Origin: Gymnothorax reevesii
Lineage: Eukaryota > Chordata > Actinopteri > Anguilliformes > Muraenidae
Direction of reading: 5' to 3'
DNA: 64,000 nt
Assembly: GCA_029721435.1 (NCBI GenBank)
Contig: CM056574.1
Location: 76,241,501 to 76,305,500 of the forward strand
The notes beneath the pieces are model-generated. The model made no database searches. It had not been told where the DNA came from and worked only from the letters and a program-made list of their open reading frames with translations. This document shows, piece by piece, positions 1 to 64,000 of this stretch (the stretch's first letter is position 1; every line of letters begins with the position of its first letter). Made by a program: the position numbers and the translations under genes.

Positions 1-716
1 TTTCTCTCACTGCGAACATCATGAGCGGCACTCCCTCATCCCAGTCCTTTTGGGACTCCAGACAATAAGCCTTCAGCATTGATTTCAATGTTTGATGAAA
101 TCTCTCCAGAGCACCCTGAGACTCAGGATGGTAGGCACTTGAATAACAGTGTGACACTCCCAACTGCTCCAGAACCTGGTGAAACACTTTAGACATAAAG
201 TTAGATCCTTGATCGGATTGAACAGTTTTAGGGAGGCCAAGCATAGAAAAGAACTTAACAAGAGCCTTTATTACCGTGCGATCTGAGATATTCCTTAAAG
301 GAGTAGCTTCTGGAAAACGGGTGGATGCACACATGATGGTCAGCAAATACTCATTTCCACACCGTGTCTTAGGCAAGGGGCCTACACAATCCACCAAAAC
401 CCTGCTGAAAGGTTCATCAAAAGCAGGTTAAGGAAACAAAGGTGAGACTGGGATGGTTTGGTTTGGCTTTCCAGCCACCTGACAGGCATAGCACAACTTG
501 CAGTGAGCAACCACATCCTGTTTTAAGGCTAGGCCAAAAGAAATTCCGTAGAATTCTATCATAGGTCTTATTGACCACTAAATGACCAGCCATCACACCA
601 TCATGGGCCATTTTCAAAATGTCAGGTCGAAACATAGTGGGAACCACTACCTGAAACACTTGGCACCAATCATACTCTGGTGGAACGTTTGTAGGAGACC
701 ATTTCCTCATCAGCAC
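1..716 (-). pseudogene. Integrase remnant of copy A
   Basis: The minus strand encodes an H2C2-type zinc-binding segment (about 640-520) followed by a retroviral-type integrase core. The three catalytic acidic residues are visible: Asp in a VDCVGPLP context near 390, Asp in SDQGSNF near 215, and Glu in SQGALERF near 110. The core is close to the integrases of the Gmr1-like copies at 50.2 and 60.4 kb. The cysteine half of the zinc-binding segment and the junction near 420-540 are frameshifted, so no continuous product exists. The C-terminal part and the RT lie beyond the left edge. Confidence 0.8.
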
Positions 717-722
717 ACCGTC

Positions 723-2784
723 CTAAAGGAAATAACCAGTAGCCATCTCACCAAGACCATCTGAAGCTTTCTCAAAGAGAGGGAGGAGAGTAGCATCCTT
801 CCTCTGCTCAGCTTTAAGGTGTTCTCTAGGCACAGTTAGGTTACTCACAGGAGTCTCTTTCACCACGGACTCCAACAATTCAGTCTTCTCTGGAGTCTCT
901 GAACAGGAAGACACAGAGATGTTAGTACAAAGCTTACCCTCATCAAGCTTAGAGACAGACTCAAGGTAACTCAAAAATGTCTCAGACAAATCTACCACAA
1001 CAGGGTGTGGATCATCCTGCACAACACTAGGGATGTCTTTGGGAAGCATTTTAGACATGGCCCTAGTAACAGCACAAGCAGGAAACACATTTGGATATTT
1101 CTGGGATAGCTCATCAGGAGCATCCAACCTCAAGGGAACTGGAGTCACTTGGGGGTGAACAGGGACTTTTCCTCCCGCTAAATCGTTCCCCAGAATAAAA
1201 GAAATACCCTCAAGAGGCAAACTAGGCCTTATGCCAACAACAACCTGTCCAAATACAAGGGATGACTGTAACTGAACACTATGTTGGGGAACATTACACA
1301 GCCCATTTCAACTCCCCTGTATCAACACACTAGCACCAATAGCTGTTTTCTGAAAAAACAGCAAGATGTTTTCCAACACAAAAGACTGAGCTGCACCTGT
1401 ATCCCGGAGTATTTTAACAGGAACTCGGTCATCACAGTCAGCACTTATGGACACCCAGTCATCTAAAATAAATGGCTTGTACTCCTCAAGCACATCCTCA
1501 ACTCTAGGTTCAATAACCTTACCCATAGACAATGGTCTATCGAAAGAAGAAAATGCAGTACTAGCAAGAAGTGTAGATTTAGCTGCATTATTTTTCTTGA
1601 GGACATGACAGTCTGCCATCACATGACCCAGCTTCCTACAATAAAAACACTTAACATGAGAGTGGCCCTTGTGGTCCAACTCTTTCTGCTGGTTGCCATT
1701 GCTTCCAACCTTATAGGAACCAGCAGGTGTTTTAGAAACAGAAGCAGTTTGTGCTTTAGGTGAGGCATTGGGCACCCTCTCAGCACGTACAGTAGGCTTC
1801 TCAAAGACAGTCTTGTGAGTCAAGATGTACTCATCAGTAAGTTTTGCAGCTTTAGATATCTGAAGAACCTTCTGCTCATTTAAATAAGTAGCAATCTCTT
1901 CAGGAAGACAATTTTTAAACTCTTCAAGAACAATTAAGTCTCTCAGTTTATCAAAATCATCCATTTCCAGACACCGGCACCACCTATCAAAAAGGCCTTC
2001 CTTAGTGCTTGCAAACTCAACATAAGTTTGACCTTCAGGCGTCCTAGTATAACCGCTGGCAATACGATTCAGGAACCTGCTCATAGGCCCTCAAAATTGC
2101 ACTTTTTACCATGTCATAATCCAAACTACCATCTGAAGTCAAAGATGAGTAAACTTTCTGTGCTTTTCCAGTAATGACAGATTGTAACAACAAGGTCCAA
2201 ACTGTTTTAGGCCAGCCCAGAGAAGAAGCAACACGCCCACAATGTGTAAAATACTTATCCACCTCCTTCTCTGAAAAGGGGGAACCAAGCGTATATTTCT
2301 AATCACATTAAACTCAGCTACTGGGCTGCCATGCTCTGACCTGCAGGTAATTCCAAGCTCCAAATCCTTCTCCAGGAGACTCCTCTCAACCTCCAGCTTT
2401 TCACGGTCCCTTTTGGCATTAAGCTCCAATCTGAGGACCTCAATATCACGATCATACTCAAGCTTTTTCTCCCTTTCTCTACTTGTAACTTCCAGTTATC
2501 TCAAATGCAGTTCTTTAAATTTAAGCTCATACTCAAGTGCTTTCAAACAATCCCCTGATATCTCAGGTGTACCATGAGTAGGGTATAAGCCCACCTCCTC
2601 CCTGGAAAACACGTTTCTCTACCAGTTCAGCTTTAATGTGGGCCAGGATTTCATCCTTGCGACTAGACTTGACCTCAATTGCAAAATGATCAGCAATTGA
2701 CTTCAACTGCTTCACAGTACAATTACCTAGCTGTTCTACTGATGGAGCTTCAACAAACTGATCTTAATCAAACTCCATAATAAA
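723..2784 (-). pseudogene. gag-protease remnant of copy A (SCAN-like capsid, zinc knuckle, DTG protease)
   Basis: By homology to the copies further right, the start is the ATG at 2784, but an in-frame stop follows within a few codons. Order: a short N-terminal helical segment, a charged Glu/Lys/Arg-rich coiled-coil region (about 2450-2350), a capsid region ending in a SCAN-like helical block (about 2130-1830), a CCHC zinc knuckle (C-X2-C-X4-H-X4-C, about 1650-1610), and a retropepsin with the catalytic DTGA motif near 1400. A conserved segment with GNDLAGG (about 1190) follows. At least two frameshifts (near 2260 and 2080) and others around 1220-1300 break it. Protein relationship is clear; function is lost. 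Confidence 0.8.
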
Positions 2785-2986
2785 AATAAAGATCAAGAGA
2801 CTAGAATATCAAGGCTAGAGAAAAGGTATAACCTACAGGCCACACAACCTACCAACTAAAGAGACACATACAATAAACCTACATAGGTGACTGAATCTGT
2901 GGCAAACACATGTGACAAAACCACCATGTAACTCAGCTGCACCACAACCAATTAATCAGTAGCCAACCAATTAACTCAAACACAGC

Positions 2987-3003
2987 TCCCGGACGAGCCC
3001 CCA
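2987..3003 (-). promoter_or_regulatory. Primer binding site of copy A (tRNA-Pro type)
   Basis: Four bases inside the LTR, the minus strand reads TGGGGGCTCGTCCGGGA. This matches 17 of the 18 bases of the tRNA-Pro primer site known from murine leukaemia virus, with a mismatch at the last base. It fixes the 5' LTR edge at 3008. Confidence 0.8.
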
Positions 3004-3007
3004 ATTA

Positions 3008-3517
3008 TGTTACGGCATAAACCCAAGTATAGTATGGATCGAACTAAATGGTGCATAAGCCGTACCCATAAAGCCACAGGGATATCAGAGTCACTTGAAT
3101 AAAATTTGAACAGTAGGATTTATTACCTGGCCCCACGTAGGCCTTACAATCTCAGGCAGAGAAACAAACAAAATGGAACTTCCAATCAACTAAACTATGG
3201 CAGGCCAAGATGTTAACAGTAAACAAACAGTTTAGATGTTAAGATGTAAGATGTGTTTGCTTATGAACAAACTACATTTGGAAATAATAGTCGAAGACAC
3301 CCAACAACAGTTAAGACAAAAACTGAAACAAAACCTCTACAAAACAAGCAGGGTCGAGGGGGCGCGCTCATAGCTGGACTAAAACCTTTTTACAAGGCTA
3401 GAGTGAAGCAGGGCACACCCAGCAATCAGCCCAACGATCCGTCAGCAGGTGCACTGGATTCAGCCAGTCAGGTCAGCAGAACAGCACCTCAGAGGGAAAA
3501 AGGGGCGGGGTATAACA
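3008..3517 (-). repeat. 5' LTR of Gmr1-like copy A
   Basis: About 510 bp bounded by the short inverted ends TGTTA...TAACA. It abuts the primer binding site on one side and LINE coding sequence on the other. The right edge is inferred from the TG/CA rule and from the LINE frame resuming at about 3523. It shows neither the p53-like nor the CTCF-like motifs of the LTRs of the other Gmr1-like copies. Confidence 0.7.
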
Positions 3518-3522
3518 CAGGT

Positions 3523-3953
3523 ACAAAAGATGAACGCTACAAGAATAGGCTGAAGACCCTTAATCTCCTTAGTCTTAGGAAAAGGAGACTCAGGGGTGAT
3601 TATATTGAGGTCTTTAAATACGTTAAAGGGATTAACAAAGTGGATGCGGCAAATCATGTAGGATTCCTTCAACCAAGAGTTGAGAGTAGAACTCAGGGTC
3701 ACAAATGGAAGTTGACCAAAGGTAAATTTAGCACTGATATTTGGAAATATTTCTTCACCCAAAGAGTAATTTCAATGTGGAATAGCTTGCCTGACCATAT
3801 TGTTGAGGCAGAGACCTTGGGGGTTTTCAAGAGCAGGCTTAACCTAAAGCTAGATACCATTGAGTCATTTAGCATCTGAAGGGATATATTCACAATAGTA
3901 TAAAGAAACTGGCGAGCTTAGTTGGGCTGTAAGGCCTGTTCTTGCCATTCATG
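3523..3953 (+). pseudogene. CR1/L2-type LINE, C-terminal end of ORF2 and 3' end
   Basis: The plus strand encodes the typical thumb/C-terminal segment that follows the RT of CR1/L2-type LINEs: a YKNRLKTLNLLSL helix, the RRLRGDYIEVFKYVKG segment and a WNSLPDHIVEA motif, ending in a stop near 3879. About 70 bp of 3' untranslated sequence follows. Everything upstream of 3518 is displaced by Gmr1-like copy A. It meets an oppositely oriented LINE fragment at about 3954. The clade (CR1, Rex1 or L2) is not resolved. Confidence 0.7.
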
Positions 3954-5163
3954 TTATGTTAAAAGTAAGTCATGGGGGACAGAATTGAAAGCAGATGAAA
4001 AGTCTAGATATAAAATATCAATTTGTCCGCACTGATCTAGGAATTTGCCAACCTCGTGAAATACCTGGATTAACTGAGTTGTTATCGACCGACCCTTAAC
4101 AACACCATGTTGTAGGTGATGTAAGACAGGCACTACATGAGGATAGACAAAATTAAGTATGCTCCTTTCCAGCACCTTGCTATAAATGCACAATAATGAT
4201 ACCGGTCGATAATTACTCACATTTTCTTTGTCAGATTTTTTATGGACTGGAATACCATTTGCTCTTAGCCAATCAAGTGGTGATTCTCCAGTTTGAAGAG
4301 ATTTGTTAAAAAGACTACAAAGTAACGGAACCAATTCACGAGCACATTCTTTTACAATCCGAGCTGGTAACACATCAGGCCCACATGCTTTATTTATATC
4401 AAGGTTAAACAAAACTGATTCAACAATATGGACAGTAATCCTTAAATCACCCAAATGAGCATGTTTAAAGACGGTTATATCCGGAAATGTTCTTTCTAGA
4501 TGATAGGGGGAAATAGGGATTGAAAATACTAGTTGTACAGACTAGCCTTTGTGCTAGGATCGGAGGGAGTTTTATCTCTGTAAGCAACAAAACTGGGGAT
4601 ACTTTTTGTCACTGTTTTACTCATGAAGAATCCACAGAAACACTTTGGTGTTTTGGCAAGAGAATCACCGAGAACATCCAAATACTGATTGTACTTCAAA
4701 GTACATTTTTTGATTTATTCCTTAGTTTGCAAAATTTCGCCCACAATGCTGCAGTTTTGCGTTTTTAGCTCGTTTCCGTGTGGATTGTACTTTGTTGCTC
4801 AGGTGGCGCACTTCACTGTCAACCCAGGCAGGAGAATTTACATCTTTAATTACAGCGATGGGAATAAATTTATTGACAGATGAATGCACAAGATCAAGCC
4901 AACTTTGCCAATTAACATTAATATCAAGATGGAGAAGAGCAGAGTGAAATGACACTTTGTCCATGTGAGATCGTAGCCCCACAAAGTTAGCTCTTTTAAA
5001 ATTGTACACGTTTCTCGCGCATGTGCGGAGTCTGTTGACACTGTTTGAAAATTGAACTGGATCACAGCATGATCACAGTCAAACTGACCAAATGTTACAT
5101 TGGGCTTGGTGCAACGTTGAGGGATATTGGTCAAAACTAAATCCAGCACATTTCCCTTAATAT
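3954..5163 (-). pseudogene. CR1-type LINE ORF2 fragment (endonuclease end, linker, N-terminal RT)
   Basis: Read from 5163 leftwards: the last part of an APE-type endonuclease (a LDLVLTN segment, then a degenerate DCDHAVIQF histidine motif), a linker with a FKRANFVGLRSHMD segment, then RT motifs including ACGPD, NYRPVSLLC and the LDFSSAFNSVPHDLL aspartate motif (about 3985-3960). It stops just after RT motif A, where it meets the plus-strand LINE 3' end. It is 5'-truncated at about 5163, where another LINE fragment begins. Frameshifts and missing segments (about 4450-4720) show that it is dead. Confidence 0.75.
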
Positions 5164-5548
5164 GAGTAGGTTAGTCAATGATCTGAGTAGGGCAATGTAT
5201 CTTTTGGCAATGTATCTCAGCATCTGACTGGCTTTTTCAACTGCTACGGCACAATGGGTAGAGCCTGTGAGGGTTTGGTCAACAATCACTCCCAGATCTT
5301 TCTTGTGTGCAGTACATTCCAGTTTAAACCTCCCATGAAGTATTCCCGTTTTTTCCCTAATGTTTTTATTACCTACCTGTACAACTTTACATTTACATTT
5401 ACATTTCATTTGCCACATTTCTGCCCAATTCTGGATTCTATCCAAATCATCCTGAATCACTCTAGTGGACCCTAAACTATTTGCCAAACCCCCCAATTTA
5501 GTATCATCTGCAAATTTAACTAATATGCTCTCAATATTCCTATCAAGG
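5164..5548 (-). pseudogene. CR1-type LINE, RT C-terminal half (continuation of 12050-13468)
   Basis: The minus strand carries the RT catalytic FADDTK motif (about 5515-5498) and downstream palm/thumb sequence (DDLDRIQNWAEMW, KDLGVIVDQTLT). A short Lys-Cys stretch reflects a small tandem expansion of ACATTT near 5388-5410. If the Sushi element and one CAAGG are removed, the frame runs straight on from the INDL segment at about 12057, so this is the second half of the LINE to the right. The 3' end is lost at about 5164. Confidence 0.85.
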
Positions 5549-6636
5549 TGTTGGGATTTACAAAATGAACCAAGTGCGACAACCAGTAGAATACAAAAAG
5601 GAGGCTTTATTTCTGAAGGGGGCAACCCCCCACAGAGCTGGCAACAGTACAATGCCCGCAATCCAAAATCAAAGTCCAATGGGCGTAATCCAGAATTAAG
5701 GCAAAAAGAGGTCGATAAACAAGAATGTGGTACAATACAGGGTATATGCAAAGCTCGTAGTCAGGCGGTCCAGTCAGAAAGATAAATCACTTAGAATCAA
5801 GGCGTAAACAAACGTGGCACAGGAAGCTAGGAACAACGATCTGACAAGAAAGTGAACCAAACAGACATCTTAAATACACATCCGCGAGAACACATGATCA
5901 GGGAGAACAGGTGCAATCAATGGTAACAATAATCAGGGAGGGACACATGAGGAATAAACTAATTACATGAATTTGGCTGAAGCTAAAACACAGACAGGGA
6001 TCACAAGACAAACCTATGAACAGAACAGCTCCGGTCAAGGAGTACTAAAGTGCATAGTAAAAAGAAAGGAAAGCGCAAAGTAAATGTGGAAATCCACAGA
6101 AAATAGCAGCAGAGATAATGAGGGATAGGCAAGGAGGCGGAGACTAGAATTAGGCGACTGCTGAGAGATCATTAGTCAATTAGTAAGTGCAGCTATACAA
6201 TCCCAAGTGTTTGTTAGTGAGTCCAAATATACAAGGTTAGTGTGGGTTAGTAATTAGCAAAAACAATAAACTGTTAGTATGTGTTAGTAAGACAGTAAAA
6301 GAGAGAGGAAGGAAGAACACGAGATAATGAAAGATTGAAACCCAAAAACCAATAAATCACCTGAATGAGTTGCATGCAAGACAAGGGACCGTGAGCAAAT
6401 GACAAGACAGGGGACACAAAGTGCAAAGCATGGCAAAGAAAACATGGCATGAAAAATAATAAAACAAGGAAATCTAAAATACCAAAAACACAATACATAA
6501 TCCTAAGAATGGTCAGACAAAGGCAGTGGTCACTAAACACAAGAATCAATAATCATGGCAAGACCAGGCAACTTAAACTAGGCTAGGGATCATGGCATGG
6601 CAGAACTACCAAAACCAAAAGAGCAGAATCACAACA
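5549..6636 (-). repeat. 3' LTR of the Sushi-like element
   Basis: About 1088 bp with TG...CA ends. It corresponds along its length to the LTR at 10711-12049 apart from small differences and one 177-bp insertion in that copy. It contains runs of a TACTAAC-like heptad (minus strand) also seen in the solo LTRs at 15521 and 19315, which helps to recognise the family. Confidence 0.9.
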
Positions 6637-9600
6637 GTACCCCCCTCCAAAAAAAACGCCACCAGGCGTTTCACCTTGGTCTGGGGTGGTTGGCATGAAA
6701 GTTTCTGATTAAGTCCTTGTCCAAGATGTGTCGGACAGGTACCCAACTGCGATGTTCCGGTCCGTAACCCTCCCAGTCCACGAGGTACTGTAGTCCTCTG
6801 CCTCGACGACGACAGTCCAGGAGGGCAAGGACCGTGAAGGCTTCGCCTCCGTCGATGATCCGAGCAGGTGGTGGGGGATGTGCGCCTCTTGTCAGCCTGC
6901 TCCTTCATTCTGGAGACCGACCTAAGCAAGGCCTGGCGAATGGCAATCCAGGTGCGTCTGCACCTGTGCACAAATTCACGGGCTGAGGGGACGGCTATCT
7001 CCTCCTCCTGAGATGGGAACAAAGGGGGCTGGTAGCCTAGGCAGGCCTCGAAGGGGGAGACGCCGGAGGCAGCAGAGGTGTGGCTGTTCAGGGCGTATTC
7101 CACCCACGGCAACTGATGGCTCCAGGAGGAGGGGTTCCTATTACATAAACATCTTAACACATTCTCTACAGACTGGTTAGCTCGCTCGGCCTGGCTGATA
7201 GTTTGGGGATGAAAGCCTGATGATAAACTAACAGAAGTGCCAATTGCTTTACAAAATGATTTCCAGAAAAGGGCAGTGAATTGGGGCCCGCGATCGGAAG
7301 TGATGTCAGTAGGTATTCCATGAAGTCTAATAACGTGTTGTATGTCAAGTTTGGCGGTGTATTGAGCGGAAGGGAGTTTGATGAGGGGAATTAAGTGAAC
7401 TGCTTTAGAGAATCTGTCTACTATGGTGAGAATGGTGGTGTGATGATTGGAAGGGGGAAGGCCTGTGATGAAATCCAGTGCAATGTGGGACCAGGGACGA
7501 TGTGGTGTAGGAAGGGGCAGAAGCAAACCTTGAGGGGACTGGTGTGAAGCTTTAGCCTGGGCGCAGACCGAGCAAGCAGCTACAAAACCCTGAATATCTT
7601 GGGCCATTTCTGGCCACCAAAATCTTTGGAGGATGAAATCCTTGGTTTGGCGTACCCCTGGATGGCAGGACAGCATGGAGGAGTGACCCCATTCCAGGAC
7701 CTTGGGGCGCAAGGCAGCTGGAACATATAGACAGTTAGTGGGACAAGCACTGGGGGTAGCAGCATTAGTTTGGGCTTCCTTGACTTCCTTCTCAATGTCC
7801 AAACAAAGCGCATTAATAAAAGCTTCCTTAGGTTGGATAGTGTCATGGCAAGGTTCCTCCTCCTTAATCTCAAAGCAACGGGAGGGAGCATCAGGCTTGA
7901 AATTCTTACTTCCTGGTCTATAGGCTATGTGGAAATTGAAGCAGGAGAAGAATAATGCCCACCTGGCTTGACGTGGGTTAAGTCTTTTGGCTGTTTGAAG
8001 GTACTCCAAATTCTTATAATCTGTCCAGACTATAAAGGGCACTTTGGATCCTTCCAGACACTGCCTCCATTCCTCTAAGGCCAACTTCACCGCCAACAGC
8101 TCCCGGTTGCCGATGTCATAGTTTCTTTCTGCTGAGCTGAGGCGGCGAGAGAAGAAGGCACATGGATGGATCTTCCCATCCTCCGTGGACCTCTGGGACA
8201 GGATGGCTCCAGCTCCAATATTGGAGGCGTCCACTTCGAAGATGAACTGGAGCTCTGGGTTGGGAATAGTGAGGAGGGGTGCAGACGTGAAACGGGTTTT
8301 TAAATCACAGAAGGCGTTCTCTGCTTTCTCGGACCAAAGAAATTTGGACTTGGAGGAGGTGAGAGCAGTGAGAGGAGCAGCAACAGAGCTATAGTTCCTG
8401 ATGAACCGTCGGTAAAAATTAGCAAAGCCCAAAAAACGCTGGAGTGACTTACGGTCCTCTGGTCGGGGCCACTTGGTGACAGCCTCCACTTTCACTGGGT
8501 CCATAGAAATGGTGCCTGGAGAGATAATGTAACCCAGAGAAGTAGTTGTTTCTACAAAAAACTCACATTTTTCAGCCTTCACAAATAGGCGGTTCTCCAG
8601 GAGGTGACGGAGCACTTGGCGCACATGCTTAACATGGTCCTCCTGAGACTCCGAAAAAATCAAAATATCGTCAAGACAAACAAAAACAAACTTATTTATC
8701 ATTCCACGCAGAACGTCATTCACAAGACTCTGGAACACAGCTGGAGCATTGGTAAGGCTAAAAGGAAGAACCAGGTACTCCCAGTGCCCAGTGGGAGTGT
8801 TAAAAGCAGTCTTCCATTCATCCCCCTCTCTGATGCGCACCAGGTGATACACATTACGTAAATCCAGTTCTGTGAAGACTTTGGCTCCTTGCAGGAGATC
8901 AAAAGCTGTATTCATGAGTGGGAGAGGGTAGGGGTTCTTGATGGTTATTTCGTTGAGACCCCAATAATCAATACAAGGTCTTAGTGATCCGTCCTTCTTG
9001 GACACAAAGAAAAAACCAGCACCAGCAGGGGACGATGATGGCCAAATTATGCCAGCAGCAAGGGACTCTGATAGATACTTCTCCATGGCCTGAGTCTCAT
9101 GTCGAGAGAGGGAATAATGACGGCCTCTAGGGGGCATCGTACCTGGCTTCAGGTTAATGGTACAATCGTATGGACGGCGAGGAGGTAAACTGGTGGCCCG
9201 GGATTTGGAGAACACCTCCTTGAGGTCATGGAACTCAAGAGGGACCTTCTCTAGGTCTGGAATCTCTTCCGGAGATGGGTTATGTTGAGGTTCGAGGGCG
9301 TTATGGAGGCATGTCAGAGAGCAGTTAGGGCTCCAGCCCTTAATTTCATTCTTGCGCCAGTCGATATTGGGGAGGTGCTTGGCCATCCATTGGTGGCCCA
9401 AAACGATAGGTGCATGGGGTGAATGGAGGAGGAATAACTGTATGGTTTCATGGCGGTTACCTGAGATCTTGAGTCTGATGGGGCTGGTCACATGGGTGAT
9501 CTGGGCTATTTTATGGCCACTGAGTGAATTGGCTACTCGGTTCGGAAAGATCTTTTCGGTCGGAATCGCCCAGTCACGGGCCAGCTCCATATCGATCAGG

Positions 9601-9645
9601 TTTTCCTCTGCCCCAGTATGAATGAGAGCCGTGGTGGACTTACTC
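6606..9645 (-). CDS. Sushi-like Pol polyprotein (protease, RT, RNase H, integrase), decayed
   Basis: A frame of about 1000 codons stays open from the protease to the end. Order: protease around 9605, where the catalytic motif reads HTG instead of D(S/T)G; RT (about 9000-8400), whose catalytic box reads CLDD instead of YLDD; RNase H (about 8250-7980; VDASN, with TDYKNL in place of the usual His); H2C2 zinc binding (about 7700-7570); integrase core with Asp in LDFITGLP (about 7475), Asp in SDRGPQF (about 7290) and Glu in SQAERANQ (about 7190). After MKEQADKRR (about 6890) the frame leaves homologous sequence, because the integrase C-terminal domain is deleted. The ATG at 9590 is not a natural start; translation would come from gag by frameshifting. 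Altered active sites suggest no activity. Confidence 0.9.
6640..6648 (-). promoter_or_regulatory. Polypurine tract of the Sushi-like element
   Basis: The minus strand reads GGAGGGGGG after a T-run, three bases before the 3' LTR. This is the expected position of the plus-strand primer. Confidence 0.7.
6671..6885 (-). pseudogene. Out-of-frame chromodomain of the Sushi-like integrase
   Basis: In a different frame from the rest of pol, the minus strand encodes a proline-rich stretch, then [20 protein letters not shown] and an [11 protein letters not shown] segment, ending at a stop at 6671. This is the chromodomain that targets chromoviruses to modified histones. It is joined directly to the end of the integrase core, so the intervening C-terminal region has been deleted and the frame lost. 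Confidence 0.8.
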
Positions 9646-10697
9646 TCTGCCCCCCATTTCCAAAATCACTGGTAGGCACGTGCGGCTCCTGGACTCCTGA
9701 ACTGGTGTCATCCCAATCATAGCTTCATTCCTGGAACCAGGGGGAATCTTCTTGTTGGGACAATGAGCAATGTGATGTCCCCCCTTGCCACAGTAGAAGC
9801 AAACCCCCTCTCTGCGACGGCGGTCCTTCTCCTCCGCGGGGATGCGTGTACGACCCAGTTGCATGGGTTCCACCTCAGGAGAAGGTTTGTCGCCAGGAGG
9901 GGGTGATAGTGATGGAGTGGTTTGGAAGCGATGGACTGGCCGACTGTGGGGAACGGACCGTCTACGTTCTTCTAATTGAGCATCCACTCGTATAGCCGAG
10001 TCCACCAAATTATCAATCCCTCCGGTAGTTCACGTGGAGCTAGCTCGTCTTTTATAGCTTCAGAGAGCCTATTAAGAAAGGCGTCATACAATGCTCTCCG
10101 CCCCCACCTGCTGTTGGTTGCCAGGGTCTGGAAATCGATCGTGTAGTCTGCCACAGAACGACTGCCTTGGCGAATGCGTAGAATTTCTCGCCCCGCTTCG
10201 TGACCCAACTTCGTGCGGTCGAAAATCCTCCTCATCTCCTCTCCCAGTAGACCGGATGACTGTACGCAGGGTAGATCTGCTTCCCATGCAGCCGTAGCCC
10301 ACTGCTTGGCTCTTCCCGTCAGTTGCGTGATGATGAAGGCGACCCGAGCTCTTTCAGTGGGGAATGACGAGGGCTGGAGGCTAAAGATGAGATCACACTG
10401 GGTAAGGAATGCTCGACATGACCCAGGGCTGCCGTCGTAACTTTCAGGTGGAGGCAGGCGTGGTTCCCAGACAGGCAGTGGTGGAGCGGGGGCAGGCACA
10501 GGCATGGCGTGGACAGCAGGCTGGGGAGCATGCAGCAGTTGTGAATCTTGCACTGAGCGAGTGAGGTCCGCCATTTGGAGACTCATAGTCTGCATGTGTT
10601 GCATGAGAGCGCGAAGCTGACGCTCTTGAAACTCGAGGTGAATTCCCTGTTGTTTAATTGCCTCCTGCAGAGGCTGGTTAGTCGCTGGCTCCGTCAT
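9640..10697 (-). pseudogene. Sushi-like Gag (capsid and CCHC nucleocapsid), one frameshift
   Basis: It starts at the ATG at 10697, 13 bases inside the 5' LTR edge, and continues through a coiled-coil-like N-terminus, a Pro-rich linker, the capsid region (PPPESYDGSPGSCRAFLTQC near 10440) and a CCHC zinc knuckle (CFYCGKGGHHIAHC near 9805). A single-base indel near 10012 splits it into two frames. It ends at a stop at 9640 while pol is open in another frame, so a frameshift would be needed for Gag-Pol. A G-rich run near the end resembles a slippery site, but the present frames do not fit a simple -1 shift. The gag is related to PEG10/RTL-type Sushi gags. Confidence 0.85.
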
Positions 10698-10710
10698 GGT
10701 CAGATCGAAA

Positions 10711-11201
10711 TGTTGGGAATTACGAAATGAACCAAGTGCGACAACCAGTAGAATACAAAAAGGAGGCTTTATTTCTGAAGGGAGCAACCCCCCACAGAGC
10801 TGGCAACAGTACAATGCCCGCAATCCAAAATCAAAGTCCAATGGGTGTAATCCAGAATCAAAACCAGGGCACCAATCACAAAATCCATAGTCAGGCAAAA
10901 AGAGGTCGATAAACAAGAATGCGGTACAATACAGGGAATATGCAAAGCTCGTAGTCAGGCAGTCCAGTCAGAAAGATAAATCACTAAGAATCAAGGCGTA
11001 AACAAACGTGGCACAGGAAGCTAGGAAGAACGATCTGACAAGAAAGTGAACCAAACTGACATCCGTCAGTCTGCCCCTGGGTAGCTGTGGCTACGAAAAC
11101 GTAGTTTACCACCATCAGAGCGTGAATGTGTGAGTGAATGAATAATGCCTCCATTGTAAAGCGTCTTTGAGTGTCCAGAAAAGCGCTATATAAAATTGAT
11201 G

Positions 11202-11240
<39 letters not shown>

Positions 11241-12049
11241 CTTAATTACAAATCCGGGAGAACACATGATCAGGGAGAACAGGTGCAATTAATGGTATCA
11301 ATAATCAGGGAGGGACACATGAGGAATAAACTAATTACATGAATTTGGCTGTAGCCAAAACGCAGACAGGGATCACAAGACAAACTTATGAACAGAACAG
11401 CTCCGGTCAAGGAGTACTAGTGCATAGTAAAAAGAAAGGAAAGCGCAAAGTAAATGTGGAAATCCACAGAAAATAGCAGCAGAGATAATTAGGGATAGGC
11501 AAGGAGGCGGAGACTAGAATTGGGCGACTACTGAGAGATCATTAGTCAATTAGTAAGTGCAGCTATACAATCCCGGGTGTTTGTTAGTAAATTAGTCCAA
11601 ATATACAAGGTTAGTTTGGGTTAGTAATTAGCAAAAACAATTAACTGTTAGTATGTGTTAGTAAGACAGTAAAAGAGAGGGGAAGGAAGAACACCAGATA
11701 ATGAAAGAAGATTGAAACCCAGAAACCAATAAATCACCTGAATGAGTTGTATGCAAGACAAGGGACCGTGAGCAAAGATACACACATGTCAAGACAGGGG
11801 AGACAAAGTGCTAAGCATGGCAAAGAAAACATGGCATGATAACTAATAAAATAAAACATGAAAAATAATAAAACAAGGAAATCTAAAATGCCAAAAACAG
11901 AATAAATAATCCTAAGAATGGTCAGACAAAGGCAGTGGTCACTAAACACAAGAATCAATAATCATGGCAAGGCCAGGCACTGAACTTAAACTAGGCTAGG
12001 GATCATGGCATAGCAGAACTACCAAAACCAAAAGAGCAGAATCACAACA
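10711..12049 (-). repeat. 5' LTR of the Sushi-like element
   Basis: 1339 bp with TG...CA ends, collinear with 5549-6636 except for an inserted SINE/LINE-tail sequence at about 11064-11240. CAAGG follows at 12050-12054. Confidence 0.9.
11064..11240 (+). mobile_element. SINE or LINE-tail insertion with (ATT)n end inside the Sushi 5' LTR
   Basis: Present in this LTR and absent from its partner at the matching point (about 5875), so it arrived after integration. It has the look of a common fish retroposon tail, with GTAAAGCG and AAAAGCGCTATATAAA segments, and ends in an ATT microsatellite (11203-11240). No clear target duplication was found and the family is not named. Confidence 0.6.
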
Positions 12050-13468
12050 CAAGGTCATTAATGTAGATGAGGAACAGCAGGGGTCCCAACACCGATCCCT
12101 AGGGGATGCCACTCTCCACCATACATAGCTCAGATGAGATACCACTGACCACCACTCTTTGTGTTCTGTCCTGTAACCAGTTTTGAATCCACTCCAGAAT
12201 GCCACCTGTAACTCTGATGGAGCTCATTTTAAAAATTAGTCTCTTATGCGGTGCTGTATCAAATGCTTTCTGAAAATCCAAGTATATGATGTCATAAGCC
12301 CTGCTCTGGTCCTAAGTCTTGGTGGCCTCTTCAAAAAATTCCAGAAGGTTTGTCAGGCATGACCTTCCCTCAGGAAAACCATGTTGGCTATCCCTCAAGA
12401 TACTGTTACGTTCAAGAAATAAGTCCAGCTCATCTTTTATGATAGATTCCAATATTTTGCACGCAATGCAAGTTAAACTGACTGGCCTGTAATTTCCATG
12501 CCCTCTGGCCATATGAAGACCCCCTCTGAGGTAAAATTCTCAACAAAGTGACTGTGTAAGGCATCCGCAATATCCTTGTTATCAAATAGCAGCGATCCAT
12601 TTTTATTCTTTATGCACTTAACCTGCTCTTTGACTTTCCCTTTTCTGCTACAGTACTGAAAGAAGCGCTTAGGGTTAGTTTTTGCCCCCTCTGCAATTTT
12701 TCTCTCATACAGTCTTCTAGCTCTTTTTTGACCTCAGTATTCAGCCGTAGTGTAATCATTATTATCCTTTATATACATCTTATAAAGATTCCTCTTTTCC
12801 CTCAAAATCCTACAAATACTTTTGGTCATCTCCTGAGGATTCTGCTTTTTCAGCTAACTTTTGGACACCTTTGGAATGAATCTGCATTGTAATTCAAGTA
12901 AAACCCTCTTAAATCTTTCCAACATCTCATTTACGGACTCACAGCCCAGGAGTGCCTCCCATTTTATTTCACTTAGATATGAGCGCATCCTGTCAAAGTT
13001 TGCTCGCCTAAACTTGGAAATTTTTATTTTTGAACATGCCTTTTTAACTTCCCACGAAACATCAAAATTAACAGCAGAGTGATCACTTGTCCCCAGTGGC
13101 TCCAGTACCTCAACATTGATAATTCTATCTGGGTCATTACAGAGCACTAAGTCTAAAATTGCCTTCTCTATTGTAGGTTTATAAACGTACTGCACCAAGA
13201 AATTATCATTTATAACATCTAGAAATTCTTCCTCCCCCCGTCCTTTCACCATTTCCCAATTGATACCAGAATAATTTAAGTCTCCCATAATAATAGTCCC
13301 TCCTCCCCTACAAGCTTGCGTAATCCTCCTAAAAAGCATTTCATTGACTGTACTGTCCAAAGCTGGTGGTCGATAGCATACTCCTATGTTTAAATCTGTC
13401 TCGTGTTTGCCAATGAGCCTGACCCAGATATCTTCACAGGGCAAGGAATGTTCAAAGTTCATGTCGTC
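12050..13468 (-). pseudogene. CR1-type LINE ORF2: endonuclease and N-terminal RT
   Basis: From right to left: an APE endonuclease (IGVCYRPPALDS, GDLNYSGINW, then LGTSDHSAVNF; about 13460-13050), a linker (FRRANFDRMRSYLSE), then RT with NYRPVSLTC (about 12495), FLERNSILRDSQHGF, the MDFQKAFDTAPH aspartate motif (about 12280) and GSVLGPLLFLIYINDL at the Sushi insertion point. A deletion or degeneration around 12520-12850 and several stops (for example a stop in place of Gln before GSVLGP) show it is dead. The 5' end is truncated near 13468, with no ORF1 attached. The rest of RT is at 5164-5548. Confidence 0.85.
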
Positions 13469-14202
13469 TTACATACTGGAACAACAGAATAATGTTGCCT
13501 CACTAATTTAAACAAATCATTAGTCATGGGATGAGTCTTCAAACATGCATTCAGATTATGCAAGATACTGTGTAACACCTTTCAACTGTTATAAAAATAG
13601 TTGTTTTCTGTGTTTTTGTTTTTTACCTATATTTCTACCTCAGTATACTTGTGGGAATTATATATTTTATTCTCATTACCTGCAATGGTATTTTTTAATA
13701 CGTTTTCACCAAAAAATTACAGAGTGGTAATTTATTATGACCTTCTTTAGACGGAAGTGGTGGTATATAATCTTCACTGAACACAACTCTATTCCTACTT
13801 GCAAATAGACACTTTAGCTTGCTTTAGATTTGATTGCGTAACTGGCTGACTTCTGGGTAGTGGTGGGTTGAAGAAAGGGACAACCAATCAAGGAATAGCT
13901 GGATTATTCAATAGAAATGTGCTGCTCCTGCCAGCACAGAGTGCGAAACGCAAAAATAGAAGGCTGCTAATTATTATCCACAGCATTCAACTCCTTCATT
14001 ACGTTTCAGTAGGTAAGGGGGGCTCCTACCTCCCCCAAGTCATATTATTTAGGCAGTAACTTGGTTACATTTCAGAACTGAAAACAAAGTGGCACAGTAT
14101 GTAATGTATTAAAAGAGAATGAGTTATTTGTTAGAAAAACATTATACACCTGCATCAGGACTAAACTAACAGCATTAAACTAAAATGTAATGTAAATTAT
14201 GA
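13469..14202. other. Unassigned AT-rich sequence
   Basis: No coding similarity, RNA gene or terminal repeat was recognised here, apart from the 140-bp block at 13818-13957 that recurs at 14866-15005. Confidence 0.5.
13818..13957 (+). repeat. 140-bp direct repeat, copy 1
   Basis: By eye this block matches 14866-15005 base for base in the same orientation, 1048 bp apart. Flanks on both sides differ, so it is a discrete module and not the edge of a longer duplication. It has no ORF of note and no recognised family. Confidence 0.85.
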
Positions 14203-14815
14203 TTGTTAAAAAGAGATAGGAATTTACACTTGACAAACCCACTTCCAGAACTTCCTTACGACACTGTAAAATGGAAAGGAAAACAGTTCTCAGACTCAAT
14301 TATTAAACAAATTGACAGCTTAGTCTGTTCGTGCGACAAGGAGTTTCATACTGGTGCCCAGGTAGGAGACCTCCTGGAGCGTGCAGACAAGCTCCACGCC
14401 AGGGGTACGTTTCCCAAAAGCGTAGTAATTAGCAACTTACATAGTTCGTCCATTCAGTCAATGGGTCCAACTTTGTCAGTATCTATGATTTCGGGAAATG
14501 CACCCCAGAGCGGGAAGGGATCCAGTGGTCATGGTCCATGTTGGGACAAATGACGTAGGTAAGGGTAGGTTTGAAGTTCTGTTAGACAAATTTGTGGAAT
14601 TAGCTGAAAAGCTTAGGAGCAGATCCTCCATGTAGTTTTCTCTGGGATTCTACCAGTACCACGTGCAAGCAGAGGGAAGCAGAATTTTATCTGGGTTTTA
14701 AGACGTAGCCATGAACCTGGTGTACAAAAGAAGTGTACAGGTTTTTGGGGCACTGTAACGTCCTCTGGGAGAGGGGTGACCAGTTCAAGCCAGACGGACT
14801 ACACCCGAACCGGAG
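14203..14815 (+). pseudogene. CR1-type LINE ORF1 (SGNH esterase-like domain), first part
   Basis: In broken frames the plus strand reads a VHVGTNDVGKG motif, a FVELAEKLRSRSS helix, a degenerate pro-rich segment, then ERGDQFKPDGLHPN close to 14815. GTND and DGLHPN are the block III and block V hallmarks of the SGNH/esterase domain found in CR1-family ORF1 proteins. The sequence breaks at the transposon insertion and resumes at 17130 (TIALRKRMLRVAQG). Stops are frequent. It is on the strand opposite to the CR1 ORF2 at 12.0-13.5 kb and is a separate insertion. Confidence 0.7.
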
Positions 14816-14865
14816 GGTACCATTCATAGATATATATATATATAGAACACTAGATTGCTGATACA

Positions 14866-15005
14866 CTTGCTTTAGATTTGATTGCGTAACTGGCTGACTT
14901 CTGGGTAGTGGTGGGTTGAAGAAAGGGACAACCAATCAAGGAATAGCTGGATTATTCAATAGAAATGTGCTGCTCCTGCCAGCACAGAGTGCGAAACGCA
15001 AAAAT
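14866..15005 (+). repeat. 140-bp direct repeat, copy 2, inside a transposon end
   Basis: Same block as 13818-13957. Here it sits within the left inverted terminal region, replacing about 20 bp that the right end retains. Confidence 0.85.
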
Positions 15006-15520
15006 TAAGTGAAGCATCTGTTCTACGAGCCAATACACCCGGAAGTAAAATTCGCTCATTGACTGCCATTCACTTTAGCCTACTTTAAAATAACATTTTC
15101 AAAAACACTCGTGTGTGAGTCTGTGTTATTTTGGTATCGCTGCGCAGACTAACATTTTGTCTCCCTAAATATGTGCTTTTCGAAGGATGGAAAGCGGCAC
15201 ACTTTCTAAAGCAAAGATCGAAATGTGACTCGCTGTTAACTTAAAGTGCAACAGAGACGTGACCGAGGCTTTTACCTTTGATATGATAATTGCTTGGAAG
15301 TTATCGCCGATATAAGAAATGTCGATGAATGTCCGTGTACGTTATCAAATTACACTCTGGTTTCCTCACTTCATTGTACCCTGGTTGACTATTTAAATTG
15401 CCCGATTTAATGCCAACGCTGACAAAAGGACGCGCAGGTGAAGCCTTTCTCCCCGCTTGTCTTTTGAAGCTCTGTATAAAACAGACAAAGCGACTTGTCC
15501 ACTGTTTTAAATATCATGCA

Positions 15521-16635
15521 TGTCATGGTTCTGGTTTTTGTTCATGTTTTGTGTTTATGATTATTGTCTTTTATAATATTATGGTTTTTGGGTCATTCCA
15601 CGTTTCACTTCCAGTGCACTTGTCTCCCCTGTCTTGTGATCTAGTTGGTTCAGTCCGTCTTCCCTGTCTGCGTGCTCACTGACTTCGGGTGCTTTAAAGG
15701 CAGTCTGGTGTTTAAAACATTTCTTCGTATCTCGTTTTCTCCCTTCACTCTTCTGTTCTGATTACTAACGAGTCTAACACTTGTATTATAGTATACTAAC
15801 ACAACTAACCATGTGTATATATAGATTCGATTACTAAAATATTAATGAGCACTCTGGTTTAAGTTTTAAAACCGCACCGCTACTAATAGACTAATTCCCT
15901 CTCCGCAGTCGCCCCTGTTGTATTCTCCGCCCCTTTTGCGTTCCACCGTCCTCCCCCTATGTTCAGCGAGAATCTCTCGCACGTGCTTAATTACTTTCCT
16001 GCTCTTGTTATCTGTGCACGTAGAACTCCTGGACCGGAGCTGTTTAAATGTCATAGGCTGTCTGTGTGATTCCCGTTCGTATTTCGTCTCTCGCCAATTT
16101 TTGTGGTAAGGGTTTCCCTCATGTGATTCTCCCGATGTAATTAGCCTCATTCCCCACAGCTGATCTCTGTATAGCATGTGACCATTCTTGTGTGTATATT
16201 AGGAGTCTTTTCACGCACAGCTCTTGTCAGAACGTTGATCAATATCTCTTTGTGCAGAGCTCCTTGTATGCCATTGATTATTGTTTCTCTTCTACTGGAT
16301 AGTCAGACCCTGATTCTTGCCATTGCCCTTTTTGTACTGTTTTTGCCTTTCTGGATTTTGACCTATTTTTGTATGACCACGAGTTCTGTGTTTGGATGCC
16401 CTGTGTATGACCATTGGCTTTGCCCATCGACAACCACTTTTTGCCTATCATTTTTGTACCTCTGCCCATCTGTCTTACTGGTTCTGACCCCGGCCTGTCT
16501 AGTCGACGCTGTTTTTGGATTCAGTATTGTGGCTTGGCAATTCCTGTGTTTTCTGGCTTTGACTCGGACTCCATGAAAGGCATACGTTTTTTGGATTTCC
16601 CTCTCTTGCGTGTGGTTCCTGAACGCACCGTCTCA
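15521..16635 (+). repeat. Solo LTR, diverged Sushi-like subfamily
   Basis: 1115 bp starting TGTCATGG and ending GTCTCA, flanked by 5-bp ATGCA at 15516-15520 and 16636-16640. Internal order (TACTAAC-like heptads, a CTCCGCCCC block, a Cys/Trp-rich false reading frame at the 3' half) matches the Sushi-like LTRs at 5549 and 19315, but identity is much lower. No internal region remains, consistent with LTR-LTR recombination. Confidence 0.75.
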
Positions 16636-17129
16636 ATGCAGGTAAGAAGTATTGTCCTTGAATGTCAATTACAAGTAGCTAGCTAGCTTGTTAGCCACCT
16701 TTTTAATTTATTTACCACTAAGTCAATGCAGTCCCCACAACGCCAAGGTAGCTCGCTGGTGACCGTCATCGATCGCTCGCGTTCGCTTTCAATCAGCGGT
16801 CTGTTCAAGTCAATGGGACGGCTAATTAGCTAGCTAGCACCAAACGCGATTTTTTACTATTAAAGTGACAACTTTGCATTTATACGTTAACTTAAGCATG
16901 AAACGTTTTATTACAGCTCTTCTAATATTTATTGCTGCTAAAGGCAGCCGCACATCTCAACATTTTCTCGCTTTTATCGACTTATTTGAAATTGGCTTCA
17001 TAGGAAACCATTCATTTTTATGAAGAAGTTGGGTGTATCGATATGGCGGCTGGGTGCTTCACTTTGGATAATGTAAATATGACGACATCAGCAATCTAGT
17101 GTTCTAATTATATATATCTATGGTACCAT

Positions 17130-17230
17130 TGCACTGCGTAAGCGTATGTTGAGGGTGGCACAAGGTTGTTTAAACTAGAACTGCGTTCCGTCAGAACGAA
17201 CCTCGAGAATGTGCATGCCAAAATATTGAC
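17130..17230 (+). pseudogene. CR1-type LINE ORF1, C-terminal end
   Basis: It continues the esterase-like ORF1 of 14203-14815 across the transposon insertion (TIALRKRMLRVAQGCLN), ending at a stop. The uninterrupted match across the 8-bp duplication dates the transposon after the LINE. Confidence 0.65.
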
Positions 17231-17261
17231 GCAAAAGTTAAAAGCAATGTCTCTCTCTCAG

Positions 17262-17304
<43 letters not shown>

Positions 17305-17470
17305 CTAGAGTGGCAGTCTGATGGTAGTTAGTCTGTCAGTCTGTCTCTCTCTTTCTCTCTCTCTCTCTGTCACATACTCACACACGCGCGCACTACAGTG
17401 GCAGTCTGGCAGATTGTAGGTAGTTAGTCTGTCTCTCTTTCTTACTCTCTCTGCGCGTGCGTGAGCATTC
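17262..17470. repeat. CA and CT microsatellites in a short duplicated unit
   Basis: (CA)n at 17262-17306 and (CT)n at 17341-17370. An imperfect unit with AGTGGCAGTCTG and GTAGTTAGTCTGTC occurs twice (about 17310 and 17398). Confidence 0.8.
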
Positions 17471-17595
17471 GGAGTGAGTGGGTACGGGGTGAGATCTTTT
17501 TTGCGGGATTTGCGATTTTATATGTTTTTGTTTTGTGTAGTTTTGTTGTTATTTACCATTGGTTTTTGTAATTAGCTTGCAGGGTTGGTTTGGTG

Positions 17596-18563
17596 TGTGG
17601 GAAAATATTAATCTATGTAACCTTAATAATCAGGTTTCTTCAAATGAATGAGCATTGAAATGTACTATCAATGTATTACTATAAGCATGATTATATTTAG
17701 CCACTACAGAATTGTTGTATTCATTATATCTGCATACATTATTAATCAAGTACCGTGTGTCTAAGAATTAAACCTCAACTAATATTAAATGAGACATTGT
17801 ATTAGTCTCAGACAAAATTAACCTGAGTATATGGTGCTGAATTTCTGAAGAGACTCTCTGTGGGTCCGTATCTTATTTTTAGACTGTCTGTGCCTCCCTT
17901 GAAGTCCCCAGCTGCGCCACTTATCAAATTGGCCTTGTCTTAAAAAGATTACAGGGAATTCTCTTTCCGTGTATTAATTCATACAGGAGGATAGACTCCT
18001 CAAGGATCAGAAATGAGTTGTGCTCCTTGATAAGATATCTTTTGATGCCTGAAGCAATAAATGATGTGACTGCGGTGGAGAGACCTTGGTTGGGTAGAGT
18101 TCATGCATATTTTTAGACTGAGGGAGTTTTGCAGCTGGAAGAATCAGAAGATTGACAACAAAGGGACAATGAGCTATAAAGATGGGTACTTGGAAGAGCT
18201 CTGGGCTGCTGCTCTCTCTCTCTCTCAGCCTGCTGGCCCAATGACCAGTGCTTCTGACTATTCTTCTTTCCAATTCTTTGCTAAAGATCATCAGTTGTGT
18301 TTGGTTTCTGCATTATTTGATGGTTTGAAGCCTATCTTTCATTTGTCTGTATCTGTGCACATGAAGTTACCTTATTGTACTGTTTCTACCTTCTGTTTCG
18401 TCCAATGGTTTGATTATTATCATCTTTGATTACATGCATATGATTTCTCTTGATTATGTATTGACTTACTTTCTGATTAAATGATGAAAACATAATTGCA
18501 AATATAAACGGTGTTTTGGGTCTTTCATTTAAGGTCAATTCCAAGCCAGTCACGAATTCCACA
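17596..18563 (+). repeat. 5' LTR of the retrovirus-like element
   Basis: It begins TGTGGGAAAA and ends near CCACA just before the primer site; the inverted ends TGTGG/CCACA set the edges (the right edge could be 18566). The first 420 bp are nearly identical to 25203-25627. A TATA-like CTATAAAGA lies near 18174. Confidence 0.7.
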
Positions 18564-18571
18564 ACAAATTT

Positions 18572-18589
18572 TGGCACCCCAGATGGGAC
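18572..18589 (+). promoter_or_regulatory. Primer binding site, tRNA-Arg type
   Basis: TGGCACCCCAGATGGGAC is complementary over 18 bases to the 3' end (with CCA) of the vertebrate tRNA-Arg(CCT) isodecoder as I remember it. It lies 8 bp after the presumed LTR end. Arginine-tRNA priming is known from snakehead retrovirus. The match is from memory and needs a tRNA comparison. Confidence 0.65.
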
Positions 18590-19089
18590 TGGTTTGATTG
18601 ACATCAAGGAAGGACAGATTTGATCTCGTCCGGGAACGGCATCAGACGCCCGGACAACGGACACGGTACACCGTCGATTGCCGAATACCTATTGGGCTTA
18701 AAACAATTGGGCCTGCTGAGGATTAGACATTTAGAATAGGTGTCTGCAATCGAGGGTTTTCATGTCTGTGTAAAATATATTCATATATACATCATATATC
18801 CATATTATTACATAATCATTGATCTCATATGCTTTAAGGATAGAATATAAATCAATTTAAGTAAATTTGAACCAGTTTTGATATTTTATGCTGTTTTTAG
18901 ATAATTTTGAATCAGTTTTAAGTTTTTATATCTTACCTGCATGCCTTTTGCATTTGTGTGTCCGGTGTAGGCAGGAATATGGTGTCGACAGGATTTTGTG
19001 ATTGACCACAGCAAGGTTACGAATAAGTCCTAGATTATACCTGAATTAAAAGAAAAATTCGGCAAAAGGAAAAAGGAAAATTTGGGGAT

Positions 19090-19309
19090 CTAGGCTACTC
19101 TCACTAAGTCCTATTGTTTCATTAGAGAGGTCTGGAACATGGGCTATTCCCTTGTCAAGGAGAATATAGAAAGTCCTGTCTTACCATTTGAGAGGTCTGG
19201 AAGACAGGCTATTCTCATTCAAAAAGAGAATATAGAAGTCCTGTGATCCCATTTGAGAGGTCTGGGTAGCAGGCTATTCTTAATAGAAGAATATAGATTT
19301 AGAAGTCCT
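19090..19309 (+). repeat. Degenerate minisatellite, unit about 65 bp
   Basis: Repeats of GAGAGGTCTGG...GGCTATTC...GAATATAGAAGTCCT occur three to four times and resume after the solo LTR (about 20569-20640: GAGAGGTCTGG...GGCAATTCTC). It is the array into which the Sushi LTR inserted. Confidence 0.8.
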
Positions 19310-19314
19310 ACTTG

Positions 19315-20563
19315 TGTTAGGACCCTTGCTTTTCCATGTTTAAGTTTCGTGCCTGGCTATGCCATGTTTATTGATTTCTGTGTTTTAGTGACCTCTGCGT
19401 ATGTCTGACTATTCTTAGGATTGTGTTTTGGTAATTTAGATTTCTTGTTTTATTATTTCTCATATTCAGATTATTTAGTTATCATGGCATGTTTACATTC
19501 TCTTGTCTTGTTTATTTCTGCCATGCCATGCTTTGCACTACATCTACCCCGTCTTGTCTTGTGTAGGTCTTTGCTCACGGTTTAGTCTTGCGTGCCACTC
19601 CTTCGGGTGATTTACTGGTTTCTGGGATTTCAATCTTCCTTCATATCTCGTGTTCTTCCTTCCTTCCTCCTTTCGCTATCCACTAACCGTACTAACAGTT
19701 TATTGTTTTCGATAATTTACTAACACAGATTAACATTGTATATTTCTACTAACTGACTAACATGCACTCCGGATTGTATAGCTGCACATACTAATAGACT
19801 AACGATTTCTCAGCATTCACCCAATCTGTATCTCCGCCCTCCTTGCCTATCACTAATTATCTCTACTGCAGTTTCCACGTATATCTCAGGCTTTCCCTTT
19901 TCTTTAGACTGTACACTTTAGTACTCCTCCGGGGCTGTTGTTTGTTCATAGGAATGTCTTGTGATCCCTGTCTGCGTTTTGGCAGTTGCCAAATTCATGT
20001 TATTAGATTATTCCTCATGTGTCAATCCTGATTATTGTTTCGTTGATCACACCTGTTCTCCCCTGTCATTTGTTCACCCCGAATGTGTATATAAGGTGTC
20101 TTCACATTCAGTTCCATGTCAGATCGTAACTTCCTTGTTTCTTGTGCTAAGCTTGTTTCCGCCTTGACTCATTGTAATTATCTTTCTGACTGGATTGCCC
20201 GACTCCTGATTCTTGGTTTGCCTTTTTTTGGATATTTTTGCATCTGTGTTTTTGACCCTTTTTCTGCCCGACTTTGATTTTGTGGATTGTTGCCCTGGTT
20301 TCGATTCGGACTGTCGTCTGGCTTATGAGTTTGCTTCTCCCTCAAACCAACGCCTGTGTACCGAATCGGTCTTGCCTGACTACGATTTTTGTGATTGGTG
20401 CCCTGGTAACGAACTCTGTTCTGTCTCATTGGATTTGGAGCTTTGGATTACGGACTCTGTACTGTTGCCTTTCTCCCTGCGGGGGTTACCCCCCTTATTC
20501 AATAAAGCACCTATTTTTTGCAATCCCTTGTCCTCGCATTTGGTTCCAGATCGATACTTCACA
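19315..20563 (+). repeat. Solo LTR of the Sushi-like family
   Basis: 1249 bp, starting TGTTAGGACC and ending TTCACA, with 5-bp duplications ACTTG at 19310-19314 and 20564-20568. It aligns along its length with the reverse complement of the Sushi LTR at 5549-6636, including the CATTCTTAGGAT block, TACTAAC heptads and the 3' end with GGGGGTTACCCCCC followed by AATAAAGC. The open frames inside it are chance. Confidence 0.88.
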
Positions 20564-20639
20564 ACTTGCACCATTGAGAGGTCTGGACGAGGAGGGCAAT
20601 TCTCATAGAGAATTTAGGCTTGTACAAGACCTGTTAGTA

Positions 20640-22440
20640 TACAGGCAGTCTTCCATAGGAAGGCTTGCGTGCAGTTTATCTGGCCGCCCCAATAAACTTC
20701 ACGATTTCAGATGTTTACTTAACATCTCTTCGCCCCGATCAAGCGGGGAGGTGAAACGGGTCAGTGCGTGAATAAGGTAGGGAACGACAACTACAGATAT
20801 TCGGCCACACAGGCTTAGGATAGGGAAATAGGAATAATAGGAAATGTAATAATAGGAATAATGGTGTTAAGATATACGTGTGGTTAGGAATAAATAGGAG
20901 TCAAAGGTATGGCTTCAGTATATAGGGCGATAGGGATTTAATTAAAATTTGTCTCCCTGCTTTGGTCATCACATCTATTGCTGATTGTAATAATACTCCT
21001 GTAAATATTTGGAAAGATTGAAGTTTTTATCTTTGGGTCGATACATGCCCAAGATTCTAAGAAAATATTTCCTTGGAGGTGAAGTTTTTGGTCTCTGTTG
21101 GGATGTCTCTAGCCGATCCTCTGTTTTTCCAAACTGTTTTTTGGTGAGTTGTGACCCATCGAAGCAGGTCATAAGAAAATTTGAACCTTGGAGCTTTTCC
21201 AATGTGAATGAATGTGAGAGCGGAAAGGGCACTGAGGGAATCCTGTTATCATTCTCCTATGTCTGGATTATTATCTCTGCTTTGCCTGACTGTGCCTTGT
21301 ATTGTGTATTGTGATTTGGTTGCCTGGTTATGTTTATGTTTTGTCTTAGTTTAGTTTTGCCATATTCTTGTGATTGCCTGGTTTTCATTCCAGTCCATGT
21401 TTTTGTTTTTGCCCATGCATTGAATATGGTGATTTAAGTTGTAAAGTTTTACACAGTTTCTCAGAGAGGCAAGAATGATGATTTTGGTAGTAAGAACTTT
21501 AGCTGGTTATTGTCATCAGAGTGGATTTGGCAGTTGGTAAGCAGGTCATGTGAGTACGAGATGACAGATGGAGGTATTAAATCTGCATGTGCAACATGGA
21601 GGTGGTTGGTTAAACTAAGCGGAATTAATTTAGGTAGCAAACAGAGCAAAAGTTTAGCCTTTTAATGGGTGTAGAATTGTAAAGGGACAAACTTCATTTG
21701 CAAAATTGTGTGTTCATTATTACTGTTAATTTGTCTTACTGTTAGTATGTCTTTGTCATTGGAGTATTGGCCAGACTGGAAATACATTAAAAGGGGACAC
21801 TAAGGTGATCTTGATATTAAAATTTTGGTTTAAAGTAATAAAATTTGCTTGGGTGTAATAACATTGTTCGTATTTATTAATTAAAAAAACATATGCTCCT
21901 TTGAATGGTCAGCTGGCACAGAATTGAAAAATTTAGAAGAAACAATTTTTGAATGTTCATTGTACAGTGGCGTATTATTTTTCCCAATTTGTGTTAAACA
22001 GCATGTGTTCCTAATTTTATGGACAGTAGCCTTACTTCTGGTAACAGCTAATGAGTAGAATTTAATGGTGGGAGGTAGGAAATATTAACTTTCTATTATT
22101 AGAATAGTAGGCTATATGATTAATAAGGACAATTTGAAGAATTATTTTTTTAGAAAGAGAATAATGATATAAGTAGAAAGAATAAGTGACAAAAACAATA
22201 GAAAATTTTAAAGCAAAACAGAAGATATATATGTCATCAATAAAATATTATTGCTGATGAAACATTTAGGTTGCTGATGGAAAATTAACTGTTAGTCCTT
22301 TTATTGAATAAGTACCACTGTGGTGTACTGAGTTAAAAATTGAAAAGTACTTAGGAAATGTAATTGTTAACTCATTCAGGAGCAAAGTGGGTAACCTCAA
22401 AAAGGTTTTAAGGTCTTATTAATATTTTTTAAGTAATGCT
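20640..22440. other. AT-rich interior of the LTR element, nothing recognised
   Basis: Short open frames only (longest about 100 codons at 21009-21314), with no domain or codon pattern that I can support. Confidence 0.5.
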
Positions 22441-23105
22441 CGAAGGAAAAGCGGGAATAGGAGTAGGGAGGGGATTAGGCCCCCCGAACCTTACCCCTTA
22501 ACAGGCGGCGGCGGGACAGCAAAGTTCCGAGGGCACGTTAAAGACTCTCTATAGTGCAGGGGAGAGGACTGAAGGCCCCCGTGTCTGGTGAAGTATGAAT
22601 TGACATACTGCCGTGGTACCGTCTAGTCGGCGTGCTTGTCACATGTAACTGTGGGCAACACGTGGTACGCGGGTGACAGCCCACACCTAGCAGAGGGGCG
22701 TTGGAGACGACCTCTGTGAACAGGCGAGGCTGGTGAAAACGGTCAAAGTTTCTATACCCATAGCAAAGTGGGGTAGGGATCAGACCGTCGGTTCCAACCT
22801 GGATGGCTGGTAACCACTACGGGATTCGGGGATCGCTATCGACTGGGTCACCGGCCGGTCGGGTCGCAGATGGCAGTAAGACCACTAAGTGGCCGCCGCG
22901 CTCGGCTCAATGTACAGTCAGGCCACCATAACCCAAAAGCGAATGCGTTATTAGGCGAGTGGTGCTTCTGTGATCGGTGGGCTCTGAAAAGGAGACACCA
23001 GGAAGCAGAAGGCAGAGTTCTGAACCTGGGGGAGCCCGGGCAAAGATCTCTGTTGAAAGGGATCTAGCCTGGAACTGCACCCTGGGAGAGGGAGGTTCGA
23101 AGGAT
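22440..23105. other. GC-rich island of unknown origin
   Basis: Sharp rise in G+C against AT-rich flanks, with many CpG dinucleotides. A 65-codon frame at 22870-23067 is open but matches nothing I know. It could be captured sequence, a LINE 5' region or a structured RNA leader. Confidence 0.4.
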
Positions 23106-24250
23106 CTAAGTGTAATAACGTGATCACATATTATTTTTCTTTCTTTTCTAAATTTATTTTTCATTAAGTGGACAAAATCTCTTCCCTGACTATAGTAGTG
23201 AGAGAGATGGGAACTGTGACAGTGACAGGGACAGCAACTTGCGTGACAGTGACAACTTGAGTCTTGAGTTTAAATAACGGAAACGGACTGAGCTGACCAA
23301 ATTTGGAATGATTATTTACCTTCTACGTGCTGGGATCCCAATAAAAATACTGTATGACGATTGAGTATTTATCTATGTTTTTGAATGAAAAAAAAAAAGA
23401 ATAAAAAATATAAATTTGTATATTGTAACACAGTCTAAAGCAACTCCACCCGGTTCTGCTGATGATGTGGTGAATTGTCACAAGCTGGGGCAAATAAGCC
23501 CTGACTGTGCATCTCCTCCATGCTTTTAGCGGAACCCTAGACTGAAGTGGGTTGCTCAATCATAATTCATTAAAAAACTCTTTGAAAAGATATTATTGTC
23601 TCTGTTCCATTTTGACCCAGAGTATAATAAAGCACAAAAATTATGAGAGCACTGCTCAGAATTATTGATTTAAAATTGACAAGGGCCCAGATGTGAGGAT
23701 GAGTAAGGTGGTAATTATGAATTTTTAAATTATATTAATTTCTTGAGGTGGCACATGCACTGTGGTTAAGAAGGCATTGTATTCTGAATAATTAAGGTGA
23801 AATTAATGATTTTGTAAAGCACATCCAGAGCGAGGGGATAAAAATACACAAATCAATTTCCTCGAATTAGGACTTACTTGATTGAGTGTCAGAACCATAA
23901 TTCAAAACCTGTTTTGCTGAGTCAAGTTGTTGTTGTTGTTACTTTGAGTGTTTCATCTATTACTCCCACAATTGCGATTGTTGGGATTGGGCAAAAATTC
24001 ATAGACCACAACAACCTAATTTGGCTGTTATATTAGCACAAGACCCATACTTCCTCTCTGAATTCCTTAGTCCCACTCGGGGTGTGAACTCTTTTGAGGC
24101 TGATCAAGACTATACCTCTATGCAATTCCTAAATCTTCTCTCTCTCAGATCGCTTGAAGACCTGAAGTAATACTTCCATCACATGATAATTATGTTGCTT
24201 CATAGTGCTTTATTGATAGTGTGACTGTATTTAGCATTTCTCTTTTATAG

Positions 24251-24392
24251 CTAGGACAACTATGTGCGGTATTCTCAAACGCCATGTGGCGGATGCCTGC
24301 TCGCGATGAATTTGAGGCAATGATGGCTGGGATCTGCAGCCCGCAGATCTTGGTTTACTCCCTGGAGTGTCCCATCATACATGGACTAGAGA
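24251..24392 (+). other. Exon-like open segment flanked by AG and GT
   Basis: A pyrimidine-rich stretch ending in TTTTATAG at 24250 precedes 47 sense codons in one frame, and GTACTT follows at 24393. The peptide (containing MPARDEFEAMMAG and LECPIIHGLER) has a natural-looking composition unlike its surroundings. I do not recognise it. It may be a captured or decayed exon, or chance. Confidence 0.3.
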
Positions 24393-25002
24393 GGTACTTA
24401 GTTTTATGTAAGCATTTTTCTTGCCAGCTAAATTACTGCCAATGACCTATGTTCTTTTTATAAGGCTGAACTGCATTGCTTTAGGACTTCTTAGGATTTG
24501 TGCAAAATAATGCAAATCGAGGGCATATACGGGCAAGTCTGCTACATTAATAAAATTGATCAACTGGTGTCAGAGTGAATGTTTCTGCTCCTAACCACAG
24601 TCCACATTGATTGACTGCCTTCCTGATACCCCCAAGTAACCATCAAGGCCTTTGCCGCCTACTTTTACTCCCAGTGTCAATAAAGTTCATAATAAATACC
24701 TGTGTGTTGTGATTCACTCCAGAGACGGGTAAGATCACCTACAGCTGTGACAACCTAAGGCAGGAGTGTGTCGACTCACAGATGGAAAGGAAGCTCCTGA
24801 AAATATCAGGCTGCTAAAACAATTGTAAGTGCTGCTACATCGGACAATGAAGCATATGGGGAAGATCTACTCGCCCTTAGCATACTCTGACACCCACTGG
24901 TTTGTATTTGAATTTCACCAAAGTCTGCTATTCACATTTTGACAAGAAGTATACCCTCTCTTTGTATATGTTACTAAACATTTGTGCTTGCAAATATTAA
25001 AA

Positions 25003-25024
25003 AAAAAAAAAGGGGGGGGGGGGA
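25003..25024 (+). repeat. poly(A)-poly(G) tract
   Basis: An A-run followed directly by a G-run of about 12, a rare composite homopolymer, in otherwise plain sequence. Confidence 0.8.
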
Positions 25025-25202
25025 ACCAAAACATTGAAGCCTTTGTGTGGTTTACACAATGTGTCTTGGTATGAGAGTAATTGCGCACCTCGGCAGCTTG
25101 ATAAGCGTCTTGCAGCAACTGTGCTAGGTGCAAGGACATTTTGCCTTCTACAAGATGTCTTTTTTTGTTTTAATGATTAATATTTTCTGGTTTGGAGGGA
25201 AT

Positions 25203-25627
25203 TGTGGGAAAATATTAATCTATGTAACTTTAATAATCAGATTTCTTCAAATGAATGAGCTTTGAAATGTACTATCAATGTATTACAATAAGCATGATTA
25301 TAGTTAGCCACTACACAATTGTTGTATTCATTATATCTGAATACATTATTAATCAAGTACCGTGTGTCTAAGAATTAAACCTCAACTTATATTAATTGAG
25401 ACATTGTATTAGTCTAAGACAAAATTGACCTGAGTATATGGTGCTGAATTTCTGAAGAGACTCTCTGTGGGTCAGTATCTTATTTTTAGACTGTCTGTGC
25501 CTTCCTTGAAGGCCCCAGCTGCGCCACTTATCAAATTGGCCTTGTCTTTAAAAGATTACAGGGAATTCTCTTTCCGTGTATTAATTCATACAGGAGGATA
25601 GACTCCTCAAGGATCAGAAATGAGTTA
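25203..25627 (+). repeat. 3' LTR of the retrovirus-like element, truncated
   Basis: It matches the first 420 bp of 17596-18563 with scattered substitutions and is preceded by GGAGGGAA. Identity stops at 25627, where L1 ORF1-like sequence begins. The missing half was not found after the L1 end. Confidence 0.75.
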
Positions 25628-26048
25628 TAGAGCAGGATTCTGAGAGGGATTTGCAAGATATGGAAACACCACAGGGTATAACAGTCAGCAGTAAAAGGAA
25701 GGTTCAGGACAGCGAAAAAAATGGGGATAAGCAGAAAGAAAATAGCAGCCAAAGTGTTGAAAGTTGAAAATGAAGATGTGGGTGAAGAGAAAATTTTACA
25801 TAATATATCTAACAAAGAGCTAAGTAGTACTAAAGCCAAGAAAGTGCTCGAAGAGTTTTCAGACGACAATGAATGTGATTTGTCACCGTCACAAGAAAAT
25901 GAATTGACTGTTTATTCTCTTGAAAAAATAAAAAAGTTTCTTTTGCAAACTAAAGGGCAAAGGGCTGTAAAGACTGAACAGTTTTTTCCAGATTTGAGAG
26001 GCATTATCAGGTCAGTGACTGAACTGAGGAAAGACAAGGACTCTTTTT
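25628..26048 (+). pseudogene. Tx1-like L1 LINE, ORF1 fragment
   Basis: The plus strand encodes the Lys/Glu-rich middle of an L1/Tx1-type ORF1 protein: SLEKIKKFLLQTKGQRAVK followed by FFPDLRGIIRSV, which is typical of fish Tx1-like elements. The first part is in a shifted frame (stops around 25720-25745). ORF1 is interrupted by a Harbinger insertion at 26049 and its last codons appear after 38855. The 5' end is truncated at 25628 inside an LTR. Confidence 0.75.
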
Positions 26049-26679
26049 GGGGTCTATTCTCCCATGCGCTTAAGTCGAAAAAAGCGCGTAGCTACGCGCT
26101 TTTCAGCCTACGCGCATTCTCCCCTCGACTTAAGTCTGTGCATTACGCGCCTTGAAGGCAGTTACGCGCTTGGGGCGGAGCAAGGCCAAAATCGGGGCGT
26201 TTCCGGGCGTTTCTCATGCAAATAACACTTACGCGTATTCTCCCCCTGGCTTACGTGCTTTTTCTATTAAGCGCTTTTGAGGGCTGTATTAAGGTCAAGC
26301 GCCACCATTAGGCGAAATTGAATATTGCGTTTGATTTCGGTTATAGGCCGAATTTTAACATTACTTTTATTTCATTTAACATGGTAAAGGTTGAGACATT
26401 TAATATTCGATTGTTCTTCCTTATTTCTAAACTACATTTCTCAAAGCCATGATAATTTATCAAACGAAATCATCACATGATATTCTGCATCAGCCTCTTC
26501 TCCAATCAGTTAAATTACAAACGCAAAACAATTAATTAATACGAGTATACATAAGACCATCATTCTACCATGCTCTCAAAATCTAAAGCCAAAATGCCAG
26601 TCCTGCATTTGCTTGCACTCTTGCATGATTGGGAAAGAGTAAGAGGAGCGCGCTGAGCTCGAAGACGAACACGCATATA

Positions 26680-27240
26680 TCGGCTTCGTTTTGGCATCCT
26701 GGGACAAACAAACATCGAGTGCATCCAGCGCTTTCGCCTGGACCGTGCATGAGGCAATCATCTATCTTTGCCGACTTCTGGATGAACAGCTATCCAGCCG
26801 CTGCAATTATCCACAAAACATACCCGTGGTCATCAACGTCAGAACTGCGCTGTCGCTCCTGGCATCTGGGTCGTTTCAGAGAGTGGCTGGTGATGTCATA
26901 CACATATCACAGGCGTCTGTGGCAAGGTGTGTCTGACGCAGTTCGTTGGCGCTTCAAGTTCTTCTCCATGCACTTCCACTGCAGAAAGACTGGATGCCAT
27001 CCCCTCCTCCTGTACAGTGAAATGCACAGGGGATGATGGTTGCCCACCACCTGTTGCGTGTACACTTCTCCGGTGTGCAGAGAACCTGGCTTTTACAGCG
27101 GCCCGCAGATCTATCCATTTATGCTTTAAATCGGGGATACTGCGCTTACATCTCCCCTCCAAAGCCACATCCAGAATGATTCGCAGCTTAATTCCTCGGA
27201 TCAGCCTTCATTGCTCGCTTGCCATACAACACCAACATCT
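26680..27240 (+). pseudogene. HARBI1-type transposase remnant, copy 1
   Basis: The plus strand keeps the N-terminal helix-turn-helix region of Harbinger nucleases: PVVINVRTALSLLASGSFQR followed by VAGDVIHISQASVARCV (26816-26932). The DDE nuclease region that should follow was not found in a readable frame; either it is deleted or decayed beyond recognition. Copy 2 shows the same segment at about 40450-40545. Upstream frames are broken by stops. Confidence 0.7.
26896..27240 (-). pseudogene. Myb/SANT-like Harbinger DNA-binding protein remnant, copy 1
   Basis: The minus strand encodes a segment typical of the second Harbinger gene (NAIF1/MSANTD-like): IPDLKHKWIDLRAAVKARF then SAHRRSVHATGGGQ, followed by a negatively charged tail. 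It overlaps the 3' end of the HARBI1-type remnant in convergent orientation. In active Harbingers this protein brings the nuclease to the ends. The N-terminal tryptophan helices are decayed. Confidence 0.7.
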
Positions 27241-27244
27241 GTGA

Positions 27245-28586
27245 AATTTGGTTTTCGGCTTTGGGTCGACGTCGCCATCATTGTCTTCCATGTTCTGTTT
27301 ACAAATGCGACTGCCCTATATGTTCGTGATAATCTAAAAAGTTGTGATATTCTCACGAGTGAGGGAATTGGTTTTCTAATTGAGGATATTGGTATTAACT
27401 AACTCGAGTCCAAGTATTTTTTTACCATTGGTAATACTGTGTAATTTAATGTGTGAATAAAGATATTATTAAATAGGCTACTCTAGATTGAGCCGTACCC
27501 TGGCAAATACCAAAGCACTATTCATTTGTTAATCAATTTTAGCCTTTAAAGAATAGCCGACATGGGAAGAATCGTTATCAGTAAATGGGATAATTGATTA
27601 TAATAAAGTATTAGGCACAAGTTCAAGTGAATGTGTCGCTCAAATCAAATAGGATGATAGGCTATGGATATGGAATTCCGTCATTACTGAGGCGGTTTCG
27701 GGGCGGGGAGATGACCGCGTGCAGGGTAGGAATCCTTGTTAAAGCGTTTCCATGTCCTTTAGTTGCAAACCTGACATCGTAGTAGTTTTCAAGTGCGCAA
27801 TTTCTAAATGAGATCATATAAACTGTCTTTGATTGTCTTTGCGTGACAAGAATGTTCCCTTTGTCTTCTTCCCTGTCTTCCACGGAACAAACAGGCTGGT
27901 GTAGGAGGGGCACATCTTCAATGATCTGATTGCGCTGATTGAGAAGCGCTAAATTCTTTATTTATTATTTCATTATCGCGGCAATTTGTTTGTTTGCATA
28001 GCTTTAATGCCATGGTGGCTAGAGTAAGAAATAACAAGTGTTTGTCACTAACATATCCCCCGCCGCCGCAATTTTATGTGTCCTTATGGACGGAGCCCAA
28101 TGCTATATCCCCCGCTTCGCGCTAATCACGCGGCGGGGGATAAAAAAAGATGTCTGAATTACGTCTTGTAATTGGTACTGACATACATAGGCCTACTATT
28201 ACAGCCGCATATAAAACCTTGTATCTTCACAATGACAAACTTCACAGGAAAATAAAAAATTAATATAACATAATAATAATAATAAAATATAAATGGATAA
28301 ATAGTTTTAAATAAAAAATGTTTAATTTTGCATGTAAGAATAGTGGACATACGAGTTTTCGTTTCTTATAAGTTTGGAGATACAAGGTTTTATCAGCAGG
28401 CCGACGATATTCAAAGTTAAAGTCTGGTTTGCGTTTTCCATGGACCACAAATGCATTTTCATGGTTAATCAGAAAATCCTTTTTCCATGTTTTCCTGATA
28501 GCCATAATAAATGAGCTTTGTACAGAGTCTGCCTCTCTTTTGGATCAGTCACACCTCTTTCATATGGCCGCCTACATTCTGAAGTT
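27245..28586. other. Non-coding 3' part of Harbinger copy 1
   Basis: Collinear with 40857-42630 of copy 2 (minus its solo LTR), so it belongs to the transposon. It includes a perfect 10-bp stem at 28106-28115 and 28133-28142 (TATCCCCCGC and complement), with the same arm also present at about 28053. No gene was seen. Confidence 0.7.
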
Positions 28587-28603
28587 CTATTTCATCCCTG
28601 CTG

Positions 28604-28760
28604 ACCGCCAGAGGGCGGTGCTTAAAGCACTGAATATTCCCCTTCGTGCATGCGTAGTTCGAGTATGTATACCAACAATGTCACCTGTGACCTGCAGGTG
28701 ACACAAAGAAGATTATATCTTCCGGTGTCACCTGAGGATCGTTTCTTATTTTCTTCTCGC
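28604..28760 (+). repeat. Left inverted terminal repeat of the DIRS element
   Basis: About 150 bp inverted relative to 38535-38690, with a few substitutions. It includes a GTCACCTGTGACCTGCAGGT segment and the GTAGTTCGAGTATGTATACC segment. Confidence 0.85.
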
Positions 28761-29633
28761 GCGTAGTTTGCTTGCTTGGAAAGCATTGAGTCTATTGCTT
28801 TACTACTAAATTCCGTTGCTAGTAGTTCCGCGACCATTGTCGGTCGGAGCAGCGATCGTTCGCCCTCCAGGAACTGCGACGGCGATCTTTCTCTGGTTGA
28901 GAGAGCCTCTACGTTACTTTGCTGTGTTTGTTAATTACTTGTCGGTGACGGTTGCATTCGCGCATCCTTATCCCGACGTTTAATTTAGTCGGTCGAGCTG
29001 ACTTCGTTAGCTGGCTGGCGGGTTGCGTGAGCGTTTCCCGGTGTCCAGCGTGGATAATTATTAGCGGTAACACTTGCATAGCTACACCTTCAGGTGAGTT
29101 TGCATTAGCCTCTGTTGGGACAGGCTGCGTGCGCGCTGCTTCCCCCCGGCATATGGTTTGTTTATATGTTTGTGCTGCGCCCCGACGTTTAATTTAGTCG
29201 GTCGAGCTGACTTTGTTTGCTGGCTGGCGGGTTGCGTGAGCGTTTCCCGTTGTCCAGCGTGGATAATTATTAGCGGTAGCGCTTGCATAGCTACACCTGC
29301 AGGTGAGCTTGCATTTAGAGCCCTGCACTCCCGCGGGACCCAACACAAAGCAGTGCGGCGCGGTAAAAATTTTGAAAGCTCATTGCGGGCGCGGGCGGGA
29401 AGGGGAGTGCACAATGCGAGAGCGGGCAGGAGTGGTGATAAGCTGCAGTCCCTCTAACTAAAAACGTGTTTAAAATAAAATTTATAAATTCTTAATTTAT
29501 GTCGCTATCATTGTGCTGCATATGTTATCTGGCATTAATAAAATCATTTTAAGACATTTTTAAATTTGCGGATGTGGTCTAATCTCGCATGGTTCCGATT
29601 CCTTTCTGGTTTCCGTGTTTGAGATCTCCGATC

Positions 29634-31480
29634 ATGGCAGAAGAGCAGAGCTCATCTAGTGAAGCTCACAGTGCTTCAGAAGTCAGTGCTGCTTTAAAAA
29701 GAGGTACATTTACCGTTAAGAAGTCAAAAGTTCTGAAATCAGACATTCGGAAGTCATTCTCACTTGTGTACGACGCATAGGGAAATCAGCTGCCCTTTGC
29801 TTGTTGTGATAAGTGCCAAAAAGTTCTGACATACAACGGCCATAAATCAGGTACCTCAGGCCTGAATCGCCATATATGTACTGTCTTGAAAGGACAGCAA
29901 TTGTTGGAGTTCAGAGGGAACAACGCAAAATTGACAGAGGCTTTGAAGGCAAAGACCGTGGAGAAATGCGTTCATTTCATTGCTGCAGACCTCCGTCCGT
30001 ATGACAGCATTGCTGGTCAAGGATTAGTTCAGTTAGCCCAACACTTAGTTGACACGGCAGCCACATTGGCAAATTCGATGTGCGAGATATTCTGCCCCAT
30101 CCAAAAACTGTGTCACGTCATGTAGATGATAGGGCATTGAAATTTAGAAGAGCTGTTGTTGATGATATAAAGGAGACGATTGAGAAATACGGGTGTGCTG
30201 TGACAACGGATGTCTGGACTGAAACGTATCGCAAAACCTCTTTCCTCTCAGCCACCCTGCATTACATCAATTCAGACTACAACTTAGAGCTAGAGTGCTA
30301 TTTTCTGCCCCATTTGATGAAGGAACCTCAAAGACAGGAGAAAATATCCGTGCTTTATTATTTCAGAATTTAAGAGCCTTCGGAATCGACTGTTTAGTTT
30401 TGGGGAAAAAGATTGTGTTTGTGACAGATAGAGGAGCGAATATGGTGGCCTCCTTACGAGGATTCACAAGGCTAAACTGCAGTGCCCACGGAATTCGGTT
30501 CTTTCGCATGCCGTGTCTCCTACTGTGATGAGTGAAGTCCCTGAAGCAGGCCAGCTGATCAGCGACGCAAAGAAGCTGGTCAGCTATTTTAAACATTCCG
30601 GCCTGCAAGTCAAGCTGACGAAGTCTCTCAAACAGTCAGTGGAGACGAGATGGAATTCGACAGTGGATATGCTGCATTCTATCTCACAGCAATATGACGA
30701 GGTCACAACAGTCTTACTTGAAAATAACCAATTTGACAAAATAAGCTGCATCAATAAACAGATCCTTGCATCCCTGGTAGCGTTTCTCAAACCCTTCAAA
30801 GACGCAACGAATGACCTGGAGTCTGACAATACGGCATTAAGTGCTGCACTTGTTCTTGGTCCATGGTCCGTGAAGTTAAGGGAGCATTGTGAAGTGGCCA
30901 AGGCTGACCCCCTACTCAGTGCCATCGCATCTGCCTGTGCGCAACGCCTAGACGCACTGCTGTCACTAAGCCACCTTGTCCCAAACGGAATTGACATGCT
31001 CTAGAAAGTAGCAACTTTCCTGACTCCAAAGCTGCGTCATCTTAGGATGATCAATGCAAATGAAAGACAATATGTGACGGAAGCTGTGAAAGAGATAACC
31101 GGGGAGTTGGGGTTTGATGTCCGAACTGATGAAAGCGCGGAGCCACCTCCACCTAAAAAGATAACGTTTTGTGACTTCGAGGAATGGGAGGATGTCGGTG
31201 CTATGGGTGCTGAATCGAAGTCTTTAGACGCCGAGATTGATGATTATCTGAAAGTCAAACTCATTGGATCTGAATCACACCAATCGAAAGATATCTTGCT
31301 GTGGTGGAAAAAGCACTGCTATGACTTCCCAATACTTGCCAAACTGGCACGGCATGTACTGGCCATTCCAGGTTCCAGCGCGCCTTCACTATATGTGGTC
31401 GCATACTGGAGGAACGGCGCAGTATGTTGAAACCCTCAACAGTGAACAATTTACTGTTTCTCCATGGCTGTTCAAAGAAC
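29634..31480 (+). pseudogene. hAT transposase (BED finger, RNase-H fold, dimerisation tail)
   Basis: By homology it starts at the ATG at 29634. A BED-type finger (CCDKCQKVLTYNGHKSG...H-X-C, about 29800-29880) follows an in-frame TAG at 29778. The catalytic fold is visible in pieces: Asp in TTDVWTETYRKTSFLS (about 30205), Asp in VTDRGANMVASL (about 30425), ETRWNST (about 30650), and the C-terminal dimerisation block ILLWWKKHCYDFPILAKLA (about 31295) continuing out of frame into a LEERRSMLKPSTVN segment. At least three frameshifts and two stops. The family hallmark residues remain, but no product is possible. Confidence 0.88.
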
Positions 31481-32772
31481 CCCATAGCCTAAGCAATAAG
31501 CCTAATTATTTCGTTTACATGCATTCGATTAAACCTACTGTTATTTCAATTAGACATGCAATAGCCTACCGACGTTTTTTTTCCTCCTTTTTCTTATTCA
31601 TATTCAAACAAGGTCAGGCATGCAATATTGAGTTTAACACTTGCACGGAGGCTCAAGCCCAAATAGTTTTAAAAATGTGCAGCCTTGTTATAGCCCTACA
31701 ATGGCTAAAGTAACGTGTACTGTCGATTTTTGTTGTTGTTTTTGACGATGCATAGCCTACTGTCAACGCCGTTCAGGACTGTTTTGTTATAACCTTTATA
31801 AATACTATGCTTGGGTTATAGGCTATTCTATAGGATATTCTAGTTAAAATGCTTTGCTGGGTTAGCCTAATGTTTTGTATGGCTGAACAATAAATATAAC
31901 AAATTTCCACTTGGAATTACGCGCTCGCCTGTCTTCTTCTTCTTCTTCTTCTTATTATTATTATTATTATTATCATCAGAGACACTGACGAAGGCAACAA
32001 CCGAAACGTTTGTCTCCTTCTTCTGCTAAAAACAACTGAAAAGAAATGAAACTAAAAGAAGAAGTTCGAAAGTGCGCGCCATCTCTCCTTTTATTCATAA
32101 GAGACGCACCACGGGAGAGTGCATATAAAATGATTAGCCTACTTAAATAATAATTATTATTAGGCCTACATGTTGCCATTTCAACATTCAGAAAGAGATT
32201 CAGAGATTCAGAATCCAGGTAAATAATAACAAATATTTCTCATTGCACTTGTTTGCATTTAAACCAATCTGAACGTGAGATGTAGATATTTATGCTCAAA
32301 TCCACTCAAAGTAAGGGGCGGGGCACCATCAGCTGTGTCTTTCATTTCTATTAATTTCTTATACTTGTATTACCTGGAATTTAAATCTGAGGAGTGACAT
32401 ATAAGCTATGTGCAATGTATAATATTCTTAATATTCACAGTAGATTCTGGTAGGTGTGTTGGGTATCTCTGTAAAGCCTCAGCTGCGCATGCCACCTGGC
32501 AATGCGCACCCATATCGCTACGTGCCCTATAGGTGAAGGATCTGTCAGTGGTGTGCTCAGCTAAGCTCAGCATGTTTAATTCCCCGACCTAATGACAAGA
32601 GCTTTCGTGAGAAATAACGCGAACGTCTGCTTCATGTGGGATTTGCGGGTGGGAGCGGGACAAAATATGGCCCTCGCGGGCGGGAGTGGGACTGAAAATA
32701 ATAATTCTTTGCGGGAGCGGGACTGCACAATGCGGGAGCGGGACTGAAAATTTTGTCCCGCGCAGACCTCTA
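31480..32772. other. Non-coding 3' part of the hAT element
   Basis: AT-rich; includes a (TTC)n-(TTA)n microsatellite at 31932-31973 and the GC-rich subterminal repeats from about 32630 to the end. No gene seen. Confidence 0.6.
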
Positions 32773-33930
32773 CTTGCATTAACCTCTGCTGGTTCAGGCT
32801 GCGTAGGCGCTGCCTCCCCCCAGCATATGGTCTGTTTTTGTGTTTGTGCTGTGTCCCGACGTTTAATTTAGTCGGTCGAGCTGACTTCGTTTGCTGGCTG
32901 GCGGGTTGCGTGAGCGTTTCCCGGTGTCCAGCGGATAATTATTAGCGGTAGCGCTTGCATAGCTACACCTTCAGGTGAGTTTGCATTAGCCTCTGTTGGG
33001 ACAGGCTGCATGCGTGCTGCTTCCCCCCAGCATATGGTTTGTTTATATGTTTGTGCTGCGCCCCGACGTTTAATTTAGTCGGTCGAGCTGACTTTGTTTG
33101 CTGGCTGGCGGGTTGCGTGAGCGTTTCCTGGTGTCCGGCGTGGATAATTATTAGCGGTAGCGCTTGCATAGCTACACCTGCAGGTGAGCTTGCATTAACC
33201 TCTGCTGGTTCAGGCTGCGTAGGCGCTGCCTCCCCCCAGCATATGGTCTGTTTTTGTGTTTGTGCTGTGTCCCGATGTTTAATTTAGTCGGTCAAGCTGA
33301 CTTTGTTTGCTGGCTGGCGGGTTGTGTGAGCGTTTCCCGGTGTCCAGCGTGAATAATTATTAGCAGTAACGCTTGCATAGCTACACCTGCTGGTGAGTTT
33401 GCATTAGCCTCTGTTGGGACAGGCTGCATGCGTGCTGCTTCCCCCCAGCATATGGTTTGTTTATATGTTTGTGCTGCGCCCCGACGTTTAATTTCGTCGG
33501 TCGAGCTGACTTTGTTTGCTGGCTGGCGGGTTGCGTGAGCGTTTCCTGGTGTCCAGCGTGGATAATTATTAGCGGTAGCGCTTGCATAGCTACACCTGCA
33601 GGTGAGCTTGCATTAACCTCTGCTGGTTCAGGCTGCGTGGGCGCTGCCTCCCCCCAGCATATGGTCTGTTTTTGTGTTTGTGCTGTGTCCCAACGTTTAA
33701 TTTAGTCGGTCAAGCTGACTTTGTTTGCTGGCTGGCGGGATGCGTAAGCGTTTCCCGGTGTCCAGCGTGAGTAATTATTAGCGGTAACGCTTGCATAGCT
33801 ACACCTGCAGGTGAGTTTGAATTAAACTCTGTTGGTAGAGGCTGCATGCGCGCTGCTTCCCCCCAGCATATGGTTTGTGTTTTGCTTCGTGCTGTGCCCC
33901 GATTTGGGTTTGTTACTGAGCCCCTGCTGG

Positions 33931-34215
33931 TATAGGCAGCGTACATGCTCCCTCCCTCCTGCTTACGTTGTCCATACTCGGTTTGTCCATAGCGTTCGCG
34001 CTCAGGTTATCCGAGGAGTATTCAATAAAATTCCAGCTGGGTTCCTTACCTGGTATAGGTAGCGTACATGCTCCCTCCCTCTGGCTTACGGTGTCCATAC
34101 TCGGTTTGTCCATAGCGTTCGCGCTCAGGTTATCCGAGGAGTATTCATTAAATACCAGCTGGGTTCCTTACTCGGTATAGGCAGCGTACGCGCTCCCTCC
34201 CTCCAGTGCAAGCCC
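33931..34215 (+). repeat. Second tandem repeat of the DIRS leader, unit 122-123 bp
   Basis: TATAGGCAGCGTAC-type starts at 33931, 34054 and 34176; each unit carries CATACTCGGTTTGTCCATAG and GGTTATCCGAGGAGTATTCA. The third copy is partial. It lies directly upstream of the gag-like ORF. Confidence 0.88.
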
Positions 34216-34289
34216 CTGTAGCATACTAGCGGGAGCGTCTGAGCTAATTTGGACAGGTGAGTGTCGTGTAAGCCTCCAGCGCCACCACA

Positions 34290-35601
34290 ATGGATGACTC
34301 CCATTTCTGTACGTCATGTGAGGCTCCTCTACAGCCAGAGGATGGCCATGACCTATGCCCCGCATGCCTTGGTCCTGAGCACCTGCGGGAGGCACCGTCA
34401 GACAACCCCTGCATGAACTGCAGTTACTTGCCTTGGGCGGTGAGGGCTGCCAGACGGGCGCATGTGGAACATCAAGGGGATGATGGTGACCTCCCCCCAT
34501 CAGGCCAGTCTCCCCCGGCTGGTTGGAGACGGTCTAAGCGGCAGGCTGCGGCTACAGCAGTCGCACCCTCCAGGAAGAAGGCGAAATCTGCTCAAAAAGA
34601 GACAAAAGAAAGCAGGCTCTCATCTAAAGTCGATCAGCTGTCTGCTGAGCTGGCCCAGGTCAGGCCCATGCTCAGAGACTGCCAGCCTGATACCCCATTG
34701 CAAGGTGATTTGGCACCCTCTCCTCCAATGCCAGTGCTGGTACCTGAGGGGGATACGTTTTCCCTGGCAGCTTCGGCTACCTACTTCCACGGTTATGGGA
34801 GCGATTCGTAAAATGGGGGTTCCCAGGCATCTGAGCGGGGCTCCCACTCCTCGGCTCAGAGTTCAGTGGCTGAGTTGGGGGATGGCTCCATGCGGGCAAT
34901 CATGCGCATGGCTTTAGATCGACTGCACATGCATGTACCACAGCAGGCAGAAGCTGCACCTGCTAGTGCCTTCTTCAGGCGCAGGCCAGCCCCCACTGCC
35001 TTTGTTATTCCCCACTCTAAGGACTATCTGAAGGAGTTGCAGGCCTGTTGGAGACCTTCTCACAAGGCCTTATGATGCTGGAGCACGTGCTGGCCGCATG
35101 GGGAACTCTTTGTCGAATCTCACGTTGGCGCTCTCAGCTTCACTGCAGGAGGGCAACGTGGCTGCTGATTCTCTCACTTTTTGTGATGCCTCACTGGAGG
35201 CATTCGGCCTTCTGTCCAGGGAACTTGGACGGATGATCTCCATCCTGGTCCAGGCTCGTCGCCAGGTTTGGCTATCTCAGTCAAACTTGACAGAGGCATC
35301 CAGGAGACTCCTTCGCAGTCTCCCCATGGAACCGGGAGAGATATTTGGTCCTGCAGCCCAGGAAGCACTGGAAAGGACCATCCAGGCAGGGCAAACCAGG
35401 CAGCAGCTTGCGGGCCTTGGGCGGATGCCTCTTCTTGATAGGCCTCCTGCCAGCAGAATGAGGGGTTCCTCGGCTGCTTCTCACACCCGCTTACCACGGC
35501 CGACCCACTCCACTGGCCGCCGTGTTGTCCAGCGTCCCATGCGGAGACCAGCTCGGGACTTTCGAGGCCCTGCCCGCCTGTCTACCCCCCCCCCCCCTTA
35601 G
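34290..35601 (+). pseudogene. DIRS gag-like ORF1
   Basis: It starts at ATG 34290 with a Cys-rich N-terminus (FCTSCEAPLQPEDGHDLCPA then CMNC), a zinc-binding-like feature shared by vertebrate DIRS ORF1 proteins, followed by a basic stretch (RRSKRQAAATAVAPSRKKAK) and a helical region. The first frame ends at 34811. A downstream frame (34866 onward, then 35098-35601) continues the C-terminal half after frameshifts. It ends in a C-run (35583-35600) where RT begins in another frame. Function is by analogy only. Confidence 0.75.
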
Positions 35602-35615
35602 GGCCCTAGGGGCCG

Positions 35616-36830
35616 GGGGGCCAGACATTGAGGCCGTGGGGCCGGCGGTCGGATATTTTTCACATCAGCAGCTCCAAAAGTGGGCTGCTCATACTTCAGA
35701 CCCGAGGGTGGTTGCCACCTTGACCCACGGGTACAAGCTTCAATTCCGCCGCCGGCCCCTCACATCTGGCCGGGTCAAAATAGCCTCCATCAGCGACCCG
35801 GCAAAGGCTCGCGTGTTGGGCCAGGAGTTATCCACCCTCCTGGCCAAAGGCGCCATCGAGCCCGTGGACCCTCTGTCGCGTCCCCGGGGGTACTATTCAA
35901 CATACTTCCTAGTGACGAAACAGACTGGCGGATTTCGCCCAATCTTGGCGGCGAAACAGAGGGTTGAACAAATCTATGAAGGTCATTCCTTTCCACATGT
36001 TGACCACAGCAGATGTCCTGCAAACTGTGGCACAGGGAGAATGGTTTACGTCCATTGACCTCAAGGACGCTTACTTCCGTGTCCCCATCACTCAAAAACA
36101 TCGGCGGTTTCTCCGCTTTGCCTACCGAGACCGCCACTGGCAGTTCAGGTTGCTACCCTTTGGGCTCTCCCTCTCTCCAAGGGTCTTCACGAGGTGTGTT
36201 GCTGCAGCCCTTGCGGCTCTACAGTCTCAAGGCTTGAAAATTCTCCCATACCTGGATGACTGGCTGGTCTGTCCACCATCCCGTGCTAGGTGTCCAGTGA
36301 TACAGCATGTCTCCTGTCCCACGTGGCCTGCCTCGGACTCAAGGTGAATATGGGAAAGAGTTGCCTGGTGCCATCTCAGGCTACAACTTTCATTGGGATT
36401 GCATTGGACAGTGTAGCCATGATAGCCAGACCGCCCCCCACTGTGTGGGCGACATCCTTCTTGCCCTGTTCCAAGAGGGCCGTTGGCTGACCTTCCTGGC
36501 ATTTCCTCGCCTCGTGGGCGAACTAACGTCCATTTCAGCTGTGGTTCCGCTGAGCTTGCTGACACTACGCCCCCTGCAGAGGTGGCTGAACAGCTTCCAC
36601 TTGGATGCCAAGCGACACAGGCACAGGAAGCTCAGGGTGTCTCCTTGCCTTGGCTCACCCGGCACTCAGGCACTTTCTGCCACTCCTGAGGGGCAAGCAT
36701 GTCCTCATAAGGTCAGACAACACATCAACGGTATATCATATAAATCATCAGGGCAGGACCAAGTCTGCGCAGTCGCCGCGACTGACAGAAGAGCTCCTCA
36801 CGTGGGCGGCCCCCCCCGTCTGATCAGCCT
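35616..36830 (+). pseudogene. DIRS reverse transcriptase and RNase H
   Basis: Frames join as: N-terminal RT with LLAKGAIEPVDPLSRPRGYY and TKQTGGFRPIL (about 35840-35950); palm with DLKDAYFRVPI (about 36058), LLPFGLSLSPRVFT (about 36150) and the catalytic LPYLDDWL box (about 36243-36266); a frameshifted thumb (LGLKVNMGKSCLVPSQ, about 36325); RNase H with LIRSDNTSTVYHINHQG (about 36700). DIRS RTs are nearest to Ty3/gypsy RT. Frameshifts near 35960, 36295 and 36500-36600 break it. Confidence 0.85.
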
Positions 36831-37339
36831 TCGGGGAATGTATCTACCGGGAGAGCGGAGCAGCCTGACAGACTCCCTCTCCTGTCAAAAACTCCGTCAG
36901 GAGAGTGGCGCCTCCACCCGGAAATGGTCAGCACTATTTGGAGCCTCTTCGGCAGAGTGGACGTGGACCTCTTCGCTTCAGAAGTCTCTACCCACTGTCC
37001 TCTGTGGTTCTCCTTAGCCGAGACAACCAGTCCCTCGGGCCAGAACGCATTGGCCCACCCTTAGCCGGACGGCCTCCTGTATGCCTTTCCCCCGCTTCCT
37101 CTGATTCGTTCGGTACTTCAGAGGATCCTTCAGGGGGGTCGCAGTGTCCTCCTTGTGGCTCCCTTGTGGCCAGGGAGGAGCTGGATCCCACTGCTGCACG
37201 GACTCTGTCGCGGTGTACCGTGGCGCCTTCCCGACAGGAGGGATCTCCTGTCCCAGCTGGCGGGGCGGATCTGGCACCGCAATCCACGATGCCTCCAACT
37301 GTGTGTTTGGCTGCTGGAGGGCCCGAGTTGCTGTTTAGC

Positions 37340-38372
37340 TCCTGTGCGGACCCTGTCAAATACACCATATTGAATGCAAGAGCGCCGTCCACTCGTCTTC
37401 AATATGAGAATAGATGGAAACTGTTTTCCGACTGGTGTACAAGTCGGGATGAGGACCCTGTGCGCTGCTCTGTGCCAACTATTCTTGACCTTTTCAGTCT
37501 CTTCTGGACGTAGGTCGGTCTCATTCGACGTTGAAAGTGTACGTAGCGGCAATATCTTGTGGTCATGTGAGGATTGACAATGGCACTGTGGGGAGCCATA
37601 GTTTGGTGTCCCTCTTCTTGAAGGGGGCTCAGAGATTACATCCTCTGAGTGCCCCAAGAGCTCCAGCATGGGATCTCCCCTGGTACTGGATGCACTAAGC
37701 CGGCCCCCATTTGAACCCTTGACACAAGCGGAGCTGAAGTGGGTGTCTTGTAAGACTGCGTTCCTTCTGGTCATTTGCTCTGCAAAGCGTGTCAGCGAGC
37801 TGCATGCCCTGTCTGTCAGTGACTCGTGTTTGAGGTGGAACTCGGATGGCTCAGGGGTCACTCTGTGGCCGAACACAGCGTTTCTCCCTAAAGTGTTAGC
37901 TCGCGCTCACTGCAACCAGCCTATTCGGCTGGCTCGGTTTGACCCTTATCCAAGGGAGAGTGGGGACGAGCCTGAACTGCTATGTCCAGTGCAGGCTCTG
38001 AGGGTCTACACTGCAGCTACTGTATGCATTCGAAGGTCTGAACAACTTTCTCTCTGCTACGGTGGCCCTAACAGGGGTTGCGCCATCTCCAAGCAGCGTT
38101 TGTCCCACTGGATTATTAATGTCATCACCCATGCCTATCGGGCGAGTAACCGTCCCCTTCCACCTGGCGTGAGGTGCCACTCTACCAGGAGTGTTGCTAC
38201 TTCATGGGCTGCCCTGAGGGGAGTGTCCTTAGAGGACATTTGTGCCGCAGCTTCATGGTCGTCACCGGACACGTTCTCCAGGTTCTACAGGGTGAACGTG
38301 GCCACACCCCACCCCTTAGCCCTGGTTCTGCGGCCGGGGTCTTCTGACTTTTTGCACACTGAAGGTCCGTGA
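37340..38372 (+). pseudogene. DIRS tyrosine recombinase
   Basis: An N-terminal SAM-like binding segment (NARAPSTRLQYENRWKLFSD, about 37375-37430) is followed after a frameshift by a catalytic domain in a continuous frame from 37668 to the stop at 38372. Visible catalytic residues: Arg in SAKRVSELHAL (about 37790), His-X-X-Arg in HSTRSVATSWA (about 38180), and the nucleophile Tyr in FSRFYRVNV (about 38285). This replaces integrase and would insert a circular DNA at a GTT-like core. The catalytic half is better preserved than the rest of the element. Confidence 0.9.
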
Positions 38373-38405
38373 TTCGGATTCTTCGTGACCTTGTTGGTAT
38401 AAGTC

Positions 38406-38510
38406 ATTCAGTGCTTTAAGCACCGCCCTCTGGCGGTCAGCAGGGATGAAATAGAACGAAAGTTACGAATGTAACTACGGTTCTATGAATCCCGAATGAC
38501 CGCCAGAGCT
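38406..38510 (+). other. Internal complementary region of the DIRS element
   Basis: Bases 38406-38457 are an exact reverse complement of the left end (28584-28635), and 38455-38505 are the complement of the right end (about 38690-38741) with about two mismatches. The two halves share AAC/GTT at 38455-38457, the same trinucleotide as the target. This is the template that rebuilds the ends and gives a circular intermediate in the DIRS model. Confidence 0.9.
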
Positions 38511-38534
38511 CTCTGTCACTCAGAATCTTTGTGT

Positions 38535-38690
38535 GCTCGCGAGAAGATTCTGTAAGAAACGATCCTCAGGTGACACCGGAAAATATAATCTTCTTTGGGT
38601 CACCTGCAGGTCACAGATGACATTGTTGGTATACATACTCGAACTACGCATGCGCGAAGGGGAATATTCAGTGCTTTACGCACCGCCCTC
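38535..38690 (-). repeat. Right inverted terminal repeat of the DIRS element
   Basis: Inverted partner of 28604-28760. About 50 bp of unshared sequence (GGGATTCATAGAACCGTAGT and onward) follow before the GTT end. Confidence 0.85.
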
Positions 38691-38854
38691 TGGCAGTCAT
38701 TTGGGATTCATAGAACCGTAGTTACATTCGTAACTTTCGTTAAGGGCTGTGGGCGTGATCGAAGCGAGTAGGGGAGAATACACGTAACTCAAAAGCGCTT
38801 AACTCGAAGCGCGTAAAAAAGGACTTACGCGCTAATGGGAGAATTGACCCCTAA

Positions 38855-39722
38855 GTGATCAGGAAATATATCGACTTCGGAAGATTGAGACAAAAGTTAA
38901 GGCCCAGTTAACTGAAGATGTGTAAAGCCAAAGGATTTCTTAGCAAACTGAATGCTCGTTTTTTATCTTAGTGCCTTTTTTTACTCTCTTTGCCATGGGA
39001 AGTTTGAAAATAGGCTCATTACATATCAATGGAGCAAGGAGTGATATAAAAAGGGCTTTGCTTTTTAAACTGATGGAATTAAAAAATTTAGATGTATTGT
39101 TTGTTGAAGAAACTCACAGTGATAGGGAGAATGAGCTTGATTGGAAGCAGGAGTGGCCGGAGGTAGTCACTCTCAGCCATAAATCGTATAAAAGTGGTGG
39201 GGTGGCTATCCTTTTTTCAAAGAGCTTCATTCCTCATTCTTTAGAGGTGGAAGAGGTCATTAATGGTCACATTCTAAAAATTAAGGTTCTGTTCGAACAG
39301 GTAAAAATATGTTTTGTGAATGTTTATGTTCCTGTTTTAAGTACTGAAAGAATGATTTTTTAAAAATATTTTGAGTGATGTAATTCAGAAGTGCTCAGAT
39401 GATTTTTTTGTTTCTGGGAGGTGATTTTAACTGCACAGAAAATGCCAAATTAGACAGGAATCACCTGGAGCCTCATCAGGCCTCATCTGTGAGGCTTAGG
39501 AAACTCATTGAAACATGTGAGCTAAAGGATGTGTTGAGAGGCTTGAACGAATATGACAGACAGTACACCTGGAGTCACTCCAGAGAGAATTTGCTCTCTC
39601 TTGCCAGACTTGATCGATTTTATTGCTTTAAGCATCATTTTAGCATTTTTGAACAGTGTCAAATAACTCCTGTTGGGCAGTCTGATCATTGTATGGTCCA
39701 GTGCTTCTGTTATATTCACAAT
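38855..39722 (+). pseudogene. Tx1-like L1 LINE: ORF1 end and ORF2 endonuclease
   Basis: The first 70 bp finish ORF1 (a YRLRKIETKVKAQLTED helix, stop near 38925), restoring the frame broken at 26048. ORF2 starts at ATG 38995 with an APE endonuclease: SLHINGARSDIKRALLF, VEETHSD in place of the usual QETH, SGGVAILFS, then after a frameshift near 39360-39400 GGDFNCTEN, YTWSHSRENLLSLARLDRFY and the histidine box VGQSDHCMV (about 39675). ORF2 is interrupted by Harbinger copy 2 at 39723. Confidence 0.85.
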
Positions 39723-40207
39723 GGGGTCTATTCACCCATGCGCGTAAGTCGAAAAAAACGCGCAGCTACGCCTATTCTCCCCTCGACTTAAGTCTGTGCA
39801 TTACGCGGCCCGAAGGCAGTCACGCGCTTGGGGCGGAGCAAGGCCAAAATCGGGGCGTTTCCGGGCGTTTCGCATGAAAATAACACTTACGCATATTCTC
39901 CCCCTGGCTTACGCGCTTTTGAGGGCTGTATTAAGGTCAAGCGCCAACATAAGGCGAAATGGAAAATTGCGTTTGATGTCGGTTCTCGGCCGAATTTTAA
40001 CATTAATTTTATTTTATTTAACATGGTAAAGGTTGAGACATTTAATATTCGATTGTTCTTCCTTATTTCTAAACTACATTTCTCAAAGCCATAATAATTT
40101 GTCAAACGAAATCGTCACATGATATTACGCATCAGCCAATTCTCCAATCAGTTCAATTACAAGAGCAAAACAATTAATACGAGTATACATAAGACCATCA
40201 TTCTACC

Positions 40208-40856
40208 ATGCCCTCAAAATCTAAAACCGAAATGCCAGTCCTGCCTTTGCTTGCACTTTTGCGTGATTGGGAAAGAGTAAGAGGAGCGCACCGAGCTCGA
40301 AGACGAACACGCATATGTTCGCTTGGACATCCTGGGACTAACAAAAATCTAGGGCATCCAGCGCTTTCGTCTGGACCGTGCATGAGGCAATCGTCTATCT
40401 TTGTCGACTTCTGGATGAACAGCTATCCAGCCGCAGCAATTATCCACAAAACATACCCGTGGTCATCAACGTCAGAACTGCGCTGTCGCTCCTGGCATCT
40501 GGGTCGTTCCAGAGAGTGGCTGGTGATGTCATACACATCACAGGCGTCCGTGTCAAGGTGTCTGACACAGTTCTTCTCCATGCACTTACACTGCAGAAAG
40601 AGTGGATGCCATCCCCTCCTCCTGTGCAGTGAAATGCACAGGGGATGATGGTTGCGAACCACCTGTTGCGTGTACACTTCTCCGGTGTGCAGAGAGCCTG
40701 GCTTTTACAGCGCCCCGTAGATCTCTCCATTTATGCTTTAAATCAGGGATACTGCGCTTACATCTACCCATTGAAGCCACATCCAGAACAATTCGCAGCT
40801 TAATTCCTGGGATCAGCCTTCAGTGCTTGCTTACCATACAACACCAACATCTGTGA
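40208..40856. pseudogene. Harbinger copy 2 gene remnants (HARBI1-type plus strand, Myb-like minus strand)
   Basis: Plus strand: PVVINVRTALSLLASGSFQR followed by VAGDVIH (about 40456-40545), the transposase helix-turn-helix part, then frame loss. Minus strand (about 40780-40590): RCKRSIPDLKHKWRDLRGAV and SAHRRSVHATGG, the Myb/SANT-like partner. Same truncated state as in copy 1, so both copies probably descend from one already non-autonomous master. Confidence 0.7.
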
Positions 40857-41453
40857 AATTTGGTTTTCAGCTTCGGCTCAACGTCACAGTCTTCATGTAC
40901 TTTTAACAAATGCGACTGCCCTATATGTTCGTGATAATTTAAAAAGTTGTGATATTCTCAAGAGTGAGGAGATTGATTTTCTAATTGAGGATATCTGTAT
41001 TATCTAACCCGTGTCTTTGTAATTTTTTTTACCATTGATAATACTGTGTATTTTCATGTGTGAATAAAAATATTATTAAACAGGCTACTCTAAATGAAGC
41101 CCTACTCTGGCCAATACCAAAGCACTACCGATTTGTTAATCAATTTTAGCCTACAAAGAATAGCCGACATGGAAAGAATCATTATCAGTAAATGGGAATG
41201 GGATAATTGATTATGATAAAGTATTAGGCACAAGTTCAAGTGAATGTGTCGCTCAAATCAAATAGGATATGATAGGCTATGGATATGGAATTGTGTGATT
41301 ACTGAGGCGGTTTCGGGGCGGGGAGATGATCGCGTGCGGGGTAAGAATCCTTGTTGTGTTTCTATGTCCTTTAGTTGCAAACCTGACATCGGAGTAGTTT
41401 GATCTTTTTGTGTGACTAGAATGTTCCCTTTGTCTTCTTCCCTGTCTTCCACG

Positions 41454-41951
41454 TGTAATGTGAATATAGGCCACTGGATGGCAGTATTTACCTTTTTTTT
41501 ATTCAGCTCAAACTGGAGCTATGTTTAGACATGTCCTGGACATGTCTGGGGCAAGTCCCCGAAAAGTAAAAAAAAAGAGGTCTAAATGTGGGTGGGGTCT
41601 GCAAAAGAGTATATAAGGAGAAGAATTGAGACAGTAAAGTAGTAGGAGAAATTGCAAGAAGAAGGATATGTGTGACCAGACCTGTCATTTCTGTTCAAGA
41701 CCTGTGAAGTTTCTTTTGTGGATTTTTGCCTGTGTTTGAGCCTTTTTCCTCACCCAGCACATCACCAGGAAACCCACTAAAGGGACTGTAAATATTTCTG
41801 TTTTTTTTTATTCAATCTTGGTCATTTAGTTGTAGGTTATTGTTAGTTATTGTCTTTGTTCATTAAATGTGTTTGAGTTTTTAAAACTGTGTCTGTCATC
41901 CCTTGCTGTTGCTGTTGTCATGTAATGTAATAACAAATTGGGGCCATAACA
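41454..41951 (+). repeat. Solo LTR of the Gmr1-like family
   Basis: 498 bp, TGTAATGTGA...GGGGCCATAACA, flanked by 4-bp CACG at 41450-41453 and 41952-41955. The empty site is visible in Harbinger copy 1 (about 27880). It is close to the LTRs of the two full copies at 47-63 kb, with small differences. Confidence 0.92.
41471..41618 (+). promoter_or_regulatory. LTR promoter module, solo LTR
   Basis: CTCF-core-like CCACTGGATGGCAG (41471-41484; one base off the core), three RRRCWWGYYY decamers at 41527-41536, 41538-41547 and 41549-41558, a GGGTGGGG box, and TATATAAGG at 41610-41618. Confidence 0.7.
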
Positions 41952-42743
41952 CACGGAACAAACAGGCTGGTGTAGGAGGGGCACATTTTCAATGATCTGA
42001 TTGCTCTGGTTGAGAAACGCTAAATTCTTTATTATTTCATTATCGCGGCAATTTGTTTGTTTGCATAGCTTTAATAAGAAATAACAAGTGTTTGCCAAAA
42101 ACATGGCAATATCCCCCGCCGCCTCAATTTTATGTGTCGGATGGATGGAGCCCAATGCTTTAACCAACGCTAATTGCGCGGCGGGGAATAAAAAAAGAGA
42201 TGACTGAATTACTTCTTGTAATTGGTACAGGCCTACTATTACAGCGGCATATAAAACCTTGTATCTTCAAAATGACAAACTTCCCAGGAAAATGAAAAAT
42301 AAATATAAAATTTAATAGTAATAAAATAATATAAATGGATAAATATAGTTTAAAATAAAAAATGTTTAATTTTGCATGTAAGAATAGTGGACATAGGAGT
42401 TTTCGTTTCTTATCAGTTTGGAGATAAAACCTCGTATCAGCAGGCCGACGTTATTCAAATTTAAAGTCTGGTTTGCGTTTTCCATGGACCACAACTGCAT
42501 TTTCATAGTTAATCAGAAAATCCTTTTTCCATGTTTTCCTGATAGCCATAATCAATGAGCTTTGAACAGAGTCTGCATCTCTTTTGCATTAGTCACACCT
42601 CTTTCATAAGGCCGCCTACATTCTGAAGTTAAGCGCTGTGGGCGTGATCGAAGCGCGTAGGGGAGAATGCGCGTAACTCAAAAGCGCTTAACTCGAAGCG
42701 CGTAAAAAAGGACTTACGCGCTAATGGGAGAATAGACCCCAAT

Positions 42744-44270
42744 GTGAAGATCCGTAGTGCTTATTGGCATTTTAATACTGGCCTTTTGAATGATAATAAT
42801 GCTTTTAGAGAGGCATTTGGGCTTCTATGGCGATCACATCAGGAAGCCCATTTTTCTTCTATGCAGCAATAGTGGGATTATGGGAAAAGTTTGATTAAAC
42901 AGTTTTGTCAGCAGTATACTTGCAATGTCACTAAGTACATCACCAGGTGTCTTCAAGACCTGGAATTAGAAGTGGTAGACCCGAGTACGTCCTACAGAGG
43001 GCAGACTTTAGTTGTGAACAACCTTGTGTCATCATCATTATGGCACAGATTGTCTTGTATAGATCCCCCCTTGAAATTGCTAGCGAAAAGTCAAGCGGTG
43101 CTGGTTGATTTTTTTCTAGGACAAATTACATAGGATTCCTCAGGCCATTTTGTTTCTTCCGAAGGAAGATGGGGGACAAGGTCTGATACACCTGGCCAGT
43201 AGGGGCGCTGTGTTCCGCCTGCAGTTTATTCAAGGACTGTTGTTTTGCCCAAAAGATCTGGTGTGGAGGCCGCTGGCACACAGTATCCTCCAACAGTGTG
43301 GTGGTTTTGGACTGCAGGAACCACTGTTTCTAATGGATTTCCATACTTTAAAACTGCAAACTCTACCGCCGTTCTATCGCAGAGTTTTTTCAGCATGGAA
43401 AATGGTGGTGAAGGAGACGACAGGGCAAAGTGACTCTTCTAACTGGCTGCTGCTGGAACCAGTGGTGTTTGCTGGACGTTTAGATGTCCCCTGCTGAGCT
43501 GGACCAGCAGTGACTGAGATGTTTTGCAGAGCCAGGATTCTCACGCTTGGGTCTGTAGTGGACATTGCCGGGCCTGACCTGGACAATGCAGCTGCTTTGA
43601 CAGCGAGTCTGGGTGTGAAGTCTAAGAAGCTCGTCAGCCAGCTGCTGACACATTGGAAGTAACGGCTGACAGAACAGGAGTGTCTTCTGCTAAAGGACTG
43701 CTGCAGCGGTGTGTCTGTGCCTGATGCCGAGGACTCTTTCCCCTGTTTAAGTGTCTGTCCAAGAATTGATAAATGAGAGCATTTTTTTCTGGATGAAAAA
43801 AGTGAGCATGGGTTAAATTTGGCAGATGTAAAAGGTAAATCCCTGTATAAAATGATGGTTAAGAGCTTGAACAAGAATAAGCTCCAAGATCGTGTCGATA
43901 CTCCTTGGCGAGGTTATCTGCATGTGAGCAATGATGTCAGACCGGCCTGGAGGGGTCTGTACAAGCCCCCTTTAACAAAGAAGGCTGCTGACATACAGTG
44001 GAGGCTCCTACATGGAGCCATAGCAGTCAATGCCTTCGAATGATTCGAATGATAAATGTCCATTCTGTTCAGTAAACCATAAAGCACACACTAAGCTTTT
44101 TGGAGTGTGTGCGCCTGCAGCCTTTGTTTCTGTTATTAGAGAATGGAAAAAGTGGAGTAATGCGGTGCGAGCTGGGGGCAAGCGCGCTGGTGGGGGTCTT
44201 TTAAAAATTAACATTAAAATAAGCCATTTCCTGCACTTTCTGGGCAAAAACCACAACATAAGACAACAAA
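42744..44270 (+). pseudogene. Tx1-like L1 ORF2, 3' part lacking the RT domain
   Basis: It continues ORF2 after Harbinger copy 2: linker (IRSAYWHFNTGLLNDN, FREAFGLLWRSHQ), then at about 42980 it jumps from LQDLELEV to a post-RT segment (YRGQTLVVNNLVSSSLWHRL), LPKEDGGQGLIHLASR (about 43160), and a C-terminal block with KKAADIQWRLLHGAIAVNAF (about 43980) and a CPFC-like zinc motif (about 44060). The whole RT palm expected between these points is missing. Further frameshifts occur around 43490-43820. It fades out near 44270 without a poly(A) tail. Confidence 0.8.
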
Positions 44271-44284
44271 AAAAATTTTTTTGA

Positions 44285-45409
44285 AATATTTAGTAGAATT
44301 TGGTTTTGATTCAAATTGTCTTTGGTCACATTTAGGCAAGGCATGCACAAATGCTTCTTGGCTAAATCTTGTCAATATAAGATAAAACAGACTTAGAACA
44401 AAAATAAGGAAAGAATCTACAGCTCTTTATAATCACTATTACAATCAGTCACTAGCATTTTTGCTTGATGTTAGTCACTCATGTGGAAAATGGTCACAAG
44501 TTTCATGAGAAAAAAAATCACAAATTCATGTTTGCTTCAAGAAATTGTAGGAAAGGAACAATTATGTTGGCAGCTACACTATACCAACTTCAATTGAACA
44601 GTCTGTGCTGTAAAACTCAATGTGGACAGCATATTTAAATTCAGAATAATTCATCTGCAATAAAACAGGGAGAACAGAGCTGGAAATATGCATGGAGTGA
44701 GGAAGATCAACAGTATTATTGAAATCTATTTTTTTATTAAGGAGAGAAAGTAATAACTTTATAATTAAAGTGGCTATGTTAGAGATTACATGATTTCTAT
44801 AGTTTGTACTTATTTTTATTGTAAAACTTATATTTTTTGCACATTTTTGCCATAAACCCCCAAAATTTCAGATAATTTACAATGAAAATACAGACAAAAT
44901 TGAAATACAAATCGCAGTGTTTTATCAAGTTTATCGACTAGAATTCTTTGCAAACTTGATGTTTCTTTGTGAAGAACTTATCAAACTGCATTCCGTCTAA
45001 TAATCAATTTCACTAGTACGCAAATATTTCACAAATAGCCAGAGTCAAATAGTGATATCTGCCTACTTTGAGCAGGAAAAGAGGTACTTTATCGTTGATT
45101 ACCAAAATTAAATTTTTATGTAAAATGTAGTTGAATAATTTCTCTACTTAGTGATACTCTTGGATACATCACATTTTATTTACAACTTCAATGCAATTAC
45201 AACTCTGAAAAAGCAATTTTCAATTTCTCTTGATCAGATTTGCATTAATTTATAAATAACATAGTTAAAATAAGACCAGACATCGGATTGAAATGTCCAA
45301 TGCATGTAATGTATGATCAGACATTAAAATACTTAGGCCTAATTGATCAACTGACTATGAAATGATAATTTAAATAAAATACAACAAAAGATACTGTATA
45401 TGTTCAAGA
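44285..45409. other. AT-rich sequence, nothing recognised
   Basis: No open frame of note, terminal repeat or known family. Confidence 0.5.
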
Positions 45410-47213
45410 ATGTTCAATTCTTTATTTCGAACACGTTAAAAGATAAAACAGAGATAATCACCAAAACAAATGGCCACCATGCCAATACAAAAACAAAAAG
45501 CAAACTGTTGATAACTGTCTTGCATGAGCAGCAAGATTGTATGCTCGAAAAGGAGTAGGAAGAAGTAAGAACTTATTTAATCCTACCCCTTGAATTACCG
45601 CATTCTACAGTCAAGTTATTAAATTCTCTATTATTATATTTACAACATTCACCGTCTGTTCAAGAACCAATGGTTCTTACAATTTATTGACTATAATATT
45701 CAATAAGCTACTTATATACAAATATACACAGAATATTGCACCTGTATATAATACTGAATTTCTATACTTCTAGAACCCCCTGCGCACACACGGAAGAAGA
45801 CATAACAAGACAATGTATCCACATTTTTCTAAACCCTACCATTACCGTCCTGGGTCAAACTGCTGTTCCTCATACTTATAAAATACAAATTTTAAATAAA
45901 TATATGTTTTTTTAAACTTGCCAATGGTTTTAAATTTCCTGAATTCATCTGTTAAACTGTTCCATAATTTGACCCCAGAGACTGAGACACACATACTTTT
46001 CAAGGTAGTTCTGACACAATTTATTTTTAAGTTCAGTTCCCCTCTTAGATTATAGCCTCCTTCTCTCTCTGAGAACAGTTTATTTATGTTGCCTGGGTGT
46101 AAGTTATTTTTTGCTTTAAATATTATTTGTGCTGTTTTAAACTGAATCAGATCTTGAAATTTTAGAGCTTGCAGTTTTTAGAAAAGTCTATTTGTGTGGT
46201 CTCTAAATCCTACATTGTGGATGAATCTGATAGCCCTTTTCTGCGCCATATTTCTTGTTTGAAGATTACTTTTATATGTGTTTCCCCATACCTCTACACA
46301 ATAGGTCAGATAAGGTAAAATTAATGCCCAATATAAAATATATAGAGGTTTCAAGTTGAAGATCTGCCTTGCTTTTCCTAGGACGGCAATGCTCCGTGCC
46401 AGCTTCCCCCTAACATATGTGGTTTCTAGCAGATTTAGTGGTCTAGAATTACACTGAGGAATTTGATTTCATTTACTCTTTCTATGCTAATATTATCAAT
46501 GTTTAATTTTACATCTATGTTTCTCTTATAATGTCCGAACAACATATAATTAGTTTTGTTCAGATTTAAAGACAATTTACAAGCATCAAACCACCTTTTT
46601 AAGGTATTCATTTCCTTTGTAATCACCTCCAAAAGCTGCTGTAATTCCACATCTGAACAAAAAATATTTGTGTCATCTGCAAATAACACAAATCTTAATA
46701 CATTAGATACCCTGCAAATATCATTAATATACATAATAAATTGTTTTGGTCCTAAAACGGATCCTTGAGGCACCCCACATGTAATATTCATAAAACTTGA
46801 TGTATTCTGATTTATTTGTACAAATTGCTGTCTGTTTAGTAAATAACTCTTCAGCCAATCCAAAAAAGAAAGAAAGAAAAGAAACCATGTTTCTCCAATT
46901 TTCTAATCAATATGTCATGATTGACTGTGTCAAATGCTTTCTTGAGATCTAAAAACACTCCCATTGCGTACTTCATTGTATCAATACAGTGTGTTATTTC
47001 TTCTACCAATTCTAATAGTGCCATGGCTGTCGATCTATTATTTCTAAATCCATACTGACTGTCTGTTAACTTGTGTTTCTCAACAAAACCATCAAATTGT
47101 TTTATGAATACTTTTTCTAATATTTTTGAAAATTGGGAAAGTACTGATATCGGCCTATAATTAGTGAAGTGTTTATCGCCTGCTTTGTAAATGGGAACAA
47201 CTTTTGCTACTTT
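45410..47213 (-). pseudogene. L2-type LINE ORF2: RT and 3' end
   Basis: From right to left: MKVAKVVPIYKAGDKHFTNY and RPISVLSQFSKILEKVF (about 47216-47120), YGFRNNRSTAMA, LDLKKAFDTVNHDIL (about 46950), then after a frameshift near 46860 GVPQGSVLGP (about 46770), the catalytic FADDTN box (about 46690), LNLNKTNYMLFG, and a thumb/C-terminal end (KRAIRFIHNVGFRDH near 46230, SVSGVKLWNSLTDEF near 45960). The 3' UTR has AATAAAG about 20 bp from the end at about 45410. L2/Jockey-type by motif style; exact clade open. The preceding part is at 53194-56580. Confidence 0.85.
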
Positions 47214-47217
47214 CATC

Positions 47218-47672
47218 TGTAATGTGAATATAGGCCACTAGATGGCAGTATTTACCTTTTTTTTGTTAAGCTCAGACTGGTGTCATGTTTAGACATGTCC
47301 TGGACATGTCTGGGGCAAGTCTCAGAAAATTAAGAAAAAGAGGTCTAAATGTGGGTGGGGTCTGAAAAGAGTATATAAGGAAAAGAATTGAGACAGTAAA
47401 GTAGTAGGAGAAATTGCAAGATGACCAGACCTGCGACGTTTCTTTTGTGGATTTCTTTGCCTGTGTTTGAGCATTTTCATTATCCAGGACATCACCAAGC
47501 CACCCCACAAAAAGGGACTGTAAATATTTCTTTTTTTTTTCCTATTCAATCTTGGTCAGTTTAGTTAGTTGTTGTGTTTAATTAAATGTGTTTAAGTTTT
47601 TAAAACTGTGTCTGTCATCCCTTGCTGTTGCTGTTGTGTTGTAGATTGTAATAACAAATTGGGGCCATAACA
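47218..47672 (+). repeat. 5' LTR, Gmr1-like copy 1
   Basis: 455 bp. Collinear with 52713-53189 but lacks about 22 bp (near 47420) that the other LTRs have. Few other differences, which suggests a fairly recent insertion. Confidence 0.92.
47235..47380 (+). promoter_or_regulatory. LTR promoter module, copy 1 5' LTR
   Basis: CTCF-core match CCACTAGATGGCAG (47235-47248); p53-type decamers AGACATGTCC (47291-47300), GGACATGTCT (47302-47311) and GGGCAAGTCT (47313-47322), each separated by one base; GGGTGGGG; TATATAAGG at 47372-47380. Confidence 0.75.
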
Positions 47673-47675
47673 AAT

Positions 47676-47696
47676 TGGGGGCTCAAGGTCCGGGAT
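47676..47696 (+). promoter_or_regulatory. Primer binding site of copy 1, variant tRNA-Pro type
   Basis: TGGGGGCTC, then AAG, then GTCCGGGAT: the tRNA-Pro site with three extra bases in the middle. It begins 3 bp after the LTR. Confidence 0.65.
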
Positions 47697-47789
47697 AGAC
47701 CATTTTGTGAGTAATTTATTGAAAATCTAACATTTCAAATTGTAAAATTGATTTTTTTTTTATTGAATACATATATATTGACAAAAGCA

Positions 47790-49571
47790 ATGGATGATTT
47801 CTAGGCATCACCAACCGTAGGGGTTTTGAAGTCTTTTAAAAAGACAGAACTGCTAGAAATTTGCAGACAGTTGGAGCTGACAGAGGTAAAACCAGCCATG
47901 CGAAAAGCAAGACTGGCTAGAGAGATAGTTGAATATTACATTGATGAAAATGTGTTTGCACCAGGAGATCTGGAACAGTTTCCAGTGGAAAATCCAAATA
48001 TAGAAATGGAACTTAAATTAAAAATGATAGAGATTGAAAGGGAAGAAAAAGAAAAACAAAGGCAGTTTGAGTTGGAAAAATTAGCAAGAGAAGAGAAAAA
48101 AGAAAGGGAGGAAAGAGAAAAAGAAAGGGGGAAAAAGAGGAACAAAGAGAATTTGAGAGGGAAGAAAAAGAAAAACAAAGAGAATTTGAGTTAGAAAAAT
48201 TTGCAAGACAGAGAGATTTTGAATTAGAGAAATTTGATAGAGAAGAAAGACTCCAAATGGAGCAACTAAAAATGAAAATTCAAACTGAAAATAAATTTCG
48301 GGCTAGCCAGGAGGTAAAACTGGTGCCTCCATTTTTGGAAAAGGATGTTGACAACTATTTCCAGTGTTTTGAAAAGGTAGCAAAGAGTTGCCAGTGGCCA
48401 AAGGAACACTGGCCTCTGATGTTGCAAACCGTCCTCAAGGGTAAAGCTCAACAAGCCTATTCGGCTTTGTCTGCAGATGATTCCTCTGATTATGAGGTTG
48501 TCAAAAAGGTTATTTTGAGAGCTTATGAGTTGGTTCCAGAGGCTTACCGACAGAAATTCAGAGGTCTGAAGAAATCTGAAAATCAGACTTATGTGGAATT
48601 TGCTAATGAGAAGAAGGTTTGCTTTGTGCGCTGGTGTACTTCTATGGAGGTCAAGGATGATTTCAACTCACTAAAAGAGATGGTGTTAGTTGAAGAATTC
48701 AAGAACTGTGTTAAAGATGATGTTAAGACCTACCTTAATGAGAAGCAAGCACTGAATTTGCAATCAGCTGCCAAATTTGCAGATGAATATTCTCACACAT
48801 AAGTCCAAATTTCAGTCTAGCAGTAATAATAGATGGTCCCAATTTCAGAAAAAGGGTTATGGTGATACCCAAGATTCCTCACCCAAAGACAAAGACAAAT
48901 CTGGTGATGGTGCTCAGAAATCCAGTAACAGGTCTGATCAAAGTGTGAAAGCTGACAGTGACAAAAGTGGTCTAGTTTGCAGTTATTGCAAGAAATCTGG
49001 TCATGTTAAAACTAACTGCTGGTTCCTAAAAGCTAAGAAAGAAAAAGAAAAGGACACCAAACCAAATGCCTTTGTGAAAACAAGGTTAGAAACCCCTGTA
49101 GTAGATAACCGATCTGCTAAATTACCTGCTTCTTGTGGGGCTAAAAAGCCTAATACAGCTGACTTTGTGAAGGAGGAATTTCTTCCATTTGTGTCAGAGG
49201 GATTTGTGGCTCTGAATGAGCATACTACTCCTGTCCCCATATACATCCTAAGGGATACCGGAGCTTCTCAGTCACTTTTGTTGATGGACTCCTTGGAGTT
49301 ACGTGATGAGACCGCTTCAGGGGATTTCATACTTGTACAAGGTATTGAAGGGAGGACTGTATCTGTACCCCTGCGCTCTATATTCTTGAAGTCAGATTTA
49401 GTTACAGGACAGGTAAAGGTGGGACTTATGTCAAGTCTACCTATAAAGGGTGTTTCTCTGTTGCTAGGCAATGACCTGGCTGGGGGCAAAGTAGTTCCCC
49501 CTGTACATCTTCACAGCCGAGCACTGAATATGGGGATGAGGACCCATCTCTGTATCCTTCTTGCCCAGTGA
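47790..49571 (+). pseudogene. Gag and protease of Gmr1-like copy 1
   Basis: The start by homology is ATG 47790, but codon 5 is TAG (TTG in copy 2). Order: a SAP/HeH-like N-terminal segment (FKKTELLEICRQLELTEVK), a Glu/Lys/Arg coiled coil with a frameshift near 48130, the capsid region (VPPFLEKDVDNYFQCFEKVA), a SCAN-like block (EAYRQKFRGLKKSENQTYVE to about 48780), a 1-bp indel at about 48795, a CCHC knuckle CSYCKKSGHVKTNC (about 48975-49020), then protease with LRDTGASQS (about 49250) and LLGNDLAGG (about 49465). A 4-bp loss near 49510 ends this frame at 49571. Confidence 0.88.
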
Positions 49572-50083
49572 CTCGTGCTATGGCCAAGAAGGCTAAAGAA
49601 GAAGATGATGTGGTGCCGTCCAGTACATTGAATAGTCAGGACTCAGGTGGTTCGCCTCATGACTCTGATTGGCCTACTATGGTTTCTCCGTTTGAGGACT
49701 TATCAGATACTTTTATCAGTTCTCTATTCAGCCAGCCGGATGGGTCTGGTTATTCTGATGTGTCTGGAGACTTGTCTCTGTCCAGAAAGCGGTTGATTGA
49801 GGAGCAAACTAATGATCCTGAAATTTGTGTACTAAAGAGGAGAGCCCTTCCTGATAAAGAAATAGACGCAGTTCCAGTTGGGTATTATCTCAAGGATGGT
49901 GCGTTGATGCGAAAGTGGCGCCCTCCTGATATCCCTGCCAATGCAGATTGGGCAGTGGTCAAGCAGATTGTTGTTCCGAAGGTCTATAGGAATGAGATCT
50001 TAACAATGGCTCATAGTTTACCTTTAGGAGGTCATCTTGGTGTTAACAAGACTGTTGATAAGATCATGAAACACTTCTTTTGA
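49568..50083 (+). pseudogene. Linker and integrase zinc-binding part of Gmr1-like copy 1
   Basis: It continues after the frameshift with an acidic linker, a KWRPPDIPANADWAVV segment conserved in all three family copies, and the first half of the H2C2 motif (AHSLPLGGHLGVNK). It stops at TGA 50081-50083, where copy 2 has TGG; the frame is otherwise open into the integrase core. Confidence 0.88.
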
Positions 50084-52579
50084 CCTGGGCTTCGGAAAGA
50101 CGTTTCCAACTTTTGCAAAACCTGTCACACTTGTCAGGTAGTTGGAAAACACCAGTTAGACCCACCTGTAGCTCCATTGCAGCCTATCCCAGCATTTGGA
50201 GAGCCCTTCTCTAAGGTCATTGTTGATTGCGTTGGTCCATTACCCAAGACTAGATCTGGAAATCAGTACTTGTTGACAATCATGTGCGCATCTACCAGAT
50301 TCCCCGAAGCCATACCTCTACGTAACATCAAGGCAACTGCAATCTCGAAGGCTTTGATAAAGTTCTTCACGTTGTTTGGCCTTCCCAGGGAAATTCAGTC
50401 AGACCAGGGTAGCAATTTCACTTCAGGATTGTTTCAGCAGGTTGTGTATGAACTAGGTGCAAAGCAGATTCTTTCTAGTGCCTATCATCCAGAAAGTCAG
50501 GGTGCCTTAGAGCGGTTTCATTCCACTCTCAAGACAATAATGAGGACTTATTGTTATGACCATGAGAAAGACTGGGATGAAGGGGTTCATTTGCTGTTGT
50601 TTGCAGCTAGAGAAGCAGTGCAGGAGTCTACTGGATTCAGTCCATTTGAGCTAGTGTTTGGTCATGAAGTGAGAGGACCTTTGCTATTATTGAGTGAACA
50701 ATGGCAAGAGGAAGAGCCGCAAATCAGTCTGTTAGACTATGTTAGCAAGTTCAAGGAAAGATTGTGTGCAGCTTGTGACCTAGCCAAAGAGAACTTGAAA
50801 TCAAGTCAGGGAAAAATGAAAACTTGGTATGATCATAAGGCTAGAAGCCGTGAGTTTAAACCAGGAGACAAGGTCCTTGTGTTGTTTTCCTTGCAGTCCA
50901 ATCCATTGCAGGCTAGATTTCATGGTCCTTATGAAATTCTGACAAAACTCAATGATCTCAATTACATTGTGAAGACTCCAGATAGGAGAAAACCAAAACA
51001 ACTGTGTCACATTAACATGCTGAAGCCTTATCATGACAGAAATGCTAGGGTTGCAGCTGTCACTTCAGATTCTCCAATGGTCGAAATGTGTGAAGATGAG
51101 GGGGAGTTTCAAGATGATGAACCAAGAATTAAAGCTGAAGTTCTTTCATGTGAATTGTCAAACACTGAAGTGTTGCAAAATCTTGATGTAAAACTCCAGC
51201 ACTTAGAACCCTCACAGAGAGATCGGTTTGAAAGGTTGATCAAGAAATATGAGGATTTGTTTCCTGATGTTCCAAAGAGAGTTACTATAGCCTCTCATGA
51301 TGTAGATGTTGGTGATGCCAAACCAATAAAACAGCATCCATACCGGATGAATCCTGAAAAGAGAAAGATTGCTGAGAAAGAGGTTGAGTACATGTTAAAA
51401 CATGATATTATCAGACCCTCCAACTCCGATTGGAGTTCACCCTGTGTGCTAGTTCCAAAACCTGATGGAAGTACTAGATTCTGTACAGATCATTGCAAAG
51501 TCAATGCTGTAACTAGAACTGATGTGTTTCCAATACCTAGGATTGATGATTGTATTGATAGTGTAGGGCAAGCAAAGTTTCTGACCAAGATTGATTTATT
51601 GAAGGGTTATTGGTGTGTGCCTTTAACTGAGAGGGCCAAGAGCATCTCTGCTTTTGCCACACCATCTGGATTGTACCAGTATGAAGTCCTACCCTTTGGC
51701 ATGAAAAATGCCCCAGCCACGTTCCAAAGGATGATACAGTCTACAATCGCCGGATTGCCACACACGGGTGCGTACATCGATGACCTGATCGCATGGAGTG
51801 ACTCCTGGGAAGAACATCTAAAAGATGTAGAGACGTTGTTCCAGCGCCTGACCCAGGCTAACCTGACTGTTAACCTGAGCAAGAGTGACTTTGGTTGTGC
51901 TACTGTCACCTATCTTGGCTACGTCATAGGCCAGGGTAAGGTGGCACCCATAAATGCTAAAGTCCAAGCCATCATGGACTTTCCAGTTCCTGACAACAAA
52001 AAAGCTTTGCGCCGCTTCCTTGGAATGATCGGGTACTACCGCAAGTTCTGCAAGAACTTTGCTGAGATTGCTCTCAGTCTAACTAACCAAATGAAGAAAG
52101 GCGTAAAGTTCACCTGGGATGATGCATGCCAGAGAGCCTTCGATCGCCTGAAGTCTCTGCTGTGTCACTTCCCCGTGCTCAAATCTCCTGACTTCAACAA
52201 ACCGTTCTCCATCGCGGTCGATGCTAGCGACCAAGCTTGTGGATCTGTGCTCCTACAGAGAAGTGACTCTGATGACATTGAGCATCCCGTGGCATACTTC
52301 TCCAGGAAGTTCAATCGCCACCAAAGGAACTATTCCACAATAGAGAAGGAACTGTTGGCTCTGGTCCTTTCTTTTCAACACTTTGAGGTTTATTTTTGTA
52401 CAGGACAAAAGCCAATGATTGTGTACACTGACCACAATCCGTTAATGTTTTTGAGTAAGATGAAAAACAAGAATCGGAGATTGTTGAATTGGAGTTTGAT
52501 TTTACAGGAGTTTGACTTGGAAATTAAGCATGTGAAGGGTACAGACAATGTAATTGCTGATTGCTTATCCCGTGTTTGA
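50084..52579 (+). CDS. Integrase-RT-RNase H polyprotein of Gmr1-like copy 1
   Basis: Open for about 830 codons from the TGA to 52579 (first ATG 50177, not a natural start). Order: CHTC of the zinc domain (about 50125); integrase core with Asp in VDCVGPLPK (about 50225), Asp in SDQGSNF (about 50400), Glu in SQGALERF (about 50510); integrase tail with GPYEIL (about 50925) and LCHINMLKPY; linker; RT with LVPKPDGSTRFCTD (about 51450), FLTKIDLLKGYW (about 51580), LPFGMKNAPATFQ (about 51690) and YIDD at 51773-51784; RNase H with VDASDQACGSVL (about 52218), YSTIEKELLAL (about 52330) and TDHNPL (about 52430); ends IADCLSRV. All catalytic residues visible are intact, but a conserved RT position reads HCKVN instead of YRKVN. 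Confidence 0.93.
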   Translation, partial: PGLRKDVSNFCKTCHTCQVVGKHQLDPPVAPLQPIPAFGEPFSKVIVDCVGPLPKTRSGNQYLLTIMCASTRFPEAIPLRNIKATAISKALIKFFTLFGLPREIQSDQGSNFTSGLFQQVVYELGAKQILSSAYHPESQGALERFHSTLKTIMRTYCYDHEKDWDEGVHLLLFAAREAVQESTGFSPFELVFGHEVRGPLLLLSEQWQEEEPQISLLDYVSKFKERLCAACDLAKENLKSSQGKMKTWYDHKARSREFKPGDKVLVLFSLQSNPLQARFHGPYEILTKLNDLNYIVKTPDRRKPKQLCHINMLKPYHDRNARVAAVTSDSPMVEMCEDEGEFQDDEPRIKAEVLSCELSNTEVLQNLDVKLQHLEPSQRDRFERLIKKYEDLFPDVPKRVTIASHDVDVGDAKPIKQHPYRMNPEKRKIAEKEVEYMLKHDIIRPSNSDWSSPCVLVPKPDGSTRFCTDHCKVNAVTRTDVFPIPRIDDCIDSVGQAKFLTKIDLLKGYWCVPLTERAKSISAFATPSGLYQYEVLPFGMKNAPATFQRMIQSTIAGLPHTGAYIDDLIAWSDSWEEHLKDVETLFQRLTQANLTVNLSKSDFGCATVTYLGYVIGQGKVAPINAKVQAIMDFPVPDNKKALRRFLGMIGYYRKFCKNFAEIALSLTNQMKKGVKFTWDDACQRAFDRLKSLLCHFPVLKSPDFNKPFSIAVDASDQACGSVLLQRSDSDDIEHPVAYFSRKFNRHQRNYSTIEKELLALVLSFQHFEVYFCTGQKPMIVYTDHNPLMFLSKMKNKNRRLLNWSLILQEFDLEIKHVKGTDNVIADCLSRV

Positions 52580-52702
52580 ATGTGTATATATATATCATGT
52601 GTTTGAATATTGTATGATATGTATATATAGACAAGTGTTCACTTAACCATTTTGTATTGAAAAGAAAAATTTTGCCTTCATGAGTCAAAATTTTTCCCTT
52701 TT

Positions 52703-52712
52703 GGAATGGAGG
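52703..52712 (+). promoter_or_regulatory. Polypurine tract, Gmr1-like copy 1
   Basis: A near-purine run GGAATGGAGG directly before the 3' LTR, identical in copy 2. Confidence 0.65.
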
Positions 52713-53189
52713 TGTAATGTGAATATAGGCCACTAGATGGCAGTATTTATCTTTTTTTGTTAAGCTCAGACTGGAGTCATGTTTAGACATGTCCTGGACA
52801 TGTCTGGGGCAAGTCTCAGAAAATTTAAAAAAAGAGGTCTAAATGTGGGTGGGGTCTGCAAAAGAGTATATAAGGAAAAGAATTGAGACAGTAAAGTAGT
52901 AGGAGAAATTGCAAGAAGATGACCAGACCTGCCATTCTGTTCAAGACCTGTGACGTTTCTTTTGTGGATTTCTTTGCCTGTGTTTGAGCATTTTCATTAT
53001 CCAGGACATCACCAAGCCACCCCACAAAAAGGGACTGTAAATATTTCTTTTTTTTTTCCTATTCAATCTTGGTCAGTTTAGTTAGTTGTTGTGTTTAATT
53101 AAATGTGTTTAAGTTTTTAAAACTGTGTCTGTCATCCCTTGCTGTTGCTGTTGTGTTGTAGATTGTAATAACAAATTGGGGCCATAACA
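52713..53189 (+). repeat. 3' LTR, Gmr1-like copy 1
   Basis: 477 bp, TGTAATGTGA...GGGGCCATAACA; followed by CATC target duplication. Confidence 0.92.
52730..52875 (+). promoter_or_regulatory. LTR promoter module, copy 1 3' LTR
   Basis: CCACTAGATGGCAG (52730-52743); decamers at 52785-52794, 52796-52805 and 52807-52816; TATATAAGG at 52867-52875. Confidence 0.75.
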
Positions 53190-53193
53190 CATC

Positions 53194-53467
53194 TTATTTG
53201 GAAATAACCCATTTTGAAAAGACAGGTTAAAAATATACATAAGTGGCTTAGTAATACCACCAATAACATTCTTCACAGTCAACATGTCAATATCATTACA
53301 ATCTATACTGTTTTTGTTCTTAAATCCTTTGACTACATCATAAATTTCTTTTTCCTCTACAGCTGTTAAAAACATTGAACTACTATTCCTCTCAACATAG
53401 TCTGAAGGATCAATTCCTGTTCCCTCCACCATTATTTCCTCTGACAGTTTTGGTCCAATATTTACAA
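53194..53467 (-). pseudogene. L2-type LINE, segment before RT
   Basis: The minus strand encodes FVNIGPKLSEEIMVEG, YDVVKGFKNKNSIDCNDIDM and SFQNGLFPNK, the conserved run-in to LINE RT. Its last codons join MKVAKVVPIYK at 47216 once the Gmr1-like copy is removed. Confidence 0.85.
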
Positions 53468-53893
53468 ACAAGAGCACCGCCAACGATGCATAATACGCCC
53501 GTCATGAACATGGATCAGGAAGTGGACAGACAACATGATGCCAATATCCAACAGACAACAACCCCATGTGACCTTTGACCTTGGAGGGAGGGCCGTAAAC
53601 ATGGTACGCGAGTGTGTGAAATATCATGGATGTATCTGAAGCGGTTAAGAAGTTATGCTCCGGACAAGCCCCATCTGGGCCCCATGCGACCTTTCACCTT
53701 TGCCAGTGACCTTGACCATGTGAACGAAATCACGGTGCGCGACACAGCGCCCAGTGATTTTGCACGTGTATGTGAAGTATCACGAATGTAGCTCAAGCGG
53801 CTCAGGAGTTATGCCCCGGACAACAAATTGCTAACAGACAACAGACGGACGGACGGGGGTGATGACATAATACGTCCCGTCTTAAGACGGGCG

Positions 53894-53924
<31 letters not shown>
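53468..53924 (+). mobile_element. SINE/MITE-like insertion with AAT-rich tail
   Basis: It interrupts the L2-type LINE between a DGFNSF segment and FVNIGPK. It holds ATAATACGCCCGTC near the left end, a palindrome CCCGTCTTAAGACGGG near the right end, an (ATA)n tail (about 53896-53925), and two diverged copies of a roughly 55-bp unit ending GTTATGCYCCGGACAA (about 53611-53667 and 53768-53824). No coding. Class unresolved. Confidence 0.55.
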
Positions 53925-53928
<4 letters not shown>

Positions 53929-55140
53929 TGAGTTGAATCCATCTGCTACATCCTTCATTTCCATCTTAACACAGCTTCTTTCAACTATGAAATACTGAGG
54001 ATATTGATCATGTTTTTTTTCCATTTTTAATTACACTGTTTAGTGTACTCCATAACGCTTTTGTCTTATTTTTATTATATTCTAATTTATTACTGAAGTA
54101 CTGTTCTTTTACACGTTCTCATTAAATTGGTTAACTTATTTTTATATTTTTTAGATTTATTTTCTGCTTCAATAGTTCTATGCTTAATAAATTCTCGATA
54201 TAAGGCTTTTTTTTTTTTGCAGGAATTTTGTAGCCCTTTAGTCATCCATGGTCTTCCTGAGTAGTTTCCTTTCATGTTACATTGTACTGCTGGACAGTGT
54301 TTATCATATAGTATTTTAAATATCTGTAAAAAAATTTCATATGCTTTGTTAACATCAGTCTCTTCATATATGATATTCCAATTTTGCTTTAGCAACTCAT
54401 TTTTAAAAAAGTTTAATGTCTTCTCTGTTCGGATTCTTTTATACATAATGTTACCCTTGATTCTGTTGCCCTTGCAATTACAATCATAAGCAGCAAAAAC
54501 TGGTAGATGATCACTGATATCATTGATTAATAACCCACTTTTAATGTTATCATCCATTATATTTGTAAATATGTTGTCTATTAAAGTGGCACTATGTGTT
54601 GTTACTCTACTTGGTCTTATTATTAGGGGAAATAGCCCCATGCTGAACATGGCATCTATAAATTCATCTACACTTTTGTTATGATTTGGATTTAGTAAGT
54701 CTATATTAAAGTCTCCACAAGTAAACAGCCCTTTGTGGTATAAGTTTGTAAATAATCCCTCCATGCAGTGAGTAAAAATGTCAACATTGGATCCTGAAGT
54801 TCTATATATACAACTGAAGATTATGTTTTCTTTTTTTCCATACAGATTTCAAACGTTATACATTCCATCACATTATCAATAATGGTTGTCATCTTTTCAA
54901 CTCTTTTATAGTTTGCGTCTTTATCAATATACAGTCCCACCCCACCTCCTTTTTTATTTTTCCTATCTAAATGAAGGAATTCATTCCCATTCAATTCAAA
55001 GTCTCCACTCTTTTCAGGAGTTATCCATGTTACTGTTATGGCTATTACACTGAATGTTCTTTTAAACTGTCTCAGATATTCCTTAATGGTTTCAAAATTC
55101 GCATATAAACTTCTACTATTGAAGTGAATCATTGTTAGGC
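53925..55140 (-). pseudogene. L2-type LINE ORF2: endonuclease and linker
   Basis: From right to left: the N-terminal endonuclease (IHFNSRSLYANFETIKEYL, a degenerate ITVTWIT at the QET position, GGGVGLYI; about 55130-54900), a frameshift around 54780-54830, GDFNIDLLNPNHN (about 54710), SATLIDNIFTNI (about 54590), the histidine box ISDHLPVF (about 54510), then a basic linker ending toward RT (about 54200-53930). Stops and frameshifts are few, so it is a moderately young copy. Confidence 0.85.
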
Positions 55141-56104
55141 CATCTTCTACCTTTATCTCCCTACCAAATCGATCATCTGTGTAATAAGAGCAGTCATTTG
55201 TCAGGTTATCGAAGAGATTTTTGTCTGGGTCAATGTTATTTTCATGCTATACTAGCCTGTGATCGGTGTCATCACAGGTATTAATATGCAATCTATCAAA
55301 CATCAGTGTTATAAAATTTACAGTCACATCAACAATACATCATACATCATCCAATACAATAAAAAACAGTCATTGGTATCACAAATCAGTGCATTACTGG
55401 TATTTTTCTGGTTCTGATTGCTCTCTGATGACTAAAACTTTTGCCTGCTCTGGAGTCCCATTCATCTTGATGAACACCTTACAATTTGATGTCCACGTCA
55501 ACTGAATTTTTTTCTTTAATTGTCTCGCCAGCCTTGCAATATTGGCATTTTTCTTTGTGAGGTGTTCATTGACATAAACATTTGTTCCTTTCAGCTTTCG
55601 TCCCTGTTTAAGCAGTTAATTCTTTTGTTTTCTGTTTACAAAGCGAATAATAATGGCAGATTTCTCAGTTTTATTTTTCCTTGGGAGAACGTGACACCCC
55701 TCTATTTCCTTACCCTCAACATTGATATCCCTGCTATTAAAGAAAGCTATAACCTGTTATTCTAAGGAGAGGAGCTGTTGATCAGACGGATCACGATTTG
55801 CTGCTACTGTTGCCGTAGCATTCGACCGGTGTGTGGTGTCCAGTCCGTTGATGATGACGTCATTCATTCTGGAGTATTGCTCCAATTCTGACACCTGGCA
55901 TTCCAAGGCAGCGATTTTCTTATCCTTCTCCTCGTTATGCCTCCGAAGATCTATAATGTCCCCCATTAAGTCCATAATCAGTTTCTGCTGTTTTAGGATA
56001 GTTGATATTTCCTCCGACATAAAATTCAGTGACTTCTCCATTTCCTCATCATTAACTCCATCTCTTTTAGGTGGCTTCTTGCACGCACTCGCAGTTGAAA
56101 GCAA
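55141..56104 (-). pseudogene. L2-type LINE ORF1
   Basis: Start at ATG 56104. The N-terminus is helical and charged with a coiled coil (EEMEKSLNFMSEEISTILKQ, KKIAALECQVSELEQYSR) followed by MNDVIINGLD, the pattern of L2/Jockey-type ORF1 RNA-binding proteins. The first frame stops near 55757 and the C-terminal half (to about 55400, basic and hydrophobic) is out of frame. The end of ORF1 is not precise. Confidence 0.65.
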
Positions 56105-56580
56105 CTAACACCCGTAAGGAGAAGATTACGGATATAGAGTCCCAGTATCTGGATGTAATAGTGCCACACTTGTGTAGTAGTTAGAAATTTTTAATTAAAA
56201 GTTTGTCACACCAAGCCCAGCCAACAACGAAATCGGGATGCACTCTCTTTTTTTCGAAGAAGCATCAAGCTCTTTCCCTCGAACCCGGCCACGAAGAAAC
56301 ACCGACCAGGAAGCAGTTCCCCGGGCAAACAACCATCCACCACCGAGCTGTGAGTATCAACACAAATCGCGCAGTAGAACTCACAATCTTTGTTTCAACT
56401 ACAGTCCAGCTGGACAAGCAAATGGAAATTTACTCACCAGCGTGGACACACCGCCGTGTCGGAGAGATGAAAGCAAGGCGAAACAATCCAGTCGGGTTCA
56501 ACGAAGCAGGCCGTTAGCAAGCATGCAATCCACCATCACAGCCACAGCAGCGGCGGATGGATATGGAGTTTCCATATTCC
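56105..56580 (-). other. Probable 5' untranslated region of the L2-type LINE
   Basis: Moderate GC, no minus-strand coding. A plus-strand frame of 104 codons (56203-56517) has no features of a real protein. Assigned to the LINE only by position. Confidence 0.4.
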
Positions 56581-56619
56581 ATATATATTAACAGTTTAGT
56601 ATTGAAATAAACACCATGC

Positions 56620-57910
56620 TTAAAATATCATGCATTACTGATAAATTTAAAAAGAATTATTCTTAGCTGAAAATATTTTCCCCAGTACTCCTCTCCCCAC
56701 TCTGACAAAGTCAGCATGGTGGTTCCCACTTTTTCCAATCGTAGATCAAAATGTTTTACCACGATTGGATAGAGTTTGGTATCGGCAAAGTCATTAGATC
56801 CATCTCTCACAAGGGAAAAGGGGGAAGTCTTGATCATGTCTGCTATTTCGTCGTCATCACTAGGGATCGACCGATATGGATTTTTTTAGGGCCGATGCCG
56901 ATACCGATACCGATACCGATTTTTTTCCATCACCCTTAGTGGATGACCGATAATGGACTGCCGATTTTCTTGGGCCGATATTGCTTTTGCTCCCTCAATT
57001 TACATCAAAAAAATGATACAATGATAAAAAATATCAGAGGTCTGAAGTTAGAAAAACATTTATTGAAAAGATTCAACCAGCCATCGATGTGATGGCTGCT
57101 CCTCCCCAGTGAGACGCGCACCCCACACACACGCAGACACACACACACACACACAAACACATCAGCTGAGCAGCTGTCTGGAAAACTCCACTACCGCTGG
57201 ATTGATAACGGCAGCAAACGGCTCTAAATACGTTTTCACAAAACACTGACACAAATTAGTACTACATATAAAACATTTCTCTCATTATTTAAGTTCTTCT
57301 AGTGCACGCTTAAGACCTCTCTGATAGCAGACATGGCTGCACCACTCTGCTCTGGGGGAGAGAGCACACACACACACACACACACACACACAGCAGGGCT
57401 TGAAATGAACTTTTTTGCTTGGTAGCGCTGCGCTCCTAAGTTAAAAAAGTTAGGAGCGTGAGCAAAAATTTAGGAGTGCACACACCGAAATCAAAGAGGC
57501 ACCAATATATATATTTTTTAATGTTTAAAGAAACTAAAATACAACACTCCACATTAACAATACAACTGTCTCCAACAAATGAAAATTATTAAACAATATG
57601 AGAGTCTTGAGTTTGATTAACAAAGGTTTGAATAACAAAGGCTTCCACTTCATTGACTTCATTCCATATCTGGAGGCTAGGATTTAAAGTTGGGTCTCCT
57701 TGCTCTGCCCTTCCATACATCTCCTCACTGCGAGTGAGGCATCAAATATGTCAAGAGGACCCTTCACACTGATGCGAATCAAATCTTCAATTGTGTTAAG
57801 GTTAAATGCAGATCTGACGTAAAGTCGTAAAGTCCTTTTTTTGCCTCAATATTGCAATATGAATCAGTCCACAGCGGTAACTTTGCTATTTGTTGGCTAA
57901 TTATAACATA
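56620..57910 (-). pseudogene. hAT-family transposase fragments
   Basis: Two minus-strand pieces: PFSLVRDGSNDFADTKLYPI with VVKHFDLRLEKVGTTML (about 56830-56680), the catalytic-Asp region of a ZNF862/BED-type hAT transposase, and SAFNLNTIEDLIRISVKGP (about 57830-57770), the C-terminal segment of the same group. Between them lie a terminal-repeat-like stretch with repeated CCGATA units (about 56865-56990) and CA microsatellites. Heavily decayed, probably more than one insertion. Confidence 0.6.
57123..57392. repeat. CA microsatellites
   Basis: (CA)n at 57123-57160 and 57365-57392. Confidence 0.85.
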
Positions 57911-57924
57911 GGCAGACTTTATAA

Positions 57925-58414
57925 TGTAATGTGAATATAGGCCACTAGATGGCAGTATTTACCTTTTTTTTGTTAAGCTCAGACTGGAGTCATGTTTAGA
58001 CATGTCCTGGACATGTCTGGGGCAAGTCTCAGAAAATAAAAAAAAGAGGTCTAAATGTGGGTGGGGTCTGCAAAAGAGTACATAAGGAAAAGAATTGAGA
58101 CAGTAAAGTAGTAGGAGAAATTGAAAGAAGATGACCAGACCTGCCATTCTGTTCAGGACCTGTGACGTTTCTTTTGTGGATTTCTTTGCCTGTGTTTGAG
58201 CATTTTCATCATCCAGGACATCACCAAGCCACCCCCGCCACGAAAAGGGATTGTGAATATTTATGTTTTGTACATAATTCAATCTTGGTCTTTAGGTTAG
58301 TTAGTTGTTATTGTCTTTGGTAATTAAATGTGTTTAAGTTTTTGGAACTGTGTCTGTCATCCCTTGCTGTTGCTGTTGTGTTGTAGATTGTAATAACAAA
58401 TTGGGGCCATAACA
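57925..58414 (+). repeat. 5' LTR, Gmr1-like copy 2
   Basis: 490 bp, TGTAATGTGA...GGGGCCATAACA. Shares the CCACGAAAAGGGATTGTGAA variant with its own 3' LTR and not with copy 1, so the two copies belong to slightly different LTR subtypes. Confidence 0.92.
57942..58087 (+). promoter_or_regulatory. LTR promoter module, copy 2 5' LTR
   Basis: CCACTAGATGGCAG (57942-57955); decamers at 57998-58007, 58009-58018 and 58020-58029. The TATA box is mutated here to TACATAAGG (58079-58087). Confidence 0.75.
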
Positions 58415-58417
58415 AAT

Positions 58418-58438
58418 TGGGGGCTCAAGGTCCGGGAT
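58418..58438 (+). promoter_or_regulatory. Primer binding site of copy 2
   Basis: Same as copy 1: TGGGGGCTC, AAG, GTCCGGGAT. Confidence 0.65.
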
Positions 58439-58530
58439 AGACCATTTTGTGAGTAATTTATTGAAAATCTAACATTTCAAAGTGTAAAATTGATTTTTTT
58501 TAATTGAATACATATATATTGACAACAGCA

Positions 58531-59892
58531 ATGGATGATTTCTTGACATCACCAACCGTAGGGGTTTTGAAGTCTTTTAAAAAGACAGAACTGCTAGAAA
58601 TTTGCAGACATTTAGAGCTGACAGAGGTGAAACCAGCCATGCGAAAAGCAAGACTGGCTCGAGAGATAGTTGAATATTACATTGATGAAAATGTGTTTGC
58701 ACCAGGAGATCTGGAACAGTTTCCAGTGGAAAATCCAAATATAGAAATGGAACTTAAATTAAAAATGCTAGAGATTGAAAGGGAGGAAAGAGAAAAAGAA
58801 AGGGAGGAAAAAGAAAAGCAAAGAGAATTTGAAAGGAAAGAAAAAGAAAAACAAAGGCAGTTTGAGTTAGAAAAATTAGCAAGAGAAGAGAAAATAGAAA
58901 GGGAGGAAAAAGAAAAACAAAGAGAATTTGAGTTAGAAAAATTTGCAAGACAGAGAGATTTTGAATTAGAGAAATTTGATGGAGAAGAAAGACTCCAAAT
59001 GGAGCAACTAAAAATTAAAATTGAAACTAAAAATAAATTTTGTGCCAGTCAGGAGGTAAAACTGGTGCCTCCATTTTCGGAAAAGGATGTTGACAACTAT
59101 TTCCAGTGTTTTGAAAAGGTAGCAAAGAGTTGCCAGTGGCCAAAGGAACACTGGCCTCTGATGTTGCAAACTGTCCTCAAGGGTAAAGCTCAACAAGCCT
59201 ATTCGGCTTTGTCTGCAGATGATTCCTCTGATTATGAGGTTGTCAAAAAGGTTATTTTGAGAGCTTATGAGTTGGTTCCAGAGGCTTACCGACAGAAATT
59301 CAGAGGTCTGAAGAAATCTGAAAATCAGACTTATGTTGAATTTGCTAATGAAAAGCAGGTTTGCTTTGAGCGCTGGTGTACTTCTATGGAGGTCAAGGAT
59401 GATTTCAACTCAGAGGGATTTGTGGCTCTGAATGAGCATACTACTCCTGTCCCCATATATATCCTAAGGGATACCGGAGCTTCTCAGTCACTTTTGTTGA
59501 TGGACTCCTTGGAGTTACGTGATGAGACCGCTTCAGGGGATTTCATACTTGTACAAGGTATTGAAGGGAGGACTGTATCTGTACCCCTGCGCTCTATATT
59601 CGTGAAGTCAGATTTAGTTACAGGACAGGTAAAGGTGGGACTTATGTCAAGTCTACCTATAAAGGGTGTTTCTCTGTTGCTAGGCAATGACCTGGCTGGG
59701 GGCAAAGTAGTTCCCCCTGTACATCTTACTTCACAGCCGAGCACTGAAGATGGGGATGAGGACCCATCTCTGTATCCTTCTTGCGCAGTGACTCGTGCTA
59801 TGGCCAAGAAGGCTAAAGAAGAAGATGTTGTGGTGCCGTCCAGCACATTGAACAGTCAGGACTCAGGTAGTTCGCCTCATGACTCTGATTAG
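58531..59892 (+). CDS. Gag-protease of Gmr1-like copy 2, internally deleted
   Basis: The start by homology is ATG 58531 (an upstream in-frame ATG at 58504 lies in the leader). It is open to TAG 59890-59892, where copy 1 has TGG. Order: SAP/HeH-like N-terminus (FKKTELLEICRHLELTEVK), a long Glu/Lys/Arg coiled coil built of near-repeats of EEKEKQREFE, capsid, and the first part of the SCAN-like block, then at about 59411 a direct jump to the protease lead (EGFVALNEHTTPVPIYI), LRDTGASQS (about 59465) and LLGNDLAGG. About 525 bp present in copy 1 (48670-49195) are absent, removing the end of the SCAN-like block and the zinc knuckle in frame. Junction microhomology TCA. Confidence 0.9.
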   Translation: MDDFLTSPTVGVLKSFKKTELLEICRHLELTEVKPAMRKARLAREIVEYYIDENVFAPGDLEQFPVENPNIEMELKLKMLEIEREEREKEREEKEKQREFERKEKEKQRQFELEKLAREEKIEREEKEKQREFELEKFARQRDFELEKFDGEERLQMEQLKIKIETKNKFCASQEVKLVPPFSEKDVDNYFQCFEKVAKSCQWPKEHWPLMLQTVLKGKAQQAYSALSADDSSDYEVVKKVILRAYELVPEAYRQKFRGLKKSENQTYVEFANEKQVCFERWCTSMEVKDDFNSEGFVALNEHTTPVPIYILRDTGASQSLLLMDSLELRDETASGDFILVQGIEGRTVSVPLRSIFVKSDLVTGQVKVGLMSSLPIKGVSLLLGNDLAGGKVVPPVHLTSQPSTEDGDEDPSLYPSCAVTRAMAKKAKEEDVVVPSSTLNSQDSGSSPHDSD

Positions 59893-59898
59893 CCTACT

Positions 59899-62229
59899 AT
59901 GGTTTCTCCGTTTGAGGACTTATCAGATACTTTTATCAGTTCTCTATTCAGCCAGCCGGATGGGTCTGGTGATTCTGATGTGTCTGGAGACTTGTCTCTG
60001 TCCAGAAAGCGGTTGATTGAGGAGCAAACTAATGATCCTGAAATTTGTGTACTAAAGAGGAGAGCCCTTCCTGATAAAGAAATAGACGCAGTTCCAGTTG
60101 GGTATTATCTCAAGGATGGTCTGTTAATGCGGAAGTGGCGCCCTCCTGATATCCCTGCCAATGCAGATTGGGCAGTGGTCAGGCAAATTGTCGTTCCGAA
60201 GGTCTACAGGAATGAGATCTTAACAATGGCTCATAGTTTACCTTTAGGAGGTCATCTTGGTGTTAACAAGACTGTTGATAAGATCATGAAACACTTCTTT
60301 TGGCCTGGGCTTCGGAAAGACGTTTCCAACTTTTGCAAAACCTGTCACACTTGTCAGGTAGTTGGAAAACACCAGTTAGACCCACCTGTAGCTCCATTGC
60401 AGCCTATCCCAGCATTTGGAGAGCCCTTCTCTAAGGTCATTTTTGATTGCGTTGGTCCATTACCCAAGACTAGATCTGGAAATCAGTACTTGTTGACAAT
60501 CATGTGTGCATCTATCAGATTCCCCGAAGCCATACCTCTACGTAACATCAAGGCAACTGCAATCTCGAAGGCTTTGATAAAGTTCTTCACGTTGTTTGGC
60601 CTTCCCAGGGAAATTCAGTCAGACCAGGGTAGCAATTTCACTTCAGGATTGTTTCAGCAGGTTGTGTATGAACTAGGTGCAAAGCAGATTCTTTCTAGTG
60701 CCTATCATCCAGAAAGTCAGGGTGCCTTAGAGCGGTTTCATTCCACTCTCAAGACAATGATGAGGACTTATTGTTATGACCATGAGAAAGACTGGGATGA
60801 AGGGGTTCATTTGCTGTTGTTTGCAGCTAGAGAAGCAGTGCAGAAGTCTACTGGATTCAGTCCATTTGAGCTAGTGTTTGGCCATGAAGTGAGAGGACCT
60901 TTGCTATTATTGAGTGAACAATGGCAAGAGGAAGAGCCGTACATCAGTCTGTTAGACTATGTCAGCAAGTTCAAGGAAAGATTGCGTGCAGCTTGTGACC
61001 TAGCCAAAGAGAACTTGAAATCAAGTCAGGGAAAAATGAAAACTTGGTATGATCATAAAGCTAGAAGCCGTGAGTTTAAACCAGGAGACAAGGTCCTTGT
61101 GTTGTTTCCCTTGCATTCCAATCCTTTGCAGGCTAGATTTCATGGTCCTTATGAAATTCTGACAAAACTCAATGATCTCAATTACATTGTGAAGACTCCA
61201 GATAGGAGAAAACCAAAACAATTGTGTCATATTAACATGCTAAAGCCTTATCATGACAGAAATGCTAGGGTTGCAGCTGTCACTTCAAATTCTCCAATGG
61301 TCGAAACGTGTGAAGATGAGGGGGAGTTTCAAGATGATGAACCAAGAATTAAAGCTGAAGTTCTTTCATGTAAATTGTCAAACACTGAAGTGTTGCAAAA
61401 TCTTGATGTAAAACTCCAGCACTTAGAACCCTCACAGAGAGATCAGCTTGAAAGGTTGATCAAGAAATATGAGGATTTGTTTCCTGATGTTCCAAAGAGA
61501 GTTACTATAGCCTCTCATGATGTAGATGTTGGTGATGCCAAACCAATAAAACAGCATCCATACCGGATGAATCCTGAAAAGAGAAAGATTGCTGAGAAAG
61601 AGGTTGAGTACATGTTAAAACGTGATATTATCAGACCCTCCAACTCCGATTGGAGTTCACCCTGTGTGCTAGTTCCAAAACCTGATGGAAGTACTAGATT
61701 CTGTACCGATTATCGCAAAGTCAATGCTGTAACTAGAACTGATGTGTTTCCAATACCTAGGATTGATGATTGTATTGATAGTGTAGGGCAAGCAAAGTTT
61801 CTGACCAAGATTGATTTATTGAAGGGTTATTGGTGTGTGACTTTAACTGAGAGGGCCAAGAGCATCTCTGCTTTTGCCACACCATCTGGATTGTACCAGT
61901 ATGAAGTCCTACCCTTTGGCATGAAAAATGCCCCAGCCACGTTCCAAAGGATGATACAGTCTACAATCGCCGGATTGCCACACACGGGTGCGTACATCGA
62001 TGACCTGATCACATGCAGTGACTCCTGGGAAGAACATCTGAAAGAAGTAGAGACATTGTTCCAGCGCCTGACCCAGGCTAACCTGACTGTTAACCTGAAC
62101 AAGAGTGACTTTGGTTGTGCTACTGTCACCTATCTTGGCTACGTCATAGGCCAGGGTAAGGTGGCACCCATAAATGCTAAAGTCCAAGCCATCATTGACT
62201 TTCCAGTTCCTGACAACAAAAAAGCTTAG
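59899..62229 (+). CDS. Integrase-RT polyprotein of Gmr1-like copy 2
   Basis: One open frame of 776 codons from the linker, in the same register as the upstream gag-protease past its TAG. Full H2C2 motif (H and H in AHSLPLGGHLG, C and C in CKTCHTC; about 60230-60360). Integrase Asp in FDCVGPLPK (about 60445), Asp in SDQGSNF (about 60620), Glu in SQGALERF (about 60735); integrase tail; RT with DYRKVNAVTRTD (about 61710), LPFGMKNAPATFQ and YIDD at 61993-62004. It ends at a TAG (62227-62229; TTG in copy 1) at the start of the connection to RNase H. Confidence 0.93.
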   Translation: MVSPFEDLSDTFISSLFSQPDGSGDSDVSGDLSLSRKRLIEEQTNDPEICVLKRRALPDKEIDAVPVGYYLKDGLLMRKWRPPDIPANADWAVVRQIVVPKVYRNEILTMAHSLPLGGHLGVNKTVDKIMKHFFWPGLRKDVSNFCKTCHTCQVVGKHQLDPPVAPLQPIPAFGEPFSKVIFDCVGPLPKTRSGNQYLLTIMCASIRFPEAIPLRNIKATAISKALIKFFTLFGLPREIQSDQGSNFTSGLFQQVVYELGAKQILSSAYHPESQGALERFHSTLKTMMRTYCYDHEKDWDEGVHLLLFAAREAVQKSTGFSPFELVFGHEVRGPLLLLSEQWQEEEPYISLLDYVSKFKERLRAACDLAKENLKSSQGKMKTWYDHKARSREFKPGDKVLVLFPLHSNPLQARFHGPYEILTKLNDLNYIVKTPDRRKPKQLCHINMLKPYHDRNARVAAVTSNSPMVETCEDEGEFQDDEPRIKAEVLSCKLSNTEVLQNLDVKLQHLEPSQRDQLERLIKKYEDLFPDVPKRVTIASHDVDVGDAKPIKQHPYRMNPEKRKIAEKEVEYMLKRDIIRPSNSDWSSPCVLVPKPDGSTRFCTDYRKVNAVTRTDVFPIPRIDDCIDSVGQAKFLTKIDLLKGYWCVTLTERAKSISAFATPSGLYQYEVLPFGMKNAPATFQRMIQSTIAGLPHTGAYIDDLITCSDSWEEHLKEVETLFQRLTQANLTVNLNKSDFGCATVTYLGYVIGQGKVAPINAKVQAIIDFPVPDNKKA

Positions 62230-62757
62230 CGCCGCTTCCTTGGAATGATCGGGTACTACCGCAAGTTCTGCAAGAACTTTGCTGAGATTGCTCTCAGTCT
62301 AACTAACCAACTGAAGAAAGGCGTAAAGTTCACCTGGGATGATGCATGCCAGAGAGCCTTGGATCGCCTGAAGTCTCTGCTGTGTCACATCCCCGTGCTC
62401 AAATCTCCTGACTTTTGTGGATCTGGGCTCCTACAGAGAAGTGACTCTGATGACATTGAGCATCCCGTGGCATACTTCTCCAGGAAGTTCAATCGCCACC
62501 AAAGGAACTATTCCACAATAGAGAAGGAACTATTGGCTCTGGTCCTTTCTTTACAACACTTTGAGGTTTATGTTTGTACAGGACAAAAGCCAATGATTGT
62601 GTACACTGACCACAATCCGTTAATGTTTTTGAGTAAGATGAAAAACAAGAATCGGAGATTGTTGAATTGGAGTTTGATTTTACAGGAGTTTGACTTGGAA
62701 ATGAAGCATGTGAAGGGTACAGACAATGTAATTGCTGATTGCTTATCCCGTGTTTGA
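62230..62757 (+). pseudogene. RNase H of Gmr1-like copy 2, active-site deletion
   Basis: It continues in the same frame after the TAG (RRFLGMIGYYRKFCKNF), but the segment of copy 1 containing VDASD is missing: SPDF runs directly into CGSGLLQRS (about 62413). The deletion removes about 16 residues including the first catalytic Asp. The rest (YSTIEKELLAL, TDHNPL, IADCLSRV) is normal. Confidence 0.9.
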
Positions 62758-62880
62758 ATGTGTATATATATATCATGTGTTTGAATATTGTATGATATGT
62801 ATATATAGACAAGTGTTCACTTAACCATTTTGTATTGAAAAGAAAAATTTTGCCTTTATGAGTCAAAATTTTTCCCTTTT

Positions 62881-62890
62881 GGAATGGAGG
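62881..62890 (+). promoter_or_regulatory. Polypurine tract, Gmr1-like copy 2
   Basis: GGAATGGAGG immediately before the 3' LTR. Confidence 0.65.
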
Positions 62891-63374
62891 TGTAATGTGA
62901 ATATAGGCCACTAGATGGCAGTATTTACCTTTTTTTTGTTAAGCTCAGACTGGAGTCATGTTTAGACATGTCCTGGACATGTCTGGGGCAAGTCTCAGAA
63001 AATTAAAAAAAAGAGGTCTAAATGTGGGTGGGGTCTGCAAAAGAGTATATAAGGAAAAGAATTGAGACAGTAAAGTAGTAGGAGAAATTGAAAGAAGATG
63101 ACCAGACCTGCCATTCTGTTCAGGACCTGTGACGTTTCTTTTGTGGATTTCTTTGCCTGTGTTTGAGCATTTTAATCATCCAGGACATCACCAAGCCACC
63201 CCCCCACGAAAAGGGATTGTGAATATTTATGTTTTGTACATAATTCAATCTTGGTCTTTAGGTTAGTCAGTTGTTATTGTCTTTGGTAATTAAATGTGTT
63301 GAAGTTTTTGGAACTGTGTCTGTCATCCCTTGCTGTTGTGTTGTAGATTGTAATAAGAAATTGGGGTCATAACA
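62891..63374 (+). repeat. 3' LTR, Gmr1-like copy 2
   Basis: 484 bp; differs from its 5' partner by few bases and small indels near the end. Followed by ATAA. Confidence 0.92.
62908..63054 (+). promoter_or_regulatory. LTR promoter module, copy 2 3' LTR
   Basis: CCACTAGATGGCAG (62908-62921); decamers at 62964-62973, 62975-62984 and 62986-62995; TATATAAGG at 63046-63054. Confidence 0.75.
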
Positions 63375-63461
63375 ATAATGAGTTGGATATGTTTGTTTTA
63401 AGATTGCCTATGCCACACGCCCAGGCGTATCTCTAGGACTAAAGATTAGCGCGGCCCAGAG

Positions 63462-63850
63462 CAGGGGCGAAGCTAGAACCGGGAATTGGGGTGGCACAGA
63501 CACGAATGATTGTCGTCTTACCTCATCGGGGAGAACAAGCAGCACCTGTTAAGTGCGGAGCGCTCTCGGAGTGAACATTTTGTTAATCATGAAAATGACT
63601 GCGAACAGGTCAGGACTAATAATTCTTTAAAACAGATGTTACGTCCACCCCAATTCTCAGTTTTACGGAATTTACCCCATGATCGCGGTTAGATCGCATG
63701 AGAAACCGTGTCTTCAGTTGCCTTTTATGATAATTGGGAAACAAATTGGGTCAATAAAGAAAAATAATTGAGAACTAGCCAGGACTATCCTAATTATCAT
63801 AAAGGGACGTGTCTGTGACACCCCAATTCCCGGTTCTAGCTTCGCCCCTG
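63462..63850. mobile_element. hAT-type MITE, 389 bp
   Basis: Perfect 8-bp duplication GCCCAGAG at 63454-63461 and 63851-63858. Terminal inverted repeats of more than 30 bp start CAGGGGCGAAGCTAGAACCG on both ends. No coding capacity. The ends are nearly identical, so it looks young. Confidence 0.92.
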
Positions 63851-63858
63851 GCCCAGAG

Positions 63859-64000
63859 CTCCCCTTAATTACTAACCCTGACTTGCACGCAATCATTCGC
63901 ATAATTGACAAACAATCCTTCCAGAATTTCCCTGGTTTTTTATTGTTTTTTAAATTATTATTATTTGCGGTAACTTTTTCAAAAAGTGGCAATGAAAGTT
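63859..64000. other. Unassigned right edge
   Basis: Short AT-rich sequence; nothing recognised. Confidence 0.4.

Follow-up and report, generated by a model that had tools for sequence, protein, structure and literature searches.

Mobile elements as carriers of p53 sites

Transposable elements that carry p53 sites are already known as a kind from primate LTRs (PMC4287438) and from zebrafish DNA transposons (PMC3485254). The primate endogenous retroviral LTRs LTR10, MER61 and MLT1H are reported to spread strong p53 sites that are occupied above non-repeat sites, and the same account describes p53 binding at human repeats as generally not linked to activation of adjacent genes (PMC4287438). In zebrafish, the element EnSpm-N6_DR is described as spreading two-decamer p53 sites, with p53-dependent modulation of adjacent genes (PMC3485254). 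A survey of the zebrafish assembly reports 3,033 perfect p53 motifs with spacers of 0-15, a density of 2.25 per Mb, with 47% of them in repeats (hAT and others), and states that zebrafish p53 requires a CWWG core (PMC5007497). Double-tetramer binding by p53 is reported to be efficient only at spacers of 0 or 1 bp, and best at 0 (PMC5291249). CATG cores are described as the high-affinity form and spacer-containing sites as being of lower affinity (PMC3744428), and spacer sites are given as rare in human p53 peaks, at 1.1% to 5.1% with half-sites included (PMC7735755).

Here we analyzed a window of 64,000 nucleotides from Gymnothorax reevesii (contig CM056574.1), in which the LTRs of one retrotransposon family carry three p53-type decamers in a row. 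The family resembles the primate LTRs in being a repeat that spreads candidate strong p53 sites, but binding to those human elements has been demonstrated by ChIP, whereas the present family is of Gmr1 type, places its three decamers next to the TATA box of the element itself and is known from sequence. With EnSpm-N6_DR it shares the spreading of two-decamer sites by a non-mammalian mobile element; that element, however, is a DNA transposon, non-autonomous and present in 210 copies (PMC3485254), while ours is an LTR retrotransposon whose double decamer has 12,532 places and lies in the element's own promoter. Among the papers listed from open-licence PubMed Central, none dealt with p53 sites in elements of the Gypsy/Gmr1 kind. 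As far as searched, novelty lies in the element class, in the copy number, in a promoter layout with three sites and in a turnover that keeps the consensus, all described below.

Three abutting decamers in five LTRs

The window contains three insertions of the retrotransposon, a solo LTR and two full-length elements (A and B), which together provide five LTRs (Table 1). The solo LTR differs from the others by 8.6-10.8%. Elements of the Gmr1 clade encode integrase before reverse transcriptase and have a SCAN-like gag. Both elements show the integrase-first order, which in element B is split over two ORFs, and element A also has a SCAN gag, an arrangement that fits Gmr1-type Ty3/Gypsy elements. 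The 462-aa ORF 5' of pol in element B gave no family match, and the SCAN match is known in element A only. Named relatives of the pol product among the 120 matches listed include echinoderms, hemichordates, a shrimp and fish. A pol search of the viral contig collection returned no relative, and pattern scans of the viral contig and genome contig collections gave 0 matches each.

Table 1. Features of the retrotransposon family in the window (positions within the window)
Feature	Position	Strand	Remark
Solo LTR	41454..41951	+	Target duplication CACG on both sides
Three p53-type decamers, solo LTR	41527..41558	+	Consensus match
Element A 5' LTR	47218..47672	+	Target duplication CATC
CTCF-core-like motif CCACTAGATGGCAG in U3	47235..47248; also 52730-52743, 57942-57955, 62908-62921	+	Motif match
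Decamer 1 AGACATGTCC, element A 5' LTR	47291..47300	+	Consensus match
Decamer 2 GGACATGTCT, element A 5' LTR	47302..47311	+	Consensus match
Decamer 3 GGGCAAGTCT, element A 5' LTR	47313..47322	+	Consensus match
TATA box TATATAA, element A 5' LTR	47372..47378	+	49 bp 3' of decamer 3
SCAN-domain gag fragment, element A	48257..48802	+	PF02023, E 2.4e-11
pol ORF, element A	50177..52579	+	Order: integrase core, integrase C-terminal, reverse transcriptase, RNase H
Element A 3' LTR	52713..53189	+	7/454 sites unlike its 5' LTR
Half-site AGTCATGTTT and adjoining decamers 1-3, element A 3' LTR	52775..52816	+	Half-site imperfect
Element B 5' LTR	57925..58414	+	Target duplication ATAA; mutated TATA box (58079)
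Three decamers, element B 5' LTR	57998..58029	+	Consensus match
pol ORF, element B	59899..62229	+	Zinc-binding, integrase core, integrase C-terminal, reverse transcriptase
Element B 3' LTR	62891..63374	+	6/483 sites unlike element B 5' LTR
Three decamers, element B 3' LTR	62964..62995	+	Consensus match

The original prediction placed three p53-type decamers with one-base spacers, 49-51 bp before the TATA box, in each of the five LTRs, and the sequence bears this out. The pattern RRRCWWGYYY-N-RRRCWWGYYY-N-RRRCWWGYYY occurs with 0 mismatches and 1-bp spacers in 5/5 LTRs, starting at 41527, 47291, 52785, 57998 and 62964 and ending 51, 49, 50, 49 and 50 bp, respectively, before the TATA position, where the 5' LTR of element B reads TACATAA. 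In the solo LTR, decamer 3 reads GGGCAAGTCC and fits the consensus, again as proposed. These five arrays represent three insertions only. A p53 response element is defined by two or more RRRCWWGYYY decamers at a spacer of 0-13, and each array has three such decamers with spacers of 1. In the young subfamily, and in the 5' LTR of element A, decamers 1 and 2 are exact inverted copies of each other over 10 bp, with a single base at the center.

It is the arrangement that constitutes the signal, since single decamers occur in the window at the chance rate (26 found against 22.4 expected). In 100 shuffles of the window, triple matches averaged 0.04 even with 3 mismatches allowed, and 20,000 dinucleotide shuffles of one LTR yielded 7 perfect pairs at spacers of 0-3 and 0 triples. 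No further perfect decamer pair with a spacer of 0-3 was found anywhere in the window. A fourth half-site, AGTCATGTTT, with 1 mismatch, adjoins decamer 1 at spacer 0 in 3/5 window LTRs; it was rejected as a member of the array, its variability being equal to that of the neighboring U3. A perfect full site free of spacers, which is how p53 sites usually occur in vivo although the definition does not demand it, is absent from the five LTRs, the only 0-spacer pair being this imperfect and not specially conserved one. Across the five LTRs, 1/32 decamer columns are variable, compared with 60/404 in the rest of the LTR (one-sided p 0.044) and 13/129 in the rest of U3 (one-sided p 0.19), and conservation within the window alone is weak evidence.

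Copy number and recent activity

In the host assembly of 2.17 Gb (421 contigs), the 21-bp double decamer AGACATGTCC-N-GGACATGTCT occurs at 12,532 places, against 0 for the reversed control, and 4/4 places inspected lie inside an LTR of the family. This one site alone thus reaches 5.8 places per Mb, whereas the zebrafish density cited above covers all spacers of 0-15 (PMC5007497). Allowing up to 3 mismatches, a 25-mer that lies between the decamers and the TATA box was found at 19,618 or more places. For a second 25-mer, situated in R and characteristic of older subfamilies, the figure is 17,197 or more, and the controls gave 0 each; the two sets overlap, and these repeat counts are lower bounds.

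Copies were then sampled by these LTR parts outside the decamers. Among the first 100 copies listed for the U3 25-mer, which is intact in all of them and all of which lie on contig C1, 90 have a perfect triple, 5 a pair and 5 one decamer, and 70 match the young subfamily's double decamer exactly. Of 100 places listed for the R 25-mer, 11 were already in the set, 80 were read and 9 were not read; the 80 comprise 50 with a triple, 17 with a pair, 10 with one decamer and 3 with none, these last also being without a recognizable array. Four copies chosen by their decamers (L001-L004) were left out of the counts, as were two LTRs in L114, whose place came from the decamer-chosen list, and the two rows L106 and L108, from ten stretches read for partner LTRs, were added. 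The family may accordingly be regarded, by its many dispersed copies with the site, as one that spreads candidate p53 sites: beyond the double-decamer places genome-wide, 140/180 sampled copies carry three perfect decamers. The suggestion that this retrotransposon may have spread p53-responsive promoters is borne out as far as the sites go, which number in the thousands of genome places, while the responsiveness of the promoters is putative.

Among the first 90 copies, 36 neighboring same-strand LTR pairs were found, and 10 of them are substitution-free (gaps ignored), which indicates that the family has been active recently; at least 3 of the 36 (L012/L013, L053/L054 and L085/L086) are probably separate insertions, by distance or divergence. 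The LTRs L067 and L068 lie 23 kb apart and have 18 identical bases of 5' flank, and they probably reflect a segmental duplication rather than two insertions.

Decamer turnover within the consensus

A perfect triple is present in 146/183 rows (5 from the window), in the form of 25 distinct 32-mers when spacers are counted, 13 of which occur in two or more rows. Examples are GGGCATGTTT c GGGCATGTCT g AAACAAGTCC, GGACATGTTC t GGGCATGTCT g GGGCAAGTCC and GGGCATGTTT t AGGCATGTCT g GGACAAGTCC. Subfamilies differ at many decamer positions, mostly within the p53 consensus. A tree of 174 rows was constructed from the LTR columns, with the decamers excluded, and the decamer changes were assigned to it by parsimony; we call a change transmitted when it is common to two or more rows and private when it is found in one. 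This tree omits three rows with no recognizable U3 array (L160, L195 and L196) and nine rows below 72% identity in 5' U3.

Transmitted decamer changes keep the consensus in 43 cases and break it in 3, compared with 33 and 25 for private changes (Fisher p 1.8e-5 by event). Events are non-independent, their number being inflated by LTR pairs, gene conversion and errors in the tree, and for this reason the comparison by distinct change is safer: 17 keep and 3 break among transmitted changes against 19 and 18 among private ones (p 0.020). Private changes of solo LTRs are partly older than the insertion, which works against the contrast. Smaller sets gave the following counts (keep/break): 23/1 transmitted against 4/8 private in one set of events, 20/1 against 6/6 in another (p 0.0047; by distinct change 0.027), and 21/1 against 7/6 in a 101-row set (p 0.0059; by distinct change 0.073). 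Five rows below 85% were dropped from the 20/1 and 21/1 sets, and L068 was dropped from the 101-row set onward, being taken as a segmental copy because its 5' flank is the same as that of L067.

The three transmitted breaks comprise one in L040/L041, an element with substitution-free LTRs in which decamer 2 is broken in both, and two in L174/L175, one of these also being present in L092. As L175 is without one decamer unit, we could only assume that it carries one of these breaks; recounting that break as private gives p 3.6e-6. In 6/183 rows, representing five insertions by position, GGGAAAGTC replaces GGGCAAGTC and the third site is damaged; either decamer 3 was lost repeatedly or a lineage without decamer 3 spread. 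The tree counts most of these cases as separate private breaks. Treating them as one transmitted lineage changes the p value of the contrast to 1.3e-4, and treating each case as transmitted changes it to 0.007.

Transitions make up 44/46 transmitted and 37/58 private decamer changes, against 363/838 and 477/1037 in the rest of the LTR and 40/62 of the transmitted changes in R alone (p 1e-4 vs decamers). Private changes keep the consensus in 57% of cases, compared with the 42% predicted by a neutral mixture in which 64% of changes are transitions (p 0.02), and the keeping may thus be partly mutational; set against 50%, the private rate of 33/58 is not in excess.

Per column, transmitted changes number 1.53 in the decamers, 1.24 in R and 2.49 in U5, so the constraint on the decamers shows in the kind of change and not clearly in the rate. 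The ten TATA columns, with 8 transmitted and 35 private changes, do show constraint in rate. Decay of the decamers faster than the flanking LTR had been named as evidence that would count against p53 control, and it is not seen: the decamers have 1.93 private changes per column, and the other parts of the LTR have 1.43 to 3.50. Three copies (L023, L140 and L175) are without one 11-bp decamer unit, showing that the array can contract.

p53-family genes of the host

Profile PF00870 gave 15 p53-family exon matches at five loci, on contigs C3, C4, C6, C13 and C14 (L115-L120). At the C14 locus, two of the matches have an internal stop, perhaps because an intron was read through or because of decay. 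The C14 exon in L119 is open over the part used, and p53 chains were all of the 60 best PDB matches listed for it; the other exons look p63/p73-like by eye. Most vertebrates have three p53-family loci. The host possesses the p53-family binding protein, with exons at five loci rather than the usual three.

A probable p53-family response element and its alternatives

We consider that the decamers probably represent a p53-family response element in the U3 promoter of a recently active Gmr1-type Ty3/Gypsy element, kept by selection in the copies that spread. We infer that p53, p63 or p73 tetramers would bind decamers 1 and 2, with their CATG cores and 1-bp spacer, and that decamer 3 would serve as an accessory half-site. 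Spaced about one helical turn apart and about 50 bp 5' of the TATA box, the decamers would increase the element's transcription in cells with an active p53 family, whether through DNA damage or in the germ line. Copies that lost the cores would spread less, so that the sites were kept while the decamer letters drifted within the consensus, and amplification of the family would have seeded the genome with more than 12,000 near-ideal p53 sites. We favor activation over repression because selection appears to have acted on the element. Our confidence in this explanation is slightly reduced by the GGGAAAGTC variant and by how often private changes keep the consensus. The original prediction that p53-family factors may switch the element on agrees with the decamers in the sampled copies and with transmitted changes lying mostly within the p53 consensus, both of which speak at the level of sequence.

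A further-reaching version is possible, although we hold it only tentatively: the p53 family might be the main activator of the element, with the triple site as a promoter core kept through many subfamilies, bursts tied to genotoxic stress or to germ-line p63/p73, and more than 12,000 sites that rewire or titrate the host p53 network. The five host loci may be part of this. Its network component is weakened by the human repeats, where binding is reported as generally unlinked to activation of adjacent genes.

The same binding could instead serve mainly the host, with p53 repressing the element and the sites merely inherited from a successful ancestor. Such a role has precedents, as p53 holds retrotransposons in check in the germ lines of zebrafish and flies. 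When p53 is lost, LINE ORF1 protein is reported to increase in zebrafish and retrotransposon RNA in Drosophila, and the p53 sites of a HERV-I LTR are described as repressive (PMC5031199). Copies without a repressor site should, however, spread better, yet the transmitted changes mostly avoid breaks, and we regard this explanation as improbable.

We think it similarly improbable that another factor uses the sequence and that the p53 fit is incidental. TALE/Iroquois proteins recognize ACATGT and SMADs recognize AGAC/GTCT, and a zinc-finger protein would be a further candidate. ACATGT does lie within decamers 1 and 2 of the young subfamily, but decamer 3 has CAAG and older subfamilies have GCATGT. 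Haplotypes such as those with GGGCATGTTT and AAACAAGTCC are without AGAC and GTCT in decamers 1 and 3, yet RRRCWWGYYY holds three times in four-fifths of the rows (146/183) regardless. Two other candidates were rejected: the spaced CNRG motif of TFCP2/grainyhead is incompatible with CATG, and the steroid-receptor palindrome has a 3-bp gap where the gap here is 0.

The array could also be a neutral relic, an 11-bp tandem repeat that fitted the consensus by chance in a founder and became common by descent alone. Its 11-bp periodicity and the loss of units in three copies are compatible with such an origin, as are the ordinary rates of change in the decamers and the window LTRs, in which the decamers are no more conserved than the rest of U3. 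Many letters were replaced by subfamilies while the consensus was nevertheless kept, and 17/20 distinct transmitted changes are keeping ones; under a neutral mixture, 17 or more has p 1e-6 to 1e-3 (transition fractions 0.43-0.80). This makes descent alone quite unlikely.

Conservation of a nucleic-acid structure, U3 being part of the 3' end of the genomic RNA, is very unlikely, for although the inverted repeat of decamers 1 and 2 is perfect over 10 bp in the young subfamily and the R/Y-keeping changes mostly retain G-U or Watson-Crick pairing (haplotypes read by eye), a 1-base loop requires an opened center, decamer 3 has no such partner yet shows the same kind of changes, and GAACATGTCT with AGACATGTCC, found in both LTRs of two elements, creates an A-C mismatch.

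If the p53-family response element is real, another class of mobile element would have captured p53 sites, and would have done so inside its own promoter, with selection on the spreading copies for keeping them. Whether a retrotransposon profits from p53 or is held down by it would then become a testable question, for which the genome offers many natural site variants in the form of 25 triple haplotypes, broken cores and lost units.

Other features of the LTR and the window

The U3 region also contains a motif resembling the CTCF core, for which the consensus is CCASYAGRKGGCAS. Four full matches to this core were found in the window against 0.01 expected, and the solo LTR has the motif at 41471-41484 with one mismatch. 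In the 5' LTR of element A it sits 42 bp 5' of the decamers at 47291. In the wider sample, base six alternates between A and G among subfamilies. A role as a second selected site is not favored by the transmitted changes (3 keep, 4 break), which are confined to three of the 14 positions. The retrotransposon family may spread candidate CTCF sites as well.

While integrase-first order (elements A and B) and a SCAN-like gag (element A) are traits shared with the Gmr1 clade, the p53 array is not shared by Gmr1-like elements in general. A second, different Gmr1-like element in the window has a SCAN gag at 1311-2084 (minus strand) and a presumed primer site near 3004 (minus strand), with 0 perfect decamers within 1.4 kb beyond that site; its LTR end and primer site resemble those of the decamer-bearing family. 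By contrast, the retroelement with an ORF at 6609-9590 (minus strand) has the ordinary domain order, with reverse transcriptase before integrase, and is flanked by repeats at 5867-6636 and 11239-12049 that are 90.9% alike and look like its LTRs. A long duplicated unit, 86-88% alike, is present at 26048-27788 / 39722-41400 and 27881-28586 / 41952-42630, and its right copy is interrupted where the solo LTR lies. A tandem array, in which the shifts measure about 208 bp, occupies 32773-33903.
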